This document shows positions 1 through 64,000 of a DNA stretch of 64,000 nucleotides, one piece after another. How positions within the stretch are numbered: the stretch's first letter is position 1; each line of letters begins with the position of its first letter. This DNA is from Sipunculus nudus (Eukaryota; Annelida; Sipuncula; Golfingiida; Sipunculidae), in contig CM049315.1 of the NCBI GenBank assembly GCA_026874595.1, forward strand, positions 71,123,916 to 71,187,915, in the 5' to 3' direction. The notes beneath the pieces are model-generated. The model saw nothing but the letters and a program-made list of their open reading frames with translations. It was not told the DNA's origin and ran no database searches. A program made the position numbers and the translations under genes.

Positions 1-769
1 GATCGCTGTCTAAAACATAGGAACCAACACCAGTTTTGACAATATTGGTTAACTACTGCCCTGGCAATGAAAATGTTGAGTTTCTATTGGGTCATGGAAG
101 CTGGAAATTGGTGGTGGGTCAGAAACGTATGTTCCACTCCCTCCACAGAATTACATTTTTAATATGTTGTTTAGATGCATAGACAAAGGCAATTAAAAGT
201 GGTTTCGTTTGTGTTGCAATTAGTGGTACCTGTTTCACTATTTTGACCAGCCTACAAGCCGTGAGGTTTGCGAGGCTTGTGTCACATGGTTTAGGCGAGC
301 CTGCCATGATTGACACAAGCCAAGCAAATCACACGGCTTGCTTTACATTTCTTTTGACTATAACTGATTTGTCCATTCTTATCTTCGCAGATTCTCAGAT
401 TTTAGATGGTCTTGATAAAGACAAGGGGACGTAATGTTCCACCTATACCATGGGCATGGCAAATGCTGTGACTTTAAAAATGACCAAATCAGCCGTGTAG
501 GTCGCATTTTGTACGACGGGTCTTAAAGTTAACATTTTTAGGGGAATAATATCACGACTCATGGACACATTATACAATGGCGGCAAAAATAACGACAGGG
601 ACACCGTTATATTTATATTCAAAATTGCCTCAACTTAGGGTCGGCGGGTCTGAGAAATGAACAATTAAATAAGGCTGGCCTAAAGAATTATTATGTAAAT
701 TATTATCAAATATTTTAGACACTCAGTTGTTTCATTACATTTCAGAAGTACGAAATTGTCCAACCATCC
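1..769. other. Unassigned AT-rich sequence
   Basis: No reading frame with recognisable protein similarity, no tandem array and no clear repeat border is visible here. Frames of about 60 codons occur on both strands at the density expected by chance. Confidence 0.5.
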
Positions 770-1440
770 TAATATGACTATTCCACTGATCCTGGTTGAG
801 ACATCAGGATATATATAATTCCACATTTTATCACAACAGACACACGAACAGACAGACTGATGGATTAATCCACATACCAGGTCGTCCCTACAACTCAGAT
901 AAAAAAATATTGGAGATTAGAACCCTAATGAACTATAGGCTACATTTAATAATATTCGTACGTACAAATATCCGATAAAATTCAATGAAAGCAAAATATA
1001 TGTTGTTAATAAAAACACTACGGAAAATGTACTTCTACTAATTATGTTGTTTTCTGTTTAACGAGCACGTCATATACAAGATTTTTACAGGAGTCGTATA
1101 TGAATACTGAAATCGTCATTTCGTAAGATTTCAACATTACATCCGTCAAATATTTTCAAGCTTTGTTTGATATAAGCCCCTTTGAGGCTCGTTTTTTAGT
1201 GACTCTTGTCATTTGAAATTTTCTCGAATGAAATAATTGTGAAACGTTTTAAATAAATTAGGGCCTTATAAATTGTACTCGGCACTCAACGGAAACGGAC
1301 CGACTGAACATTTTCTAGGTGCATGGGAGTTGTCAGTATCACGTGAACCATTGATCATCCAGGGCATTGAAATGTACCTATCCCAGCTAGTACGTTTCAG
1401 TGTTACAGCTGGTCTCGTTTTTAGTGTCAGTGGCCTTTTA
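770..1440 (-). repeat. Dispersed repeat family B, long copy 1
   Basis: Read on the minus strand, this segment aligns by eye with 11180-11850 on the plus strand. Shared blocks in the same order include a palindromic core with CACTGAAATGTAC-like arms (about 1370-1425), the E-box-like stretch TATCACGTGAACC (near 1340), ATGACAAGAGTCACTAAAA (about 1196-1214), a block around GTAGAAGTACATTTTC (about 1025-1040), and a distal block around ATCCATCAGTCTGT and CTCAACCAGG (about 790-875). No open frame spans it, so it looks non-autonomous. Borders are estimates from where similarity to the other copy fades. Confidence 0.7.
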
Positions 1441-2731
1441 ATAACTTGTTTTCCATATATAATTGAGGTTCCAACCCAATGGCATCTGCTAATTAATCAG
1501 TAAATTAACCTTTCCCTAATAGTCCATGAACCAGACCCTGAAAATTTGTTTACCGGTATCATCTGAGGGGAATAATTCTGATAGTGATTATCGGCAAGGT
1601 ATACAACCCTGGAATTAGAAAATGTGTGATTGCATTGTATCGGTGGTAGCTTTCTGTGTGTATCAGCCCGTTTTTATGCCTACCCTTAAACCTATTCATT
1701 GCACCACTTGAGTGAAACATGTAGGGCTAGGGGTTGAACATTTTGCATATAATATTTGTGATTCTGAGGGGAAAACTATAAAAGACATTTTAATATATTT
1801 AATTTGTTTTTTAAAGATAATAAACATGATGACCTTGGCACTTTTTTTTCAAGGTCAGGAAAGGTCAACATGTGCAAATATTATAAAATAATAAAATATC
1901 TCGTTGCGAAAAGAATTTTTATTTGCAAAATGTTTTCATCTTTGCGCAGAATGAAAGAATGGGTTCTGCGAATAAAATCGGTGTGTCATACGCTCATGTA
2001 CAGCACATTTTATGTTACTCTTAAGGCGTATAGTAAAAACACAATTATCTTTCTTGTGCAGTGGCTATCTGTAGGGCAAAACGGAGTGTGATCACTTTTG
2101 TTTGCAACGTTTCTAATACTTAAATTAAACATACATATAAATTACCTTTGGAAAACATATTTGATTTCTGTCTTATTATATTAATATGATGACCTTGGCA
2201 AATTTGTCAAGGTCAGAAGGGGTCAATAAGTGTGATTATTTAGTCCAGCTGCCGAGCCCAATAACCTTGCACTAATGCAGAAAGGTTTTTTTATTGCTGA
2301 TTTGTATTCTCGAAAGTCTCATAATCTGAATCCACCGGGTGCCAGCTTGTAACCTTATGTTTTTTTTATAAATGCATAAATTATAAATGGCATCTGTAGC
2401 TCATTTTAAATTAAATTACATTTATGTGGTTACGATATAGTTTTAGAAAACTTGTCTTCTTGACATAAAATGTGGACAGAAACTTTCACAATAATAGTTG
2501 CATGCAACTATGCAACAATAATACAATAATAATCTAAAATGACAACCGAAAAGGCTGTCATTCCCCGAAATAAGGTGCAATTTGAAACATGTAATTTGGA
2601 AATACGCCGAATGTAAAACCATGGAGTGATAGTTTGTGATTGGTTGTTGGGCTCTTGTCGGTTGCCCTTTAGCATATGTATCAAAGTAATATATATCCAT
2701 GAACATTTAATATGACCTCTGTATATTGCAT

Positions 2732-2732
<1 letters not shown>
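1441..2732. other. Unassigned sequence with two similar hairpins
   Basis: No coding similarity was seen. Two short inverted repeats of the same kind occur 360 bp apart: TGACCTTG (1830-1837) with CAAGGTCA (1850-1857), and TGACCTTG (2190-2197) with CAAGGTCA (2208-2215). Both lie in the context ATGATGACCTTGGCA. They may be remnants of one short duplicated repeat. Confidence 0.45.

Positions 2733-2779
<47 letters not shown>
2733..2779. repeat. (TAA)n microsatellite
   Basis: About 15 uninterrupted ATA/TAA triplets. Confidence 0.95.
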
Positions 2780-2780
<1 letters not shown>

Positions 2781-5235
2781 TTCGGTTTATTTATAGCACC
2801 AAAATCTCTGGGTAGGTAGTAATAGCATATACCATATATTTTCGTGTATGTTTGTTTTAAAATTGCACATAAATAAGTTAAAACATCTTGAAATCAAGAA
2901 TATCTCTTGAAATCAACAAAATCTTAATATGGTTCACATAAGGGAGCAGCTAGAATACTATGGCTGAGTTATCCATTCTCATTATTTAAATTATCGTTTA
3001 TTTTGGAACTGGAAAATCTCACTCAGACAGAAGTGAAACAAGATCTTTTGGGCCAATATGGTGGTATTTTTTCACACGTAGACCCAAAGTCGTTTGGTTT
3101 GGGATTTTAATGATCAGAAATTGCATTGTGTGTGCAATACTCTGTGCTGCTTTTGTGTGACTATACCCTCGGACACAGGTGTTGAGACAATTTTCAACAA
3201 GATATGACGTATTCACAACAGCCTTTGAGTAAAAAAAATTCAAGTCATTGTAATCAAATTTTTTGGACAAACGAACGGCGGACAAGGAGTGATCCTCGGA
3301 TGACTTTCATTCAGCTAAGCTGAAATATACATGCTACGGATCAGGAAATTAGGTCTCGAATAGGTTGTCTATATGGACAATAAAAAATCTTATTATACAT
3401 ACATAGCTGAGATCAGTTGACAAATCGGTGAAAAGCATATATTCAGAAGAGTGGACGTAAGTAACAAAATGCCAAAATTTCTTTTAAAATTATTTTATGC
3501 TGGCTATATTATTGTACGTTGTTCCGTCATCGCTTGCCCAGCCAAAAATACAAAACAAATAGTTACGAAAATGATTCCCTTGTAAAAACATGTTTGCTGG
3601 GCACAAGGGCATCATTACCGATAGGTTATTTGTCAAACTTCTTTCCTCCTAACGTGTCAAAAAATCATTTGATGTATTCAAGATGTTTTAAGAAAACATT
3701 TAATATATTCAAGGAGTTGTGAAGAAATGTTAACATTATGTGCGTAAGGCGTTATAAAAGAAATCATTTATTTGTGATTATTTTAAGAGAGATTGTACTT
3801 AGTGTAAAAATGACCTTCAAGCGGGACCAGCCTGTTGAAGTTATCGAAGGGGCTTATAAATGCGACAAGTATGCTTACCAGCCAGCAAAGTTTGTTTTAA
3901 TGTATAGCGGGAAAACAGTGACAAAAGTAAACTCGTCCAGGAACAGTACTTTCTGTGCTGGTACAGACAGGTTAGACAATTGGTCAAGTGTGTAGCTATG
4001 AGACCTTTTCCATAACCAATGACAATTCCTTTGGAGTAATTCTTTATTGTCAAATCCACACTTCTCAAATTATTTGACTCAAACGGCTTAAAACCTCATA
4101 GAACTCAATTCAGACTACTCAAATTACTCTCAGAGGACTCTCAAACAATTGACTGCAAACAAAATAGAACAGTCTCATGAATATAGAACCAAAATACAAA
4201 ATACTGTAAAATACACAATTTATGATGAATTCAGTTGCATGTAATTACATAAATGTAATCTTCCATTTCATTTTTACATAATAATGTAAGGAGCATTGGA
4301 CATATCAAGTCCAAAGTTCTTTGTAGGAATCGATCTTTTTTTCGAGCGAGCCTACAGTCATCGATCCCCTCCTATACCAGTGGACGCGTTCTTTTTCCAT
4401 TATACCCACCTATTCTTCCTCCTCCATGCTCATGTCAGCTGTAAACTCAGCCTTCTTAGAAGCCTTTTTATTGCCTTAATCCAAAATTAATTAAAATTAA
4501 GCTTAAAGTATTAAGTACTTAATAATGCCGTGAAAGAGATATTTCTGTGGCAGTAATGTTGTGCCTGTTTTTATTCCTAAATTGAAATTTACTTTAAAAC
4601 AGCTCATTATTTCGTACCAATAGTGGAATAATGAATACTGGTGACAACAATAAAATAAAAAATGTTGGTTCTTTTTCGTGTTTAGTTCGCTCACTGCAGT
4701 ATGGTTTCGGTATCCCAATGAACAGGATGGTAGGGGCTGTAATGACTATACTGGTTCTCTTAGACAAACGCTAGTGACAGCTCATGACATAGCTCTGAAA
4801 GAATCATGAAAACCAGGAGAGAAACAGAGTATTTTGACAAGAAAGTGCGAGAGTCAGTACTAAAATAAGGGGGCAGAGTTTTTGTAAAGAATTTAGGTGT
4901 AAAAGGAAAACATAAACTGGCAGATCGCTAGAATAACACAGTGTATACCATTATGGATCAACCTAATACAGGTGTCCCAGTCTATATTGTTAAACCAGAA
5001 AACAAGAAGGGTATAATAGCAAGATATTGCATAGAAACATGCTCCTCTCGTTTATTTCACTGCCGATTTTGGAACCATCCTCACATGTCCGGCAGTCATG
5101 TCTTTTAACCTTTGTAAAACGTTTGTTTAATGGGCCGAAGAACTATATCTGGAATAATTCTGATTTGGTTCGGCTGATTACCATCGCACGGCAAAACCGC
5201 ATTTATGTCACACAATGGCGGTATCAGCATTTTGG
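2780..5235. other. Unassigned AT-rich sequence
   Basis: No coding similarity, tandem array or recognised repeat family was found. Open frames of 60-90 codons on either strand show no family motif and no coding-like composition. Confidence 0.45.
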
Positions 5236-5530
5236 GCATGTTCGTTAATAATCGTAACATCAAAGCTTGGTGCTTACTGTAACGGTTGTGAGCCGAAATG
5301 GGCAGAATTAGCTTGTTAGCTCATTATGTAGATGCCTGTTGCAGTTTGAAAATTATATTTTTTCAAGATATTCGCTGAGAATTTCTTTATTAGCCGTTTA
5401 AATCGGCTCTAAATTCCGCCGTATTCCGTGTATTTAATATAATTCCGTTTTTGAACCCTTATTCCTTTTTCGAACCCTAATTACGTTTTCAGGCATTTTT
5501 TCCCATGAAAACGGAAAAACGGGGCTCTAA
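5236..5530 (+). repeat. Dispersed repeat family C, copy 1
   Basis: This segment matches 55025-55320 in the same orientation. Shared blocks in order are CTTGGTGCTTACTGTAA, GGTTGTGAGCCGA, a Cys-free T-rich stretch, TTTAAATCGGCT, TGTATTTAATATAATTCC and a final AAAACGGGGC. Both copies are unique-sequence repeats with no open frame. Two copies 50 kb apart in one window suggest an abundant element. Its class is unknown. Confidence 0.7.
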
Positions 5531-6340
5531 GTATGAGATAGATAATGCCTCTGTGCCAGGAAGGTCCAGTAGAGTAAGATTAAATTCTCATTGGATGAGA
5601 GGGGGTGATTGGGTTGTCCAGTAACTCATTTACAATGATCAAGAAGTATTTGTACAATGTCATATTTGATTTGAATGTTCCATGCCGAAGGATACACATT
5701 AAGTGTAAATCTTTGTATTTAGAATGCACTGCACAAATTGGATTATTTAGTGAACAACTGAATTATTACCATATATGTGTACATGCACGTCATGTGGATT
5801 TGAATTGAGAACTGAGAGATCTGCATTAAATGAGAAAGCAACATGATCTGAACATCTAATGTTCTTACCTCTACTGAATGTGTAGAACTCATGAATATCT
5901 GATGTTCTTACCACTACTGTATACATACATCTGTTCGAATAGAATACACTGCTTTAAATGTTCCTATTATCTCTGTTGTGGAAATGAGTGGTGAGGACAC
6001 TGCTTTAACATGTATTCGTCTGTGTTAAATGTCATGGAGGACATTTGAGTGGGCAGGGGGACAGTGTCACAGGGTTGGTTTTTGTATTAATTATTTTTTA
6101 TGTGCTTCAACCTTTTTCATGTATTATATATTATATGGTGCACTTGTTTGTAGTGCACAGATAATACTAGAAAGCAAATAATCCATTCTAATTCATGTTG
6201 TTTTTTCGAAAGTCTGGAGTGTATCACGTCAGTTCAATTGGTCTGGTGACGTAGGTTGCTGTTTCGAATGCCTTGTAAAGATCTAAAGTTTCCCAACAGA
6301 GACCTGTGAAGTATACCGCTTTTATATATCTCATATCATG
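5531..6340. other. Unassigned sequence
   Basis: No coding similarity was seen. A local near-repeat of GAACATCTAATGTTCTTACC-type sequence occurs at about 5850-5920, which looks like a short degenerate duplication. Nothing else stands out. Confidence 0.4.
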
Positions 6341-6342
6341 TT

Positions 6343-6640
6343 TCATTTTTATCTCGCCTGACTGAGTCATTTGAGCTTGTAGCGATCACCCTTTGTCCTT
6401 CCGTAACCGTTTGATCTTGAAACTTCTAACTTAACATCCAGGGAGGTACCTCCCTGACATATCTCCCTGGAAACCAAAAATTAGGTCACTGTGACCTATT
6501 TCTTGCGATTTATGGGAGACAACATTACTTTTAAGTGAGTCAAATGTGGAAAAACGAGATTTCACAGAAATGCTGATAACTCAGCGACTTTTTAAGCCAG
6601 ACAGGCACTATTTATTGTTTATGCCTTCAAGTTGCAGATA
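6343..6640 (-). mobile_element. Hairpin-ended element terminus (HINE-like), minus strand
   Basis: Read on the minus strand, this segment ends in a short hairpin TGACTCAGTCA followed by GGCGAGATAAAAA (about 6343-6372). That is the same kind of end as at 29225-29262 and 62131-62166 (hairpin, then TAAAAA). The body contains two perfect palindromes, CAGGGAGGTACCTCCCTG (6439-6456) and AGGTCACTGTGACCT (6483-6497). The other border is not resolved. The link to Helentron-type elements is an inference from architecture only. Confidence 0.4.
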
Positions 6641-6957
6641 TGATATGTCAATCACATTGCAGAAGTGAGCAAAATATATCTGATACCACTGAAATACATG
6701 TTTTAGTAGAGGGGAAATGCATCAAAGCCATGTCCCTGACGATTGCAACATTGTAGCTGGATAGCAGCAGCTTGATGATACATGCACATGGCTGGACTCT
6801 AATGAACCAAATGATAGGCTGTTTCTCAATTCCATGAGCTCCATGTCATAATCGTCAGTGACAAATTCAAGAAGATAAATAGGAAGAGGAAAATTATTGC
6901 GCCGGATGTGTCTGAGGGAAAACCCTTAATAACATCAAGTCTGCGCATGCGCGACTT

Positions 6958-7279
6958 CTAGGACACGTCTTCACGAGCTCCAGCTTCATTAGAGAAAAAA
7001 GCAAGTGCCACCTCATATCTTTTAGAGGTACACAAAAATTGGGTAAAACAAGGAAAAATACGACAAGCCAAAAAGGTTTGGAAGAGTTCCTGCCGGGAAA
7101 AAAAGGAAACTAAAACACAGACAGAACAAGCAGACCCACGGTCAACAAGTACAACAGATTTGGCGGCCAACGGTGCAGAGCACATGGATACCCATACACA
7201 AGACGTGACGAGACGGTCGTCTTTGGAAATTCATTTTAAAGGACTTCTTCGAGGTGTCTTCGAGGCTCTCTGCAGAGTG
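6958..7279 (+). CDS. Candidate exon-like frame, unknown protein
   Basis: A plus-strand frame stays open from just after a TAG at 6958 to a TAG near 7277, about 105 codons. It is basic in the first half (EKKASATSYLLEVHKNW, then KIRQAKKVWKSS) and Ser/Thr/Asp-rich in the second (STSTTDLAANGAEH). The sequence before it, CGACTTCTAG, could serve as a splice acceptor. There is no ATG near the beginning and no family I recognise. The opposite strand also has a 75-codon frame here, so chance openness is possible. Treat it as a weak candidate. Confidence 0.25.
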
Positions 7280-9060
7280 TAGTGGAGATCAGGTATAATT
7301 AAAACTGGTTAAGTGTGATGGAAATTATGATAACCTTTTTTTTTGGGGGGGGGGGAGTGAAAATATGAATGAATTCAAAATTTAACAATTTGTTAAAAAG
7401 CAGACCCCTGAATTATAATTTTATTTGTAGCATGCGGGGCGGATGGTTATACAAAAGATTCCCATGAGAGACCAAACTTAATGAGAAGTTATATGTGGCC
7501 AAAGTGATGGCTCACTTTCTTGGATATAAGAGTACAAGTATGGCCAGGTCACGATTCACCTCCACCTGTGTATTGCTTGCAAAGGAATGTTGACAAAACA
7601 ACATGGTTGAGTATGAGCCGCAAAGGGTATAGGATCTCTAATTGCATATTTCAAATTATGCTGATCTGTTTCTACCAGGGCAGTGATAAAAGGCTTATTA
7701 ACCGCCAATTTCAATCCTATGGACAAAGTTTACGGGTAAGGTCCACCGTCGCAGATTGTGACAATCTTGTAACAGCTGCAGAAAAAATAATATATTAAAA
7801 CTCTACTAATACTGACCGAGTATGAAGTCAAAACTTTGAAGAAATAAATCTATTTATTACAGAAAATATTAATATATATTGTTATGACTTATTAAATTGA
7901 TAAGTCAAAGTGGTTTGAGGCCTAATCCTGTCGTGCATTAACAACAAACTAAAAACAAACCAGTCTTTTTAGCAACCACGCACTGCTATATAAAGCTGGT
8001 AATCTGTAAGTATTCTTTTTAGCTACGACACGCTACCTTGTAAAACTATAAACAACCCGTAGCATATACACTCGGAAATTGTAATTTACAGTAAAATGTA
8101 ATGGCAATCCTTCTGCCAGTACATTTTTTTCGTAATTTTTTAAGATGTTTTGAACATACTCTTCGCTGTTCATGTAACATTACGAAAATAATATGCCACC
8201 ATGTTTTACTTCACGTCAGTATGGTTGTGGCAACTTAGTGCATAAAACTTTTTTCAATTGAATGATAAGAACTTCTGGCTTTCTTTCTTTCTCAAGTATT
8301 TTCTTCTTCTCGTAAGGTTTATAGCTACAGTGTATTTAGGAGTATATTAAGTGATCATTATAAACTCTTAGTATGGGGGGGGGGGGTTGTTATGTTTTGT
8401 ACAAATCTATAATTTCACCACGGGTTAGGATAAAGGCGGACGAAAGAGAATGGTACAGGTTTGATATTGGGATGAGAAGAGAATTGGATCATTGGGACGA
8501 CGATTCTGAAGACGGAAGAAGGGTGGCAATGAGGATGCTATTCTATAAACATTCATGATTAGTGCTACTTTCTTTGATCAATGTATCCACGTTACAGATT
8601 TTGTGGCCCTAGCTATGTAGCATGTCAAAATATAGGGGTCATAAGACAAGACCTAGTAAATAACGTGGTCAACCAAAGTCTGGCCATACTTTGGCACCTC
8701 CGTAGCCCGAGCTCTTAAGAGAACTCACATGATGAAACATTCCATTCATGACATAGCACATGCCAATTTTGTTTCAGTGGATTCATATATTATAATTTAA
8801 AATGGGACCTCCTGTGTAATAAAAAGAACAAGTTAGCAGCTTTAATTGATTAAGTATTTTCATTAAATAGTTGAATAGTGTTGAAATATATTACGGTCCT
8901 CACATAAAGTATTACATGAATTTTACAAGATAACTGAGTTAGCAATTTTCTTCATTTGAAATCACATAAAATGTGTTAAATTTCCATAAATGATGTGCTT
9001 TTCCTGAAGTGATATTAATAATTTTGTTATACATATCATGACATTTGTTATTTAAATTGT
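7280..9060. other. Unassigned sequence with two poly-G tracts
   Basis: No coding similarity was seen. G runs of 11 (7345-7355) and 12 (8375-8386) are present, and the second lies inside a short random frame. Otherwise the stretch is AT-rich without clear repeats. Confidence 0.45.
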
Positions 9061-9069
9061 GAAGTAATT

Positions 9070-9324
9070 TTGCACACTGATCACAAACCACCAGATATAA
9101 GCCAATCACAGCATAATTTCAAGAAAAAAGTGATTAGTTGGACCAAAGGTCAAAGCAGCAACCCACTGTGGCAGCAACTACGGAAGGACCGCCTTACCAG
9201 CTCCCTGTCTGAAGACATCATGAGATATTCAGACACAGGTGCAGAAATTGGTGGTGTTGGCATGGAGGTCGAAATAGACGAAATAAACCATTCGTTCTCC
9301 CAAACTTTCGCATTAGGCCCGTAG
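9070..9324 (+). pseudogene. Fragment resembling the N-terminal motif of YqaJ-type exonucleases
   Basis: The frame contains WTKGQSSNPLWQQLRKDRL. This resembles the motif (x-GQS-xxxLW-xx-R-xx-R-L/I-T-A-S-N) at the start of the lambda-exonuclease/YqaJ recombinase fold in many animal transposon-linked proteins. Known members are nucleases of about 200 residues with an Asp-Glu-Lys metal site, none of which is present in this 84-residue piece. After the motif the frame becomes acidic and unlike the family. It is therefore probably a broken remnant of a transposon or domesticated nuclease gene. A similar scrap is at 40130-40745. Confidence 0.4.
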
Positions 9325-9358
9325 GCCTTGTTTACTGTGTGATTGTATTGATTTGCTG

Positions 9359-9653
9359 TAAGGCCAAAAAAAAATTAAGGTATGGTTCTCAGGCACTTTT
9401 TTTCAGAAATCAGTGCGGGCGGGCGGTATTTTATTTTTGACCTTTTTTTGAGTGTCTCCATAAAAATATCATATGATCAGGGAAAAGTATGAAAATAACA
9501 ATTTTTTTTTTGCAAAACAGGGAAAAGCACTACATAAATTGTAATATTCATCTTCTTGAAAGATAAAAATAAAAATAAAAATTGTTGATGCGGGGGGTAA
9601 AAATTGACGCGGGCGGTGCCTGAGAACCATACCTTTTATTTTTTTTGGCCTAA
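9359..9653. mobile_element. MITE with ~36 bp inverted ends and TAA target duplication
   Basis: The ends are inverted copies: GGCCAAAAAAAA followed by AAGGTATGGTTCTCAGGCAC from 9362, and GTGCCTGAGAACCATACCTT with TTTTTTTTGGCC ending at 9650. The element is 289 bp, non-coding and AT-rich inside. TAA flanks it on both sides (9359-9361 and 9651-9653), which fits a 3-bp TWA target duplication as made by PIF/Harbinger-type transposases. The superfamily assignment is an inference from duplication size. Confidence 0.8.
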
Positions 9654-9699
9654 TACTGCTGTTTTACTGTGTCATTGTATTGATTATGTGTACTGTAAT

Positions 9700-9890
9700 G
9701 TTAGAGTTATTTTAAGAATAAATTATAGTTATTTGATAACGAAAAACCACTGACATCTTTATTCATTCCCCTAAAAATTTCACGCTGTCTAGTGTTACAG
9801 AATCTGATTTTTTTCTCTTTTACAAAATTTATGTTCATCACGCATATTTGATCTGTTGATATTAGGTTCCGTAACAACAAGTCCTGGAGG
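9700..9890 (-). repeat. Dispersed repeat family E, copy 1
   Basis: On the minus strand this matches 37125-37310 on the plus strand. Shared blocks are TTACGGAACCTAATATCAAC, AAATTTTGT/AAATTTGTT, AATCAGAT, CTGTAACACTAG, GGGAATGAATAAAGA and AATAATTTATTC-like sequence. The minus-strand copy keeps a 70-codon frame ending in KDVSGFSLSNNYNLFLK, while the other copy has stops. It may be the 3' part of a transposon gene. No known family was recognised. Confidence 0.6.
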
Positions 9891-10211
9891 AACTGGAGTG
9901 GTTGATTCTTTAGTTTCAATTGAGTGGCAGCTTTACAAAATATATTTTTAAGCAGACCTGAAAACCCTTGAAAAAGACACTATAGGGGAAATCTTATTCA
10001 ATACAAGAATTTCAAACGCACCCACGCACACCGTTCATGTATATCACCAATTTAAAAACCCCTGGAACAGAAAGGACTAATGTATTTCGGTTATTTACCT
10101 GTGAATATTACAACAGTGACCCTATACTTAGAAAGATTATTGTTTAAGTATATTATCATTAACATTATTGTTTTAATTGCAGTTTTGAAGGATACCAATT
10201 CCATGATTAAC

Positions 10212-10424
10212 GTAAGTCAAGAGTTGGAATATCACCTAAATGCGGCCACAGCGAATGGACAAATAACAGGAAGCCCTTGATCTTTTTAAAAAAAAGCTGG
10301 AGGTTCAGTTGAAACCGCAAGTAAGTCAAGAGTTGGAATATCACCTAAATGCGGCCACAGCGAATGGACACAATAACAGGAAGCCCTTGATGTGTTTACC
10401 TGGAGGTTCAGTTGGAACCGCAAG
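10212..10424 (+). repeat. Two-unit tandem duplication, period 109 bp, with splice-donor-like start
   Basis: Unit 1 starts at 10212 and unit 2 at 10321. Both begin GTAAGTCAAGAGTTGG and share ATGCGGCCACAGCGAATGG, AACAGGAAGCCCTTGAT, CTGGAGGTTCAGTTG and AACCGCAAGT. Unit 1 has an A8 run (10288-10295) where unit 2 has a shorter different stretch, so frames differ. GTAAGT is a consensus 5' splice site. The duplication lies directly upstream of, and partly inside, the exon at 10412-10756. Confidence 0.85.
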
Positions 10425-11034
10425 TTTATAACAACGACTGTCCTGAATGTTACCGGGTTTATTCAACCACTGTGCATGGTCATCGGCTTGATCCAAGCAA
10501 GAACCAAGATGGATTCATGATTCAAATTCCTGGTGTTCGCCCCATCCCCCTGGGAAAACATATGGAAACGATTAGGTGTCGAGGGCCCTGGCCTTATCCA
10601 GAACTGCACGAGTTGTTCATAACGTGTCGTCTGTTGGAGAGACGTCATAAAAGCAGGCGATCACTCGGGACCATGCCGGCGCTTGCAAATGATAAAAAAT
10701 CCGATTTTATCGCCACAGGAGCTAATCTGCCAGAAGTTAAATTTATTCCAAGTAAAGTAAGCTTTAATCTGATTTACATTTAATCAACATTAAACTATAA
10801 AAGGAATAAAGTTCTTTTTGATCTCAATAAAATATATCTATCGTTTATCGAGACGTGGTTCTGTATTCATGAGAATGAACGAATCGTTAAATGTTAGGTA
10901 CAAGAAGCCTCTGGTGAGGAACAGATAAATCATGAAGCATATAAGATGGTGCAGGGGTCCATGGTGGTTTCGGCAACCGCTGCTATGGTGTCCTCTTTGG
11001 AACCAATGGAGAGGCTGCCATTCTGGAAATATTC
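10412..11034 (+). CDS. Two exons of an unrecognised protein-coding gene
   Basis: Exon 1 is open to 10756, where AAA is followed by the donor GTAAGC. Exon 2 starts at 10898 after the acceptor-like AATGTTAG, is open in the same phase, and ends at 11034 before GTAAAA. The intron would be about 141 bp. The exon 1 frame is open back to a TGA near 10390, so the true start lies upstream; the 5' end overlaps the 109 bp duplication. The exon 1 protein has a C-P-E-C pair, a charged patch (LLERRHKSRRS) and ends in EVKFIPSK. Exon 2 reads on with VQEASGEEQINHEAYKMVQG and an Ala/Ser/Met-rich helix-like stretch. I do not recognise the family. Matching splice phase and the two-exon join support a real or recently dead gene. 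Confidence 0.5.
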
Positions 11035-11179
11035 GTAAAACTCGGGGGGGGGGGGGATGGAGAAGTCCTGCTGAAAGGAAGGCGCATGTTTTTATTGGGT
11101 GACTTATGCTGCCTATGTAATACTGTCTCCCGCTTGAACCCACCCTGAAGTATACATGGAAAACAATTCGTAAAAGCAC

Positions 11180-11850
11180 TTTCAGGTAAACACGATTAGC
11201 TGTGACCTTGGAAACTTACAAGTTGGGGTTGTACGTTTCAATGGCCTGGATGTTCCATGAACGACGTGATACTGATAAACCCACGCTGGAATATTTTAGA
11301 TTGACCTGTTTCACTGAGTGTCAAGTATAATTTCGTTCATTTATTAAAAAACGTTATACGTTATTACCAATATTTCATGAAAGAAAATTGCAAATGACAA
11401 GAGTCACTAAAACCAAGCTTCCTATTATTGCTGGTGCCACAGCCGTAAAAAGCCTAAGAAAGCTTTACGTAATGTTGATGTCTCACTAAATGGTATGATT
11501 CCAGTATTTGTATAGGACTCATGTGAAAAAAAATTACATCTGACGTGCCCATTAAAAATAATCAATATAATTAGTAGAAGTACATTTTCTCTTTTCTTTT
11601 CATTGCATTATATCTGACATTAGTACATACGGAATATTATTAAAGATATGTTTTATTTATAAAGATTCTTCATTATATATCCTTTATTCATAAAGATTCT
11701 TTTTCTCCAAAATTTAATTAGATCTGAGCTTCAATCAACCGTGCTATAGCGACTACCTTGGGATGTTGGTTTATCCATCAGTCTGTACATGTCTGTTATA
11801 ATATGTGGAATCTTATAATTTCCGAAATCTCAACCAGGGCGATTATCTGA
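11180..11850 (+). repeat. Dispersed repeat family B, long copy 2
   Basis: This is the same element as 770-1440 in opposite orientation. The palindromic core region is at about 11190-11250 (AGCTGTGACCTTGGAAAC, then TTGTACGTTTCAATGGCCTGG), followed by GATGTTCCATGAACGACGTG, ATGACAAGAGTCACTAAAA (about 11394-11412), GTAGAAGTACATTTTC and, distally, ATCCATCAGTCTGT with CTCAACCAGG. No open frame is present. Confidence 0.7.
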
Positions 11851-12110
11851 AATAGAATTGAATTGTTATATTAGGCAAACACAATGATACTAATACGGAA
11901 ATAAATAAAAAATGAAGCCATTAGCCATATATTAGCATTTATATCATTTCAGAGGGAAACTTTTTATGTATTTCATAGGCATCTCAGTTCATGAATCCCA
12001 AAACTCAACTGTGGCACTCCAGTTGAGGTGCCAAATCCACCAAAACAATATCTTCTACACGCCCTCCGCCGTAAACCATGGTTTATCTTGCATCAAAGTC
12101 ACAAATGAAG
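11851..12110. other. Unassigned sequence
   Basis: No recognised feature was seen between the family B repeat and the LINE remnant. Confidence 0.4.
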
Positions 12111-14605
12111 GAAACAGCTAAATGTGGGTTATTGTTAAATAAGAGGATCATTAGAAAATGTGCAGTAGCTTAGTAAAAAAAGCAGAGCTAATAGAATAAA
12201 GACGATAAACTCAGAAAAAGAAGTTAAGCTTAGAAAAAGAAGTGGAGCAGCTAGAAAGTAATATTGGAGAGTGTAATGGTATTAGTATTATTGAAAAATA
12301 CAAAGATTTAAAGTAGAAACTTGAAGAATGTTATGATCTGATAACTGAGGGCATAATTATTAGATCCAGAGCTCAGTGGCATGAGCAGGGTGAGCACAGC
12401 ACAAAATATTTCTTAAATCTTGAAAAGGGAAATCATGAAATGACAGTTTAAAAAAAATTATAGTAGGGTCTGTAGAAACAATGGGTCACAACAAAATAAT
12501 GTCGCATATTCATGAATATTATATGCAAAGATTTTCAAGATCTTCAGATGTCACCTCGCAGGATTGTGATAAGTTCTTGAAAGGTATTTATGGATACCAA
12601 AACTGACTGAGGATGAGTCTTTGAAGTGTGAAGGTAACATCACTGTCACAGAGGTACTTGAATCCTTAAAAAGTATGCCAAATAATAAAACACCAGGGAA
12701 TGATGGAATAACAAAATAATTTTACTTGAGTTTATTAAATGAAGTAGGTTTTGAAATGACTGCTTGTTTAAATAAAGAGTATCACTCAGGAGAATTATCA
12801 GAGAGCCAAATCCAAAGAGTTATTAAGCTTTTAGACTAGATGTGTCGGAACGACACGAATGCCCCAGCCTGGGGCAAATTAGAAACATTTGTTAAATTTT
12901 GTAAAAAAAATTTGAAGTTCAGGAGGTGTAATATGCTCAAAAGTAGGTCAACAAGGGCAAAATGCAAACTCGATCTATAACGAGTCATTATCAAGCAACA
13001 CACCAAAAATCAGGCCAGTATCTGCAGGCATTGTGAAAAAAAGTCCATACGTGCATTTCATAAAAATTTCTGTCTTTCATGAAATTTTCTATGTTCAGGA
13101 TCTGTCATATGGTCAAAAATAAATCAACTGGGACAAAACGCGAACTTGATCTGTAAGTGGTCATTATGCGCCAACAGACCAAACATTAGGCTAGTATCTG
13201 TTAGCATTGCATTGCAAAAATAGAATATTGGCAAAAGCTGATAATCAGTAATAAATTTAAATTGGAGAGGTATGTACCATGTTTCATAACAATTCACCAA
13301 ATGCTTCCTGAGATATAAGCTCCTAAGTTTTTTTCTATACTAAGCTCTGTGACCTTGAAAAGTAGAAATTTTCTAAGTTAAGGAGCCGTTAAATGGTCAA
13401 AAGTAGGTCAACTGGGACAAAACACGAACTCGATCTATATCTGGTCATTATCTACCTACACACCGAAAATCAGGCCAATATCTACAGGCATTGGGAAAAA
13501 AAAAAGTTTAGGAGCCGTAAAAAGGTCAAAAGTAGGTCAACTGGGACAAAATGGTAACTCGATCTGTAACTGGTCATTATCTGCCCACACACCAAAAATC
13601 AGGCCAAAATCTGCAGGCATTGCAGAAAAAAATCCGTACATGTGTATTTGTCATGAAAATTTCTTTTTTATGAAATTTTCAAAGTTTAGGAGCCATAAAA
13701 AGGTCAAAAGTAGGTCAACTGGGACAAAACGGAAACTCGATCTGTAACTGGTCATTATCTGCCCACACACCAAAAATCAGGCCAAAATCTGCAGGCATTG
13801 CAGAAAAAAATCTGTACATGTGTATTTGTCATGAAAATTTCTATTTTTTATGAAATTTTCAAAGTTTAGGAGCCATAAAATGGTTAAAAGTAGGTCAACT
13901 GGGACAAAACGGAAACTCGATCTGTAACTGGTCATTATCTGCCCACACACTAAAAATCAGGCCAAAATCTGCAGGCATTGCGAAAAAAAGTCCGTACATG
14001 TGTATTTGTCATGAAAATTTTTATTTTTCATGAAATTTTCAAAGTTTAGGAGCCGTAAAACTGTCAAAATAAGGGCAACTGGGACGAAACGCAAACTCGA
14101 TCTGTAACTGGTCATTATCTGCCCACACACCAAAAATCAGGCCAAAATCTGCAGGCATTGCGAAAAAAAGTCCGTACAATGTTTGATTTCGGAATGACGG
14201 AAGGACGAAAGGACGGACATGGGTAAAACTATATGCCCCGGCAACTTTGTGGCGGGGGCATAAAAAAACCGGGTAAGGACAAAAGATATATAGAATCCTG
14301 TAAACCAATAATCTTAATTAATGTTGACTGTAAGATGTTGTGTAAAATGTTAGTTTCAACATTGCGAAAGGCATTGCAAAAATTGGTCCACTCAGATCAG
14401 AATGCTTTTGTTCTAGGCCGCTATATCTGAAATTCAGTTTGCTTAATCAGTGATATGACGGAATATAGTGAAACAGAACAGCAAAATTCTTTTTGGAGCT
14501 GACTTTAAAGCAGCTTTTGACTCATTAGATCAGGTCTTCATGTTAAGTTTTCTAAAAAAAAACAAGCCTTTGGTCCAGTGATCATTAACTGGATAAAAAC
14601 TTAGC
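12110..14605 (+). mobile_element. Degenerate L1/Tx1-like LINE ORF2 remnant, interrupted
   Basis: In mixed frames the plus strand encodes the endonuclease-RT linker (LITEGIIIRSRAQWHEQGEH, TKYFLNLEK), then the RT entry motif NNKTPGNDGITK and the stretch ESQIQRVIKLL. After a 1.43 kb insertion the same domain resumes with KPGKDKRYIESCKPIILINV, DQNAFVLGR and ADFKAAFDS. Order and motifs match the RT at 51518-52530 in this window, so this is a relative of that element. Several stops and frameshifts show it is dead. It ends abruptly near 14600, just before a GC-rich recombinase gene. The endonuclease, the YADD-type box and the 3' end are missing. Confidence 0.85.
12835..14266 (+). mobile_element. Tandem-array element (pearl/HINE-like) inserted in a LINE
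   Basis: The element starts CTAGATGTGTCGGAACGACA (hairpin TGTCG/CGACA), followed soon by ATGCCCCAGCC. The inside is about seven degenerate units of roughly 180 bp with the core AAAAGTAGGTCAACTGGGAC, ACTCGATCTGTAACTGGTCA and TCAGGCCAATATCTGCAGGC. The end is ATGCCCCGGCAACTTTGTGG then CGGGGGCATAAAAA. The near-5' motif TGCCCC(C/A)GCC is the inverted complement of GGCGGGGGCA near the 3' end, that is, subterminal inverted repeats plus a 3' hairpin. No coding capacity. The copy at 37934-39230 confirms both borders. Known HINE/pearl elements of bivalves have this layout. The class call is an inference. Confidence 0.85.
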
Positions 14606-15391
14606 ATAATAAGATCAGATGGTTTTACACGGCGCCCCGCTCTTGAAAGCCAGCATGGAGGGCGGTCTTTCTCAGCTCACACGCAACGCAAGGCCGGGGA
14701 CCCTGCGGTCCTACCTCTACACCATCAGACTGTACACCGATTTCAAACAGTGCCGAGACCAGTCCTTGGAAGGCGGCGCGCAGTAGGGCCGGGTGGCGGC
14801 GCTGGTCAGCAACTGGTCGCGGGCAGCGCCAGGCAGGCCGGCCTGCGCAGGAAAGAGCAAGGTCAGGCTTTATGGTGCTGTTTCGTCCCGTTAGAAGTTT
14901 CCTTTGTCTTTGTCCAGGTCAGTGTGAAATGCCAGGCCAGACTGTCAACACATCATTGTGCCCCTCTTGTGTGGTTGCGCTTGGACAAAGCTGCGTCTCC
15001 GTGGATACTGGTTGCCGAAGACGTTATGACGGAATACAATTCGGCACTCACGTTGCTCCTTCCGTGTTTGTCTTGTCCTATTTCACAACCACACTAGTAC
15101 ACGCTGTGGTACCATCTCTCTCTGGGCTGCTGCTGACGCTTTGCTGCTTTTACATTGAAGAGCTCATAGCGACGCCCGAGGACTTGCACCAATACCTATC
15201 AAGCGACTTCGCCCACCGCATATACGCGGCCTTCGAGGTCGGCGCCTGCCCGGCACGGGAAATGCGGGACCAGCTTATGCTTTGTTTGTTAATCCACAAC
15301 GCCCAGCGGGCTGGGCCGCTACTGCATATGGCCACCGAGGACCAGGCCAGGGCCAGAACTCAGTGATAATGGTGATTAGTCACTTCGCGCT

Positions 15392-15413
15392 GGGGGGGGG
15401 GGGGGGGGGGGGG
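15392..15413 (+). repeat. Poly-G tract, 22 G
   Basis: Uninterrupted run of 22 G inside the putative intron between recombinase exons B and C. It has quadruplex-forming potential. Confidence 0.95.
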
Positions 15414-15678
15414 TGTTCTAGGGCGTTTTCATGGATGTGGAAATACAACGTCTCGTTTCTTTTGCAGGTGGACCGGCATAAGACCGCCAGCAGTTACGGG
15501 TGCGCGGTGCTCGTGCTTGACCTTGCCTGGCCTGCTAGGTGGAGATGTGGCGGCGGCGGGTGCGGCTCACGCTGTTTCTTCCAACCTGCCGACACATGTT
15601 CCCCAGCGACAGGGGGCAGGCGATGATTGACTGTGAACTGCCGCGCGCCGTGCAGGCGGCGTGGAGCAGGAGAAGCTT

Positions 15679-15697
15679 GGGGGGGGGGGGGGGGGGG
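15679..15697 (+). repeat. Poly-G tract, 19 G
   Basis: Uninterrupted run of 19 G just after recombinase exon C. Confidence 0.95.
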
Positions 15698-16584
15698 ATG
15701 CTCGATTACCAACTGACTAACATGTCCACGAAAACTTTAATATAACTACGCGCACTGGCTATAACATAGACAAAAGGACATAATATTTAAGCCGTTATTA
15801 ACCCTGCTCTACCAGTTTCGATGAACACATTCCTACCACTACCCTGCTGGTAGATGTCGCCATCAGCACAACACGAAATAATTCACTGTTTTACATGGTA
15901 ATACTACTAGAGTCACTAAAGCGGGTCTTCAGGGGTGATTAATGGTCTCTATCCTGGTATTTTTTATGAGACATTTACGGTTAATTTTGTACATTTGACA
16001 TGTGACTCTCCGTATCTGGGTGCCGATTACTGGCGGCTGCATCGTTTAAGTGACTTTTCTGTTTCTCCCGTTTGCAGCTGCACCAGATGGACCGAACCAA
16101 GGTCGAGCGGCACTTGCTGTCGAGGCACATGGAGCACGCTACCAGCACGGCCGACCAATATTATGATGTGACATACCGAATACGAAGCAGCGTCCAAAAG
16201 GGTGCGTATGGTCATGGAGCTTTTCGTTGTTGTCTTATTATCGTTTTTGTTACGGCGTGTTGATTTACGAATTATTCACCCCCCGCGCTTCATTGCTTTC
16301 TTTTAGAATGTGCTGTTCACATTGTTGTAATAATAAATGAACAAACTGGTGATGGAGTTGCCTTAAGAGGGTTAACTTGGAACGACAGGAGTACATTTCA
16401 GTGATGTGAATGCGAGTGGATTTGTTTTATTATTATTATTATTTTTAAGCACCAGTATTAATGAAAAGTATATACTTGCCCGTTCCTACCAATGGAAAGG
16501 GTATTCATGGTGAACGATCTTATTGGTCTCGAAACTGTATTGCAAGAACTTCATGTGGTTTATCTTATTGTGATAACTTGGAAG

Positions 16585-16586
<2 letters not shown>

Positions 16587-16653
<67 letters not shown>
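16587..16653. repeat. (AT)n microsatellite
   Basis: About 33 uninterrupted AT dinucleotides. Confidence 0.97.
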
Positions 16654-16656
<3 letters not shown>

Positions 16657-16741
16657 GGTCTAAAAATATAACTATATGACTTTATTAATAGTCATATATG
16701 TATCCTAATTTAAATGAAATATTAATCTTATTTTTTTTTAC

Positions 16742-16803
16742 AAAACTTCTAAATATATTATTATACGTTAAAAAAAAACTTCTAAATATATTATTATACG
16801 TTA
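16742..16803. repeat. 29 bp tandem duplication
   Basis: AAAACTTCTAAATATATTAT with its continuation to CGTTA occurs at 16742-16770 and again at 16775-16803, separated by a short A run. Confidence 0.9.
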
Positions 16804-16984
16804 TATATGCTATAATTATTCCGCTTAGTTGTAATCCAAACTTTTATTTGTTCAGCTCAGGTCTACATTCCATTTATACCTTCATCTATTGAATGATGAT
16901 TAAAGAAATCATTTTTTAATGAAATTATTTTTATGCAGAATCGTTATTTCTAAACTTCATTGGTTCTGAACAGGTTGGCAATAG

Positions 16985-17260
16985 GATTTAAAAAACAAGG
17001 TGTAAAACTCTACCTAAAACTCTCGGGATTATCTGTGTACATGCACATGAATATAGGTACTTTTAAGGTAACCGATATCACCTTCAGTGCAGGCGTACTT
17101 TTAACATCGAGGGCACTCGGCTGAAATTAACAACAGCATCGGGAGTCAATTTGTATATTTCAGTGTCACAGCTGGCCCAGTTTACCTCATGGTGCTATTA
17201 TTAACGTACACTTGGTTCATGAGAAAGGAAAGCCGAAACAGGTAGATCTATCAGGCACTA
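16985..17260 (+). repeat. Dispersed repeat family A, copy 1
   Basis: Contains AACTCTCGGGATTATCTG, a CCGATATCACC block, CAATTTGTATATTTCAGTGT then CACAGCTGG (about 17148-17176), and at the right AAAGCCGAAACAGGTA. The same blocks in the same order are at 43740-43990 (minus), 40930-41160 and 28500-28680. The core can pair with its mirror half (CACTGAAATGTACAA type). Non-coding. Confidence 0.7.
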
Positions 17261-18245
17261 AATATTAACATTATCACTGATTATATGTCTTTGTGCGAGT
17301 AATAATATTGATTTCTAAATTATAAAAGATTTTAACATACAACAAGTACATTATACATACATTATAAAGTGTTCGTGTTTGAGCATTTTCATATCATTTA
17401 TGATTTGTGTGCATTATACTGCACGACAAAACTATTGTGTACATCATTTTCATGGCATGATTTTGTTTTAATTCTAGTGCGTGGTTTTAGATTGTACAAA
17501 TGAAGACCGACTACATCATTTAATACTGACGAATTATAACTAGGTAATTATCAACTAGACTCCCGTATCAGCCTGCGAATTATTTGCCTGTGGACAGAAA
17601 TAACAGTTATGAAGGTATGGTTTGTCAAAATCATTTAAAGGGGGGGGGGGGGGGGGGGGTTGTAATTTTTTCAAGTTTCGTTGGATATTTGATAAGAAAG
17701 TTTTGTTATGTGATCAAATGCTATACATATATTGTAGGATATGTGAGGGTTGCGCCGCCTGATTTTTACATGCCATCAAATTAAGCAATCTGACGGTTAA
17801 TATGACTCAAAACGTTTCCGTTTGACCTAGCAAATGCACATCCATAGATGTCGCGTGCAAATCTCCTTGGAAACAAGAAGTACAAAGGAAATGATGGTAT
17901 AAAAAAGGCAGTGTTGAAAAATTGCTGTAACTGGTCAGATCAAAGCAATCATGTACTGAAATAATTATCCAGACACTAATTCGATATACTATGTACTTAA
18001 ATATCATAGGAAATATGCCTTGTTTGCTGATAATTTAACAGAAACTTGTGACTGAGATCAAGCAGTGATTGCGAAATGCTACTAAACCAGAAAACCATAA
18101 TGCAGATGTAGATATTTAGTTAAGCTTGCATTAAAACATACATGCAGGCAGCTACCTCCTACAACAAAAATTAAAATAAGTCTGCATAGAAGGTTTGCCT
18201 TCTGTCGAAATGATCAATTTTGGCCAGTATAAGGGATGCTAAATA
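17261..18245. other. Unassigned sequence with a 20 G tract
   Basis: A run of 20 G lies at 17640-17659. No coding similarity or repeat family was recognised elsewhere in the interval. Confidence 0.5.
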
Positions 18246-18249
18246 AACC

Positions 18250-19030
18250 TTCAGTAAAAAACCCTGTTATCGTTGGAATGTATGATGGATTACACAAACC
18301 TGGTGTCAAAGACTTCCTTCCCAATATTGTTGATGAACTGAACCATAAACAATTAAACGACATTTGACCGTATGGTTATGTCTCCAGAAATCACCAGATT
18401 CACCAGAAATGTCATGGAAATGCTAAAAATAAATGAAAAATCTAACTGTTGGAGATCAGTCACTAGATCACCTGAAGACTCGGGTAAGTCGTGCTATTTC
18501 CATATTTGCTCTTGGTATAGCAGTTCTAGCATTAAAGTAGCAGATAATAATAAACGAAGATTTTAACACTGGATGACTAGATTTACCGAAATATTATACA
18601 CATATTTTTGACTTTAGTGACTGTCTTACTGCCTTATTTTAAATGTAAAGTACCAAATCAGGCATTGATTTTTCAGAATCCAACGTCTTTATGTGTACCC
18701 AGCAAGCTCCTTATTTTGGGAAAGTATTCAGGAAGACTTGATATAAAAGAGAACAGGGCCCATTTGTGTAGCAGGGGAAGAAGCTGTGATAGTCCAGGTT
18801 TTCCCGCACAGTACTGCACCTACAGTCTTAGGGATTTGGACACCCAACTACATTTTGAACGTCAGTGTTGCCAATGTTACAGAGTTTCAAGGCGGGTCTA
18901 CCAACATGGAGAAGTTAACTATTGAACGTTCAATGGCTGAAATAACGACAGCATTTACTGTAAAGGAGCTTGTAACTGATGCCCATTGCCAAACACTGTT
19001 AGTGTTAAAACACTGTAAATGTATTAGGTA
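18250..19030 (+). pseudogene. DDE transposase-like remnant (Kolobok-like motifs)
   Basis: A first open piece near 18262-18365 reads NPVIVGMYDGLHKPGVKDFL, like the leader strand of transposase-fold proteins that say G-x-Y-x-G-xx-KP. A second, at about 18760-18835, has CDSPGFPAQYCTYSLRDL, close to the DSPG-x-x-A-x-Y-G-T-Y-x-x-x-D motif around the first catalytic Asp. After a frame change the third, at about 18850-19030, has NVTEFQGGSTNMEKLTIERS and ELVTDAHCQT, matching the TD-x-H motif around the second catalytic Asp. The last acidic residue was not found. Frame changes and stops show it is broken. Family naming rests on motif memory and is tentative. Confidence 0.5.
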
Positions 19031-19175
19031 AATTTTGACACAAGCAGTGGATTAAATGTAAATCATTATTGAGCCTAATAGTTTAATAAACATACATTTT
19101 TCGAGAAAATCAATGCATACTGTGATATTTCCTGTCATGTAGGTCCAATGTTTACCTAGAGGTGAAGTATATATA

Positions 19176-19322
19176 ATGCGCTCAAATGGCGATCATCCAG
19201 TTGAGGGAAGCTATGAACAAGTCTTGAAATCAATATGTAAAGAGCTAAATGAAGCTGATCCAGATTTTGAAAGAACCATCTTTATCTTCCATTGGAATGG
19301 TGTGGCCATGCTCGCCATCTAG
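19176..19322 (+). CDS. Short open frame of unknown origin after the transposase remnant
   Basis: An ATG-started frame of 48 codons contains GDHPVEGSYEQVLKSICKEL and FERTIFIFHWNGVAML. Composition looks protein-like, but I recognise no family. A shifted frame to 19461 (SYIAEEIGKLAGNVRLL) also looks protein-like, which suggests one ancestral coding stretch broken by a frameshift. It may be the C-terminal part of the preceding transposase-like gene or a separate exon. Confidence 0.25.
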   Translation: MRSNGDHPVEGSYEQVLKSICKELNEADPDFERTIFIFHWNGVAMLAI

Positions 19323-19562
19323 CATTTGTCACTCGGAAGTCAAGTCCTATATAGCAGAAGAGATAGGAAAGCTAGCAGGAAATGTACGACTTCTACTTGC
19401 CACACACGTCTATGATATGGGGGCAGATTCATACTGGCCCACCAAAAATCATAAAGAATAAATTTATAAATACCACATTATCGTGGTGGAGTAGCTTGAG
19501 TAATACCTGTTACCCTGCGAGCTCTTAGGGGCAGAGTACGAAGAGTTGTCAGAAAAAAAAAA

Positions 19563-20990
19563 CTAGACGACCATAGGTCGAGCACTTGCCGGAAATGGTG
19601 TGGAAACAAAAAGTGAACGAGCAATGAAGACGTGGAAGAAAACAAGCTACAATTAAGCAGTCTGACCAACAATAGGCAAACATTGATATATTTTAGGGGT
19701 TCGACTGCAGCGCCCTCTAGCCACCATACAAAAAAAAAATGAAAAATAACTGTCTAGATATTATTGCAAGACATTAGAAGTACCAGTTTCAAAAGGATTC
19801 ATGCAAAAATGTAGCTTGTAGAATGCTATATGTAAGATGCAAGCACCAGGAAGCAGGTGAAACTGAAGACAACTGACAAACAGACAGACATACTGACAAG
19901 GTGCCACAAGGTTGAGACAAGATGACTTAACCCGAATATGGAGAAGACCCAGACGAAGTAAATATGCTACAATTTATGCAATAAAAATTTAGTTTTGGAG
20001 TTATGGCAAAAAATTATATGGTGAAATAGTGCCCCCTAGCAGACATTTCCAGAAATTAAAAAATCACATTCTAGATATTATAGCAAGACATAAGATGGAC
20101 CAGTTTCAGAAGGATTTCTGCAAAACTGAATCTTGTAGATTGCTATATGTAACATTCAAGCACCAGCAAGCAGGCAAACATCGAGGACAACTAACAAACA
20201 GACTGACATACTGACAAAGTGACACAAGGTTGAGACCAGATGACTTAACCAATTTATAAAAAAGTCCCAGGGGAAGAATGTTTGCTGTAATTTACATAAG
20301 AAAGATTTATAGTTTTGGAGATATGGCCGAAACATGATTTGTGAAAACTAGTTGACTGCAGCGCCCCCTAGCGGCCAGAACTAGAAAATGAAGAATCTTG
20401 TTCGAGATATTAGTGTAAGACATAACATTTACCAGTTTCAAAAGGATTCCTTCAAAACTGTGCCCGGAAGAATGGTATATGTAAGACACAAGAACCAGCA
20501 AGCAGGCGAATTCGAGGACAACTATACTAACAAAGTAACACAAGAATAAGACCACCTGACTTGCTCAGGTTATGGGATAAAATAAGCTATAGTTTCAGTA
20601 ATGGAGAATTATTGAGGACAACTGACAAACAGACAGTCATACTAACAAGGTGACAAAAGCTTGAGACAGGTTGACTATACCAATTGATGAAAAAGACCAA
20701 GAGAAAATAAGCCATAGTTTCTGTAATGGAGAATTAAAGTTATGGAGATATAAATAATTAACAAATAATATGTTAAGGAGGTTCATGTGCACCGCCCTTA
20801 GCGGCCATATTCGGATAAATGAAAAACTTATTTCGAGATATCAGTAAAAGACATTACATGTACAAGTTTCAAAAGGATTCCTTCCAAGCTTTGGCCTGTA
20901 GAATGCTATATAGGCGAAGAACCAGCAAGGAGGCGAATTTGATCACAACTAACGACAAACAGTCAGACATACTGAAAAAGTGACACAAAA
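19563..20990 (+). repeat. ~330 bp tandem array with CTCF-like core
   Basis: Four degenerate units start at about 19700, 20028, 20357 and 20787. Each opens with a GC-rich core (GCAGCGCCCTCTAGCCACC, GTGCCCCCTAGCAGAC, GCAGCGCCCCCTAGCGGCC, GCACCGCCCTTAGCGGCC). Then come AGATATTA-type sequence, AAGACATTA, ACCAGTTTCAAAAGGATTC, TAGAATGCTATATGTAAGA, AGCACCAGCAAGCAGG, GACAACTGACAAACAGACAG and TTGAGACAAGATGACTTAACC. At 19563, CTAGACGACCATAGGTCGAG has the CTAGA-plus-hairpin form of the 5' ends at 12835 and 37934, so the array may be the body of a related element. No matching 3' hairpin was found. Confidence 0.8.
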
Positions 20991-21268
20991 TTTAGATTTT
21001 ATATAATTTATATGCCGAAGTGTACTTACAAGCCTTTAAGCTAAAAGGATATGGATAACAGAGACCTAATTTCAGATTTCCGAGGAGATTGTCCATGGAT
21101 GATTGCATGTTTGAAGGTCTCAAAATGGAGAAAAAATGCATAAAAATACGAAAAAATCCAGCTTGCAACATCCGCAAACTTAAATTCAAATCTCTTATAG
21201 TAACCTCTACCTGCCATTCTGCTTCTACCAAAAGAACTCATCTTGTATTCTGTGCTTTCGTTATCCCA

Positions 21269-21291
21269 TTTTTTTTTTTTTTTTTTTTTTT
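21269..21291 (+). repeat. Poly-T tract, 23 T
   Basis: Uninterrupted T run. If read on the minus strand it is a poly-A tail-like tract, but no retroelement 3' end could be identified next to it. Confidence 0.9.
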
Positions 21292-21539
21292 ACTGTGAAG
21301 TAATTTGCCAGAACCTTCGTTTCGATTTTTACCCGCGGCTGTAATCTCTTGCTTGAACCATAATTTAAGCATTTTCCCATATTGGGGATTAACTGAAGGG
21401 ATTATAAACAGCATAAAAGTATAAAATCGAAAGTGTTATCCATGGATGGACATAAGGAGTAATTCAGTCAGGAGTAATCAATTGCTCCTTGACTCTTGAC
21501 AGGTTAGAAATCAGGCCTTTTTTCATAATCAAATGATAA

Positions 21540-21700
21540 AAAAAAATTGCCCATTTGTGTGATGTTATATTGATCCTCCACAAAAATTGTTAGTTGACAG
21601 TATCGAATGCTTTAATGAGGTTAACTAATGCAAAGAATAGCTCCGCAAACGACCAACCTGGACCATTGGAACATTTTTCGACAATCACACTTCTGTAAAA
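21540..21700 (-). pseudogene. LINE reverse-transcriptase scrap
   Basis: Minus-strand frame VEKCSNGPGWSFAELFFAL then VNLIKAFDTVN, which fits the RT palm motif A (F-x-D-L-x-KAFDT-V-N). A stop follows and then FLW, where families have xLLW. The surrounding sequence is too decayed to assign a clade. Confidence 0.55.
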
Positions 21701-23325
21701 GGCACCTGATTGGATAAGGTCCAAATATCTGTAGGAATTATGTGGTACATGTATGTTGGTATATCGCATATTTATCGACATACTGTAAATAGTGCATTCA
21801 GCTTTGAACTGGTACAAACTTGAAAGGGTCAGATACATAAATGGTATCTTTTAAACGAACTTTAAGCAGCTTTGATTAATAATGTAGGAGCACAATACCT
21901 TTTCAGCAAAATTTGATTTAAATTTTAGATGTATTCTACAAATCTGACGTGGCCCAATTGTCAAATGAAGTCGCACAAGTTCGTGTTTGTCCTTGTTCAG
22001 GAGTTTTCTCCCAGCTGATTGGCTGCCAGTCAATCTGTTTTGTGGACACCAATCATAGAAAGTGAAACCCAGGGCGGCGGACACCCACAATTGTATCACC
22101 CATTTTAATAACTTCCACAAATTTTAATTTGCCTTTTACATATCTCATCAACTCCACTTTATGAGGTTCGTTATTGCATTGTACCAGAAGTAACTTTTTC
22201 ATCGCCCAAGGATTAATTTGCCCCATATAGGCAACATAGTCAGTAAATATTTTATAGACGACTACGGGAAAGGCAAATCGTCCTTGAGATGTTCTTCATT
22301 AATTTTTCATAGAAATGACCTATCAGTACATAGAGCGAAAAAAAAATAAAATTTCTGAATTATTTGTGACGACGGTAAATTGAAGATTTCATTATTTTTT
22401 AAATTGTTAGGCATATAAATGGCCACCAGGGACGCTGTGCGTAATTGGTTACCCCTCTCCGTTTTATTTTTCCCATCAAATGTTTATACACCAGCAAGTC
22501 TTCGTGGTCAAAAATATGAATGTGTATGCAATACAAATCAATTTTTTTGGTGGCATCTCCAGAGAGAACTGTGGATGAAACCTCTGCGCAGAAATAAAAT
22601 GTCAATAAACAGCTTAAGATGAACCTGTCACTCCCACATTTGCTTATTTGAGAACGGAAAACAAAAATGGAAAATAACAGATGGGTATAGATAAATCATA
22701 ATTAATACTTTAAAATGTCAAGTCATTTGGTATGTAGTTAAGAAAAGTATGTGCTATTTTGTCACAGTTGAAAACCAAGATCCGCGCAAGCAAAGGCTTC
22801 AGTCATTGTATTTGAGAATACAACCGATATCTTTGCATACATACTTAAATGGATCATGACATTACCCTAGATAGGTATCCGTTGATTTAAGTAACAAGAT
22901 AACCCCTCGCTAAAGATGCACCGATGATTGTGGGGACACCAAGCGTTGTCCGTTTATTAAGGAAATTCTTTCGCTGCCATAGTACAAAAACATGGCTAAC
23001 GTCTTAATGCCAGTACGGGGAAAGTGTTGATCACTGATGTATTGTTTTCGGAAAGGAGCACTTGTGTAAAGCAGCAGTGGTATGCGAGCGCTCGGCGTTT
23101 CAGGACTGCATACCAACCTGCATTGCGTGCTGCCGCAGTCTTAGAATTTTTGAGTGATAATAAGGATATTTCATGAAATTTTTGTGTGTAAAATTTCATT
23201 ATATATATCCACGTGTGTATAGGATTTTTTAGAAAAATTAAGCTTTTCAGTTGCGTTGACCGATAATTTCACACCAAATGTTTGTCCATTTTGTATTAAA
23301 CCTTGCTCGGATATACTGAGACTCA
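21700..23325. other. Unassigned AT-rich sequence
   Basis: No coding similarity, array or recognised repeat. Minus-strand frame 21851-22120 is 89 codons long but shows no family motif. Confidence 0.4.
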
Positions 23326-23329
23326 CTGT

Positions 23330-24065
23330 GATTATGGATAAAATTCGTGTTTTTTTTAATTTTGAACAATTAAATCGATAGCTTTACGTTCCTGAGGGTA
23401 TGTTCATCAGACAAAAATCGTGTGCTTCGTGCACACTGAGCTGTTATCTTTTAAGCAGAAACAGAATTTGTGTTTTTGCAAAATCTTTGTGTATTGATGA
23501 AACATTGATATATTTGAACCTGAGGGAGTTGTTGCTTAATCACACGATCTCACGTATGTTTGAAGACCCAAAATGTCCTACAGATAACGTAGAAAATAAG
23601 TGTTCAAAAATAACATGGTGGGATGGGATTTTCTTTCTTCACACTATCAGAATTTGAAGATACCCACTATAAAATCGTGGGATGGGATTTCTTTATTACA
23701 TCAGAGTTTGAAGAGACCCAAAGTAATGTTCTCCATAGAACATACTGGGATGGGATTTTTTTAAAAATAAATATACCATCAGTTTGAAGAAACACAAGAT
23801 AATGTCCGGAAGAGACTGAAGTGGTATAGAATTTTGTTACATTTAAAACACCAGAGACAAACGCATGCGTGTTTGTGAGTATTTGCATTATAACCTTTTT
23901 TCACTGTGATCAATTCAACAATTGTCATTGTAAGCATTCGTATTATTGATATTTTTTACTTTAATTAAGAAAGGATTGTCAATGTAAGATTTGAAATATT
24001 GACATTTTTGGTAACTTCGATCACTTACGGATTGTCGATGTATCCGACAGAGGTGGACCCTTAAA
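23330..24065 (+). repeat. Dispersed repeat family D, copy 1
   Basis: Matches 33410-34085 in inverted orientation over most of its length. Shared blocks are AAATCGATA, GAGGGTAT...ATCATCAGAC-like sequence, GCAAAATCTTTGTGTATTG, CATTGATA, GAACC.GAGGG, GTTTGAAGAGACCC, TGGGATGGGATTT and, at the far end, CGGATTGTC.ATGTATCCGAC. Inside, a 60-100 bp motif (GTTTGAAGA.ACCC ... GGGATGGGATTT) repeats three to four times at 23549-23800. Non-coding. Confidence 0.7.
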
Positions 24066-24069
24066 TCTA

Positions 24070-24235
24070 TTGTATAGACATTTTTCTACACGCATCAAAG
24101 TTTATTGTGTCAAACGCTTTCGAATAATCAAGGATCACAATTAAGGCGCATCTTCCCACGATCCATTCGCCCATTTTTATCAGTGTTTCTTCTGTCTGCA
24201 TGTTGGTTATTATAAAAAATTAATTCGAATATTTT
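24070..24235 (-). pseudogene. LINE reverse-transcriptase scrap
   Basis: A minus-strand frame reads MQTEETLIKMGEWIVGRCAL and continues VILDYSKAFDTINF. This matches the helix leading to RT motif A (L-x-D-x-S-KAFDT-I) of CR1/Jockey-like non-LTR retrotransposons. It is only about 50 codons and ends in a stop. Clade is uncertain. Confidence 0.6.
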
Positions 24236-24659
24236 GTTAAATTTTCTTTCCAATACTAGGAAGGACTATCCATTATTTCTGTTAGTTCAGATGTCAATTC
24301 AATTGATATTTGGAATCCATCATTTAGCGATTATTGTTTTATTATAGTTATAGCGTCAATCGAAATTTATATATTCGGTATCAGGATCGATAGAAATATG
24401 TAATTTTTTGCATTTATAGAAGAGTTAAATGACTTTAAGGGAGTTGTACGTCGATAGATTTTTGTTTCATCTAATTAGCTATTCTGAAATGGTGATAATA
24501 TAAGTGTAATGGGGAATACTGTCTTCGACAAGCTATTACTGTGGTTTCTTTGCTGTGCGGTCTTCAAATAAAATCAATAACAGCATTAGACCTCAAAAAT
24601 AACTTTCATAAATATCTCGGTGATAGCAACCATTATGTGTATTGGCGTTTTCCACTCTG

Positions 24660-24900
24660 AGACCGAACGTGCCCTCAAGTCATAACAGGCCCCAAACACC
24701 AAAACAATACCAGCTCGTGACAGCTGGATTATACATTCCAATGCCCCGGATGTTCCATGAACCACGTGATACTGACAACTCTCATGCACTTCTCTTTTCT
24801 ATGAGTGTCAAGAACACTAGATCATTTATTTTAAATGTTTTCAAAAATACTTCATGGGAGAAAATTACTCTAAATATATCATAAACGGTCAAAGCTGGCG
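24660..24900 (+). repeat. Dispersed repeat family B, copy 3 (short)
   Basis: Contains CAGCTGGATTATACATTCC, CCCCGGATGTTCCATGAACC then ACGTGATACTGACAACTC, and a tail TTCATGGGAGAAAATTA shared with 59940-60235. It lacks the distal half seen in the 770 and 11180 copies. Confidence 0.65.
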
Positions 24901-25006
24901 GCGTGAAAATCAGTTGCTTCTTTAAAAGCGCAAGATTTCCGCTGCCTCGGGAGCGTATGATGACCTTAGCCGATGATTGGCTTCATTGGTAACTAAATTT
25001 ACAATG

Positions 25007-25074
25007 TGACTAATACGGATGACGTCACAAAACAATATTGTCAATTTGACTAATAGGGATGACGTCACAAAACA
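25007..25074 (+). promoter_or_regulatory. Two full CRE palindromes in a 40 bp direct repeat
   Basis: TGACGTCA occurs at 25020-25027 and 25060-25067, exactly 40 bp apart, each inside TGACTAATACGGATGACGTC or its near copy followed by ACAAAACA. Known CREB/ATF proteins bind TGACGTCA. No promoter or gene start could be assigned nearby, so regulatory use is an inference and a repeat origin is equally possible. Confidence 0.4.
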
Positions 25075-25199
25075 TTTGATACGTTTCATGCGCATCTTCC
25101 ATGTGACAAATTGTCGCATGTAACGACGGTATAGTTTTCGTGATTGCGCATAATTTCTATAGCCTTTATTGGATATTTAGAACTGCCCCGGCATCGGGA

Positions 25200-26000
25200 G
25201 GTTATATTTTGTTATATTCATTTTATATTTATAGTATACTTACAATATTGTATGATATTATTGATCATAAAGCAGCTGTAATGTACTAGCATACGAAATA
25301 TATTTAAAAGGACAGGGATGTTTTAAAACTGGTTACTGCACAATTAACATTGAACAAGTGCTAGTAAGTACAACTTCCCTTAACAAGTGATGACAGTTAT
25401 TGACATTGACATTAAGGCATTTGGGATATGTCGAGTATGCCACCCTATAGCAGTAACGATTTTTATGACCTGTCCTCGTGCGAGGTTCCGGCCAATATCC
25501 GTGGCCTCTTTTCAGAGTGTGACGTATCTCCAAGTGTTAACTTTTTTTTTCACTTTGGACGAACTTTTCCCCTGCTTTTATTTCCATCTGCAAGTAATTT
25601 TTGTTTACTAAATTTGCTATACTGAATGCATATAGATATTTATTGCAGATGTATATTTATTGCATGCAGATATATACTGCGAATGGTTAGCACAAGTATC
25701 TAATAGTTTAGGTTAGAAACTTAGTACCGAAGACTTTCTAATAACTAACAGAAATAAAAACTGCGTTTTATTTATATAGAGGCACTACTGCTAAGGGATA
25801 TTGTAAATCAAATACGTTGGTTCAGTTAGCTGGAGCAGCTATCCATTTATGATATTATGGGAAAAGAAAGCTAGCAGAGTTGTTCTGAAGGTCAAGGGAG
25901 CTGTAAGTAAGCCAGTTAGTCGAAGAAAAGGACTATACAGAATTTATGTTATTACCAATTTCTAAAATTGTTGAAGGTTGAATTCTGTAAAGGAAAAATC
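25200..26000. other. Unassigned AT-rich sequence
   Basis: No coding similarity or repeat family recognised. Confidence 0.4.
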
Positions 26001-26004
26001 AAGT

Positions 26005-26102
26005 TTAATAACGGAAAAGTTAAAACTAATAACCGATTCCACCCTGTCCTATCTTAATAACGGAAAAGTTAAAACTAATAACCGATTCCACCCTGTCCTA
26101 TC
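26005..26102. repeat. 49 bp perfect tandem duplication
   Basis: The unit from TTAATAACGGAAAAG to TCCTATC occurs at 26005-26053 and again at 26054-26102 without visible differences, so it is recent. Confidence 0.95.
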
Positions 26103-26213
26103 TGCATAGTCACGTCCTTGCCAGCTTGGACGTCTTTGATCGGCACTTGGTTTGGGTAAACAAGTCCATCAGCGAACAACATCTGCTCAACTGTTGGGGT
26201 AACTGTGGTGGTC
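26076..26213 (-). CDS. Candidate exon of unknown gene, minus strand
   Basis: On the minus strand the acceptor-like TTTTATATTACAG is followed by a frame reading TTTVTPTVEQMLFADGLVYP and KDVQAGKDVTMQIGQGGIG, open for about 45 codons. The protein-like composition and the good acceptor suggest a real exon. Its 3' part runs into the fresh 49 bp duplication, which repeats the coding end. No family was recognised, and no neighbouring exon could be joined with confidence. Confidence 0.35.
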
Positions 26214-26299
26214 CTGTAATATAAAACAGTGAAAACCTCAAACAATGGATAAATGGGTAAATCACTCAATTATGAGGTTCAAATGGCTAAAATGATTAA

Positions 26300-27820
26300 T
26301 ATCATACAGTTTTAGTCTATTTGATGTACTGTCAATTAAGGGTGATTGTGCCTGCTAACGGACGGCAGGGCAGACAAAGGGACAGTTCCATACCCGTGAT
26401 TTTGTCAACTGGGCTTGGAAAGACTGTGTATGGGAAGTCAATACTTTTCTATCAAAAATATTGAATTTGTTCATGTAGAAATAGGAATATCGTTCAGAAC
26501 TCATTAACAGTTGTTTCATTGTTTAGTGACAGACTAATAAGAAATTACTGTGGGAATTTTTACCGTGCGGATTTTTAGTTAACTTATATTTCCATCGTTT
26601 TACATATCCATGTTTTATTTAAATAGATGTTATGTTCTAGTTACCTATATCCATTGTTTTAGATAAATCCATTGTTTTATTTAAATAGATGTTAAGTTCT
26701 AGTTACCTGTATATGTTACTTTGCTTGGTGCACAATAAATCTCTGTTGTCCTGTATAAAATTGAGAAGTTTAATGCAGTTTCCTATTTCAAGGTATTGTT
26801 GATGATTTTTGTGGAAAACCCAGAGGGTTATGGGCCGGTTTCTGGGTCAGTTACGACATATTTGATCCTTTCTCGCTGCTCTTGAGCTGCATTGGTGCAT
26901 CTTACCCATGTACAGTTTGCAACGATTCATAGTTTTAGATTGAGTGGATGTGGAAGCGGACGCAAAAGCCATTCTGTAATGAAACAAGGACTATATAATG
27001 AAACGAGGACTATTTAACTATTATATAAATACACAAGCCTTCAAAATAAATATACAGACTTTTCAAATTTTAACACAATCAGACAAATGGTTGATTCTTA
27101 GGATGTTTGTGCTCATGACTTAATTCATAACTTGCACTTATATTCTTGAGACAAGTTGATTAGATTTATCAGTTACCGTTATCGTGTTATTAATAAATTC
27201 CTGGAGCTTTATCAAAAGGAATTAAAAAACAACACCCGTTATAGTAATGTATGTGGAACGGTCTGATAACACTTGATTTTCTCAAGTAAATTTTAGGCCC
27301 TTAAATGATGCAGCGGCGACTGGTGGCCAAACCAAAAACAATCTGTTAATGAAACTGTTGGATCACTTTGCTTTATTATATCGCTGGCTTAGTTATCTAA
27401 TTAATAGTTATAAATTATAAAAACTAATTTTTATTTGTAAAGTCAATAATGGTTACACCAGTGCCCAGTCCCCTGTCAATGACTGGTCTCCAGGCATGTT
27501 GTGTTTCTGTGGAGGCAATCTTATTATTTTTAATCAACATTTTACATATTATTCATGAATGCATTCTTCAGTCAAAGATATAATCATAAAGCCAGGCAGA
27601 CTACACATAGGCAGTCACTGTGGGTGAGCTACACTAATTCATCACTGATTACAGCCATACAGACTGGCAAGCAGTGTGACCCCTTGGCAACACAAGAAGC
27701 CGTCCTCTCAGTGTTATATGCAATACAATTCAATATGGAATGGTCTTCTTGAGCCTTCAATAAAAGCTACCGTTTTTGAACAATTTTTAAATTTTATAAT
27801 TTGAAACACTGACAATTGAA
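26300..27820. other. Unassigned sequence
   Basis: No family recognised. A short direct repeat (TCCATTGTTTTA...TTAAATAGATGTTA) occurs at about 26605-26700. A frame at 27555-27752 has protein-like wording (QTTHRQSLWVSYTNSSLITA) but no known motif. Confidence 0.35.
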
Positions 27821-27829
27821 AACGTTGTG

Positions 27830-28150
27830 ATAATTTGATAACGGAAAAATCTATGCTTACAGGGGAAACATGTGCCACAGTCAAATAGAGCAAAATCTAT
27901 ATCGTAGATTTACATTTATGCTAATAACTTTTAATATTTTTTAAATCCTAATATAATTTTTTTATACTCTTTTATTATAATTAAATGTTGCTAAATTTCT
28001 ATAAAAAAAAATCCAGCTTCAACTTTTATCATATGAATTAACTAAATATCATCCCTGCTTTTTTTAGAAATTAAATTATGTTCACAAATCTCATTTCATG
28101 AGACAAAAGCACATTTTACTAATACATTTGCATTGACGAGTGTAAATAAT
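27830..28150 (+). repeat. Partial duplicate of the sequence downstream of family A copy 2
   Basis: GCTTACAGGGGAAACATGTG, GTAGATTTACATTTATGC and the later ATCCAGCTTCAACTTTTATC region resemble, in the same order, 28690-29000 (GCTTACAGGGAAAAAACGTG, TCTCCAGCTATTTTCATG). The two segments are about 850 bp apart in direct orientation. Confidence 0.45.
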
Positions 28151-28499
28151 ACACTGAACTAACCATAAAAATGCATACCAATTTGAACCAAAAGATGAAA
28201 GATCACAGGTCTCCAACTTCGAACCTTAGCATTTTGCTATTTATATATGTCTAGACGCTGATACATCGTATCCTGCTGTTTGACCCTTACTGGGCATGTA
28301 GCTGAACTGACCTTACGACCCCTGGCAATCTCAGTGTTCACTGACTGAATTCTTAAACTGTTGTATAATCTTGTACAGTTGGCAGTCTGCCAAAGCTGTA
28401 AACAGATGCAAAATAATACTTCACCTTACTGTGACACTACCAAAAATTAACGAACCCATTCAATTCTTTAACAATCAAAACAACTCTACCCTAGGATAA

Positions 28500-28680
28500 T
28501 TCTTGTTAAAATTTATAATGTAAGACAATATCTGGAGGCAATTTGTACATTTCAGTGTCACAGCTGGTCATGTTTTCCTGACGTTGCTTTCAGTAACGTT
28601 TACCAAGGGGTACCTGTTTCGGCTTATTTTTCTAATAAACTGTTACTCCATGCACAATTCCGCTTTCCTTGATTAGCGGT
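28500..28680 (+). repeat. Dispersed repeat family A, copy 2
   Basis: Contains GGAGGCAATTTGTACATTTC then AGTGTCACAGCTGG (about 28540-28567), TTTTCCTGACG, TACCAAGGGGTACCTGTTTC and ACTGTTACTCC. These match the minus-strand copy at 43740-43990 block by block. Confidence 0.75.
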
Positions 28681-28979
28681 GAAAATTAAATCAACAGTGC
28701 TTACAGGGAAAAAACGTGCCATTCCCAAAGATTGACATAATTTAATGTGTAAATCTTTTATATATGCAAATAACTTAAACAATTTGCAAAATTCAGATCC
28801 AATTTCGGGTATACAACTTAATCTTGATTAAATAAAGATATATCCCTGAAAAAGTCTCCAGCTATTTTCATGTTAAGTCGGCGAATATATTTCCTGATTA
28901 TTTAAACATTTCATAATGCTTGGGCCGAAACTTCAAAATAATACACAATACTGACCTATTTTTGGTATGTTCATAGAAC

Positions 28980-29262
28980 ATGTATGGAACAATATGTATA
29001 ATAAATATGATCAAAAACAGATCGGAGGTGAAGTGTAACAATGGCTTTTTAATGGAAAACTGAGGTGTTTTCCTTTATATCTCAAAGGAACAAAGTCCTA
29101 TTCAAAATTTTCGGTATGGTAGGAGATATTTTGGGACATCTAACTGTATGCAAAATTTGTTATTCGTAGGTCTAATGGTTTTAAAACGTGCTCCGTAAAG
29201 GGACGGCCTGAAGGACGACGACTAATGCTCAGATGACTTATAGTCAGCTGAGCTAAAAAACT
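28980..29262 (+). mobile_element. Hairpin-ended element terminus (HINE-like)
   Basis: The segment ends in TGACTTATAGTCA (a short hairpin, about 29238-29250), then GCTGAGCTAAAAA. This is the same end form as at 62131-62166 and, on the minus strand, 6343-6372. GGACGGCCTGAAGGACGACG precedes it, like the GGAAGGACGAAAGGACGGAC stretch before the end of the 12835 element. The 5' end was not found. Confidence 0.4.
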
Positions 29263-29287
29263 TTGCAGCAATGAAAAATATCGATCT

Positions 29288-30880
29288 ACTCACGTGATAC
29301 TCTCTACTTCACCAGATCTTCTTTTGTTGTATGTAACCAATCGAGCCTGGACCAGCTGAACCCCTTTCTTGAAAACTCCCATATCAGGCAATGACAGATT
29401 AAATTGCAGAATTTGATGCGTAATGTATTCTGAAAGAAGCTTCAAGTCGTTTGGTGACGGCAGAAGTTTAACTTTCCTTTTTTTTTAGTAGAGCCGTTCT
29501 TGTAAATTTAGTGACTTTAAGGTTCTACTGGACTCTCAGTAACCGGAAAGTCAGAGGATTCATTCCTGGTGTTTTCAACTCTCGACTCAATTGCGAGACA
29601 CAATTTTCTTTGTAGATGCCACACGAGCCAAATCGAAACCAAGCTTCAAAGCTGTGCTTGGACTCTGCATTCCATCGCAGTCAATACCTTCCTCATCATT
29701 GCCATGAATGCAGCCTCGACAACTATACTAAAATGTTGAGGCCTGATGAATGCACTCAGGTCGGCATTTTGCAATTCTGTCTTTTCCTGCTGCACAGCCA
29801 GTTTACACATGTTAAGGAGCAATCTAGCCATTTGCCTCATGTGAAAGGAGGCATACTGTTTTCGTCTTAGGGTATTGTCATGCCCCTTTTCAAGCCATTC
29901 CTCTCCAAGGGCAAGTATTAAAACAGCAGACTGTACTACTTCACCTTTGCTGTCTCTTCCCATGATTAGAAAAACTTCCATCTGCATTTTCTTACTGCCC
30001 TTTTTAAATCTGCCAAGTATTACACCTGAATTAAACACATTTGACCCTTTGACACATTTCTGTGTTCCTGTTTTCTTTGCCATCAAACAAACTGATTGAT
30101 GCTTTACAATAGCTGTGTCCATTGATAACCACAGAAGACATCCAGGAAAGGACCACAGTCTTTGCTCCTGAACACCTTGCCCTTTGGTATTCTTGCTACA
30201 AGTAGCTCACCATGTTTCTTATCCAATACTGCTTTAATGTGTACGTGGTCCCCTACACTGCATAAATTAAGCCTAAAAGCAATATCAGCATATTTAGTAC
30301 CTTTAAAGGTACTCTTGAGTTTCAGTATTTCTTTTACTTCTTTTTCTGTCAGGTGCCTCCTCTCAAAATGCACTTGAATGTTGGTCATCAGTTATCCACA
30401 TAACTTACTTGCATGCTCAGTATCATAGGGTCTCCCGGTTTTTTTTAATGTTTCCTCTAGTCTTGGTAAAATCTGTGTAATGTATTTCTTTAGGTTTATC
30501 ATCTTATTGTCTGGGTCTCTCTCTATGTCTGTGTCTTTTACCTCTCTGATACACAAAGGAGGTTGTTCTTAGCCTGATAATTGCTTTGGGGAAACAGAAT
30601 GCTTTTCATGAGGTTGGCCAGTCTGATGAGCTTGAGCTTGTGATTCATTTCTTTTGGTCTTATGTTCATAAGAATTAGAGAGTTCATTATCTGCCACATA
30701 GTCTGGATCAGTTTCTTTATTATCATGTTCTTCTTCGCTATCCACGTTGGTATCCACACCAACCTGCGAAAGGTATTCTTTTATCCTAATCATGTCCTCG
30801 ATTATATCATGTAGGTTCAGTTTCATCCTCTTGTGATGGAACTGGCTGCTTTCATTTAATCCCATTTAATGAAGGGCTTC
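29288..30880 (-). pseudogene. Tyrosine-recombinase-family uncharacterised protein, frameshifted
   Basis: Minus-strand coding blocks, in order. Acidic N-terminus (about 30870-30570: DIIEDMIRIKEYL, NVDSEEEHDNKETDPDY). A helix block with one stop (30520-30390: INLKKYITQILPRLEETL). HFERRHLTEKEVKEIL (30388 down). A C2HC finger-like stretch near 30150-30090, split by a frameshift (C-LLWLSMDTAIVKHQSV-C). EVFLIMGRDSKGEVV with LRRKQYASFHMRQMARLLL (30000-29830). ALKLGFDLARVAS after another shift. Finally LLPSPNDLKLLSEYI and LVTYNKRRSGEVESI, ending at a strong donor CAC/GTGAGT near 29290. The order and the NRRRSGEV-type Arg motif match a widespread invertebrate and fish protein family with a tyrosine-recombinase fold. 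The catalytic C-terminal part would be in exons further left and was not found. Several frame changes argue for a pseudogene. Confidence 0.65.
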
Positions 30881-30899
30881 ATTTGACCTGTTAAAAACC

Positions 30900-31925
30900 T
30901 GTAGAAAACCACCAGCTAGAAAAGGCATAATTGGTGTATCTGTTTGATAATCCTGCAGAAGGCTCTCCGGATCGCTTTCATCACCAGTGGCCATCAGATC
31001 ACTGGACACGACTGATGGGTTAATCTTGAAGGTTAGCCGAGTTCTTTTCCCGTGTCAAGGGAGACACTCAATTTGCCTTGGGACAACGCCCCATCCACGG
31101 TCCCCGTGAAGGTTTCCTAGTTTGATCAACTTTATTTCCAGCTTTAAGATACAGCAACACTCCTATTTTCTTACTATATTTTCATACAGTTTTATCTTCT
31201 TTCTTCATGGAAGATCCTCATAACCGTAGTCATAAAGTATCCCCTTGTGGCAATCGGTGCTCAATCTGGAAGAGAGAGAGGAGCCCTTGATCTCAATTTT
31301 TCTTAATTTTTGGTGGTTCACTGTCATTTACCATTTTACCAACTCTTCCATAAACTCTTGAAATATTAATACTGTCAAAAAGATGGCAACAAATAAATTA
31401 TACCGCAAAACAGATTTTATAATTGTGCTCTTAAATAAAGCAATGTCAACATTGATGATGCACGTGCAAGAAAAATTATAATAACAACTGTAAGTACACT
31501 TTAATTTGCCATTATTATGTGGCATGAATGAGGTGAGTTTCCCTTGAAGCTGAAAGATTGTCACGAGCCTGTAAAAAATTTAATAACCCTTTTCAATATA
31601 TCACTGTCAGAAGCATAAGAAAACTGAAATGGGCTAGCTTTTCTCCCATGGTCCCAAGTTGAAGGAAATGGCAGATGGTCCGTAGACAGTAATGCTATTC
31701 CCAAGGTAATGATTCACCTGACATACAACTCTCATGATGGTCTGTATGCATGCATTTTTTATTACTCAGTGAACCTTTCAAATTGTTAACAGAAGACAAT
31801 AGGCTGACACCAATGAAAGCAGATGGGTAATGATCAAAGAAGAAGGTGGTGCTACAAATCTAGCTGATTTGCCTTATTTATCAGCCACACAATTTGTCCA
31901 ATATCAGCCACACAATATTTGATTT
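30900..31925. other. Unassigned sequence
   Basis: The start may hold the upstream intron of the 30 kb gene (GGTTTTCTACAG on the minus strand near 30900 is acceptor-like). The rest shows no recognised feature. Confidence 0.4.
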
Positions 31926-31929
31926 TAAG

Positions 31930-32410
31930 GATCCATGTGCACCTACTGAAGCCTAAATATGCAAACCCGAGGACAGATGCAAGACATACAATGTGAATAC
32001 AGGGATCTGCGTGTACATATTTAAGCCTTAAACTGTGTAAACACAGAGGGCTTTGTACAGATTCAAGCCTGAACTTGTGTACATAAGGCTCTATGTTGTG
32101 TATAGCTAAGCCTCTACTTGTGTACATAAAGATATGTGTGTACAGATTCAAGCCTTAAATCATAAACATCGTAAGCCGAGTACATAATGATTTGTGTAGT
32201 ACAGGTTCAAGAGCTGAATTGTGAACAAGGGTTTGTACGTAGATCGACATTCAAGCAATACCTGTGAACATGAGGAATTGTGTGTACAGCTTCAAGTCTT
32301 AAATTGCATACTAAATTACCTGTGAGTCCCGATTCAAGCCTTAAATTATGAACATTAATGTCTTTCTTTAGAGAATAAATCCTCAAACTGCGTAAACAAG
32401 GAGACTGAAG
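31930..32410 (-). repeat. Degenerate ~54 bp minisatellite
   Basis: About nine units with the shared wording TGTGTACAGATTCAAGCCTT then AAATTGTGAACA run across the segment (for example near 32005, 32060, 32125, 32200 and 32280). Minus-strand frames through it give repetitive peptides (LRLESV, HNLRLE), which are a consequence of the array and not a gene. Confidence 0.75.
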
Positions 32411-32469
32411 CGATGGTGGTAAGTGGATCAAATGGCCCTCCTCGATCCACACATAATAGCGCACCCCTA

Positions 32470-33030
32470 ATAAAGGTGCAAGACAAAGATACGCAATGTA
32501 GTTTTTTTACAGCAACTAATTAAAAAATTGCCATGCAGGTAAACGGCATAGGAGTGTTTTGCTTTTCAAAAATAAGGTCTACTGACATCCATAAATTTCG
32601 TGCAAAGCTTCCAAACGATATAATTCATTATCATGATAGCAACAGATTCTTACCCTTTTTTGTGTATAAACTGCTTTTTTTTCCTGTGGAGAAGTGAAAT
32701 ATGGGCACCCACTTAGGCATATGCTAATATTACCCCGTGCCATCCATGCTCATATTCCCCAAAGCGACACGTTTCACGTTTATGTGGAGGCTGTATCCTG
32801 TGACCATACATACCTTCACTATAACCCTTTAAAACAGGCAATAAGACACTGTATGTGAGGGGTGATAATGTATAATTCAGTTGTAATGCGTCTTGTGTGC
32901 AAATTAAAGCTTTCAATAAAAATCAACAAATTGGCAAAATGTGCTTCAAATAGTTGTAAAAAGAAAATTTCATTCGCAAGTCTTAAAGCGTCTCAGCCTA
33001 CGCTGTCAACAACCTCGCCCGGGCGTTTGC
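32470..33030. other. Unassigned sequence
   Basis: No coding similarity or repeat recognised before the poly-A tract. Confidence 0.4.
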
Positions 33031-33033
33031 CAC

Positions 33034-33060
<27 letters not shown>
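33034..33060 (+). repeat. Poly-A tract, 27 A
   Basis: Uninterrupted A run preceded by a GC-rich stretch (CCTCGCCCGGGCGTTTGCC). It could be a retroposon tail, but no internal promoter boxes or duplicated target site could be seen. Confidence 0.9.
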
Positions 33061-33064
<4 letters not shown>

Positions 33065-33409
33065 GCAGCAGGTTTACGCTCTCAAAATATTTTTATCCCG
33101 GGGTGCTCATATATCCCATATGCTCATATTAACCCTATGTATATACCCTATAATATTATTTTGACATATGCAATTCTATAAAATCAGCTTAGTCTTGAAT
33201 TATGACATACTAAAAAAAAATATCCTTGCCACACTGAACTTACACACTTCTGAAGTAGATGTGACAGGAGTAGCAAAATAATTTACCTTCAAATTGAATA
33301 TCACTGAGGTGATGGCCCTTCTGTTTATTTGCTTCGCCTTTCTCTACTGCCACGCATAGATAAGAGACATAAGAAAACGTATATATATACAGTACTAATT
33401 ATTCTACGG

Positions 33410-34085
33410 GAACTGGGGTCCTCTATGTCGGATACATTGACAATCCGTAATTTATCGATGTAAACAAAGTATCAATATTTTGAAATCCGAAACTAACAAA
33501 CCTATATTGATTAGGATAAAACATTCATACGAAAGCCTACATGGATAATTCGTAATTGATAAAGTAAAATTCAAACAATAATAATTGTCACAAGTACGCA
33601 TGGGCTCGTCCTTGGTGTTTTAAATTGAAAAAAAATGCACCCCACTTCAGTCTTTGCAGGATATTATCATGGGTCTCTTCAGACTCTGATGGTATATATA
33701 TAAACAATCCAAACCAATGACGACACTTTATCGGAGGTATCAGCAAATTCTGATAGTATAAACAAGTAAACACAAATCCCATCCCACTACGTTCTTTTCA
33801 AACACTTTGTTTCGTTCTACGTTCTATGCAGGACATTCTAACGTTGGGTCTCTTCAAACATGCGTATTACTAAGCCGTAAAACGCCCTCCGGTTCGAATG
33901 TATCAATGCTCTAACAATACACAAAGATTTTGCAACAACATTTTCATATTCTGCAAAGTCTGCACTATTTTAACTCACGGTTCCTGGAGCAATCGATTTC
34001 TGAGTCTGATGATGATACCCTCTGAAACATAAAGTTATCGATTTATTTGTTCAACATTCAAAAATGAATTTTGATCCATGAGCAT
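33410..34085 (-). repeat. Dispersed repeat family D, copy 2
   Basis: The inverted match of 23330-24065. Visible on the plus strand are GTCGGATACATTGACAATCC (33428-33447), AAATCCCATCCCA (about 33776-33788), GGGTCTCTTCAAAC (33846-33859), CAATACACAAAGATTTTGC (33916-33934) and ATAAAGTTATCGATTTAT (34030-34047). Confidence 0.7.
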
Positions 34086-34403
34086 AGCGATTTTGTGTAT
34101 TCGAGCAAAGTTGATTACAGAAATGACATGCATAATGCATCAGCATAAACAATATATCAGCATATTTATTCTTATGTGGGCTTTTTACACAACTTGTTAC
34201 CTCTCTTCATTCAAGACTGAAAGTTAATGTTATTATTACCCTGATCCACATTATCACCGACTATTGAAGAAATACAGCAATGAACAAGGCTTCGCCAAAC
34301 AGACATGTAACATGCATTCTGGTTTAGTTTTACATGATATATTAACCGTTTAAGAGCAGTCATATTTTGAACATTCTCATATCATATTTAACATATCACA
34401 TAT

Positions 34404-34785
34404 TCACTCTGAAATAATTGATCTGGGCTCCTTGAAAGGATTAGTGTGTTTTCCCTTTGTGCTCCTACTAGAACGTCTTACGGTTTGCTCATCTAATGCT
34501 GTAACATTGCTATGCAGCTCATCACCTGTTACTTGTGAGTCTACCTCCTCAAAATGAAACAGAAATCAGGTTCATTATTTACATGGTCATCATCTGACAT
34601 CTCAGTAACAAAATCATCCTCAATAATATCAAAATTTCTAGGAAGTTCCTGTAACAGTTCTACATTCCCTCGTGGATCAACTACAATCATCTTTCTGTTC
34701 ACCCAGCAACTGTTACCTCCCAAAGCTGGTCTTATCTCATACAAATTCTGTTCATCATTACAGGCTGTAGCTGTATCTACATATA
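34404..34785 (-). pseudogene. C-terminal tail of a Ty3/gypsy-like pol, one frameshift
   Basis: Minus-strand frame 34785 to about 34560 reads VDTATACNDEQNLYEIRPAL, CWVNRKMIVVDPRG and an acidic run (EDDFVTEMSDDDHVNNEPDF). This resembles the integrase C-terminal (GPY/F-like) end, where families have VYxVxP...G...R.xHRNxLL. In a second frame it continues to a stop at 34404 with VRRSSRSTKGKHTNPFKEP, a basic tail typical of such polyproteins. No protease, RT or integrase core and no LTR were found next to it, so this is a stray fragment. The assignment is tentative. Confidence 0.4.
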
Positions 34786-35189
34786 TATCATTGTTTTTTG
34801 TCTGTCATCTTATTCCAATTAAATCAATAAACATCAAGCGTCATTATTATAACAACCGAACAGATTTTCCTTTGTTGGCATGTACCATATATGTCAATAA
34901 TGGGGTAATTTAACTTTGTTGATATTGCCTGTCGTGGTATTCATAATATTTATATACATATTAATATTAATTATATTAGCAATTAAATTATTTATAAAAT
35001 AACATTGTGTTCATTCATATATTTATTAAAAAAATAAAGAACACGTATTATTAACTAGCTCATGTGATTGGTGTTGCACCAAACACGACATGTTTATGGA
35101 TTATAATGTATAAATATAATATATTAGTATATACCTTTCTTTTGTTCGGATTTTTGACATTGAAATTGACAAAATAAGAAAAATACCTT

Positions 35190-35650
35190 CACTGTTTCCC
35201 TTCACTAAAGTTAAATTGTTTAATACTAATTTTGCTGCAATGTTTTTGCACACGTAGCTTTTTAACTGTTCTTTCAGGTAGACCAAATAAAATTCCATTG
35301 CAATAGTCAAGATGAGACTTGAATAGTCCACGAACTAATGTGTGAGTTGCTTCCATCGTGAGTATGGATCTGATCTGCTTAATTCTATGAATATTATGCA
35401 TTGCGGTTCAACATTTCAATGAAATGTGATGTTTGAAATTTAGCTGCTTGTCCAGCCAAGCTCCCAGGTATTTAATATTATCTGCAAGGTCAACGTGTTC
35501 TCCGTTAACATTTAACTGAGATGATGTGCATTTTGATAACTGTCCATTGTTACCAAACATAATGAATTCTGTCTTCGAATTATTCATTTTTAGTCTGTTT
35601 GAGTCCATCCACGTTTTAATGTCTTTTGCACAAGTTTCCAGTTTCGGATG
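35190..35650 (-). pseudogene. CR1/Jockey-like LINE RT 3' fragment
   Basis: Minus-strand frames read TWMDSNRLKMNNSKTEFIMF, DNIKYLGAWLDKQLNFKHHI and, after a frameshift, RSILTMEATHTLVRGLFKSH then LDYCNGILFGLP. These are the thumb-region motifs (N-x-x-K-T-E-x-x-x-F and YLGxxLD, SHLDYCN-x-x-L-x-GLP) after the YxDD box of CR1/Jockey-type elements. The upstream palm and the endonuclease are absent. Confidence 0.85.
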
Positions 35651-35785
35651 GTGGCGTTCTCTGCTTGACAGTTGTTAGCACTAAAGCTTTCTCAAAATAA
35701 TAAAAATACCTTCATAGTTTCCTGCACTAAAGCCTCTCTTCTCTCTGTGTGACGGTATCATAACCAACTTCTGCTTCTTGTCCTC

Positions 35786-36014
35786 TCATAGACTGTAGTC
35801 TGTATCACTTGGATCATCACTCGGCCATCCTGAAGTAAATGACAGCTGCAGACCCGATGCCATGTCTCAGGCTTCCATTTTTCCTGTTGACGACCATGAT
35901 CCACGCTGCCCTCCAGTGTCTTTTTGTAGGAAACCTGTGGAAACTAACGCCTTGCGACCGAGAATTATCACTTCCCCGCTTGGCACAACCCTCAACACAA
36001 CTGCTGTCCGGCAT
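35786..36014 (-). pseudogene. THAP zinc-finger domain exon with one frameshift
   Basis: Minus strand from ATG at 36014: MPDSSCVEGCAKRGSDNSR, then GVSFHRFPTKRHWRAAW, then in the next frame KPETWHRVCSCHFTSG. This is the THAP layout C-x3-C, FHRFP, a central Trp and C-x2-H-F, a DNA-binding C2CH finger about 75 residues long that begins at the start Met as usual. The frame slips by one base in an A5 run near 35880. One extra A would restore the reading, so this is either a fresh pseudogene or an assembly indel. After the finger the frame stops at 35786 with no clear donor. THAP domains occur in host transcription factors and in P-element and Kolobok transposases. Which one this was cannot be told. 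Confidence 0.7.
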
Positions 36015-36129
36015 TTTCAAATACTGCACTATCGTCAACTCACAGATATCTGTATGTGCGACCTGTGTTTTCAAACACGGATTTTGCCCGCTGGAAGCAG
36101 TTCTGCGCATACGCATAAATTAGTGAATT

Positions 36130-36900
36130 AGTGGTTGTCTGGGTCGGCACAAGTGAAGCTTTGAAGACCTTCCAAACACACTCCGCTATGTCAACCGAAA
36201 AAGAACGTTGAATATCCTACACAAGTCGGGCTTCTCAGAGAAATTTGTCACCCGGGTTGCACCCTTTCACAATTTTTTAACAAAAGTTTATTAAAAACTT
36301 CGCAATTTTTTTTTGTTACCGCAAACACTCTAGACCACGAAAAAACTTCCAGTCTATATGGTATAAGGTTTATACTGAATGTAACAATGACATTTAGTTA
36401 TCACAGCAATACCATGATGTTCGCTGACTTTGTAAACTATGCGTTTTGCTTGTGAAACTGACCTAGGCGAGATGTTGTATTGCTTCGCCGATCAATAAAT
36501 TTAAGCAACATTAAGATAATGTTTCACATACACTGAAAGCAGAACAAAAAGACATGCAGGTGGGGCAACCTACAATACCAGTCCACTTATACAATTAATA
36601 TGTTGTGTACAACCATGCAAGTATTTAAGGGGTTACGTTAGTGAAATTTGTGCTTGAAATTACTTTTGTTCAGCACAAAACTGCTTGTTTTTTTCAAATA
36701 GAGCACAGTGACAATATATCGCTGTTCAATATGTCCTTGCATTTTTCCTAATTATAATTTGTTCGTGATCACAAGGCTGATGCCAACTTCCATTCCTCTT
36801 GTAACTAGTGTCAATATACCCCAAAAGTCGGGGTGCTATGAAGATGCACATTAGCACTAATCATAAAGTATGCATTACATTATCCAAAATCACATTTAAA
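36130..36900. other. Unassigned sequence
   Basis: No coding similarity or repeat family recognised. Confidence 0.4.
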
Positions 36901-36914
36901 CTTGCAACAGAGTA

Positions 36915-37020
36915 GGTAAGCAAACGGAAGTAGATGATCATGATGATGGGAACCTGGGAGATGTAAAAAACATTCTTGATTTGAACCCAATGGTTGATCC
37001 CACTTTCAAGACAAAGGTTA
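36915..37020 (+). CDS. Candidate exon, hAT/ZBED-like wording
   Basis: A plus-strand frame reads QTEVDDHDDGNLGDVKNILD then LNPMVDPTFKTKV, ending at AAG/GTTAGT. The LDPRFK-like motif recalls the segment before the C-terminal dimerisation region of hAT transposases and ZBED proteins. It is short, without a neighbour exon I can join. Weak. Confidence 0.3.
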
Positions 37021-37124
37021 GTAATGCAAAATTTGCAGTATCTCTGGAAATCAAAGGGCAGGTTTCGCAGGCGTTTTTAAACAATGTGATCAGTAGCACT
37101 AACAAGTTTTGTTCATGATCTTTG

Positions 37125-37310
37125 TTACGGAACCTAATATCAACAGCTCATGTAGTCTTGACGAGCACAAATTTGTTACGGAGACAAAAAATAATCAGAT
37201 GCTGTAACACTAGGCAGCGTAAAAAGTGTCTACGGGAATGAATAAAGAAGTCCGTTATTTTTGTTAACAAATAATAATAATTTATTCTCATGTAAATTTA
37301 CAGCTGACTG
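37125..37310 (+). repeat. Dispersed repeat family E, copy 2
   Basis: Matches the minus strand of 9700-9890 (TTACGGAACCTAATATCAAC, CTGTAACACTAG, GGGAATGAATAAAGA). Confidence 0.6.
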
Positions 37311-37679
37311 AGTCGTCTGAGCTATAGGGATATCCATTTTATATCAGTTATGTTCTGTACAAGTCACATGTCCAACCAGCTCAACCAAGGACAGTACGAG
37401 CTACATTTATTGGAATAGAATAACCGTTTCATTCTAACCGATGAAAGATGACAACGGATACAGACTTTCTGTTATTATATATGGTGTATTCCAGTCAGTG
37501 CATGCAACTTTCCATGTCGTGGAAGAAGTCTTTGGTACAAGTGATGAACGGGATCTGGTTGAATTGATGGACAACACATCTGAAATTGCAATACAGAAAA
37601 GAGGTAAATGTATCTTTCCTTCCTAATTATGGTTCTAAAGAACCAGTGTGGTTGTGTCAAAAATACCTGTATAAGTAAG

Positions 37680-39400
37680 GGTGTAGAACTTATGTTCTTT
37701 CAGTCTTTGACTGTTGGCCATTCATCGGTTTGTCTGTTAACAGGATTTGGGATTTTGCTCAATTTATTTATTTATTATCTGCATTTACTTAGCTCTTTTA
37801 GGAAAAAAGCTTTAAAAACTTTTAAAATCCCAGGATCATCTTTCTCAAGTTTGTTTGAATGGTTCGTGTTTGGTGATTTTTGAACGAGTTAAGGAATTCT
37901 AGTTTAATCTGGCCAAAAAAAAAAAACATACAACTAGATGTGTCGGTACGACACGAGTGCCCCCGCCTGGGGAAAATTAGAAACATTTGTAAAATTTTTC
38001 AAGTTCAGGAGGTGTCGTATGGTCAAAAGTAGGTCAACAAGGGCAAAATGCAAACTTGATCTTTAATGGGTCATTATCAAGCAACACACCAAAAATCATG
38101 CCAGTATATGCAGGCATTGTGAAAAAAAGTCTTTCATGTTTAGGAGCCGTAAAACAATCAAAAGTAGGTCAAGCGGGACGAAACGCGAACTCGATCTGTA
38201 ACTGTCATTATCTGCCCACACATTAAAAAATCAGTGTGGTATCTGCAGGCATTGAGGAAAAAAAGTCAGTTCATATGCGTTTGTTATGAAAATTTCCATT
38301 TCTCATGAAACTTTCTATGTTCAGGAGCAGTCAAATGATCAAAAGTAGGTCAACTGGGACAAAACAAGAACTCGATCTGTAACTGGTCATTATCTGCCTA
38401 CACACCAAAAATCCGGCCCGTATCTGCAGGCACTGCGAAAAAAAAGTCAATACATGTGCATTTTTTAAAGAAATTTTCTATGTTAGAGCACCGTCAAACG
38501 GTCAAAAGTAGGTCAACTGGGACAAAACGTGAACTCGATCTGTAACTGGTCATTATCTGCCCACACACCAGAAATCAGGCCAATATCTGCAGGTATTGCT
38601 AAGAAAAGTCTGTACAAGTGTATTTGTCATGAAAATTTATATTTTACATGAAATTTTCTATGTTCAGGAGCCATAAAACAGTCGAAAGTAGGTCAACTTG
38701 GACGAAACACAAACTCGATCTGTAACTGGTCATTAGCTGCCAACACACCAAAAATCAGGCCAATATCTGCAGGCATTGCGAAAAAAAAGTCCGTACATGT
38801 GTATTTGTCATGAAATTTCATATTTTTCATGAAATTTTTTATGTTCAGGAGCCGTAAAACGGTCAAAAGTAGGTCAACTGGGACAAATTGCAAACTCGAT
38901 CTGTAACTGGTCATTATCTGCCTACACACCAAAAATCAGGCCAATATCTGCTGGCATTGCGAAAAAAAGTCCGTACATGTATATTTGTCATGAAAATTTC
39001 TATTTTTCATGAAATTTTCTAAGTTTAGGAGCCGTAAAAAGGTCAAAAGTAGGTCAACTGGGACGAAACGCCAACTTGATCTGTAACTGGTCTATATCTG
39101 CCCACACACCAAAAATCAGGCCAATATCTGCAGGCATTGCGAAAAAAAGTCCGTACAACTGTTTGATTTCGGAATGACGGACATGGGTAAAACTATATGC
39201 CCTGGCCACTTTGTGGCGGGGGCATAAAAATCACAAACTCAGGAACGGCGTGAGCTGTCATCACCAAATTTTATGCCAGTGTTGGTCACACGAGTCATTC
39301 CGCCACCTGCATTGGCCTTTTTTCGACAAGGTCCTTGGTTTTCAGTACTTTTAACCTATAATGCTATAATTTTTCTCAGGAACAGCAGGGGCTAGCTTAT
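37680..39400 (+). repeat. Repeat family F, split by a younger element
   Basis: 37780-37920 (AGGAAAAAAGCTTTAAAAAC, GTTTGAATGGTTCGTGTTTG, GATTTTTGAACGAGTTA) matches 55945-56120. After the inserted element, 39231-39400 (GAGCTGTCATCACCAAATTT then TATGCCAGTGTTGGTCACA and CCACCTGCATTGGCCTTTTT) matches 56155-56310. The two halves are therefore one copy of the 55-56 kb repeat interrupted at 37934/39230. Confidence 0.7.
37934..39230 (+). mobile_element. Tandem-array element (pearl/HINE-like), copy 2
   Basis: Start CTAGATGTGTCGGTACGACA (perfect hairpin TGTCG-GTA-CGACA), then GTGCCCCCGCC. About seven ~180 bp units share AAAAGTAGGTCAACTGGGAC and CTCGATCTGTAACTGGTCAT. The end is ATGCCCTGGCCACTTTGTGG then CGGGGGCATAAAAA. 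The start motif TGCCCCCGCC and the end motif GGCGGGGGCA are exact inverted complements. It is the same family as 12835-14266 and non-coding. Unit similarity is highest toward the 3' side. Confidence 0.85.
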
Positions 39401-39499
39401 ATGATTTTACACATAACATCAGTCGTATATCAAATGTTGGGTACAGGTTTTTGTGCAACACTTGCATCATTATATTTTACGGGGGGAAAAAGCTTGAAA

Positions 39500-39800
39500 A
39501 CCTTTGAAGATCACTCTCAGCAACGAGCAGAGCCTGTGGTGAAACAAAAACGTCAGCAGCGGGAATATCAGCAACGAGCAAATGTGCGGTTAAAAATAAT
39601 CGTCAGCAGCGAGAATTAAGCAAGAAACATATTCTGTGGTGAGAGAAAAAACGTCTGCAACGAGCAAGCCTGTGGTAAAAAAAGTAAGCAGCGAGAATCT
39701 CAGCAGCGAAAACAGCCTGTTGTTAAACAAAAACGTTAGCAGAGGGTAGAGGCTGTGGTGAAAGAAAAACGGCAACAGAGGGAAGTTCAGCAAGGATTTG
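39500..39800 (+). repeat. Degenerate ~60 bp repeat encoding Gln/Arg-rich peptide
   Basis: Repeated wording AGCAACGAGCAGAGCCTGTG, GTGAAACAAAAACGTCAGCA and GCGGGAATATCAGCAACGAG returns four to five times with variation. In the first units a frame is open (EPVVKQKRQQREYQQRA); later units carry stops. It may be a decayed coiled-coil gene segment or a simple minisatellite. Confidence 0.6.
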
Positions 39801-40129
39801 ATACAAGGAAAAAATATTTTTGAATTTTTGCAAATGTGTCTGCAGTAGTTATGAGAAATGATGCTCATGATTATGATGCCTTAATGATATATGATCTTTC
39901 AAGTTGTGCTTAACATGTAAAAATGCTCATCTAGATATATTGTTAATTTGTGAACCCTGGTTTATAGGTTTGAAAACACATTATTAAAATGCATAAAAAT
40001 AAAGAAAATATAAATGGTGGGGATCATGCTGGCACAACTTTTGCACAACCGGAAAGGCTATCAATGATTAAAAATGTTTACCAAATTTCTAAAAGACCAT
40101 AACAATCAAAATGACTGTACTGTCCTGTA

Positions 40130-40745
40130 ACTGAACCAAAGACACAGGCGGCAGACTTACTAGATCAGTTGAAGAACAACTTGGGTTATATTGGCAGTGA
40201 TTCTCAGATTTTGTCTCTATTGCCAGATGACAAAGAAAATTTATCAGCTTCTCCCACCAAATTTTGTAAGTTTCCACATGGCTCCTACGTTAGCCACCAT
40301 CAGAAAATTGCACAATTCACAAATGAGACCATTTACATTCCAACAGCTCAGGAATTTCCACCCTTTTCCCTTTCCTGAACAGCTAGCTACTTACAACTTT
40401 GTTTGACAAAACCTGAGCTTGATTCGTATGTTGGTCTGCAGGTTGATATGGAAATGGCAAACGCCATTGATTGTGAAACGAGAACACAAAGTTAAAGAAA
40501 ACTGTGGCATACTCTGAGGTCATGTCGTTTGACTGACAGTGATTTTAATATTTTATATGTAAAAGGCCAGCAGGCTAATGTAAGGTCGATGTCATGTGCT
40601 ACTTGACCCAGAGTACCACCACAAAAAGCGAAATTGTCTCATGGGCTGTATACTGATTCATCGGAGTTGGACCTTCATTTTGTTTCCTCGCAAGCAGAGA
40701 GGGCACAAGGTTTGTTATTTGAGATTAAATCCTAGAATATATACT
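40130..40745 (+). pseudogene. YqaJ-type exonuclease-like remnant
   Basis: An open piece reads LLDQLKNNLGYIGSDSQILS. In another frame, PELDSYVGLQVDMEMANAID then CETRTQS, a stop, and RKLWHTLRSCRLTDSDFN follow. The last part fits the ET-x-x-QS...LWH-x-x-R-x-x-R-L-T-x-S-x-F motif that starts the YqaJ/lambda-exonuclease fold in animal transposon-linked proteins. The catalytic Asp, Glu and Lys are not visible. Frame changes and stops indicate a dead copy. Confidence 0.45.
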
Positions 40746-40929
40746 TGCTCATATCTTGTTATAATAATGGGTGACACGATAATTAAAAAATAAGTATAAA
40801 ATGCACACGTTTACAGCTCTCATGGAAAACATGATTAAGCCTAGTGCAACTATTGTTCATTTTCCTTGATATTTCTAATTGAAAAAAAAACCCATATAAA
40901 ACACCAGTCTAAATGGTGATAGAGACACT

Positions 40930-41160
40930 GCTGACAGGACCAAAAAACGATGCATGGTTATACGGGTGCATGCATGACTATTTGGATTATTCATAGTTTC
41001 AAATGAACGATATCACCCTTCAGTGCAGATGTACTTTAACATCGAGTGTTCTGAAATGTAAAACGATTTCGGGAGAAAGCTTGTACATTTCAGGGTCACA
41101 GCTGGTCTTGTTTAACTGACGATGCTTCAATGACGTGTTTGCCAGACTTACAGTTAAACT
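40930..41160 (+). repeat. Dispersed repeat family A, copy 3
   Basis: AACGATATCACCCTTCAGTG, TGTACTTTAACATCGAGTG, GCTTGTACATTTCAGGGTCA then CAGCTGGTCTTGTTT match the other family A copies in order. Confidence 0.7.
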
Positions 41161-41169
41161 GCATTAAAA

Positions 41170-41987
41170 AGTTCTAAGGTAATTTGGACACTGACCGTCA
41201 ACTTTGTGGAGGTTGCATCACAGGCGAATGCAACAAAGTGATACGAGAGATAAACAAGCTAATATATGATTCACTATCTTAAACAAGCTAATATATGATT
41301 CACAAAGATAATGAAACTTTTTAAAAAATATGAGAGGGACTGGGGCTCATCATAGGGAAATAAAGATGTAGGGGAAAGCTGACAAAAGAACCTCAGACAA
41401 AATCGAAAATAAAATGTTTTGTTTAAATATAACAAATTAGACCGTAACGAACCGTGTATTAGAAAATATGTTGAATGCTTTGGTCAGTGTAAATGTTTTT
41501 GTATATTGAGTAATACTATTGAATTATGAATTTTAAATTAGTTAAACATTCTAAAGGTATATCATACATGCATTAATCAAGCATTGTCACATTAGAACCG
41601 ATTCAAATGTATCGTGTTACTGTATATATTTTATTAAAATACATACATTTTCTGAATCATTTAAAGGATGTTTGTAAAAGCTCAACTTACATCTCGCATG
41701 ACTGCAAAATAAATTATTTTCCATTCCCTTTTAGCGCTAAGATGATTGTCGATTCCTGCTTCTATCCCATGACTACTCTCACGCATGATATCAATAATGT
41801 TCCTAGTCAGACCTCAACAGTTCCTTCGATGGTTTCCGTCTGTTTTGGGTAAAGCCTTCATGTACAACAAGAATTCTCAGTTAATATTATTTTCCAAAAC
41901 ATGCCTGTTTCCAAAACATGCCTGTAAATATGTATTTTTTTAATGATATTAAGATTGTCATTCCAGTACCTACCCCTAATATATGTT

Positions 41988-41990
<3 letters not shown>
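41170..41990. other. Unassigned AT-rich sequence
   Basis: A near-perfect short duplication (AACAAGCTAATATATGATTC) occurs at about 41250-41305. No other feature recognised. Confidence 0.45.
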
Positions 41991-42034
<44 letters not shown>

Positions 42035-42038
<4 letters not shown>

Positions 42039-42862
42039 ACGGGGTGCACATAAAAGCGGACCGAACTGTCTCGCTAGTGAAGCTTGCTTTGCTAGCGAAG
42101 CGGTTGGTACGCCGGACTTGTGCGCCACCGTTAAGCTGTGTTTCCATTCATCCATAAATGTCGTACGTCTCGTACGCAAAAAATCGGATCCCTCTTTTTA
42201 AGATGAACTGTTTCTTTATGTACGTTTTAACGTGCTCCGCAAACGTTTCCGCAAAAACGGACAGCATCGAAACGGATCGGTGAGCGATTCATCCGTTTTA
42301 CGGATGGCAAAAATGCCTACATTTCCCAACAGTGCCCCGGCGCCGGGTGAGTTGAGACATATTGACCTTCTTCCTGCCTGTCGTCCTTGCAGTTTCAAAA
42401 GAGGCACGTGAAAGGGTATCCGCAGGAAAACGTTCGTACTTATGGAAACAGTTTTTGCGGACTGCGCGCTATGGAGCGTACTATGTGTTTTCGGATACGA
42501 TTTTTACCGATACATGGAAACGCAGCTTTATGGGTGCGAAACCGGGATCGGCCCAGGATTTTCCCCTCATTTATTCGTCTCCGTAACAAATGGGGGCTTG
42601 TCCCACATGACGGTAAAACTTAATGGTCCAGGGAATAAGCTCACCTAAGTGTGACTCCTTGGGATAAATTAGTCTTGTTCTGATAGCAGAATGTTCTTAA
42701 GAGGGGGTGTGTTACGGGATGCACATAAAAGCGGACCGAACTGTCTCACTAGTGAAGCTTGCTTTGCTAGCGAAACGGTTGGTACGCCGGATCTGCGCGT
42801 CACCGTTATTGGTTCGAAACCGGAATCGGCCCAATGTTTTCCCCTCAACAATTTGTCTTCGT

Positions 42863-42866
<4 letters not shown>
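42035..42866 (+). mobile_element. Miniature LTR retrotransposon (TRIM-like)
   Basis: Two direct LTRs with TGTTACGG...CGTAACA ends are at 42035-42588 and 42710-42866. They share GCACATAAAAGCGGACCGAA, GCTTGCTTTGCTAGCGAA and TCGGCCCA. Only 121 bp lie between them. After LTR1 come AA and TGGGGGCTTGTCCCACAT (42591-42608), which matches most of a tRNA-Pro type primer-binding site. Before LTR2 is the purine tract AAGAGGGGGTG (42699-42709). There is no gag or pol, so it would have moved in trans. LTR1 is longer only because it contains a 394 bp MITE. The flanks are AT repeats, so the target duplication (ATAT or similar) cannot be measured. Confidence 0.85.
42134..42527. mobile_element. MITE inside LTR1, TTA target duplication
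   Basis: Begins AGCTGTGTTTCCATTCATCC and ends GATACATGGAAACGCAGCT, giving 14 bp inverted ends with one mismatch. TTA flanks it at 42131-42133 and 42528-42530. LTR2 shows the empty site (CACCGTTATTGGTTCGAAAC). The size (394 bp), the 3 bp TWA duplication and the lack of coding sequence fit a PIF/Harbinger-type non-autonomous element. Confidence 0.85.
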
Positions 42867-42895
<29 letters not shown>

Positions 42896-43319
42896 GATAT
42901 ATATATATACATATTATCCACACTTTCAGCATCATCATTTTCAACACCAACATCATTTAGCTTTGAACCCTTTCCTTCAAGTTAGTGAATGACGAAGCTT
43001 CCTCTGTTTTTGGCAAGCATGCTCAGCGCTGTACACAGTAAGTGCAACACTGTCAAGCTCTGCTAGAACGGAGGATGTCAACGTCTGAAGAATCATCATC
43101 TGCGTCATCTTCTTATGATACACTGATGACAGTTCTGTTAGGACTTTCTCCCTGAAACACCCCTTCTTTGATCTGTTAATTAAATCTCTAATGTCCTTCG
43201 AGCAGAGACGAGGGATCATGCTCAGTGGATGCGCCAGCATAGTGGCCATACTGGGTTTGTCATCGTGCTCTTTTCCCTTCCTTGGCATAAATTGTGATAT
43301 CGCCTTGTGCTACAAATGA

Positions 43320-43460
43320 ATATCAGAAATTAATACCCCCATGCCAAAGGCAATCGTGGAAACAAGAACTCTTATCTTTGAGTCTTGCATTCTTAAATTT
43401 TTCGGAATCTCATGCTGGGAACCCGCAAATCTAAATTCGTGAAGCTGGATGGAACAGCTG
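43320..43460 (-). pseudogene. RecQ-type helicase motif V fragment
   Basis: Minus-strand frame ends with DSKIRVLVSTIAFGMGVLIS. The wording RVLVATxAFGMGV is the hallmark of RecQ-family helicase motif V. Only about 40 residues before it (LHEFRFAGSQHEIPKNLRMQ) could belong. The expected QxxGRxGR motif VI is not next, so an intron follows or the gene is broken. Further upstream the same frame runs into a family A repeat, which is not part of any helicase. Confidence 0.45.
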
Positions 43461-43739
43461 TTTGGTTGCGTGCATATTATGTTAATCTTTTGCGCCACTG
43501 TTCGCGGACGGGGCAAGCTTATTTTCACTTGTGTATAAACCCATGAGCAAACATTTAAAACGAAAGATGATACACACATCAGCTGGTCATGCAATATAGT
43601 GTATACCCAATACATATTAAATTGTCCAAACAGGACACTTGATAATGTATTTTGGTGTATTTTGGTGTACCTGTTTGATGTTGAACTCTTTGTAATTAAG
43701 AAATTAATATTGTTACTCTTAAAAAAAATATAAGTATAA

Positions 43740-43990
43740 TCGGGGATAATGGAAATGTGCAAGGAGTAACAGTTTACAAGAACAGAAAGCCGAAACAGGT
43801 ACCCCTTGGTATTCGTTACTAAAAGCACCGTCAGGAAAACAAGACCAGCTGTGACACTGAAATGTACAAATTGACTCCCGGTATTGTTGTACATTTCAGT
43901 GCACTGGTTGTTAAAAGTACAGCTGTACCGAAGGGTGGTATCGTGTATTTGAAACAACATATAGATGCATGTACCCAGAAAATCCCGGCA
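43740..43990 (-). repeat. Dispersed repeat family A, copy 4 (best preserved core)
   Basis: On the plus strand: AAAGCCGAAACAGGTACCCC, CAAGACCAGCTGTGACACTG, AAATGTACAAATTGAC, then TTGTTGTACATTTCAGTGCA. The arms CACTGAAATGTACAA and TTGTACATTTCAGTG (about 43855-43869 and 43886-43900) form a 15 bp perfect hairpin with a 16-17 base loop. Confidence 0.8.
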
Positions 43991-43999
43991 GTTTTAGTT

Positions 44000-44930
44000 T
44001 TTTTTTAATATGTCATGTCTGAATGTTGAAGTGAACAACTTGAATGGTTTTTCCTTCTTTTATTTTAACTTAAATCAAAGTTTAACATATAAAAATATAT
44101 TTATTTTTTGTGTTCCAATGCCACTAAAACATTAATAAATTTCAATTTTAGACTGTTGAAAACATCGGAAGCATTTACTCAGATGTAATACAAAGTATAA
44201 TTTTAACAATTAAAATTTCTTTAAATTTTTAGATGTTATATTTAAAATCCCCTAGGAACTGTCTGTTAAACCGAGCAAGTTATGTTCTACATATAATTTT
44301 AATATGCTTAATCCATTAAAATTTTACTACACTGTGTTTCTGATTTTTAAACAGAATTTTCATTCTTTTTTATATTTTTATATTTCAAGTTTATTCAATG
44401 TTTCATTATTTATATAATACAAGTATTTATTTTAAATAATTATTGCCTCTTTGGTATACCAATATTTTTTACATTGTTCACTCAGCTGAATTTCTTTGTT
44501 TTACCGTTACATTTCAAAATTTCAATGTAAAATTTTTATCATTTAAATTATTAATAAAGTATTCTTGTACAGTGTGTTTGCGTTTACGCCTGCATTACAC
44601 AAAATTCCCATATTTGTGATAAAAAGGCGTAATTTCTATATTTATATGTAAATGTTATGTGTCATAAACATTACAAACACAATTTCAGTCCCTAATACAT
44701 TTGAAAGTCTGAATTGAAATAAACTATACCAACATATGTGCATATTCTTTAAAAGCAGCATTTGTTAAACCCAGCGTATACTCTTTACTAATAATTTTTT
44801 TTTATGCAGCCAAAATGTATTTCTGTGATTTAAATTTTCAATTTATATATATTTACATAGGCTATGTGACTGTAAACACTGACTGTATAGACAGGGGCAA
44901 TCCTAAAAGCATTGATGATGGGGGTGTCAA
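44000..44930. other. Very AT-rich unassigned sequence
   Basis: No coding similarity, no repeat family and no simple repeats. Among the most AT-rich parts of the window. Confidence 0.45.
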
Positions 44931-45239
44931 AGGTCAGTTGGTTGGTACTTGTGCAATTTTTACCGTAAAATCCAACAAGCAATAGCGGTTATATTTCAGT
45001 ATCAAGCATAACGAAAATCTAAATAGGTAAAGAGACCCATAAGATACACCTTTCATTTTAATTAGCAGTTGATCACAGTAATGAAATCTGAGATATCGCT
45101 TCCCATATAAATATTTTAACATGAAATTCAACAAATTTTTAGTTATAAATTGAAGTAGATATAAAGTAGTTTTAGGCAAATGGCATCGATTATGTAATTG
45201 TTTGTTGGAAATTGAAGCAATATCACCGCAAGAGCGCAT

Positions 45240-45690
45240 ATTACGCCGCTCGTATTTCTTGTGACCACTGACCTTATTCAGTCATCACGTTTTGTCCAGG
45301 ATCGAACTCGGGTGAAAAACTTTATGTAACTATTCATATTGAGTTTGATTTATAGCCATTAAATTCCTTTTAATTGGTCACGTTAACACCAAAGTCTGGT
45401 GACCTCTGACCTCATTACATATGCACGGATTTTATGGAGAATCGAACCCAGGCGGGACACTTTATTGGTTAATACCAATATTTAATTGTGAGTGTCATCA
45501 AAATCCATCAAATTCCTGGTCAGTTATCACGGCGACACCACCGAGTAGTCTCGTGATGACATCTGATTAAATATGCTCGGATATCGCAGAGAATCGAACT
45601 CAAGCGAGATACTTTATTGGTCCATACTATTAATGAGTTTCCTGAAAATCAATCAAAATACTGGTAAGTTATTGTTGGTAACCAATGGTT
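45240..45690 (+). repeat. ~145 bp tandem repeat, three units
   Basis: GGATCGAACTCGGGTGAAAA (45300), GAATCGAACCCAGGCGGGAC (45441) and GAATCGAACTCAAGCGAGAT (45591) mark three units. Each is followed by ACTTTAT and a TTAAAT/AATCAA-type spacer. Short matches flank the array at about 45000-45060 and 45780-45850 (AAGAGA.CCATAAGATA), which may mark one composite repeat. Confidence 0.7.
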
Positions 45691-46020
45691 ATTGGACGGA
45701 CCGACATACATATGCTAGTACTATAATAGGATCCGTCAATAAGACGGGCGTTCAAAAATCTTAAAAAGTATAAAAATCAAGCAAGTGTGACCAAAACCTG
45801 ATCAAGTGAAGAGATCCATAAGATATACACCTGCCAAGTTTATTAAAATGGGATGTGAGTAACTTTTTTGTTATGAAGAGGTTACGGACAGAGAGTCCCA
45901 TGTACGGCCCAACGGAGCTGACCACTGTATCACCAGCCAGCTGAGGATTTTGTAAATAAATATACCTGGAGTGGTGAGCTCCTACTTGCACAAAAAGTAA
46001 TCATATCAGCTTGATCAGTG

Positions 46021-46100
46021 AGGGGGGTAATCTAAAATGTAAGGGGGGGGGGGGGGGGTTATATGAAATCAATTTCAGGGGGGGAGGTAATCTGAAGTCT
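46021..46100 (+). repeat. G-rich tract with repeated GGGGGTAATCT
   Basis: A 16 G run (46043-46058), a 7 G run (46078-46084) and a 6 G run, separated by TAATCTAAAATGTAA-like spacers. Strong quadruplex potential on the plus strand. Confidence 0.85.
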
Positions 46101-46164
46101 TTACACCGGGGAATCAGCTCTGAGGGAAGCCATATTGCAGGGGTTTCTCATCAGACACACCAAC

Positions 46165-46575
46165 ATTTATTTGAACAGTTTGGTAGCGGCCAGTAAGGAA
46201 TACTTGAGCCTCTCAAGAGCTTCTGACTTGATGCCGCACACATGCTGTAACCTATCTAAGAAGATTCGGTTGTTCAAAGCTTCAAAGGCCGCAGAAAAGT
46301 CTAAAAGAACCAAAACTACTGGCAAACCCTCATCAAGCTTATTCATGATGTCCGTCTGGACCTTGAGAAGGGCTGTCTCTGTGGAATGAAAGACTCGGTA
46401 GGAAGACTGAAAGCGGTAGCACATCTCAGCTTCAGCAAGATGCTTTTGTAGTTGGTCTGAGAAAGCTTTCTCGATCAATTTGGCGATAAAACTGAAATTT
46501 GATACAGGCCTTTATCAAGACTCTGTTTCTCAATGAGAGGATAGTACCGCGCATGCTTGAAGGCCGTTGGAAAAG
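46165..46575 (-). pseudogene. CR1-like LINE RT fragment
   Basis: The minus strand reads ARYYPLIEKQSLDKG and ISVLSPN. In the next frame it reads IEKAFSDQLQKHLAEAEMCY, RFQSSYRVFHSTETALLKVQ then VVLVLLDFSAAFEALN. These are RT finger and palm motif A regions of CR1/Jockey-like LINEs in correct order. Motif A has AFEALN where active copies have AFDTxD or AFDxVD. It ends before the YxDD box. Confidence 0.85.
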
Positions 46576-46579
46576 TTGA

Positions 46580-47225
46580 TGTTGAGAACGAGGAATTGAC
46601 AATGGATGTAATAATTGGCAGTAAATCCTCCGTGCACTGCATCTCTAACAATGTTTGCTATGGATCAAAAGTTGACATTTTGATTTTTTGTATGAAGTTA
46701 GTGCTTACAGTTCTTAATTTGCGTAATTCTTTAATGCTTATTGACGGAAGAAAACTTTGAAAAGGTGATCTTTGCGTAGCAGGTGATGCAGCCAAGGTGA
46801 TCTTTGTGAAGCATCCGATTTGGCCAACGCTGATCTTTCGGTAGCATAACCTGCTTCATCTTGCAAGTAAATACTTTCCAAAAGAATAGCCCCGGGGTCA
46901 AAAACCACAAGAGATTTCTTTAATATCGGATCGGATAACCTACAGTTAGGGGGAAATGCATAGACGGATTGAACCGTATAAACAGTAACCAATCGTGAAC
47001 AAAAACTTTTTTGAATATATAAACATTTTTGAGGTTTGATGAACTGGTTGTGTGCATAATTTATTTTTTTTATATTTTCCTATTTATACATTTGCAAGTT
47101 TTTTTTTTATGCTGCGATTATTAATCTATGTGATTCGTACAAAGAAGACTTAACAAGATGAGAGCAAATTAGGACCTTGTTAACCTGTTAAATTACATTC
47201 TGTTTAAATATGATAAAACGTGTAG
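46580..47225. other. Unassigned sequence
   Basis: An 84-codon minus-strand frame at 46738-46992 has no recognised motif. A short direct repeat (AAGGTGATCTTTG) lies at about 46760-46805. Confidence 0.4.
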
Positions 47226-47226
47226 A

Positions 47227-47291
47227 ATTTGCATATTTGTACAATTTTACTGTATAAATATATTTGCATATTTGTACAATTTTACTGTATA
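47227..47291. repeat. 30 bp tandem duplication
   Basis: ATTTGCATATTTGTACAATT with TTACTGTATA occurs at 47227-47256 and at 47262-47291. Confidence 0.9.
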
Positions 47292-47345
47292 ACTATTTTA
47301 GTGTATAAATATTTGGCTTTGTGTGACAAATCATGTATTTTGTAG

Positions 47346-47458
47346 ATGATATTGGTGTTTTTCCGCCCGGGCTTACAGGAGAGGATTTCGAGAGGACCAC
47401 ATGCATGCAATATGGGATTCGTATTCTGAAGAATTGGTGCACAACTTGTTCTAAATGA
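47346..47458 (+). CDS. Candidate exon of unknown gene
   Basis: After the acceptor-like CATGTATTTTGTAG a frame reads DDIGVFPPGLTGEDFERTTC then MQYGIRILKNWCTTCSK and stops. It is short (37 codons) but more protein-like than its surroundings. Family unknown; it may be a last exon or a transposon scrap. Confidence 0.3.
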
Positions 47459-48111
47459 TCTGGTACTGTTTGTTTGATTCTGTTTGGTTGGTAATCTTAA
47501 GATTTTTATCTTACAGAAGTTTTAACTGATAACACGGTGTGCTTTTATTTAAAACTGATACATTGCAGAGTATCTTGTAAAAAAAGTTGGTTTTTTTTTA
47601 AACATTCCTCTTTATTTATTTACTTTTTTTTGGTTGAGATTGACGCATTTCTTTGATGCAAATTTGTCAGAGTGAAAAGAAATTTTGTCAATGTGTTTTC
47701 TACACACCTTTCCGCATACAAAATTGAGTTCAGTCACATTGACATCATTCCACGGTCGTTCCTATCATTTCCAAACAACTGGTCAGTGTTAAGTCCGGAT
47801 CTGGCAGATCCAAACACCCCGTGTTTGGTTTGCAGGTACTCATTTGTGCAATACAGTTTGGTTCCGTTCTAGGGCTATATTTTATGTGCTGCGTTTATTT
47901 AACATTCATCTGTCATGCACCACGAACACGAGAGAGCAGGGCTGCAACATGGTTGCTTGTTTGTCCAAGGCTGAAAATAATTGTTTACTATTAAATATGA
48001 GTACGGCTGATCATTGACTGGTAAATAATTATTTAAGATTTTATACTGGAATTCTCTGGTGTATCTGTCCAATTAAACATAATATAGAGCTGAGACACGT
48101 TGTTCTTTTTC

Positions 48112-49190
48112 TTAAATAGATACATCCATGTATTCATCCCATTTATTATTTCTGATACTAGTTATATCACATATGCATTTCGTATAGATTAATTTTGAAC
48201 ATAACTGTGTAAGATCATATGATACATTCTTGATAAAAACAGGATTACTGTAAATAATATTTTTGTCCAAATGTTCATAATCAAGCATGTCACACAAATT
48301 CCTGCGTATACAGCTGATGACTGAATGAAGTTGAAGTGTATGTAAAGATGTTAAGGTAACACCAAATCATTTTCCTATTTAAATTATCAGTCAGTGTTAA
48401 TCAAATCTCCTATAAAATTTATGCCTAAAGAAGAGAGTTTCTTATAAAATATAGATTTGTTACCAATTTTCAAAAATGTATTATTCCATATAGGCTGAGA
48501 TGAAACTTCGACTGTGTACACAGGTGTACAATTTATTACATCGGCCCATGAGATCAAGCACTTCTTATAAAACAACTTTGGAATTGTGTTTACATCAAAA
48601 TTTGTTCTTATGAAGGCAACACCTCAAATTTTTTCCAAATGTTTGGTTACCAACTTGGTCCAAGGATTTCCTTGTTCAAGAATAAGTCTTTTTATCCATA
48701 AAACTTGCTGAGCATTACTCATTAATCTAACATCTGGTAGATTCAGACCGCCTTTACTGTATGGACTGACTGCAGTGTTATACCTCACCTTTGGTTTTTA
48801 CCATTCCAAACAAATTTATTTACTGCACTTTGTATATATTCAATATAACCTTTCGGTGGTTCACACATGTTTGTCACATATGAAATATTTGATATAATGA
48901 GAGACCGAACCACTTCAATCTTACCATATATTGTCAATGAACGTTGTTGCCATAAGTTGAGTATTTGGATTATTTTTTCTTTAAGTCTGGTGAAATTTTT
49001 TTCCATAACCATATCAGAATCATAGGAAAAATATATACCTAAAATTCGTATAACATTTGAATATAAATTAACCCATTTACAATTTATTGACTTAGTTTGA
49101 TTATATTTATACCTGCCAAGCCATGCGGCCTCTGATTTTTCATAATTTACTTCAAGAGAAGTTGTCTTGAATAATATATTTACTTAGGGT
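48112..49190 (-). pseudogene. LINE ORF2 C-terminal part
   Basis: Minus-strand frames in order: SLEVNYEKSEAAWLG, CKWVNLYSNVIRILGIYFSY, RLKEKIIQILNLWQQRSLTI then YGKIEVVRSLIISNISYV, PYSKGGLNLPDVRLMSNAQ, VEVSSQPIWNNTFLKIGN and LGINFIGDLIN. This is the RT thumb, connector and C-terminal region of L1/Tx1-type ORF2. Several frame changes and stops are present near 48780, 48600 and 48390. The protein reading ends near 48112 and is followed by unrelated AT-rich sequence. Confidence 0.85.
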
Positions 49191-49202
49191 TTTCAAACTG
49201 AT

Positions 49203-50075
49203 ATGTCTGGGGATGATGACAGAAAAAGATTAAGGTCGACTTTATCCAGCACTTCAAGTATCTCTAGTACATATACCCACAAGGTAAAAAAAAAACTAAA
49301 TACACTTTAAAAACTGTTTCTGGTGACAGTGGAAATAAAAACAAAGAAATGGCAGAAGGGATTGTAACACAGAAGGTCCTCAGTGACATGCTAGTCCAAC
49401 TGAAATTAGAGATAAGAAACGATTTCAAATCTGTCATAGATACATATATAGAGAAAATAGAATGCAGAGTATTTGAACTTGAAACAAAAATAGATGCTCT
49501 AGAGAGAAGGGTTGCCAGGGTAGAAAAAGAAAAGGGTTGCCATGTTAGAAAAAGAAAACTATGACTTAAAAATGAATCAGAGGAAAGTAAAGAGAAAGCA
49601 CACCAAGCGAAAATACTTGCCATTAAGAACGAGCAGTACTCTCGCAGGTTTTAATGTCAGAATCACAGGGGTTACAGAGAGGGCAACAGATGAAAACTGT
49701 AGAGAAACAGTTTATAGCCTACTAAATGCAAAAATGCACATGAACATGCCAACAAATGCCATAGTTACTGTACACAGGGTAGGTAAGAAAAGACAGGATA
49801 AACCAAGACCAATAATAGTAAGGTTTAAAAATATAGATGACAGAATAGCAGTACAAAAAGAGAGAAAACAACTTAAAAATACAGGGGTCATGATTGTTGA
49901 TGATTTGTGTCATGAAATGGTTCAATTGTTCAACAGGGTTAGAAAGGACCCTAAAGTATTAACTGCATGGACTTGGAATGGCAAAATATTTGCCAAAGAT
50001 AAAGACGATTCCAATCATATTGTAGAGGTGAAATATGGATATAACCTTGTTCCTACATTAGTCATTACATTATAA
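49203..50075 (+). pseudogene. LINE ORF1 (RNA-binding protein), frameshifted
   Basis: ATG at 49203 opens MSGDDDRKRLRSTLSSTSS. The frame is lost in an A9 run near 49290 and continues in the next one with EGIVTQKVLSDMLVQLKLEI and a coiled-coil-like heptad region (VFELETKIDALERRVARVE, about 49480). A second shift near 49545 leads to the C-terminal domain: GFNVRITGVTERATDENCRE, VHRVGKKRQDKPRPIIVRFK, LKNTGVMIVDDL and WTWNGKIFAKDKDD, with a stop at 50073. A coiled coil followed by an RRM-like nucleic-acid-binding domain is the normal plan of L1/Tx1 ORF1 proteins. A short AT-rich spacer of about 220 bp separates it from ORF2. Confidence 0.85.
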
Positions 50076-50299
50076 AACAGTGAGGGGACAAACCACCCAG
50101 TTATGAATAAGTGATGTATGTTTTTCTTATATTCGTTGATTTATTTGAAAGTTCATGCTTGCTATTATATTCAGTGTAAGTGTTTGTTAAATGTTTGTCT
50201 GTGTTATCCTTGTAATTGATGCATACAGTAGAAATATTTATTTAATTGGAGGTATAATGAAAAATATATTCAAATATTTAAATCACTTCACACATACTT

Positions 50300-51060
50300 A
50301 TGTGTAACACAGCTAATTGTGTTAATATAGCAAATTGTGTTAATATAATCTCTTGAAACGTAAGAGGAATGAGGAAGTATGAAAAGAGAAAAAAGATTTT
50401 TAATTGGTTTCACAAACATGGATGTGTTCAAGGAGTTGGTTTCATTCAAGAGTCTCATAGTAAAATAGAAGATATAGATAGCTGGTCCCGCCAATGGAGA
50501 GGTGATGTGTACTTTTCACATGGAACAAATTCCAGTAAAGGAGTTTCAATTATTGTTGGTGAACACTTGGAATTTAAATATAAAGATGTGATTGTAGACA
50601 AAGAAGGAAGATATATATTATTGAAATGTTTTATTCAAGATTGTTCCTTCCTGTTATGTAATATATATGCTCCAAACACAGAGACAGAGCAACTGCAATT
50701 TTATGAAAATTTCAATACTGTAATAAGAGAAAATTGTCTCGATGATGACTTGAAAGTGGTCATAGGTGGAGATTTTAATGTTTGTTTAATTCAAATTGAT
50801 GCTGATTGAGGTCAAGCACTAATAAAAAAGAGAGTTGTATCTAAAATTAATTTAATTATCAATAAATTTGCTCTCATTGAGTTAGAAATCCAAATTAAAA
50901 AAAAATACATGGAGAACATTTAAACCTTTGACACAGAGGCGTTTAGATTATTTTCTTGTAACAAATAATATGCAGTCTTATGTAAAAAGTACAGATATTA
51001 TTGTTTCAGTGGATACTGATCATTCTGTTATTGTTATGAAGCTTTTATTTCAAGAAATAA
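50300..51060 (+). pseudogene. LINE ORF2 APE-type endonuclease domain
   Basis: ATG at 50300; an in-frame TGA lies at 50354-50356 just before NVRGMRKYEKR. Motifs in order: NVRG, FIQESHS (metal-binding Glu), YAPNTE, VIGGDFNVC, RRLDYFLVTN (reached after a frameshift near 50900) and SVDTDHSVI (catalytic DH). This is a complete set of APE-endonuclease signature motifs, so the domain was functional before the stop at 50807 and the shift. The endonuclease nicks target DNA to prime reverse transcription. Confidence 0.85.
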
Positions 51061-51097
51061 GTTTTGCCAAGGCTACTGGAAATTTAACAATTCGTTA

Positions 51098-52535
51098 TTG
51101 AAAGATAAACAGTATATAGAAGACTTAAAGAAATGTATAATAGAATGGAAAGCAGAGATAAAGAATAGTGATCAAGCAAAAAGATGGGAATATACAAAAT
51201 ACAAAATAAGAGGATTTACAATTAGATATTCAAAAATAAAATCAAGAAAAAGAAAGAAAGATCTTGAACAATTGGAAAGAAAATTAAAAGAATTAGAACA
51301 TAGATTGGGTCACCAGTCAAATGAATCAATTTTAAAGGATTATATAGAAACAAAACGTCTGGAAGAAAATTACAACTACATTACAGAAGGGATAATAATT
51401 CGCTCTAGGGCACAGTGGCGAGAGGAAGGGGAGAGAAATAGCACTTATACTCTCTCAATGTAGAAAAAAAGAAACAAAAGAAAATCACGTCAGAAAATTA
51501 ATAATTGATGAAGCAAAGTGATATACTTCATGAACTTCTATACTATGAAGTTCAAAAGGTCTATAAATGTTAGTCATCCTGAATGTGAAGAGTATTTAAA
51601 AGATCTTATTATCCAAAATCTATCAAATGAACAGTCTTCATTATGTGACGTCCCCTTATCCTTTCCAGAAGCTTATAAAATTGTAAAATTAATGCCATCA
51701 AATAAAACACCTGGTAATGATGGATTGACCAAAGAATTTTATGAATATTTTTTCCCAGTGATAGGAGCAGATTTAGTAGATTCTATAAATTACAGTTTTA
51801 TAGAAGGTCAATTGTCACCTAGTCAACGACAAGCAATAATTACTTTACTCGAGAAACCAGGAAAAGATACACATTACATTAAGTCATGGCGACCCATTAG
51901 CCTAATTAATGTTGATTTTAAAATACTAAGTAAAGCACTTGTTGAGAGAATGAAAAATATATTACCTAAGATTATACCTAAAGAACAAAGTGCTTTTATC
52001 AAAGGGAGATTTATTGGTGAACCAATAAGGCTAATTCAAGATGTCATGTATTATTGTAAACAAAAAGATGTATCTGGTATTGTAATTGCTGCAGACTTTG
52101 CCGCAGCCTTTGACTCAGTTGGTCACACATTTATGTACTGTGTATTAAGGAAAATTGGATTTGGTGATTGTGTTATTTCATGGATAAAGACTTTGTATAC
52201 TAATTTAGAGAGTGCAATTATCAATAAAGTAGTGACTAGTCATTATTTTTCAGTAGGCACTCGCACTCTCAATTATCAATAATGTAGTGACTAGTCATTA
52301 TTTTTCAGTAGGCACCCGCCAAGGTGATCCTATGGCATGTTATCTGTTTATGTTAGTATTGGAAGTTTTAGCACAACGAATTCGTACAAATAAAAATATT
52401 AGAGGCATTTATACTTTGTCATCCATAGAGCATAAAATGTGTATGTTTGCTGATGATTCGACTTTCTTTCTTCAAGATGTAAATTCTTTTAATGAGTTAG
52501 TGAAAGTTTTAAACTGTTTTTCACATTACCTGCAA
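51098..52535 (+). pseudogene. LINE ORF2 linker and reverse transcriptase
   Basis: The linker has a very basic, helical stretch (YKIRGFTIRYSKIKSRKRKK) and TEGIIIRSRAQWREEGERNS. A frame change near 51463 leads to the RT: SNKTPGNDGLTKEFYEYFF, LLEKPGKD, WRPISLINVDFKILSKAL, EQSAFIKGRFIG, ADFAAAFDSVGH (motif A), SVGTRQGDPMACYLFMLVLE (motif B) and CMFADDSTFF (motif C, FADD). A 55 bp tandem duplication just before motif B adds 1 base modulo 3 and breaks the frame. Coding ends near 52530 where the twin-priming break lies. Confidence 0.9.
52215..52319 (+). repeat. 55 bp tandem duplication inside the RT domain
   Basis: CAATTATCAATAAAGTAGTG with its continuation to GGCACTCGC at 52215-52264 is repeated at 52270-52319 with two differences, after a 5-base filler. 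Confidence 0.95.
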
Positions 52536-52539
52536 GGGC

Positions 52540-53190
52540 CTTTGTTAAAAAGTAAAATCATATAATGGTTATTATGGATGTGACAAATTTACATAGAAAG
52601 GGTCTTGATGGTCACAATTAAATATCGGACAGACCAAAGTTTTTCCGTAGAATAGATGGAGACGGTCACATTGGCGGCGCCCCCATTTGATCAGCTCTCA
52701 ATCGGAAGGGTTTCTCAGTTCCCTTAAGATTATATGCATCTTTGTTGTCCAGGTGTTATGAGAAAAGTTGTATTTTGTTTTTGAAGAAAGGCCCTAATGG
52801 TATTAGATTAGGAGCCACACGTATCAGGCAGATATCAGATGTATTATCTTCTTTTTAGAGCAAGATGCCATGGAATTCCTAAGAAACCACGTGGTCTGCA
52901 TGAAATAGACCGGTGGAAAGCGAATTTTGCCAGTTCATGCTTTATATCGGTCCTGTGGTGATGTACGGAAGGCTTCCGATGAAACATATATAAAAAATTC
53001 CTCTTATATGTTACATGCATGTTAATTCTTGTTTACCCGTATGGTTCTCTCACTGATGCAAATTTTGATTATGCTGGACGGGCTCGTCCAATTAGAAGAG
53101 TGGTACAGGGAATCTAGATTTATCTGCATTATCCATTTGAAAATCTTCTTGGGTCTTTGAAAATGGTCTGGTCTTGCATTGCAACAAGTG
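52540..53190. other. Unassigned sequence
   Basis: No recognised feature. GGCGGCGCCCCCATTTG near 52673 is a small GC-rich island. Confidence 0.4.
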
Positions 53191-53194
53191 ATAC

Positions 53195-53408
53195 GCAGGC
53201 AGAGCGACGGCGCACTGAATGCCCTCCATATGACAGACTACGGAATGATTCTGAGAAATGAACATAACTTGGGTCCTGTACCAAAAACATTCAGGTTATG
53301 CAGGCAGCGCGACGGCGCACTGAATGCCCTCCATATGAGAGATTCTACGGAATGATTCTTAGAAATGACCATAACTTGGGTCCTGTACCATAAACATTCA
53401 GGTTATGC
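53195..53408 (+). repeat. ~105 bp tandem duplication
   Basis: GCGACGGCGCACTGAATGCC, CTCCATATGA, CGGAATGATTCT and CATAACTTGGGTCCTGTACC recur once in the same order, ending AAACATTCAGGTTATGCA in both units. Small differences (GACAGACTACGG versus GAGAGATTCTACGG) show some age. Confidence 0.9.
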
Positions 53409-53717
53409 AATCAATTTTAAAAAATGAGCTTGGAGAGGTTTTGCATGACTATTAAGCGTGGGGCAAACTGTTGCCTAAGTGGGTCTAATTTTGCCATAAT
53501 ACATAATGTGATATGGCTTGATATAAAGACATACGTTGTAGCAGGATGTTTCTCCCAAATGCAGGATTTTTACTTATCCAGCGAAATCTTCAATGTCAGA
53601 AATAAACTCACCGAAATCTTCAATGTAAGAAATAAACTATCTATCGGGTTTGGATCGTTAAAATCAGGTTTATCCCTTGTCTGCAGTGACGCGCAAGTAT
53701 GTTTTATTACATCTTGA
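53300..53717 (+). pseudogene. Transposon-type coding remnant, family unclear
   Basis: Plus-strand frames read LNALHMR.., YGMILRNDHNLGPVP, then from 53424 MSLERFCMTIKRGANCCLSG, SNFAIIHNVIWL and TYVVAGCFSQMQDFYLS. The pattern (NS/NC-x-x-x-x-x-G-x-FAII-x-x-I) resembles a segment found in uncharacterised transposon-derived proteins of marine invertebrates. I cannot name the family. A 29-31 bp internal duplication (EIFNVRNKL twice, 53580-53640) lies within it. Confidence 0.35.
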
Positions 53718-53859
53718 CGTTGAATAATTTGTGATAATACCTTTAATAGATAGTTCTTATATTAAAAAAGGCAAGCTATAGGCCTTATGTACCAACACGG
53801 GTAGCTGGTTTCCACAGGTTTTTAGGCAGAGCAGTGATAACTGTAAAAGCGGTTTATGG

Positions 53860-53945
53860 CAGTGGTCTTTATTTGGAAACCCTAGAGCTTTTCAAGGCAT
53901 TCGATACTGTTAACCTGCGTCACCAGACCTTAGGGACATGAAACC
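53860..53945 (+). pseudogene. Very short LINE RT motif A scrap
   Basis: Plus-strand frame LYLETLELFKAFDTVNLRHQ carries KAFDTVN, the RT motif A wording, and then stops. It is like 21540-21700 but only about 25 codons. Confidence 0.4.
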
Positions 53946-53999
53946 CTTTACACTTTAGATAAAAGATCACTTATACGAGGTGTTTATTGGTTCTCAGGT

Positions 54000-54735
54000 A
54001 ATATTGCATTATAACAGTAATATATATTCCTTTTTAAATATGCCTAAAGATGGTTTCAAATGTTGGACAGTTGGCAACAGGTAAAACTTTCTTCGCTGAT
54101 TCAATGTAGATTATATAATTATCTTCTGCATATTCACGGGCATGATTTGGAAATATAACATTTATTCAGAATTTTTGTTGTACATGAACACGAAACCCAA
54201 AACAGACGGGCACAATCGAAAGAGCTCTCGAGGCCTCACGTGATACAATATTGACATCATGGTTGATAGTAATCATGGGATAGAGGCATTCACTACACTT
54301 CGGCCTTTTGAAATCAGTTCTCCGAGGTAAAACAAAAGGCCTCACTCACAACTCCTGAGGGGTTTTCCGGACTACTTTTTTAGTCTCAGATATTCAAAAA
54401 CACTCTGTTATCTCTGTTAAATATATACAACATGGATAACACGTGCTCCAGCATGCATAAGGATAGCGTTCACGTTCAAGTCATGGAGCAGCTAACAGAT
54501 ATCCTTGTTATGATATGTGTGAATTGTAATGTAAACTAGATCCAGTTGATCTGTGTTTAACAAGAAAGCCACAACTTGTTCTAAATGTAAACTGGATAAA
54601 TGAAAACAATTATTGTTATATACGCCATAGCAAGGATATTACATATATTTTGCGTTGTAAACATTACCAGATTTTTTTTATACAGATCTTTATTAATGAT
54701 ATTACTATTAATCACACTAAATCTGCTTATTTAGA
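54000..54735. other. Unassigned sequence
   Basis: No recognised feature before the AT microsatellite. Confidence 0.4.
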
Positions 54736-54736
54736 G

Positions 54737-54767
<31 letters not shown>

Positions 54768-54784
54768 TTGTATTGTATGTGCAC

Positions 54785-54817
<33 letters not shown>
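54737..54817. repeat. (AT)n microsatellite, interrupted
   Basis: AT runs at 54737-54767 and 54785-54817, separated by TTGTATTGTATGTGCACG. Confidence 0.95.
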
Positions 54818-54822
<5 letters not shown>

Positions 54823-55024
54823 TTACATATATTATATGTCAGGCCTGTGACAAACTATCTTAATGGAGCGAGGGTAGGGGAAAATAAGGTTAGCACTGAA
54901 GTAATATATGTTTTACGGATGATATCCTGTTTACATAATTTATCACCAGTTTTAGGCACCTTCAATTCAACCTACTTTTATCATGTTTTTTTTTTAAATT
55001 TCAATTATGTTTTAGGCATATTCG

Positions 55025-55320
55025 TTTATAACCCTAACACCAAAACTTGGTGCTTACTGTAATGGTTGTGAGCCGAGATTGGCAGACCTTGCTTGTTATG
55101 TAGGATGCTGGCGCAGTTCGAAAGATTTTTTTTTTTACAAGCTATTGGCTGAGATTTTTTTTTTTTTTGCAGTTTAAATCGGCTTTAAATCCCGACTTTC
55201 TGTCTTATTCCATGTATTTAATATAATTCCTAACCTACTGAACCATAATTCCGTTTTTACGGTCGTTTTTTTTCGTGAATAACGAAAAAAAATAAAACGG
55301 GGCGCAAGATATAGCCTGAA
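55025..55320 (+). repeat. Dispersed repeat family C, copy 2
   Basis: Matches 5236-5530 in the same orientation (CTTGGTGCTTACTGTAATGG, TGTGAGCCGAGATTGGCAGA, TTTAAATCGGCTTTAAAT, TGTATTTAATATAATTCCTA). Confidence 0.7.
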
Positions 55321-55799
55321 GACTTTGATGGGTTATGTCCCTGGAAACAAAAATCTAAAGGATTCTTATATCAGTGGTGGTCGATTTATAAATTATGTTT
55401 GAAACCGTCAACCAAAAGTGGGCTTATCATTCATAAAGTACATTTTGAATGGATTGGCCTGTGACCTTGTCCACGAAACAAAAGGCTCTATCATTGTGAG
55501 TTTGGAATCAATTAGTCCATTTAAACTGGAGTTTTCATCCGCTAACGAATTTGTGTACATCTGGCCCTTGTTATCTCAAACTTTATCTGTGACCCCAAAA
55601 TCTATAGGTTTCTTCGCCTATTGGTAGGCGAGCTATATTGCAAGATTGGGTTCTGGAATGAAAATTTTGGCTTAAAGTGTATCCAGAATGTTTTTAATGA
55701 TATTGTTTCTGTGACTGTGACCTTTGACCTCATGCCCCAAAAATCAAAACATACTTGCTTTATTGATGTGTTATTAGCGAACCTGTGAGCTTATGCGAT

Positions 55800-56860
55800 G
55801 GTGCGGCGTCGTGTGTCGTCTGTACGTTAACCATAGCTATCTGAAAACGGCAGGAGCTAGCATCACCAAATTTTTTGCAAATAATCAGTCATCCAAAAAA
55901 ACTATATCGGATTTTATTTTTTTTAACTGATTTTTCTTAGATTTTATAGGGAAAAAGCTGAAAAAGCTTTAAAAATCTTCTTCTCCGAAACTGTCCAGCG
56001 AATTTTTCCAATATTTCACAGAAATGATTCCTAAAACAATTTTTCTCAAATTTGTATGAATGGTTCCAGTTTGGAGATTTTTGGCCGAGTTACAGGAGGT
56101 TGAACTTTGTTAACTGTGCAAAAAAAGCATATTAAAATTTAAATCTCAGAAACGGCTGGAGCTATCATCACCAAATTTTATGCCAATGTTGGTCACATAG
56201 GTCATATCTGAAATCGAGGTATTGGTGGCGCCACCTGCATTGGCCGGTCACATAGGTCATATCTGAAATCGAGGTATTGGTGGCGCCACCTGCATTGGCC
56301 TTTTTTTTACAGGGGTCATCAGTGCCCATATCATACTGACGGCTACAAAAACTTCTTCTCTGAAACCGTATGGCCAAATTCTTTAATATCGCACAGGAAT
56401 GATCCTATGGTAGTGCGTTCTGAAGTTTGTTCAAATGGTCTCAGTTCAGTGATTTTTGGCTAAGTTATGGGAAGCTGAATTTAGTCATATGCCATTACAG
56501 CCCATTTTAGCTCAGTGGCTACAAAGAACGTCTTCTCAAAAACTACTGGGCCAAATTCTTAAATTTCACACATTGATTATCCTCAAATGTTGATAATTCA
56601 ATTTTGCTCAAAAAGTATTGGTTCAGTGCTTTTTGGCTGAGTTACGGGAAGCTGAACTGAGCCAGTTTGCTGTATCTTCCTATATGAGTTATAAACTTGC
56701 GAAACGTTTTTCGACTGATGCCACTGAAGCCAGTTTCTTAAATATTTTTCAAGAATAATTCCTACAATAATTCTTATAATAATTGTCATTAATGGTTCAA
56801 CATGAATGATTTTTGGCTGAATTATGGAGATTGAATTGAGTCATTTTACTATATATGGTA
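55800..56860 (+). repeat. Repeat family F, tandem ~170-190 bp units
   Basis: GATTTTTGGCCGAGTTACAG (56078), GATTTTTGGCTAAGTTATGG (56451), GCTTTTTGGCTGAGTTACGG (56629) and GATTTTTGGCTGAATTATGG (56807) mark four unit ends. TTCTTCTCCGAAACTG-like wording (55978, 56350, 56530) marks the starts. Two copies of a 55 bp block with GGTGGCGCCACCTGCATTGG lie at 56191-56300. The family also occurs, split, at 37680-39400. Confidence 0.75.
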
Positions 56861-57289
56861 GTTGTGTTATGCAGTTACATCGAGCCTGGCACCAGTTTAT
56901 CAGCATCTATTTCATCATGCCACTAGACATTTAGATTTCAGGTTATATTTGGTTAATATTGACAAGAAAGGTTTTTAAAAGCTTTTAAAAAAATTCAGAT
57001 TTATGGTTTAAGTTATTCATCATACCAGGCAATGTTACAATCATGTAAATTCAGCTCTCTGTGGCTATATAAAGAAAGCTGTACAGGAATTATAAATTAT
57101 TGGTATCCCTACTCAACTTAATTTAAGAATTTGCCATCAATGATATATATCTGTATTTTAATTTTGCATTCAGTATGCATCCGTAATAGTTTTACATATA
57201 TTCCTGATTTCTTTTTTATATAAAGTCAGCTGAAAAGCATTTTGTATTGGGAAAACAAATTTCAAAGTTTTTTCAAGTAGGGTCCACTT

Positions 57290-57700
57290 CTGTGTACAGA
57301 TGGCAGCACTTGGTTTACCATTGGCAGATAGCCAGTGCCTTGATGTTGGCCATTAGCCAGTGCCTTGATGTTGGCCATTAGCCAAGATGATGTCAGCTCT
57401 ATAAATAGCTTTGGTAGAGTGCCAGGATTGGAAGAAGTGGAGCCAGGTATAGATCAAGAGTTCACTCAGTGCTGTAGCTGCATTCTATTTATAGCTTTGG
57501 CAGACTGCTCACTGCACCATATTTGGCACCAAAGTTCAGCCTGAATCTATTTATAGCTTTGGCAGAGTGCCAACTGTGTCAGATTATGCAACAGGTCAAG
57601 AGTTCACTCAGTACTGCCAGGTACAGGTCAAAAGTTCACCCAGTCTAGCCAGGTGCAGGTCAAGAGTTCACTCAGTGCAGTAGCTTGAGGCAGCAATTTG
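57290..57700 (+). repeat. Composite of short tandem repeats
   Basis: CAGTGCCTTGATGTTGGCCA twice (about 57330-57385). TTTATAGCTTTGGCAGA-type wording three times (about 57400, 57488, 57549). AGGTCAAGAGTTCACTCAGT-type wording five times (57445-57680). No open frame. Confidence 0.8.
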
Positions 57701-57829
57701 TCACAGGTCACTCAGGGGCAACTGCCTTACTCAACTTAGCCTTGTCAGCCCAGTGCATCAAACTCTGGGGAAGTTTGATGTATTGGACTGATACCTGTCT
57801 ATGCGTCTTTGATGGTATTCTCATTTACA

Positions 57830-59430
57830 ATACAGGTGGCGCCACATACATTGACTTTTGCAGTGTATGCGCCTGCTTATTTCTACAGAGTTATTTGATA
57901 CATCAGCCTAAAATTGGGTATGTTTATACTTATTGGTTAGCTTTATAGTGTACAAGACTGGTGGCGCCACCTACAATAATTTTTGCACAGTGCATGTCCC
58001 TGCTTATTTCACAGGAGGGGTTTGACATATCAGTCTAACATTGGGCATATGTATATATCTCTTTGTTGTATATGGGACTGGTGGTGCCAGCTACAATCAT
58101 TGTATCCGCCAAAACAGAGTTTTGAGGATACTATGTTTTCAGTCGGACACAGACGCTGTCGCCATCGCCGCATAGGTTTTCGGAGAACTTGTCCATAACC
58201 ACTAGGCAGAATTTTTTAAAAAATAGGAATTATGATCGGTAAAATGTGAACTGCTGCGCCTCATTTTTGGTTGACCTCTGACCTTTCCTCTCTGCCCAGC
58301 GTCCATTTGAGCATCTGTTTCCACACATAAACCCACATATCTCGGGAACCGTTTGACCGATAAGGCTAAGGTTTTTATCACAAATGTAGCCCTTGGAAAG
58401 ATTTATAACATACACTAAAATGGTGGCGCCACCTGAAAACATTTTTGCACATCATCTGCCTTGGGATAAAAACAATGATATCTCTGCATTGGTTGGACTT
58501 ATCCACCTGAAATTTTGCATGTGTATTCATCCTGAACAGTTTCTTGATTTTGTAACAGGTGGCGCCACCTACATTCACGTTTAAGCTGCAGACATCCAAG
58601 CTCATATCTCGGGAACCGTTTAACCAGTTGGGGCAAAATTCTGCATGTGTATAGATCTCCCATAGCTCTTTATCATACGCAAAACTGGTGATGCCACCTG
58701 CAACCATTTTTGCACAGCGTCCGTCTGTTTGTCTGCTTGGGCTAAAATCACTCATATCTCAGTAGGAGTTTGACTTATCTGCCTAAAATTTTGCATGTTT
58801 ATACATCCTGGATAGCTTTCTGGATATTTTGGTAGGTGGCGCCACCTACATTTATGTATATGCTGCAGATATTCAGGCTTATATCTCAGGACTGGTTTGA
58901 TATATCCCCCTAATTTTGCATGTGTATAGGTCTCGCATATCTCTTAATCATAAACAAAACTGGTGGTGCCACCTGCAATCATTTTTGCACAGTATCCGTC
59001 TGTTTGTTTGCCGTAGCATAAAATCACTCATGTCTCAGCAGTGGTTTGACATATCTGCCTAAAATTTTGAAGGTTTATACATCTTGGATAACTTTCTGGA
59101 TTTTGTGGCAGGTGGCGCCACCTAAATTATGTATAATGCTGCAGACATTTAAGCTTATATTTCAGAACTGGTAAGACATATCCCCCTGAAATTTTGCATG
59201 TGTATAGATTTCACATAGATCTTAATCATACACAAAATTGGTGGCGCCACCTGTCACCATTTTTGCACAGCGTCCGTCTGTTTTTCTGCCGTAGGCTAAA
59301 ATCTCAGTAGTGGTTTGACTTATCTGCCTAAAACTTTGCATGTTTATACATCTTGAACAGCTTTCTGGATTTTGTGGTAGGTGGCGCAACCTACATAGAC
59401 ATTTCGGCTGCAGACATCCAGGCTATTATG
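57830..59430 (+). repeat. Palindrome-bearing satellite-like array (GGTGGCGCCACC)
   Basis: Palindrome copies start at 57835v, 57960, 58080v, 58422, 58558, 58687v, 58835, 58962v, 59111, 59240 and 59380v (v = one or two mismatches). From 58422 they alternate between two contexts: one followed by TGCAATCATTTTTGCACAG and CCGTCTGTTTGTCTGC, the other by TACATT and GCTGCAGACATCCAGGCT. Spacing is about 128-150 bp, so the higher-order unit is near 277 bp. An inverted terminal module (58101-58420) interrupts the array. Short open frames across it reflect the repeat (GGAT peptide from the palindrome), not a gene. Confidence 0.85.
58101..58420 (-). mobile_element. Inverted 3' terminal module of a hairpin-ended element
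   Basis: Read on the minus strand it ends CATAGTATCCTCAAAACTCT, GTTTTGGCGGATACAAT. This is a long hairpin closely matching the 3' end at 62131-62166 (CATAGTATCTCCAGAC...GTCTGGCGATACAAT). Upstream lies GCGGCGATGGCGACAGCG, parallel to the GGC-repeat before the other end. Confidence 0.5.
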
Positions 59431-59439
59431 CAACACACC

Positions 59440-59935
59440 TCACTCTATTTACCCTTGCCACTCAATCCATGCCTCACTTCACCTTTCCTCCTTTGATTTT
59501 GGCGGATACACAGTCGCTTGTTGACAACCCATATTCTAATGTTTGTGTTGTGTGCACCCATGCCAGAGTTGCAGCAGTGATGTTTGTTTGTTTCTTGTTC
59601 TAAGTGTTTAGTACTTGCATTGTTAATATACATGTTACACATGTTCTTCAAAAGTAATGGTCCAGCATTGAAGCATTCCTAGGCTTCTCATGAGAGGTTT
59701 ATCTGTCGTCATCACCTTACCAACAGCGTCATACTGTTGGTTTGTCCATCATAAATATGGTCAAACACTTGTCGAAAAGGGAGACAAACATCGTTAGCCT
59801 CACACACGTCGTTACTACAATAACTGCTGGTTCTAAATGTTTCCAACTTCCCATTGGGTCTGTGTATGACCCAGTTAAATGATTAGTCATGCTCCTCTTG
59901 TGATCTGAATCATCTCTCAAAGAAATCATCCTAAA
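59440..59935. other. Unassigned sequence
   Basis: No recognised feature between the satellite-like array and the family B repeat. Confidence 0.4.
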
Positions 59936-59939
59936 GAAA

Positions 59940-60235
59940 ACTTTAAAAACAGGTCATCAGAGGCCACGGACACTAAAACAAGACCATCTGTGACACTGAA
60001 ACTTACAAGGTATGATTGTACATTTCAGTGCCCTGGATGCTCTATGAGCCACGTGACACTGATGACTCCCATGCAACCCGGAATATTTTCAATCGTTTTG
60101 TTTCCTTTTTGTCAAGTACACCTTATTTAAAAATGTTTTAAATATGTTTTCGCAAAAACGTCATGGGAGAAAATTAATAATGACACAGTTTTGAAAGCTT
60201 GAATTGTCAGCGTCTTAAAAGTAGAAAAAGGACTT
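59940..60235 (+). repeat. Dispersed repeat family B, copy 4
   Basis: ACAAGACCATCTGTGACACT, GATTGTACATTTCAGTGCCC then TGGATGCTCTATGAGCCACG and TGACACTGATGACTCCCATG, with the tail GTCATGGGAGAAAATTAATA. Same block order as 24660-24900 and 11180-11400. Confidence 0.75.
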
Positions 60236-60871
60236 AATTTTATAAATCATCATGTGCGGTAAAGATGGATGGAATAAAAGTGTAAATACAGGAGGAAAGT
60301 TAAAGCATAAACAGTTTACTTTCTGAATGAGTCCACACAGTTCCACCAAAATATGCAAAAAGCTTCGGACATCGGTGGATAAGTATGGCGTAATGCAAAG
60401 ATTTATAGGATATATACAGATCAACGGTTTTCCTCACCTGGTTTGTTAATATGGTTTGTTAATATGTCTGAAGAGACATTTAAGCAAAACATACTAGTAT
60501 GATTCATTTGTTACTGTGTTCACTCCTGCCTTTGTTCAATGAAAACACTACTGTTGCTTCCAATTTTTATACATGGATTATAACCGGGTTGTTGCCAAAA
60601 CTAGGAAGCTACTCTTTTTTTATTTCCATAAAAACCCAAAAAGTCGGGCACATTTTTTTATTATTTCTAGATAACACCGTCTGCTGCGAGGGGTGTTACG
60701 ACCCATAATGTAATAACCGGCCCATAATGTAATAACGGCTCATATTGTAATAAAAACGACCCATAATGTAATAATAGCCCATAATGTAATAAAAACGGCC
60801 CATATTGTAATAACCATACCCTGCCCATATTGTTATAAAATCGCAAGTGGGTAAAACGGCCCATATTGTAA

Positions 60872-62166
60872 CTAGATATTTCTTGGCACCGCAGGTGCCA
60901 TAGTATCGCCAGACAATTATTCCCCCCCCCCCCCCCCCTTTAAGAATAGGCCCCCCATCTTCAGCAACAATTAATATCAGACCACACTCATAGAAAAGGT
61001 CATTCTCATAGAAAAGGTCATGATCCAAATTTCAATATACATCATCCCCTAACCCATGTCTATGTATATGCAAGAAATCTGTCCATTAGTTTTTAACTTA
61101 TAATGCTCACAGTACTGTTAAGTGGCAATGATGGGGTATTAAACGGCACGAAAACAAGTAAAAGAATAACAGGTGGCACCACCTGTTTCCCGTACATGAC
61201 AACACTATCCAAGATCTTCGTTCAAGTTGATTTTTGGACCAATCAATGCATCCCTTATTGAGAAATTAATGATTTTGTGTGATTTTCACCATATATGGCA
61301 ATATTCAAGGTCAAGGCCACTCATTGGAAAGGTCATGACCCCTATTCAAATAAACATTATCCTATAACCCATATCCATGTATATGCATAATATGAAAGAA
61401 ATTTGTCCATTAGTTTTTGACTTGTAATGCTCACAGTACTGATAAATGGCAAAGATGGGGTATTAAACGGCACAAAACAAGTAAAAGAATAACAGGTGGC
61501 GCCACCTGTTTCCGGTACATAACAATACTTTCCAAGATCTTCGAACATGTTGATTTTGGACCAATGCATGCATCCCTTATTGAGATATTAATGATTTTGT
61601 GTAATTTTCACCATATATGGCAATATTCAAGGTCAAGGCCACTCTAATAGGAAAAGTCATGACCCCAATTTATATATACATTATCCCATAACCCATGTCT
61701 ATGTATATGCATAATATGAAAGAAATCTGTCCATTAGTTTTTGACTTATAATGCTCACAGTACTGTCAAGTAGCAATTTTGGGGATATTAAACGGCATGA
61801 AAACAAGTTAAGAATAATAGGTGGCGCCACCAGTTTCTGGAACATGACAACCCTATCCATGATCTTCGATCAACTTGATTTTGGGATCAATCCATGCAAG
61901 TTTTCTTGAGATATTTAAGAATTTGTGTGATTTTCCCCAAAATTGAACCTATTCAAGGTCAAGGTCACTCTCCTAGTGGAGGTCATGACCTCATTTTAAA
62001 TAGGCGTCGTCCTGTCACCCATATCTATACATATACCAAGTTTGGTAAAGATCCGTGAAATATTTTTTGAGTTATTGTGTCCAAAAGAAATCTCTGCGGC
62101 GGCGGCGGCGGCGCGACCCTGCCTAAACCATAGTATCTCCAGACTATGTCTGGCGATACAATAAAA
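60872..62166 (+). mobile_element. Hairpin-ended tandem-array element nested in the inverted-repeat element
   Basis: Starts CTAGATATTTCTTGGCACCG CAGGTGCC (hairpin GGCACC/GGTGCC), then ATAGTATCGCCAGACAA. Ends CCATAGTATCTCCAGACTAT, GTCTGGCGATACAATAAAA. The near-5' motif AGTATCGCCAGACA is inverted as TGTCTGGCGATACA at the 3' end, and the end itself folds. The interior holds a 17 C tract (60922-60938), three ~325 bp units and (GGC)n near 62097-62113. It has the same architecture as 12835-14266 with different sequence. Confidence 0.7.
61012..61985 (+). repeat. ~325 bp tandem repeat, three units
   Basis: Unit starts AAAAGGTCATGATCCAAATT (61012), GAAAGGTCATGACCCC (61327), GAAAAGTCATGACCCC (61650) and GGAGGTCATGACCTC (61977). 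Each unit has CTGTCCATTAGTTTTTGACT, TAATGCTCACAGTACTG, ATTAAACGGCAC, then the palindrome (61172v, 61495, 61820) and CAAGATCTTCG. The middle unit extends it to AACAGGTGGCGCCACCTGTT, a perfect 20 bp palindrome (61491-61510). Confidence 0.85.
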
Positions 62167-62189
62167 TCGCAGGTGGGTAAAACGGCCAA

Positions 62190-62536
62190 TAATTTTATAA
62201 ATCAAATTTCATGCAAATTAACTTAGACAATTCGAATATTGACTTTTCGTGACACGAATGTGTAGGTGAACATACAAGTATGAAAAAAAACTGGATTACA
62301 TAACTCTGGAGAAAAACAACACTTTTAATTCACAACAGTCTGTTTCACGTGGTGCGACCCGATCATCAGGTGAATGTATATACGGCTGTAGTATTTTTGG
62401 CTTCTGAAAAAAAGCCCAACAAAAACACGTATTTAATGAATAATTTTGGTTTGCTGAAAAAACCTTAATATTTCTTTTTGCTATATTTCTGGGATTTATT
62501 TAAGCGCCTGGGTCCATTAAACCTAATACACTTGTG

Positions 62537-62589
<53 letters not shown>

Positions 62590-63300
62590 CCAAAATGTAA
62601 ATATTTTGTCAATTTTAACAGATAAAATATACAAAACTCATTATCGATACATTTTAATGTATTTTAATTCTTTTTAAAATATAAATGAAACTTTAAATTT
62701 AAAAGCGTTTAGCTCAATGTATCATAGAGAATATTTTACACGATCTCTCGAAACCTCCCGAGATTTAGAATTATAAATGTAGGTACTGCTGCAATTTTTT
62801 GGTGCTCATATATGCATTGGTTAAGATGTCTTAGGTCAATATGTATAACACATCGCATAGATTAAGAGCTTTCAACACATGTTTTTGAAGTTAAAACCTG
62901 GATGTGTCATTCGTGCGATTTAAGAGTTTACAATTTAATTTTATTTAAAAATTAGCCCAAACAACATAACAACAGTTTGAAAATGCCGGTTTCTGTGTTC
63001 TAGAGGTAGAGCATAGGGCTCAGAGCGGGGAGATTCAGGGGCGTAGCCAGGTTTGAGGGAGGCAGGGGGCCATGTTAGTGGCGGATCCAGAAATTCGAAA
63101 GGGATGGGGGCAGGCGCTAATATGCATATAAAACTGTTAAATATACGTGTGTATATATATATATATATAATTATTATTATTAAAATAATAATATTATTAT
63201 TATATTTTTATTATACGTTATATTTGAGTGTATGAAAATATGATTTTTTTTTATTCAGTTGTGAACCATGGTTTCATTAAGGTTAGTAACAGGTTCATAT
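62190..63300. other. AT-rich interior with microsatellites
   Basis: (AT)n at 62535-62587 and a shorter one at 63152-63169. No coding similarity. A transposase frame for the surrounding inverted-repeat element was looked for here and not found. Confidence 0.5.
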
Positions 63301-63575
63301 ATAAATATGTTATTACAATATGGGCCGATTTGCCCACTTCCAGTTTTAATACAATATGGGTAGGGTATGATTATTACAATAACGGTCGTTTTTATTACAA
63401 TATGGGCCGTTATTACAATATGGGCCGTTTTTTATTACATTATGGGCCTATATTACAGTATGGGCCAGTTTTATTACAATATGGGCAGGGTATGATTTTT
63501 ACATTATGTGTCGTTTTTATTACAATATGGGCCGTTATTACATTATGGGCCGGTTATTACATTATGGGTCGTAAC

Positions 63576-64000
63576 AAGGGGTTTTACCTTTGATATTATT
63601 ATAGTAGCCAGCTTTCGGTTGGTGACTACAGTCGTATCTGTATGAAAAGCCATTTAAGTTCAACATTTTAGATATCGTAAACAATATGGCAAAATAAAAA
63701 CCCAAAGATTTCCTTTGAATTTCTGATTCGCGGCCTCTCTATTTCGTAATGCTATGGCCCCACAAATCTTTGGAACAGAGCGCTACATAATTTTAAGGGG
63801 GGGGGGGGGTATTGTTGTGATAGACCGGATTAGACTTCGATATTTAATGACTTCGATATTTTATATACAACTCTGAACAGTCAAACACTTCTCTACCAAA
63901 AATGTCTACATTATAAAAATGAAAGTGAAGCCGTTTTTTAAAGCTTTACCACCATGTTAAGCACGGTTTAGTGTAAGATTGCATGGTTTATTGTTTCCAA
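63576..64000. other. Unassigned sequence with a 13 G tract
   Basis: G run at 63797-63809. No other feature. Confidence 0.5.

Follow-up and report, generated by a model that had tools for sequence, protein, structure and literature searches.

A palindromic word retained in the central repeats of non-autonomous Helentrons of Sipunculus nudus, a candidate protein-binding site

OVERVIEW

The 12-bp palindrome GGTGGCGCCACC recurs in the window (the whole 64,000-nucleotide stretch of Sipunculus nudus DNA that was analysed) inside arrays that, judged by their sequence anatomy, are the central tandem repeats of non-autonomous Helentrons (HINEs). The contexts in which it lies share a common descent, and the word is retained more strongly than its flanks. 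We infer that the word may be a site for a sequence-specific DNA-binding protein; that the HINE central repeat has the palindrome as its fixed core, and that this core is a candidate docking site for such a protein, is a proposal to which we give even chances. The case bears on how satellite monomers come to retain short motifs as their other positions drift: seven families with flanks at 41–45% identity all keep a 13-bp word, its 12-bp core has more than 110,000 exact copies and the element ends are defined where examined.

RESULTS

Copies in the window and in the genome

All ten exact copies of GGTGGCGCCACC listed by the first-pass annotation are present at the positions given there, and its six near copies (57835, 58080, 58687, 58962, 59380 and 61172) differ by one or two mismatches, giving 16 copies in 56224–61831 (Table 1). 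Its view that chance is an unlikely origin is borne out: the whole window contains 20 matches with at most two mismatches, against a mean of 0.54 and a maximum of 3 in 100 dinucleotide shuffles. The repeat periods, given as 55, ~277 and ~325 bp, measure 55, 276 and 324 bp, and the copy described as lengthened to 20 bp is a perfect palindrome at 61491–61510.

The genome-wide count proposed in that annotation (1.43 Gb counted) yields 111,729 exact copies of GGTGGCGCCACC against 14 for the reversed-pattern control. Because a different pattern returned the same control value of 14, an expectation of ~6 exact copies was added by arithmetic from the base composition of the window. The 12-mer with a decayed CpG is found 45,683 times. 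Copies with at most two mismatches are present in 8 of 18 genome stretches placed without looking (L014–L031); L012 and L013 were picked for holding copies, and L008–L011 were excluded because they overlap L012. Exact-pattern scans returned no matches in viral contigs and three bacterial matches in prokaryote genomes, where about three are expected by arithmetic. Rfam and tRNA searches returned nothing, and a literal search of the literature text within reach matched the word only in a paper with endochitinase in its title. A LINE-type reverse transcriptase was found in one ORF when 6 of the 17 listed ORFs were compared with Pfam.

Table 1. Coordinates of the palindrome-bearing repeats, their carrier elements and related units in the window
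Feature	Position	Strand	Details
Solitary decayed unit, probable (GGTTGCCCCACCTGCA)	36519–36680	−	site at 36559
Degraded relative of 55-bp-block unit	39224–39319	+	CGCCACCTGCATTGGCC remains
Upstream arm of F4 with ATCTCAGAAAC box	from ~56131	+	
55-bp block, two identical copies, family F4	56191–56300	+	palindromes 56224, 56279
Older, more diverged units of 138-bp type	57763–58101	+	palindromes 57835, 57960, 58080; interrupted by element at 58102
E2, HINE-like element (non-autonomous Helentron)	58102–59539	+	GTATCCGCC...TTCTAA, T on either side
E2 5′ subterminal repeat and its inverted repeat	58102–58131	+	terminal hairpin GTATCCGCCAAAAC-AGA-GTTTTGAGGATAC
277-bp satellite, alternating A/B half-units of ~138 bp	58319–59436	+	palindromes 58422, 58558, 58687, 58835, 58962, 59111, 59240, 59380
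E2 3′ subterminal repeat TTTTGGCGGATAC	59497–59509	+	
E2 3′ palindrome	59510–59528	+	decayed in window copy; other copies GTAGTC...GACTAC
E3, HINE-like element	60872–62159	−	5′ end 62159, 3′ end CTAG at 60872, T on either side
E3 3′ subterminal repeat and 3′ palindrome	60884–60914	−	repeat 60903–60914; palindrome TGGCACC-TGC-GGTGCCA 60884–60900
325-bp array, family F5	60996–62028	−	palindromes 61172, 61495, 61820
E3 short GCC/GGC microsatellite	62097–62113	−	
E3 5′ subterminal repeat and inverted repeat (terminal hairpin)	62133–62159	−	590 + 613 matches genome-wide

The carriers have the anatomy of HINEs

The ends of E2 were placed where homology stops among copies with different flanks (five loci aligned), and matching copies of E2 and E3 occur at other genome loci. 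Five features of HINEs are found in these elements: (i) subterminal inverted repeats agree at 14 of 14 nt in E2 and over 16 nt at 94% in E3; (ii) a hairpin folds in both, a few bases inward of their 5′ subterminal repeat; (iii) a palindrome lies behind the 3′ subterminal repeat; (iv) the insertion lies between two Ts and duplicates no target sequence; and (v) central tandem repeats occur with a microsatellite, the GCC type being clear in E3 and degenerate in E2. In 264 kb the E2 subterminal repeat has 10 matches (at most one mismatch), pairing into five elements, and that of E3 has six, of which the one at 8678 has neither partner nor array. The 5′ hairpin is found in five E2-like and two E3-like aligned copies, and its stems show changes on both sides. 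The 3′ palindrome reads GGCACC-TGC-GGTGCC in the E3-like copies of the window and L018; the E2-like GTAGTC...GACTAC is seen in L012, L018 and L027 and is shorter in L013. A T flanks both ends in all seven of these aligned copies, although the 5′ T may or may not belong to the element, and the independent insertions number fewer than seven because some of the copies share flanks. Our first reading of the termini, a TA-duplicating MITE, was dropped in favour of a HINE once copies from other loci had fixed the ends.

One repeat family in three contexts

Seven repeat families in the genome sample share the asymmetric 13-mer GGTGGCGCCACCT (AGGTGGCGCCACC on the other strand) and, ~85 bp away, an upstream box made up of ATATCTCRGRAAC and AAATTTTGCAT, which lie about 85–50 bp from the palindrome. 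The 145 copies sampled include two counted twice through the overlap of L005 and L006, so that the true number is 143 (11 copies in F4 and 8 in F5). Of the 145, 118 fall into the seven families and 27 into smaller groups or alone; relaxing the threshold gives four groups with 137 copies and leaves 8 alone, of which some, for example the microsatellite at 62107, are chance matches.

The first-pass annotation took the 55-, 277- and 325-bp contexts to be unrelated, and saw the word as preserved across different arrays. The contexts are in fact related: units with the palindrome masked match one another in register, the 325-bp array being merely inverted, and the three contexts go back to one ancestral repeat. 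A search model of eight units of the 277-bp array, with the palindrome hidden, recovers first its 11 units of 57763–59433 and then sites beside other palindromes, at 56128–56179 (+, E 0.0076), 61281–61171 (−, E 0.23) and 61602–61528 (−, E 0.45). The masked matches to the 325-bp array are weak (E-values 0.2–0.5), and one unrelated match, 13320–13299 (E 0.3), ranks among those beside palindromes. A model of a single 55-bp-block unit matches the 277-bp array only at E 2.5–3.6.

In an anchored alignment in the homologous orientation, none of 4000 random sites scores as high as 56224 or 61172, and 0.03 and 0.95% score as high as 61495 and 61820, respectively; none of 200 shuffles is as high for any of the four. 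The second 55-bp copy (56279) is unremarkable (14% of random sites and 5 of 200 shuffles as high) because its arm is the first 55-bp copy. Among the consensus arms, 0–1 of 300 shuffles match F1 and F2 as well as F3–F6 do, and the kinship of F7 is weak (27–28 of 300). An array at 19.7–20.9 kb, tried as a family member, gave anchored scores with p 0.17–0.87 and no kinship.

Degraded relatives lie outside 56224–61831 as well, at 39224–39319, where a gap of ~21 bases has removed the left half of the palindrome, and probably at 36559 (p 0.0027, one of 16 comparisons on eight sites outside the family). Since the contexts are not independent, the observation becomes one of differential conservation within one old dispersed repeat family, rather than of preservation in unrelated arrays.

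The word is kept better than its flanks

The lower divergence of the 12-mer that the first-pass annotation looked for is found. Among the 11 units of the 277-bp array, pairwise identity is 0.90 for the palindrome versus 0.55 for the flanks, with 7 parsimony steps in the 12 palindrome columns versus 2.45 per flank column. Between the seven family consensuses the values are 0.98 and 0.41–0.45. Within families the excess is modest (0.93–0.98 versus 0.84–0.90), and in six of the seven some flank 12-mer is kept equally well or better. In the three units of the 325-bp array taken alone, the advantage of the palindrome over the flanks is not significant (p 0.23), and the two 55-bp copies, being identical, are uninformative.

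A search with the upstream arm only found the word (at most three mismatches) in 83 of 88 full-arm units, 36 of them exact, compared with 88 of 5000 random places of the same DNA, real copies included; the former figure is not fully independent of the palindrome because the arm models were trained on palindrome-bearing units. The word is absent from 16 of 23 partial-arm matches, including all ten of F4 type, and thus the upstream box can persist without it. T13 is kept in 80 of the 83 word-bearing units and in all seven families. Changes at non-CpG positions of the 13-mer amount to 4.4% in the 83 units, a value biased low because units with more than three mismatches were excluded, versus 10–16% at flank columns within families.

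DISCUSSION

Protein site, structure or amplification signal

The proposed mechanism is that a HINE family would have spread through the genome with the palindrome in each central repeat unit, every site-bearing unit making the element or array more successful. The arrays would then drift elsewhere, and units lacking the word would rarely be propagated. The reader may be a host protein of zinc-finger type that opens or organises chromatin, with CTCF as first candidate, or else the Helentron's own replication protein, acting in the manner of one that binds iterons. Of the two forms of selection on the word put forward in the first-pass annotation, the protein site is the better fit, ahead of a structure used in amplification. 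A cruciform or hairpin as the kept feature could draw on a dyad that is perfect in 111,729 copies and once lengthened to 20 bp, but we regard it as very unlikely. The 16 window copies have eight changes in 192 positions and none is compensated across the dyad; moreover, retention is one-sided, with T13 kept but its mirror position, −1, being A in only 7 of the 16. Both observations argue for a sequence read by a protein over a hairpin, and a loopless 12-bp dyad makes a poor cruciform.

It is also unlikely that the word acts as a signal by which arrays are amplified or rearranged, through palindrome breakage or recombination, such that only word-bearing units multiplied. The scarcity of word-less units among full-arm units (5 of 88) is in keeping with this idea, as are bivalve and nematode satellites in the accessible text of two reports: the 16 junctions mapped in phBglII400 all lie inside its palindromes, DTC84 elements retain a palindrome close to the repeat junction (PMC5139131) and nematode satellites have conserved motifs at monomer junctions (PMC3694981). 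The same bivalve text, however, reports finding no link between the junctions of BIV160 and Cg170 and their conserved motifs (PMC5139131). Here, none of the borders of the 55-bp duplication (56191, 56246 and 56300) lies in a palindrome, F4 copies keep the word although they lie outside short-period arrays and at least 500 bp apart in the fetched stretches, and a palindrome-specific mechanism would not need T13. An account without selection, in which a young or homogenised word owes its conservation to shared ancestry and the picking of copies, is quite unlikely in our judgement. The copies were indeed initially found through the word itself, the excess within families is modest and the contexts belong to one family. 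Nevertheless, the arm-only search recovers the word, and identity in the flanks of those units is down to 41–57%, lower than shared recent ancestry can yield.

Is the reader CTCF?

CTCF recognizes a core of consensus YAGRKGGCRS with an upstream part, CCAS, and SINEs have spread insulator-like sites in rodents. The word contains AGGTGGCGC, which we take to be a CTCF-type core and treat as a lead, not a result. That the word is a CTCF-type site specifically, and that Helentron arrays would have seeded insulator-like sites genome-wide, is a prediction we hold to be rather unlikely. On its minus strand the unit has YAGGTGGCGCC, which matches the core at 10 of 10 positions in 12 of the 16 copies and at 9 of 10 in the other four. 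The window holds 24 core matches versus 1.18 expected, 18 of them inside these palindromes. T13 of the top strand, kept where its mirror base is not, completes the core, and the CpG change that the consensus tolerates, C6>T (18), is commoner than G7>A (6). The array at 19.7–20.9 kb, for which no kinship was seen, has a CTCF-like word in three of its four units, although this alone is weak support since chance would already give one core match per window. Against the reading, the upstream CCAS part of the consensus is unmatched (10–11 of 14 overall) and the outer GGTG, which lies beyond the core, is as well conserved as the core. Also counted in its favour are CTCF-like motifs elsewhere, which, in the accessible text of the reports, are enriched at squid TAD boundaries (PMC9023564) and the most abundant motif in annelid active regulatory regions (PMC7854359). 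No literature linking Helitrons with CTCF was found by title, most subscription papers and supplements being beyond reach. It seems improbable, on present sequence comparisons, that Helentron-borne arrays sowed well over 110,000 sites for CTCF or a similar architectural protein, one per unit and selected within the elements, over 1.4 Gb. Should the reader prove to be an architectural protein, the folding of chromatin in this lineage would have been rewired by mobile arrays.

Comparison with known systems

The layout of E2 and E3 resembles that of Cg_HINE of Crassostrea gigas, non-autonomous Helentrons with satellite-like repeats. As far as the accessible text describes them, both have a 5′ subterminal repeat with its inverted repeat, a microsatellite, central repeats and a 3′ subterminal repeat with a palindrome behind it, and the divergent Cg_HINE monomers have two relatively conserved segments in common (PMC7492417). 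The shared segments in Sipunculus are the ATATCTC box and the 13-bp palindromic word, compared with those of Cg_HINE by description only. The DINE-1/HINE elements of Drosophila, mites and mosquitoes, in the portion of the source available, likewise have subterminal repeats of 12–15 bp, an inverted repeat near the 5′ one (in DINE-1), a 3′ stem-loop and TT insertion, with tandem repeats and a microsatellite optional; the 3′ end here differs in being CTAG before the flanking T, and that portion makes no mention of a word conserved in each central repeat (PMC4067079). Pearl and DTC84 MITEs and the BIV160–Cg170 satellites of bivalves also place satellite-like arrays within mobile elements, with either a palindrome or two motifs conserved in each monomer; in the same partial source their monomer length differs, and the present word is absent from the printed BIV160 primers (PMC5139131). 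In the SINE-borne CTCF sites of mammals, as outlined in the available text, a mobile element disseminates a single binding site for a protein, a likeness that would hold only if CTCF binds here; the carrier in Sipunculus, unlike a SINE, would be a Helentron array with one candidate site in every unit (PMC3368268).

A conserved word in seven repeat families

The palindrome GGTGGCGCCACC is present in ten exact copies, all where the first-pass annotation placed them, and in six further copies with one or two base changes between 56224 and 61831. With up to two mismatches allowed, 20 matches are found in the window against 0.54 expected from shuffles, and among palindromic non-AT 12-mers this word alone exceeds two occurrences. 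The whole genome holds 111,729 exact copies, as well as 22,806 + 22,877 copies in which the central CpG is decayed.

We sampled 145 copies (≤2 mismatches; two counted twice) from 20 genome stretches, 18 of them placed blind, loci L004–L007 and the window. Seven families with at least four members take in 118 of these, and 27 fall in smaller groups or none. F1 and F2 each correspond to one half-unit of the 277-bp satellite, and F6 is related to them; F4 and F5 are of the 55-bp-block and 325-bp types; F3 and F7 have units of ~336 and ~339 bp.

The palindrome is less diverged than its flanks, the support that the first-pass annotation had looked to for selection. In the 277-bp array, pairwise identity is 0.90 for the palindrome and 0.55 for the flanks, and parsimony requires 7 steps in the 12 palindrome columns (three at CpG), compared with 2.45 per flank column and 17 in the lowest flank window. 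Between family consensuses the word retains 0.976 identity, while the upstream flank is at 0.449 and the downstream one at 0.411; the second-best-kept window (0.726) is a box, ATATCTCRGRAAC or a variant, ~85 bp upstream of the word, with which all seven families align. When searched by arms only, with models derived from units originally picked by the word, 83 of 88 full-arm units keep the word (36 exactly) and five have lost it, compared with 88 occurrences at 5000 random places; 16 of 23 partial-arm matches lack it. The proposed preservation across different arrays stands between families, where the word outlasts its flanks, but the arrays are related and the 325-bp array by itself shows no excess conservation of the palindrome over its flanks (p 0.23). 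The word's advantage within families is small, and six of the seven have some flank window that is kept as well as the palindrome.

Common descent of the three contexts

The repeat contexts had been described as unrelated. Sequence comparison shows instead that the 55-, 277- and 325-bp contexts are related to one another, in register. A profile of eight 277-bp units, with the palindrome masked in both profile and window, returns first the 11 units of 57763–59433 themselves and then 56128–56179 (+; E 0.0076), adjoining the 55-bp block. Minus-strand matches at 61281–61171 (E 0.23) and 61602–61528 (E 0.45) adjoin palindromes of the 325-bp array. These three E-values are weak by themselves, although the register is correct, and one unrelated 22-bp match at 13320 (E 0.3) ranks among the non-277 matches.

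Anchored arm scores were compared with 4000 random sites and 200 shuffles. The score upstream of 56224 is reached by 0 random sites, and the downstream-reversed scores of 61172, 61495 and 61820 by 0, 0.03% and 0.95%; no shuffle scores as high for any of the four. In the opposite orientations, 9–89% of random sites do as well. The site at 56279 has the first 55-bp copy as its arm, and 14% of random sites reach its score. The reverse search with 325-bp units has its best foreign match in register at 58744–58818 (E 0.2), with an unrelated match a close second (E 0.25), and a model built from the one 55-bp-block unit reaches the 277-bp array only at E 2.5–3.6. With the palindrome included, blastn aligns the 55-bp-block region with 59147–59253 (E 7.6e-5). 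Consensus arms of F3–F6 are equalled against F1 and F2 by 0–1 of 300 shuffles; F7, at 27–28 of 300, falls short of that level. The 325-bp array runs opposite to the other two contexts, which escapes a reader because the palindrome is symmetric.

Features of the window
Feature	Coordinates	Strand	Description
180-bp satellites	13375–14266; 38307–39230		similar to each other; common 61-bp tail (93%)
G+C island	14000–16000		49% G+C vs 29–42% in other 2-kb windows; three long ORFs that overlap; no Pfam match in the one searched (14647–15366)
Tandem array	19709–20953		~320-bp units, three with a canonical-looking CTCF-like word of the TGCAGCGCCCYCTAGCGGCC type, the fourth with a decayed one
Degraded LINE (probable)	49524–52282		last ORF with reverse transcriptase domain (Pfam RVT_1, E 5.6e-16)
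Array around 55-bp block	55840–56870		~180-bp units; unit 55838–55882 has the upstream box without palindrome
55-bp block	56191–56300		
277-bp satellite	58319–59436		
325-bp array	60996–62028		
E2	58102–59539	+	inverted terminal stretches, 14/14 nt
E3	60872–62159	-	inverted terminal stretches, 16 nt at 94%; nested in foldback-like element
Foldback-like element	60694–63576		long inverted ends (82 nt, 96% complementary) built from 18–21 bp repeats of GGCCCATAATGTAATAA; termini TGTTACGACCC; possible 5-bp duplication AGGGG

A directional 13-mer and its possible readers

Read in family orientation, T follows the palindrome at position 13 in 16/16 window copies, 80/83 sampled units and all seven families, yet just 7 of the 16 window copies have A at the mirror position, and the eight changes across those copies include no compensated pair. 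What is kept is a directional 13-mer; a hairpin as the kept feature is disfavoured by the same observations. The CpG changes most often (C6 in 21 and G7 in 8 of 83 units), with C6>T at 18 and G7>A at 6, figures inflated by related units within one array.

Element anatomy, common descent and word retention are the established part of our account. Beyond it, a protein would read the 13-mer, and the presence of the 13-mer would favour the units or elements carrying it. Of the two roles first suggested for the palindrome, protein-binding site or amplification structure, the directional 13-mer favours a putative protein reader and speaks against a hairpin. CTCF is a candidate reader, since the best-kept part of the word includes AGGTGGCGC and a CTCF-like word recurs in three of four units of a second array (19.7–20.9 kb); however, the upstream part of the CTCF consensus does not fit, and the outer GGTG is conserved despite lying outside the CTCF core. 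Kinship of that second array with the palindrome family was looked for and not found. Alternatively, a Helentron replication protein may use the units as iterons, or amplification may be seeded at the palindrome.

Carrier elements

E2 and E3, HINE-like elements whose ends are defined by copies elsewhere in the genome, resemble each other: 79 nt at the left of E2 align at 71% with the reversed right end of E3 (E 3.7e-5), and both fold as hairpins whose stems differ in sequence but remain paired. All five E2-like loci open with T|GTATCCGCCAAAAC, altered once in L013, and the hairpin partner follows. Their 3' part carries TTTTGGCGGATAC (one change in three loci) and after it a palindrome that reads GTAGTC...GACTAC in L012, L018 and L027, is shortened in L013 and has decayed in the window; the terminus is TTCTAG|T, intact or decayed. 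The two E3-like loci have GGCACCTGCGGTGCC and TCTAG|T at the 3' end and a GCC microsatellite close to the 5' end. The E3 5' end has 590 + 613 genome matches (≤3 mismatches), the 100 listed all being exact, and its reversed control has 0. At two places far apart, L012:993–5962 and 58102–59539 of the window, the same repeat flanks an E2-like element, so the two may have been copied together as a nested pair.

E2 and E3 are laid out as HINEs are in oyster (PMC7492417) and in Drosophila and mite (PMC4067079). Their anatomy is already known in kind, that of satellite-bearing non-autonomous Helentrons; a per-unit 13-mer at such scale is new, as far as the literature searched shows.
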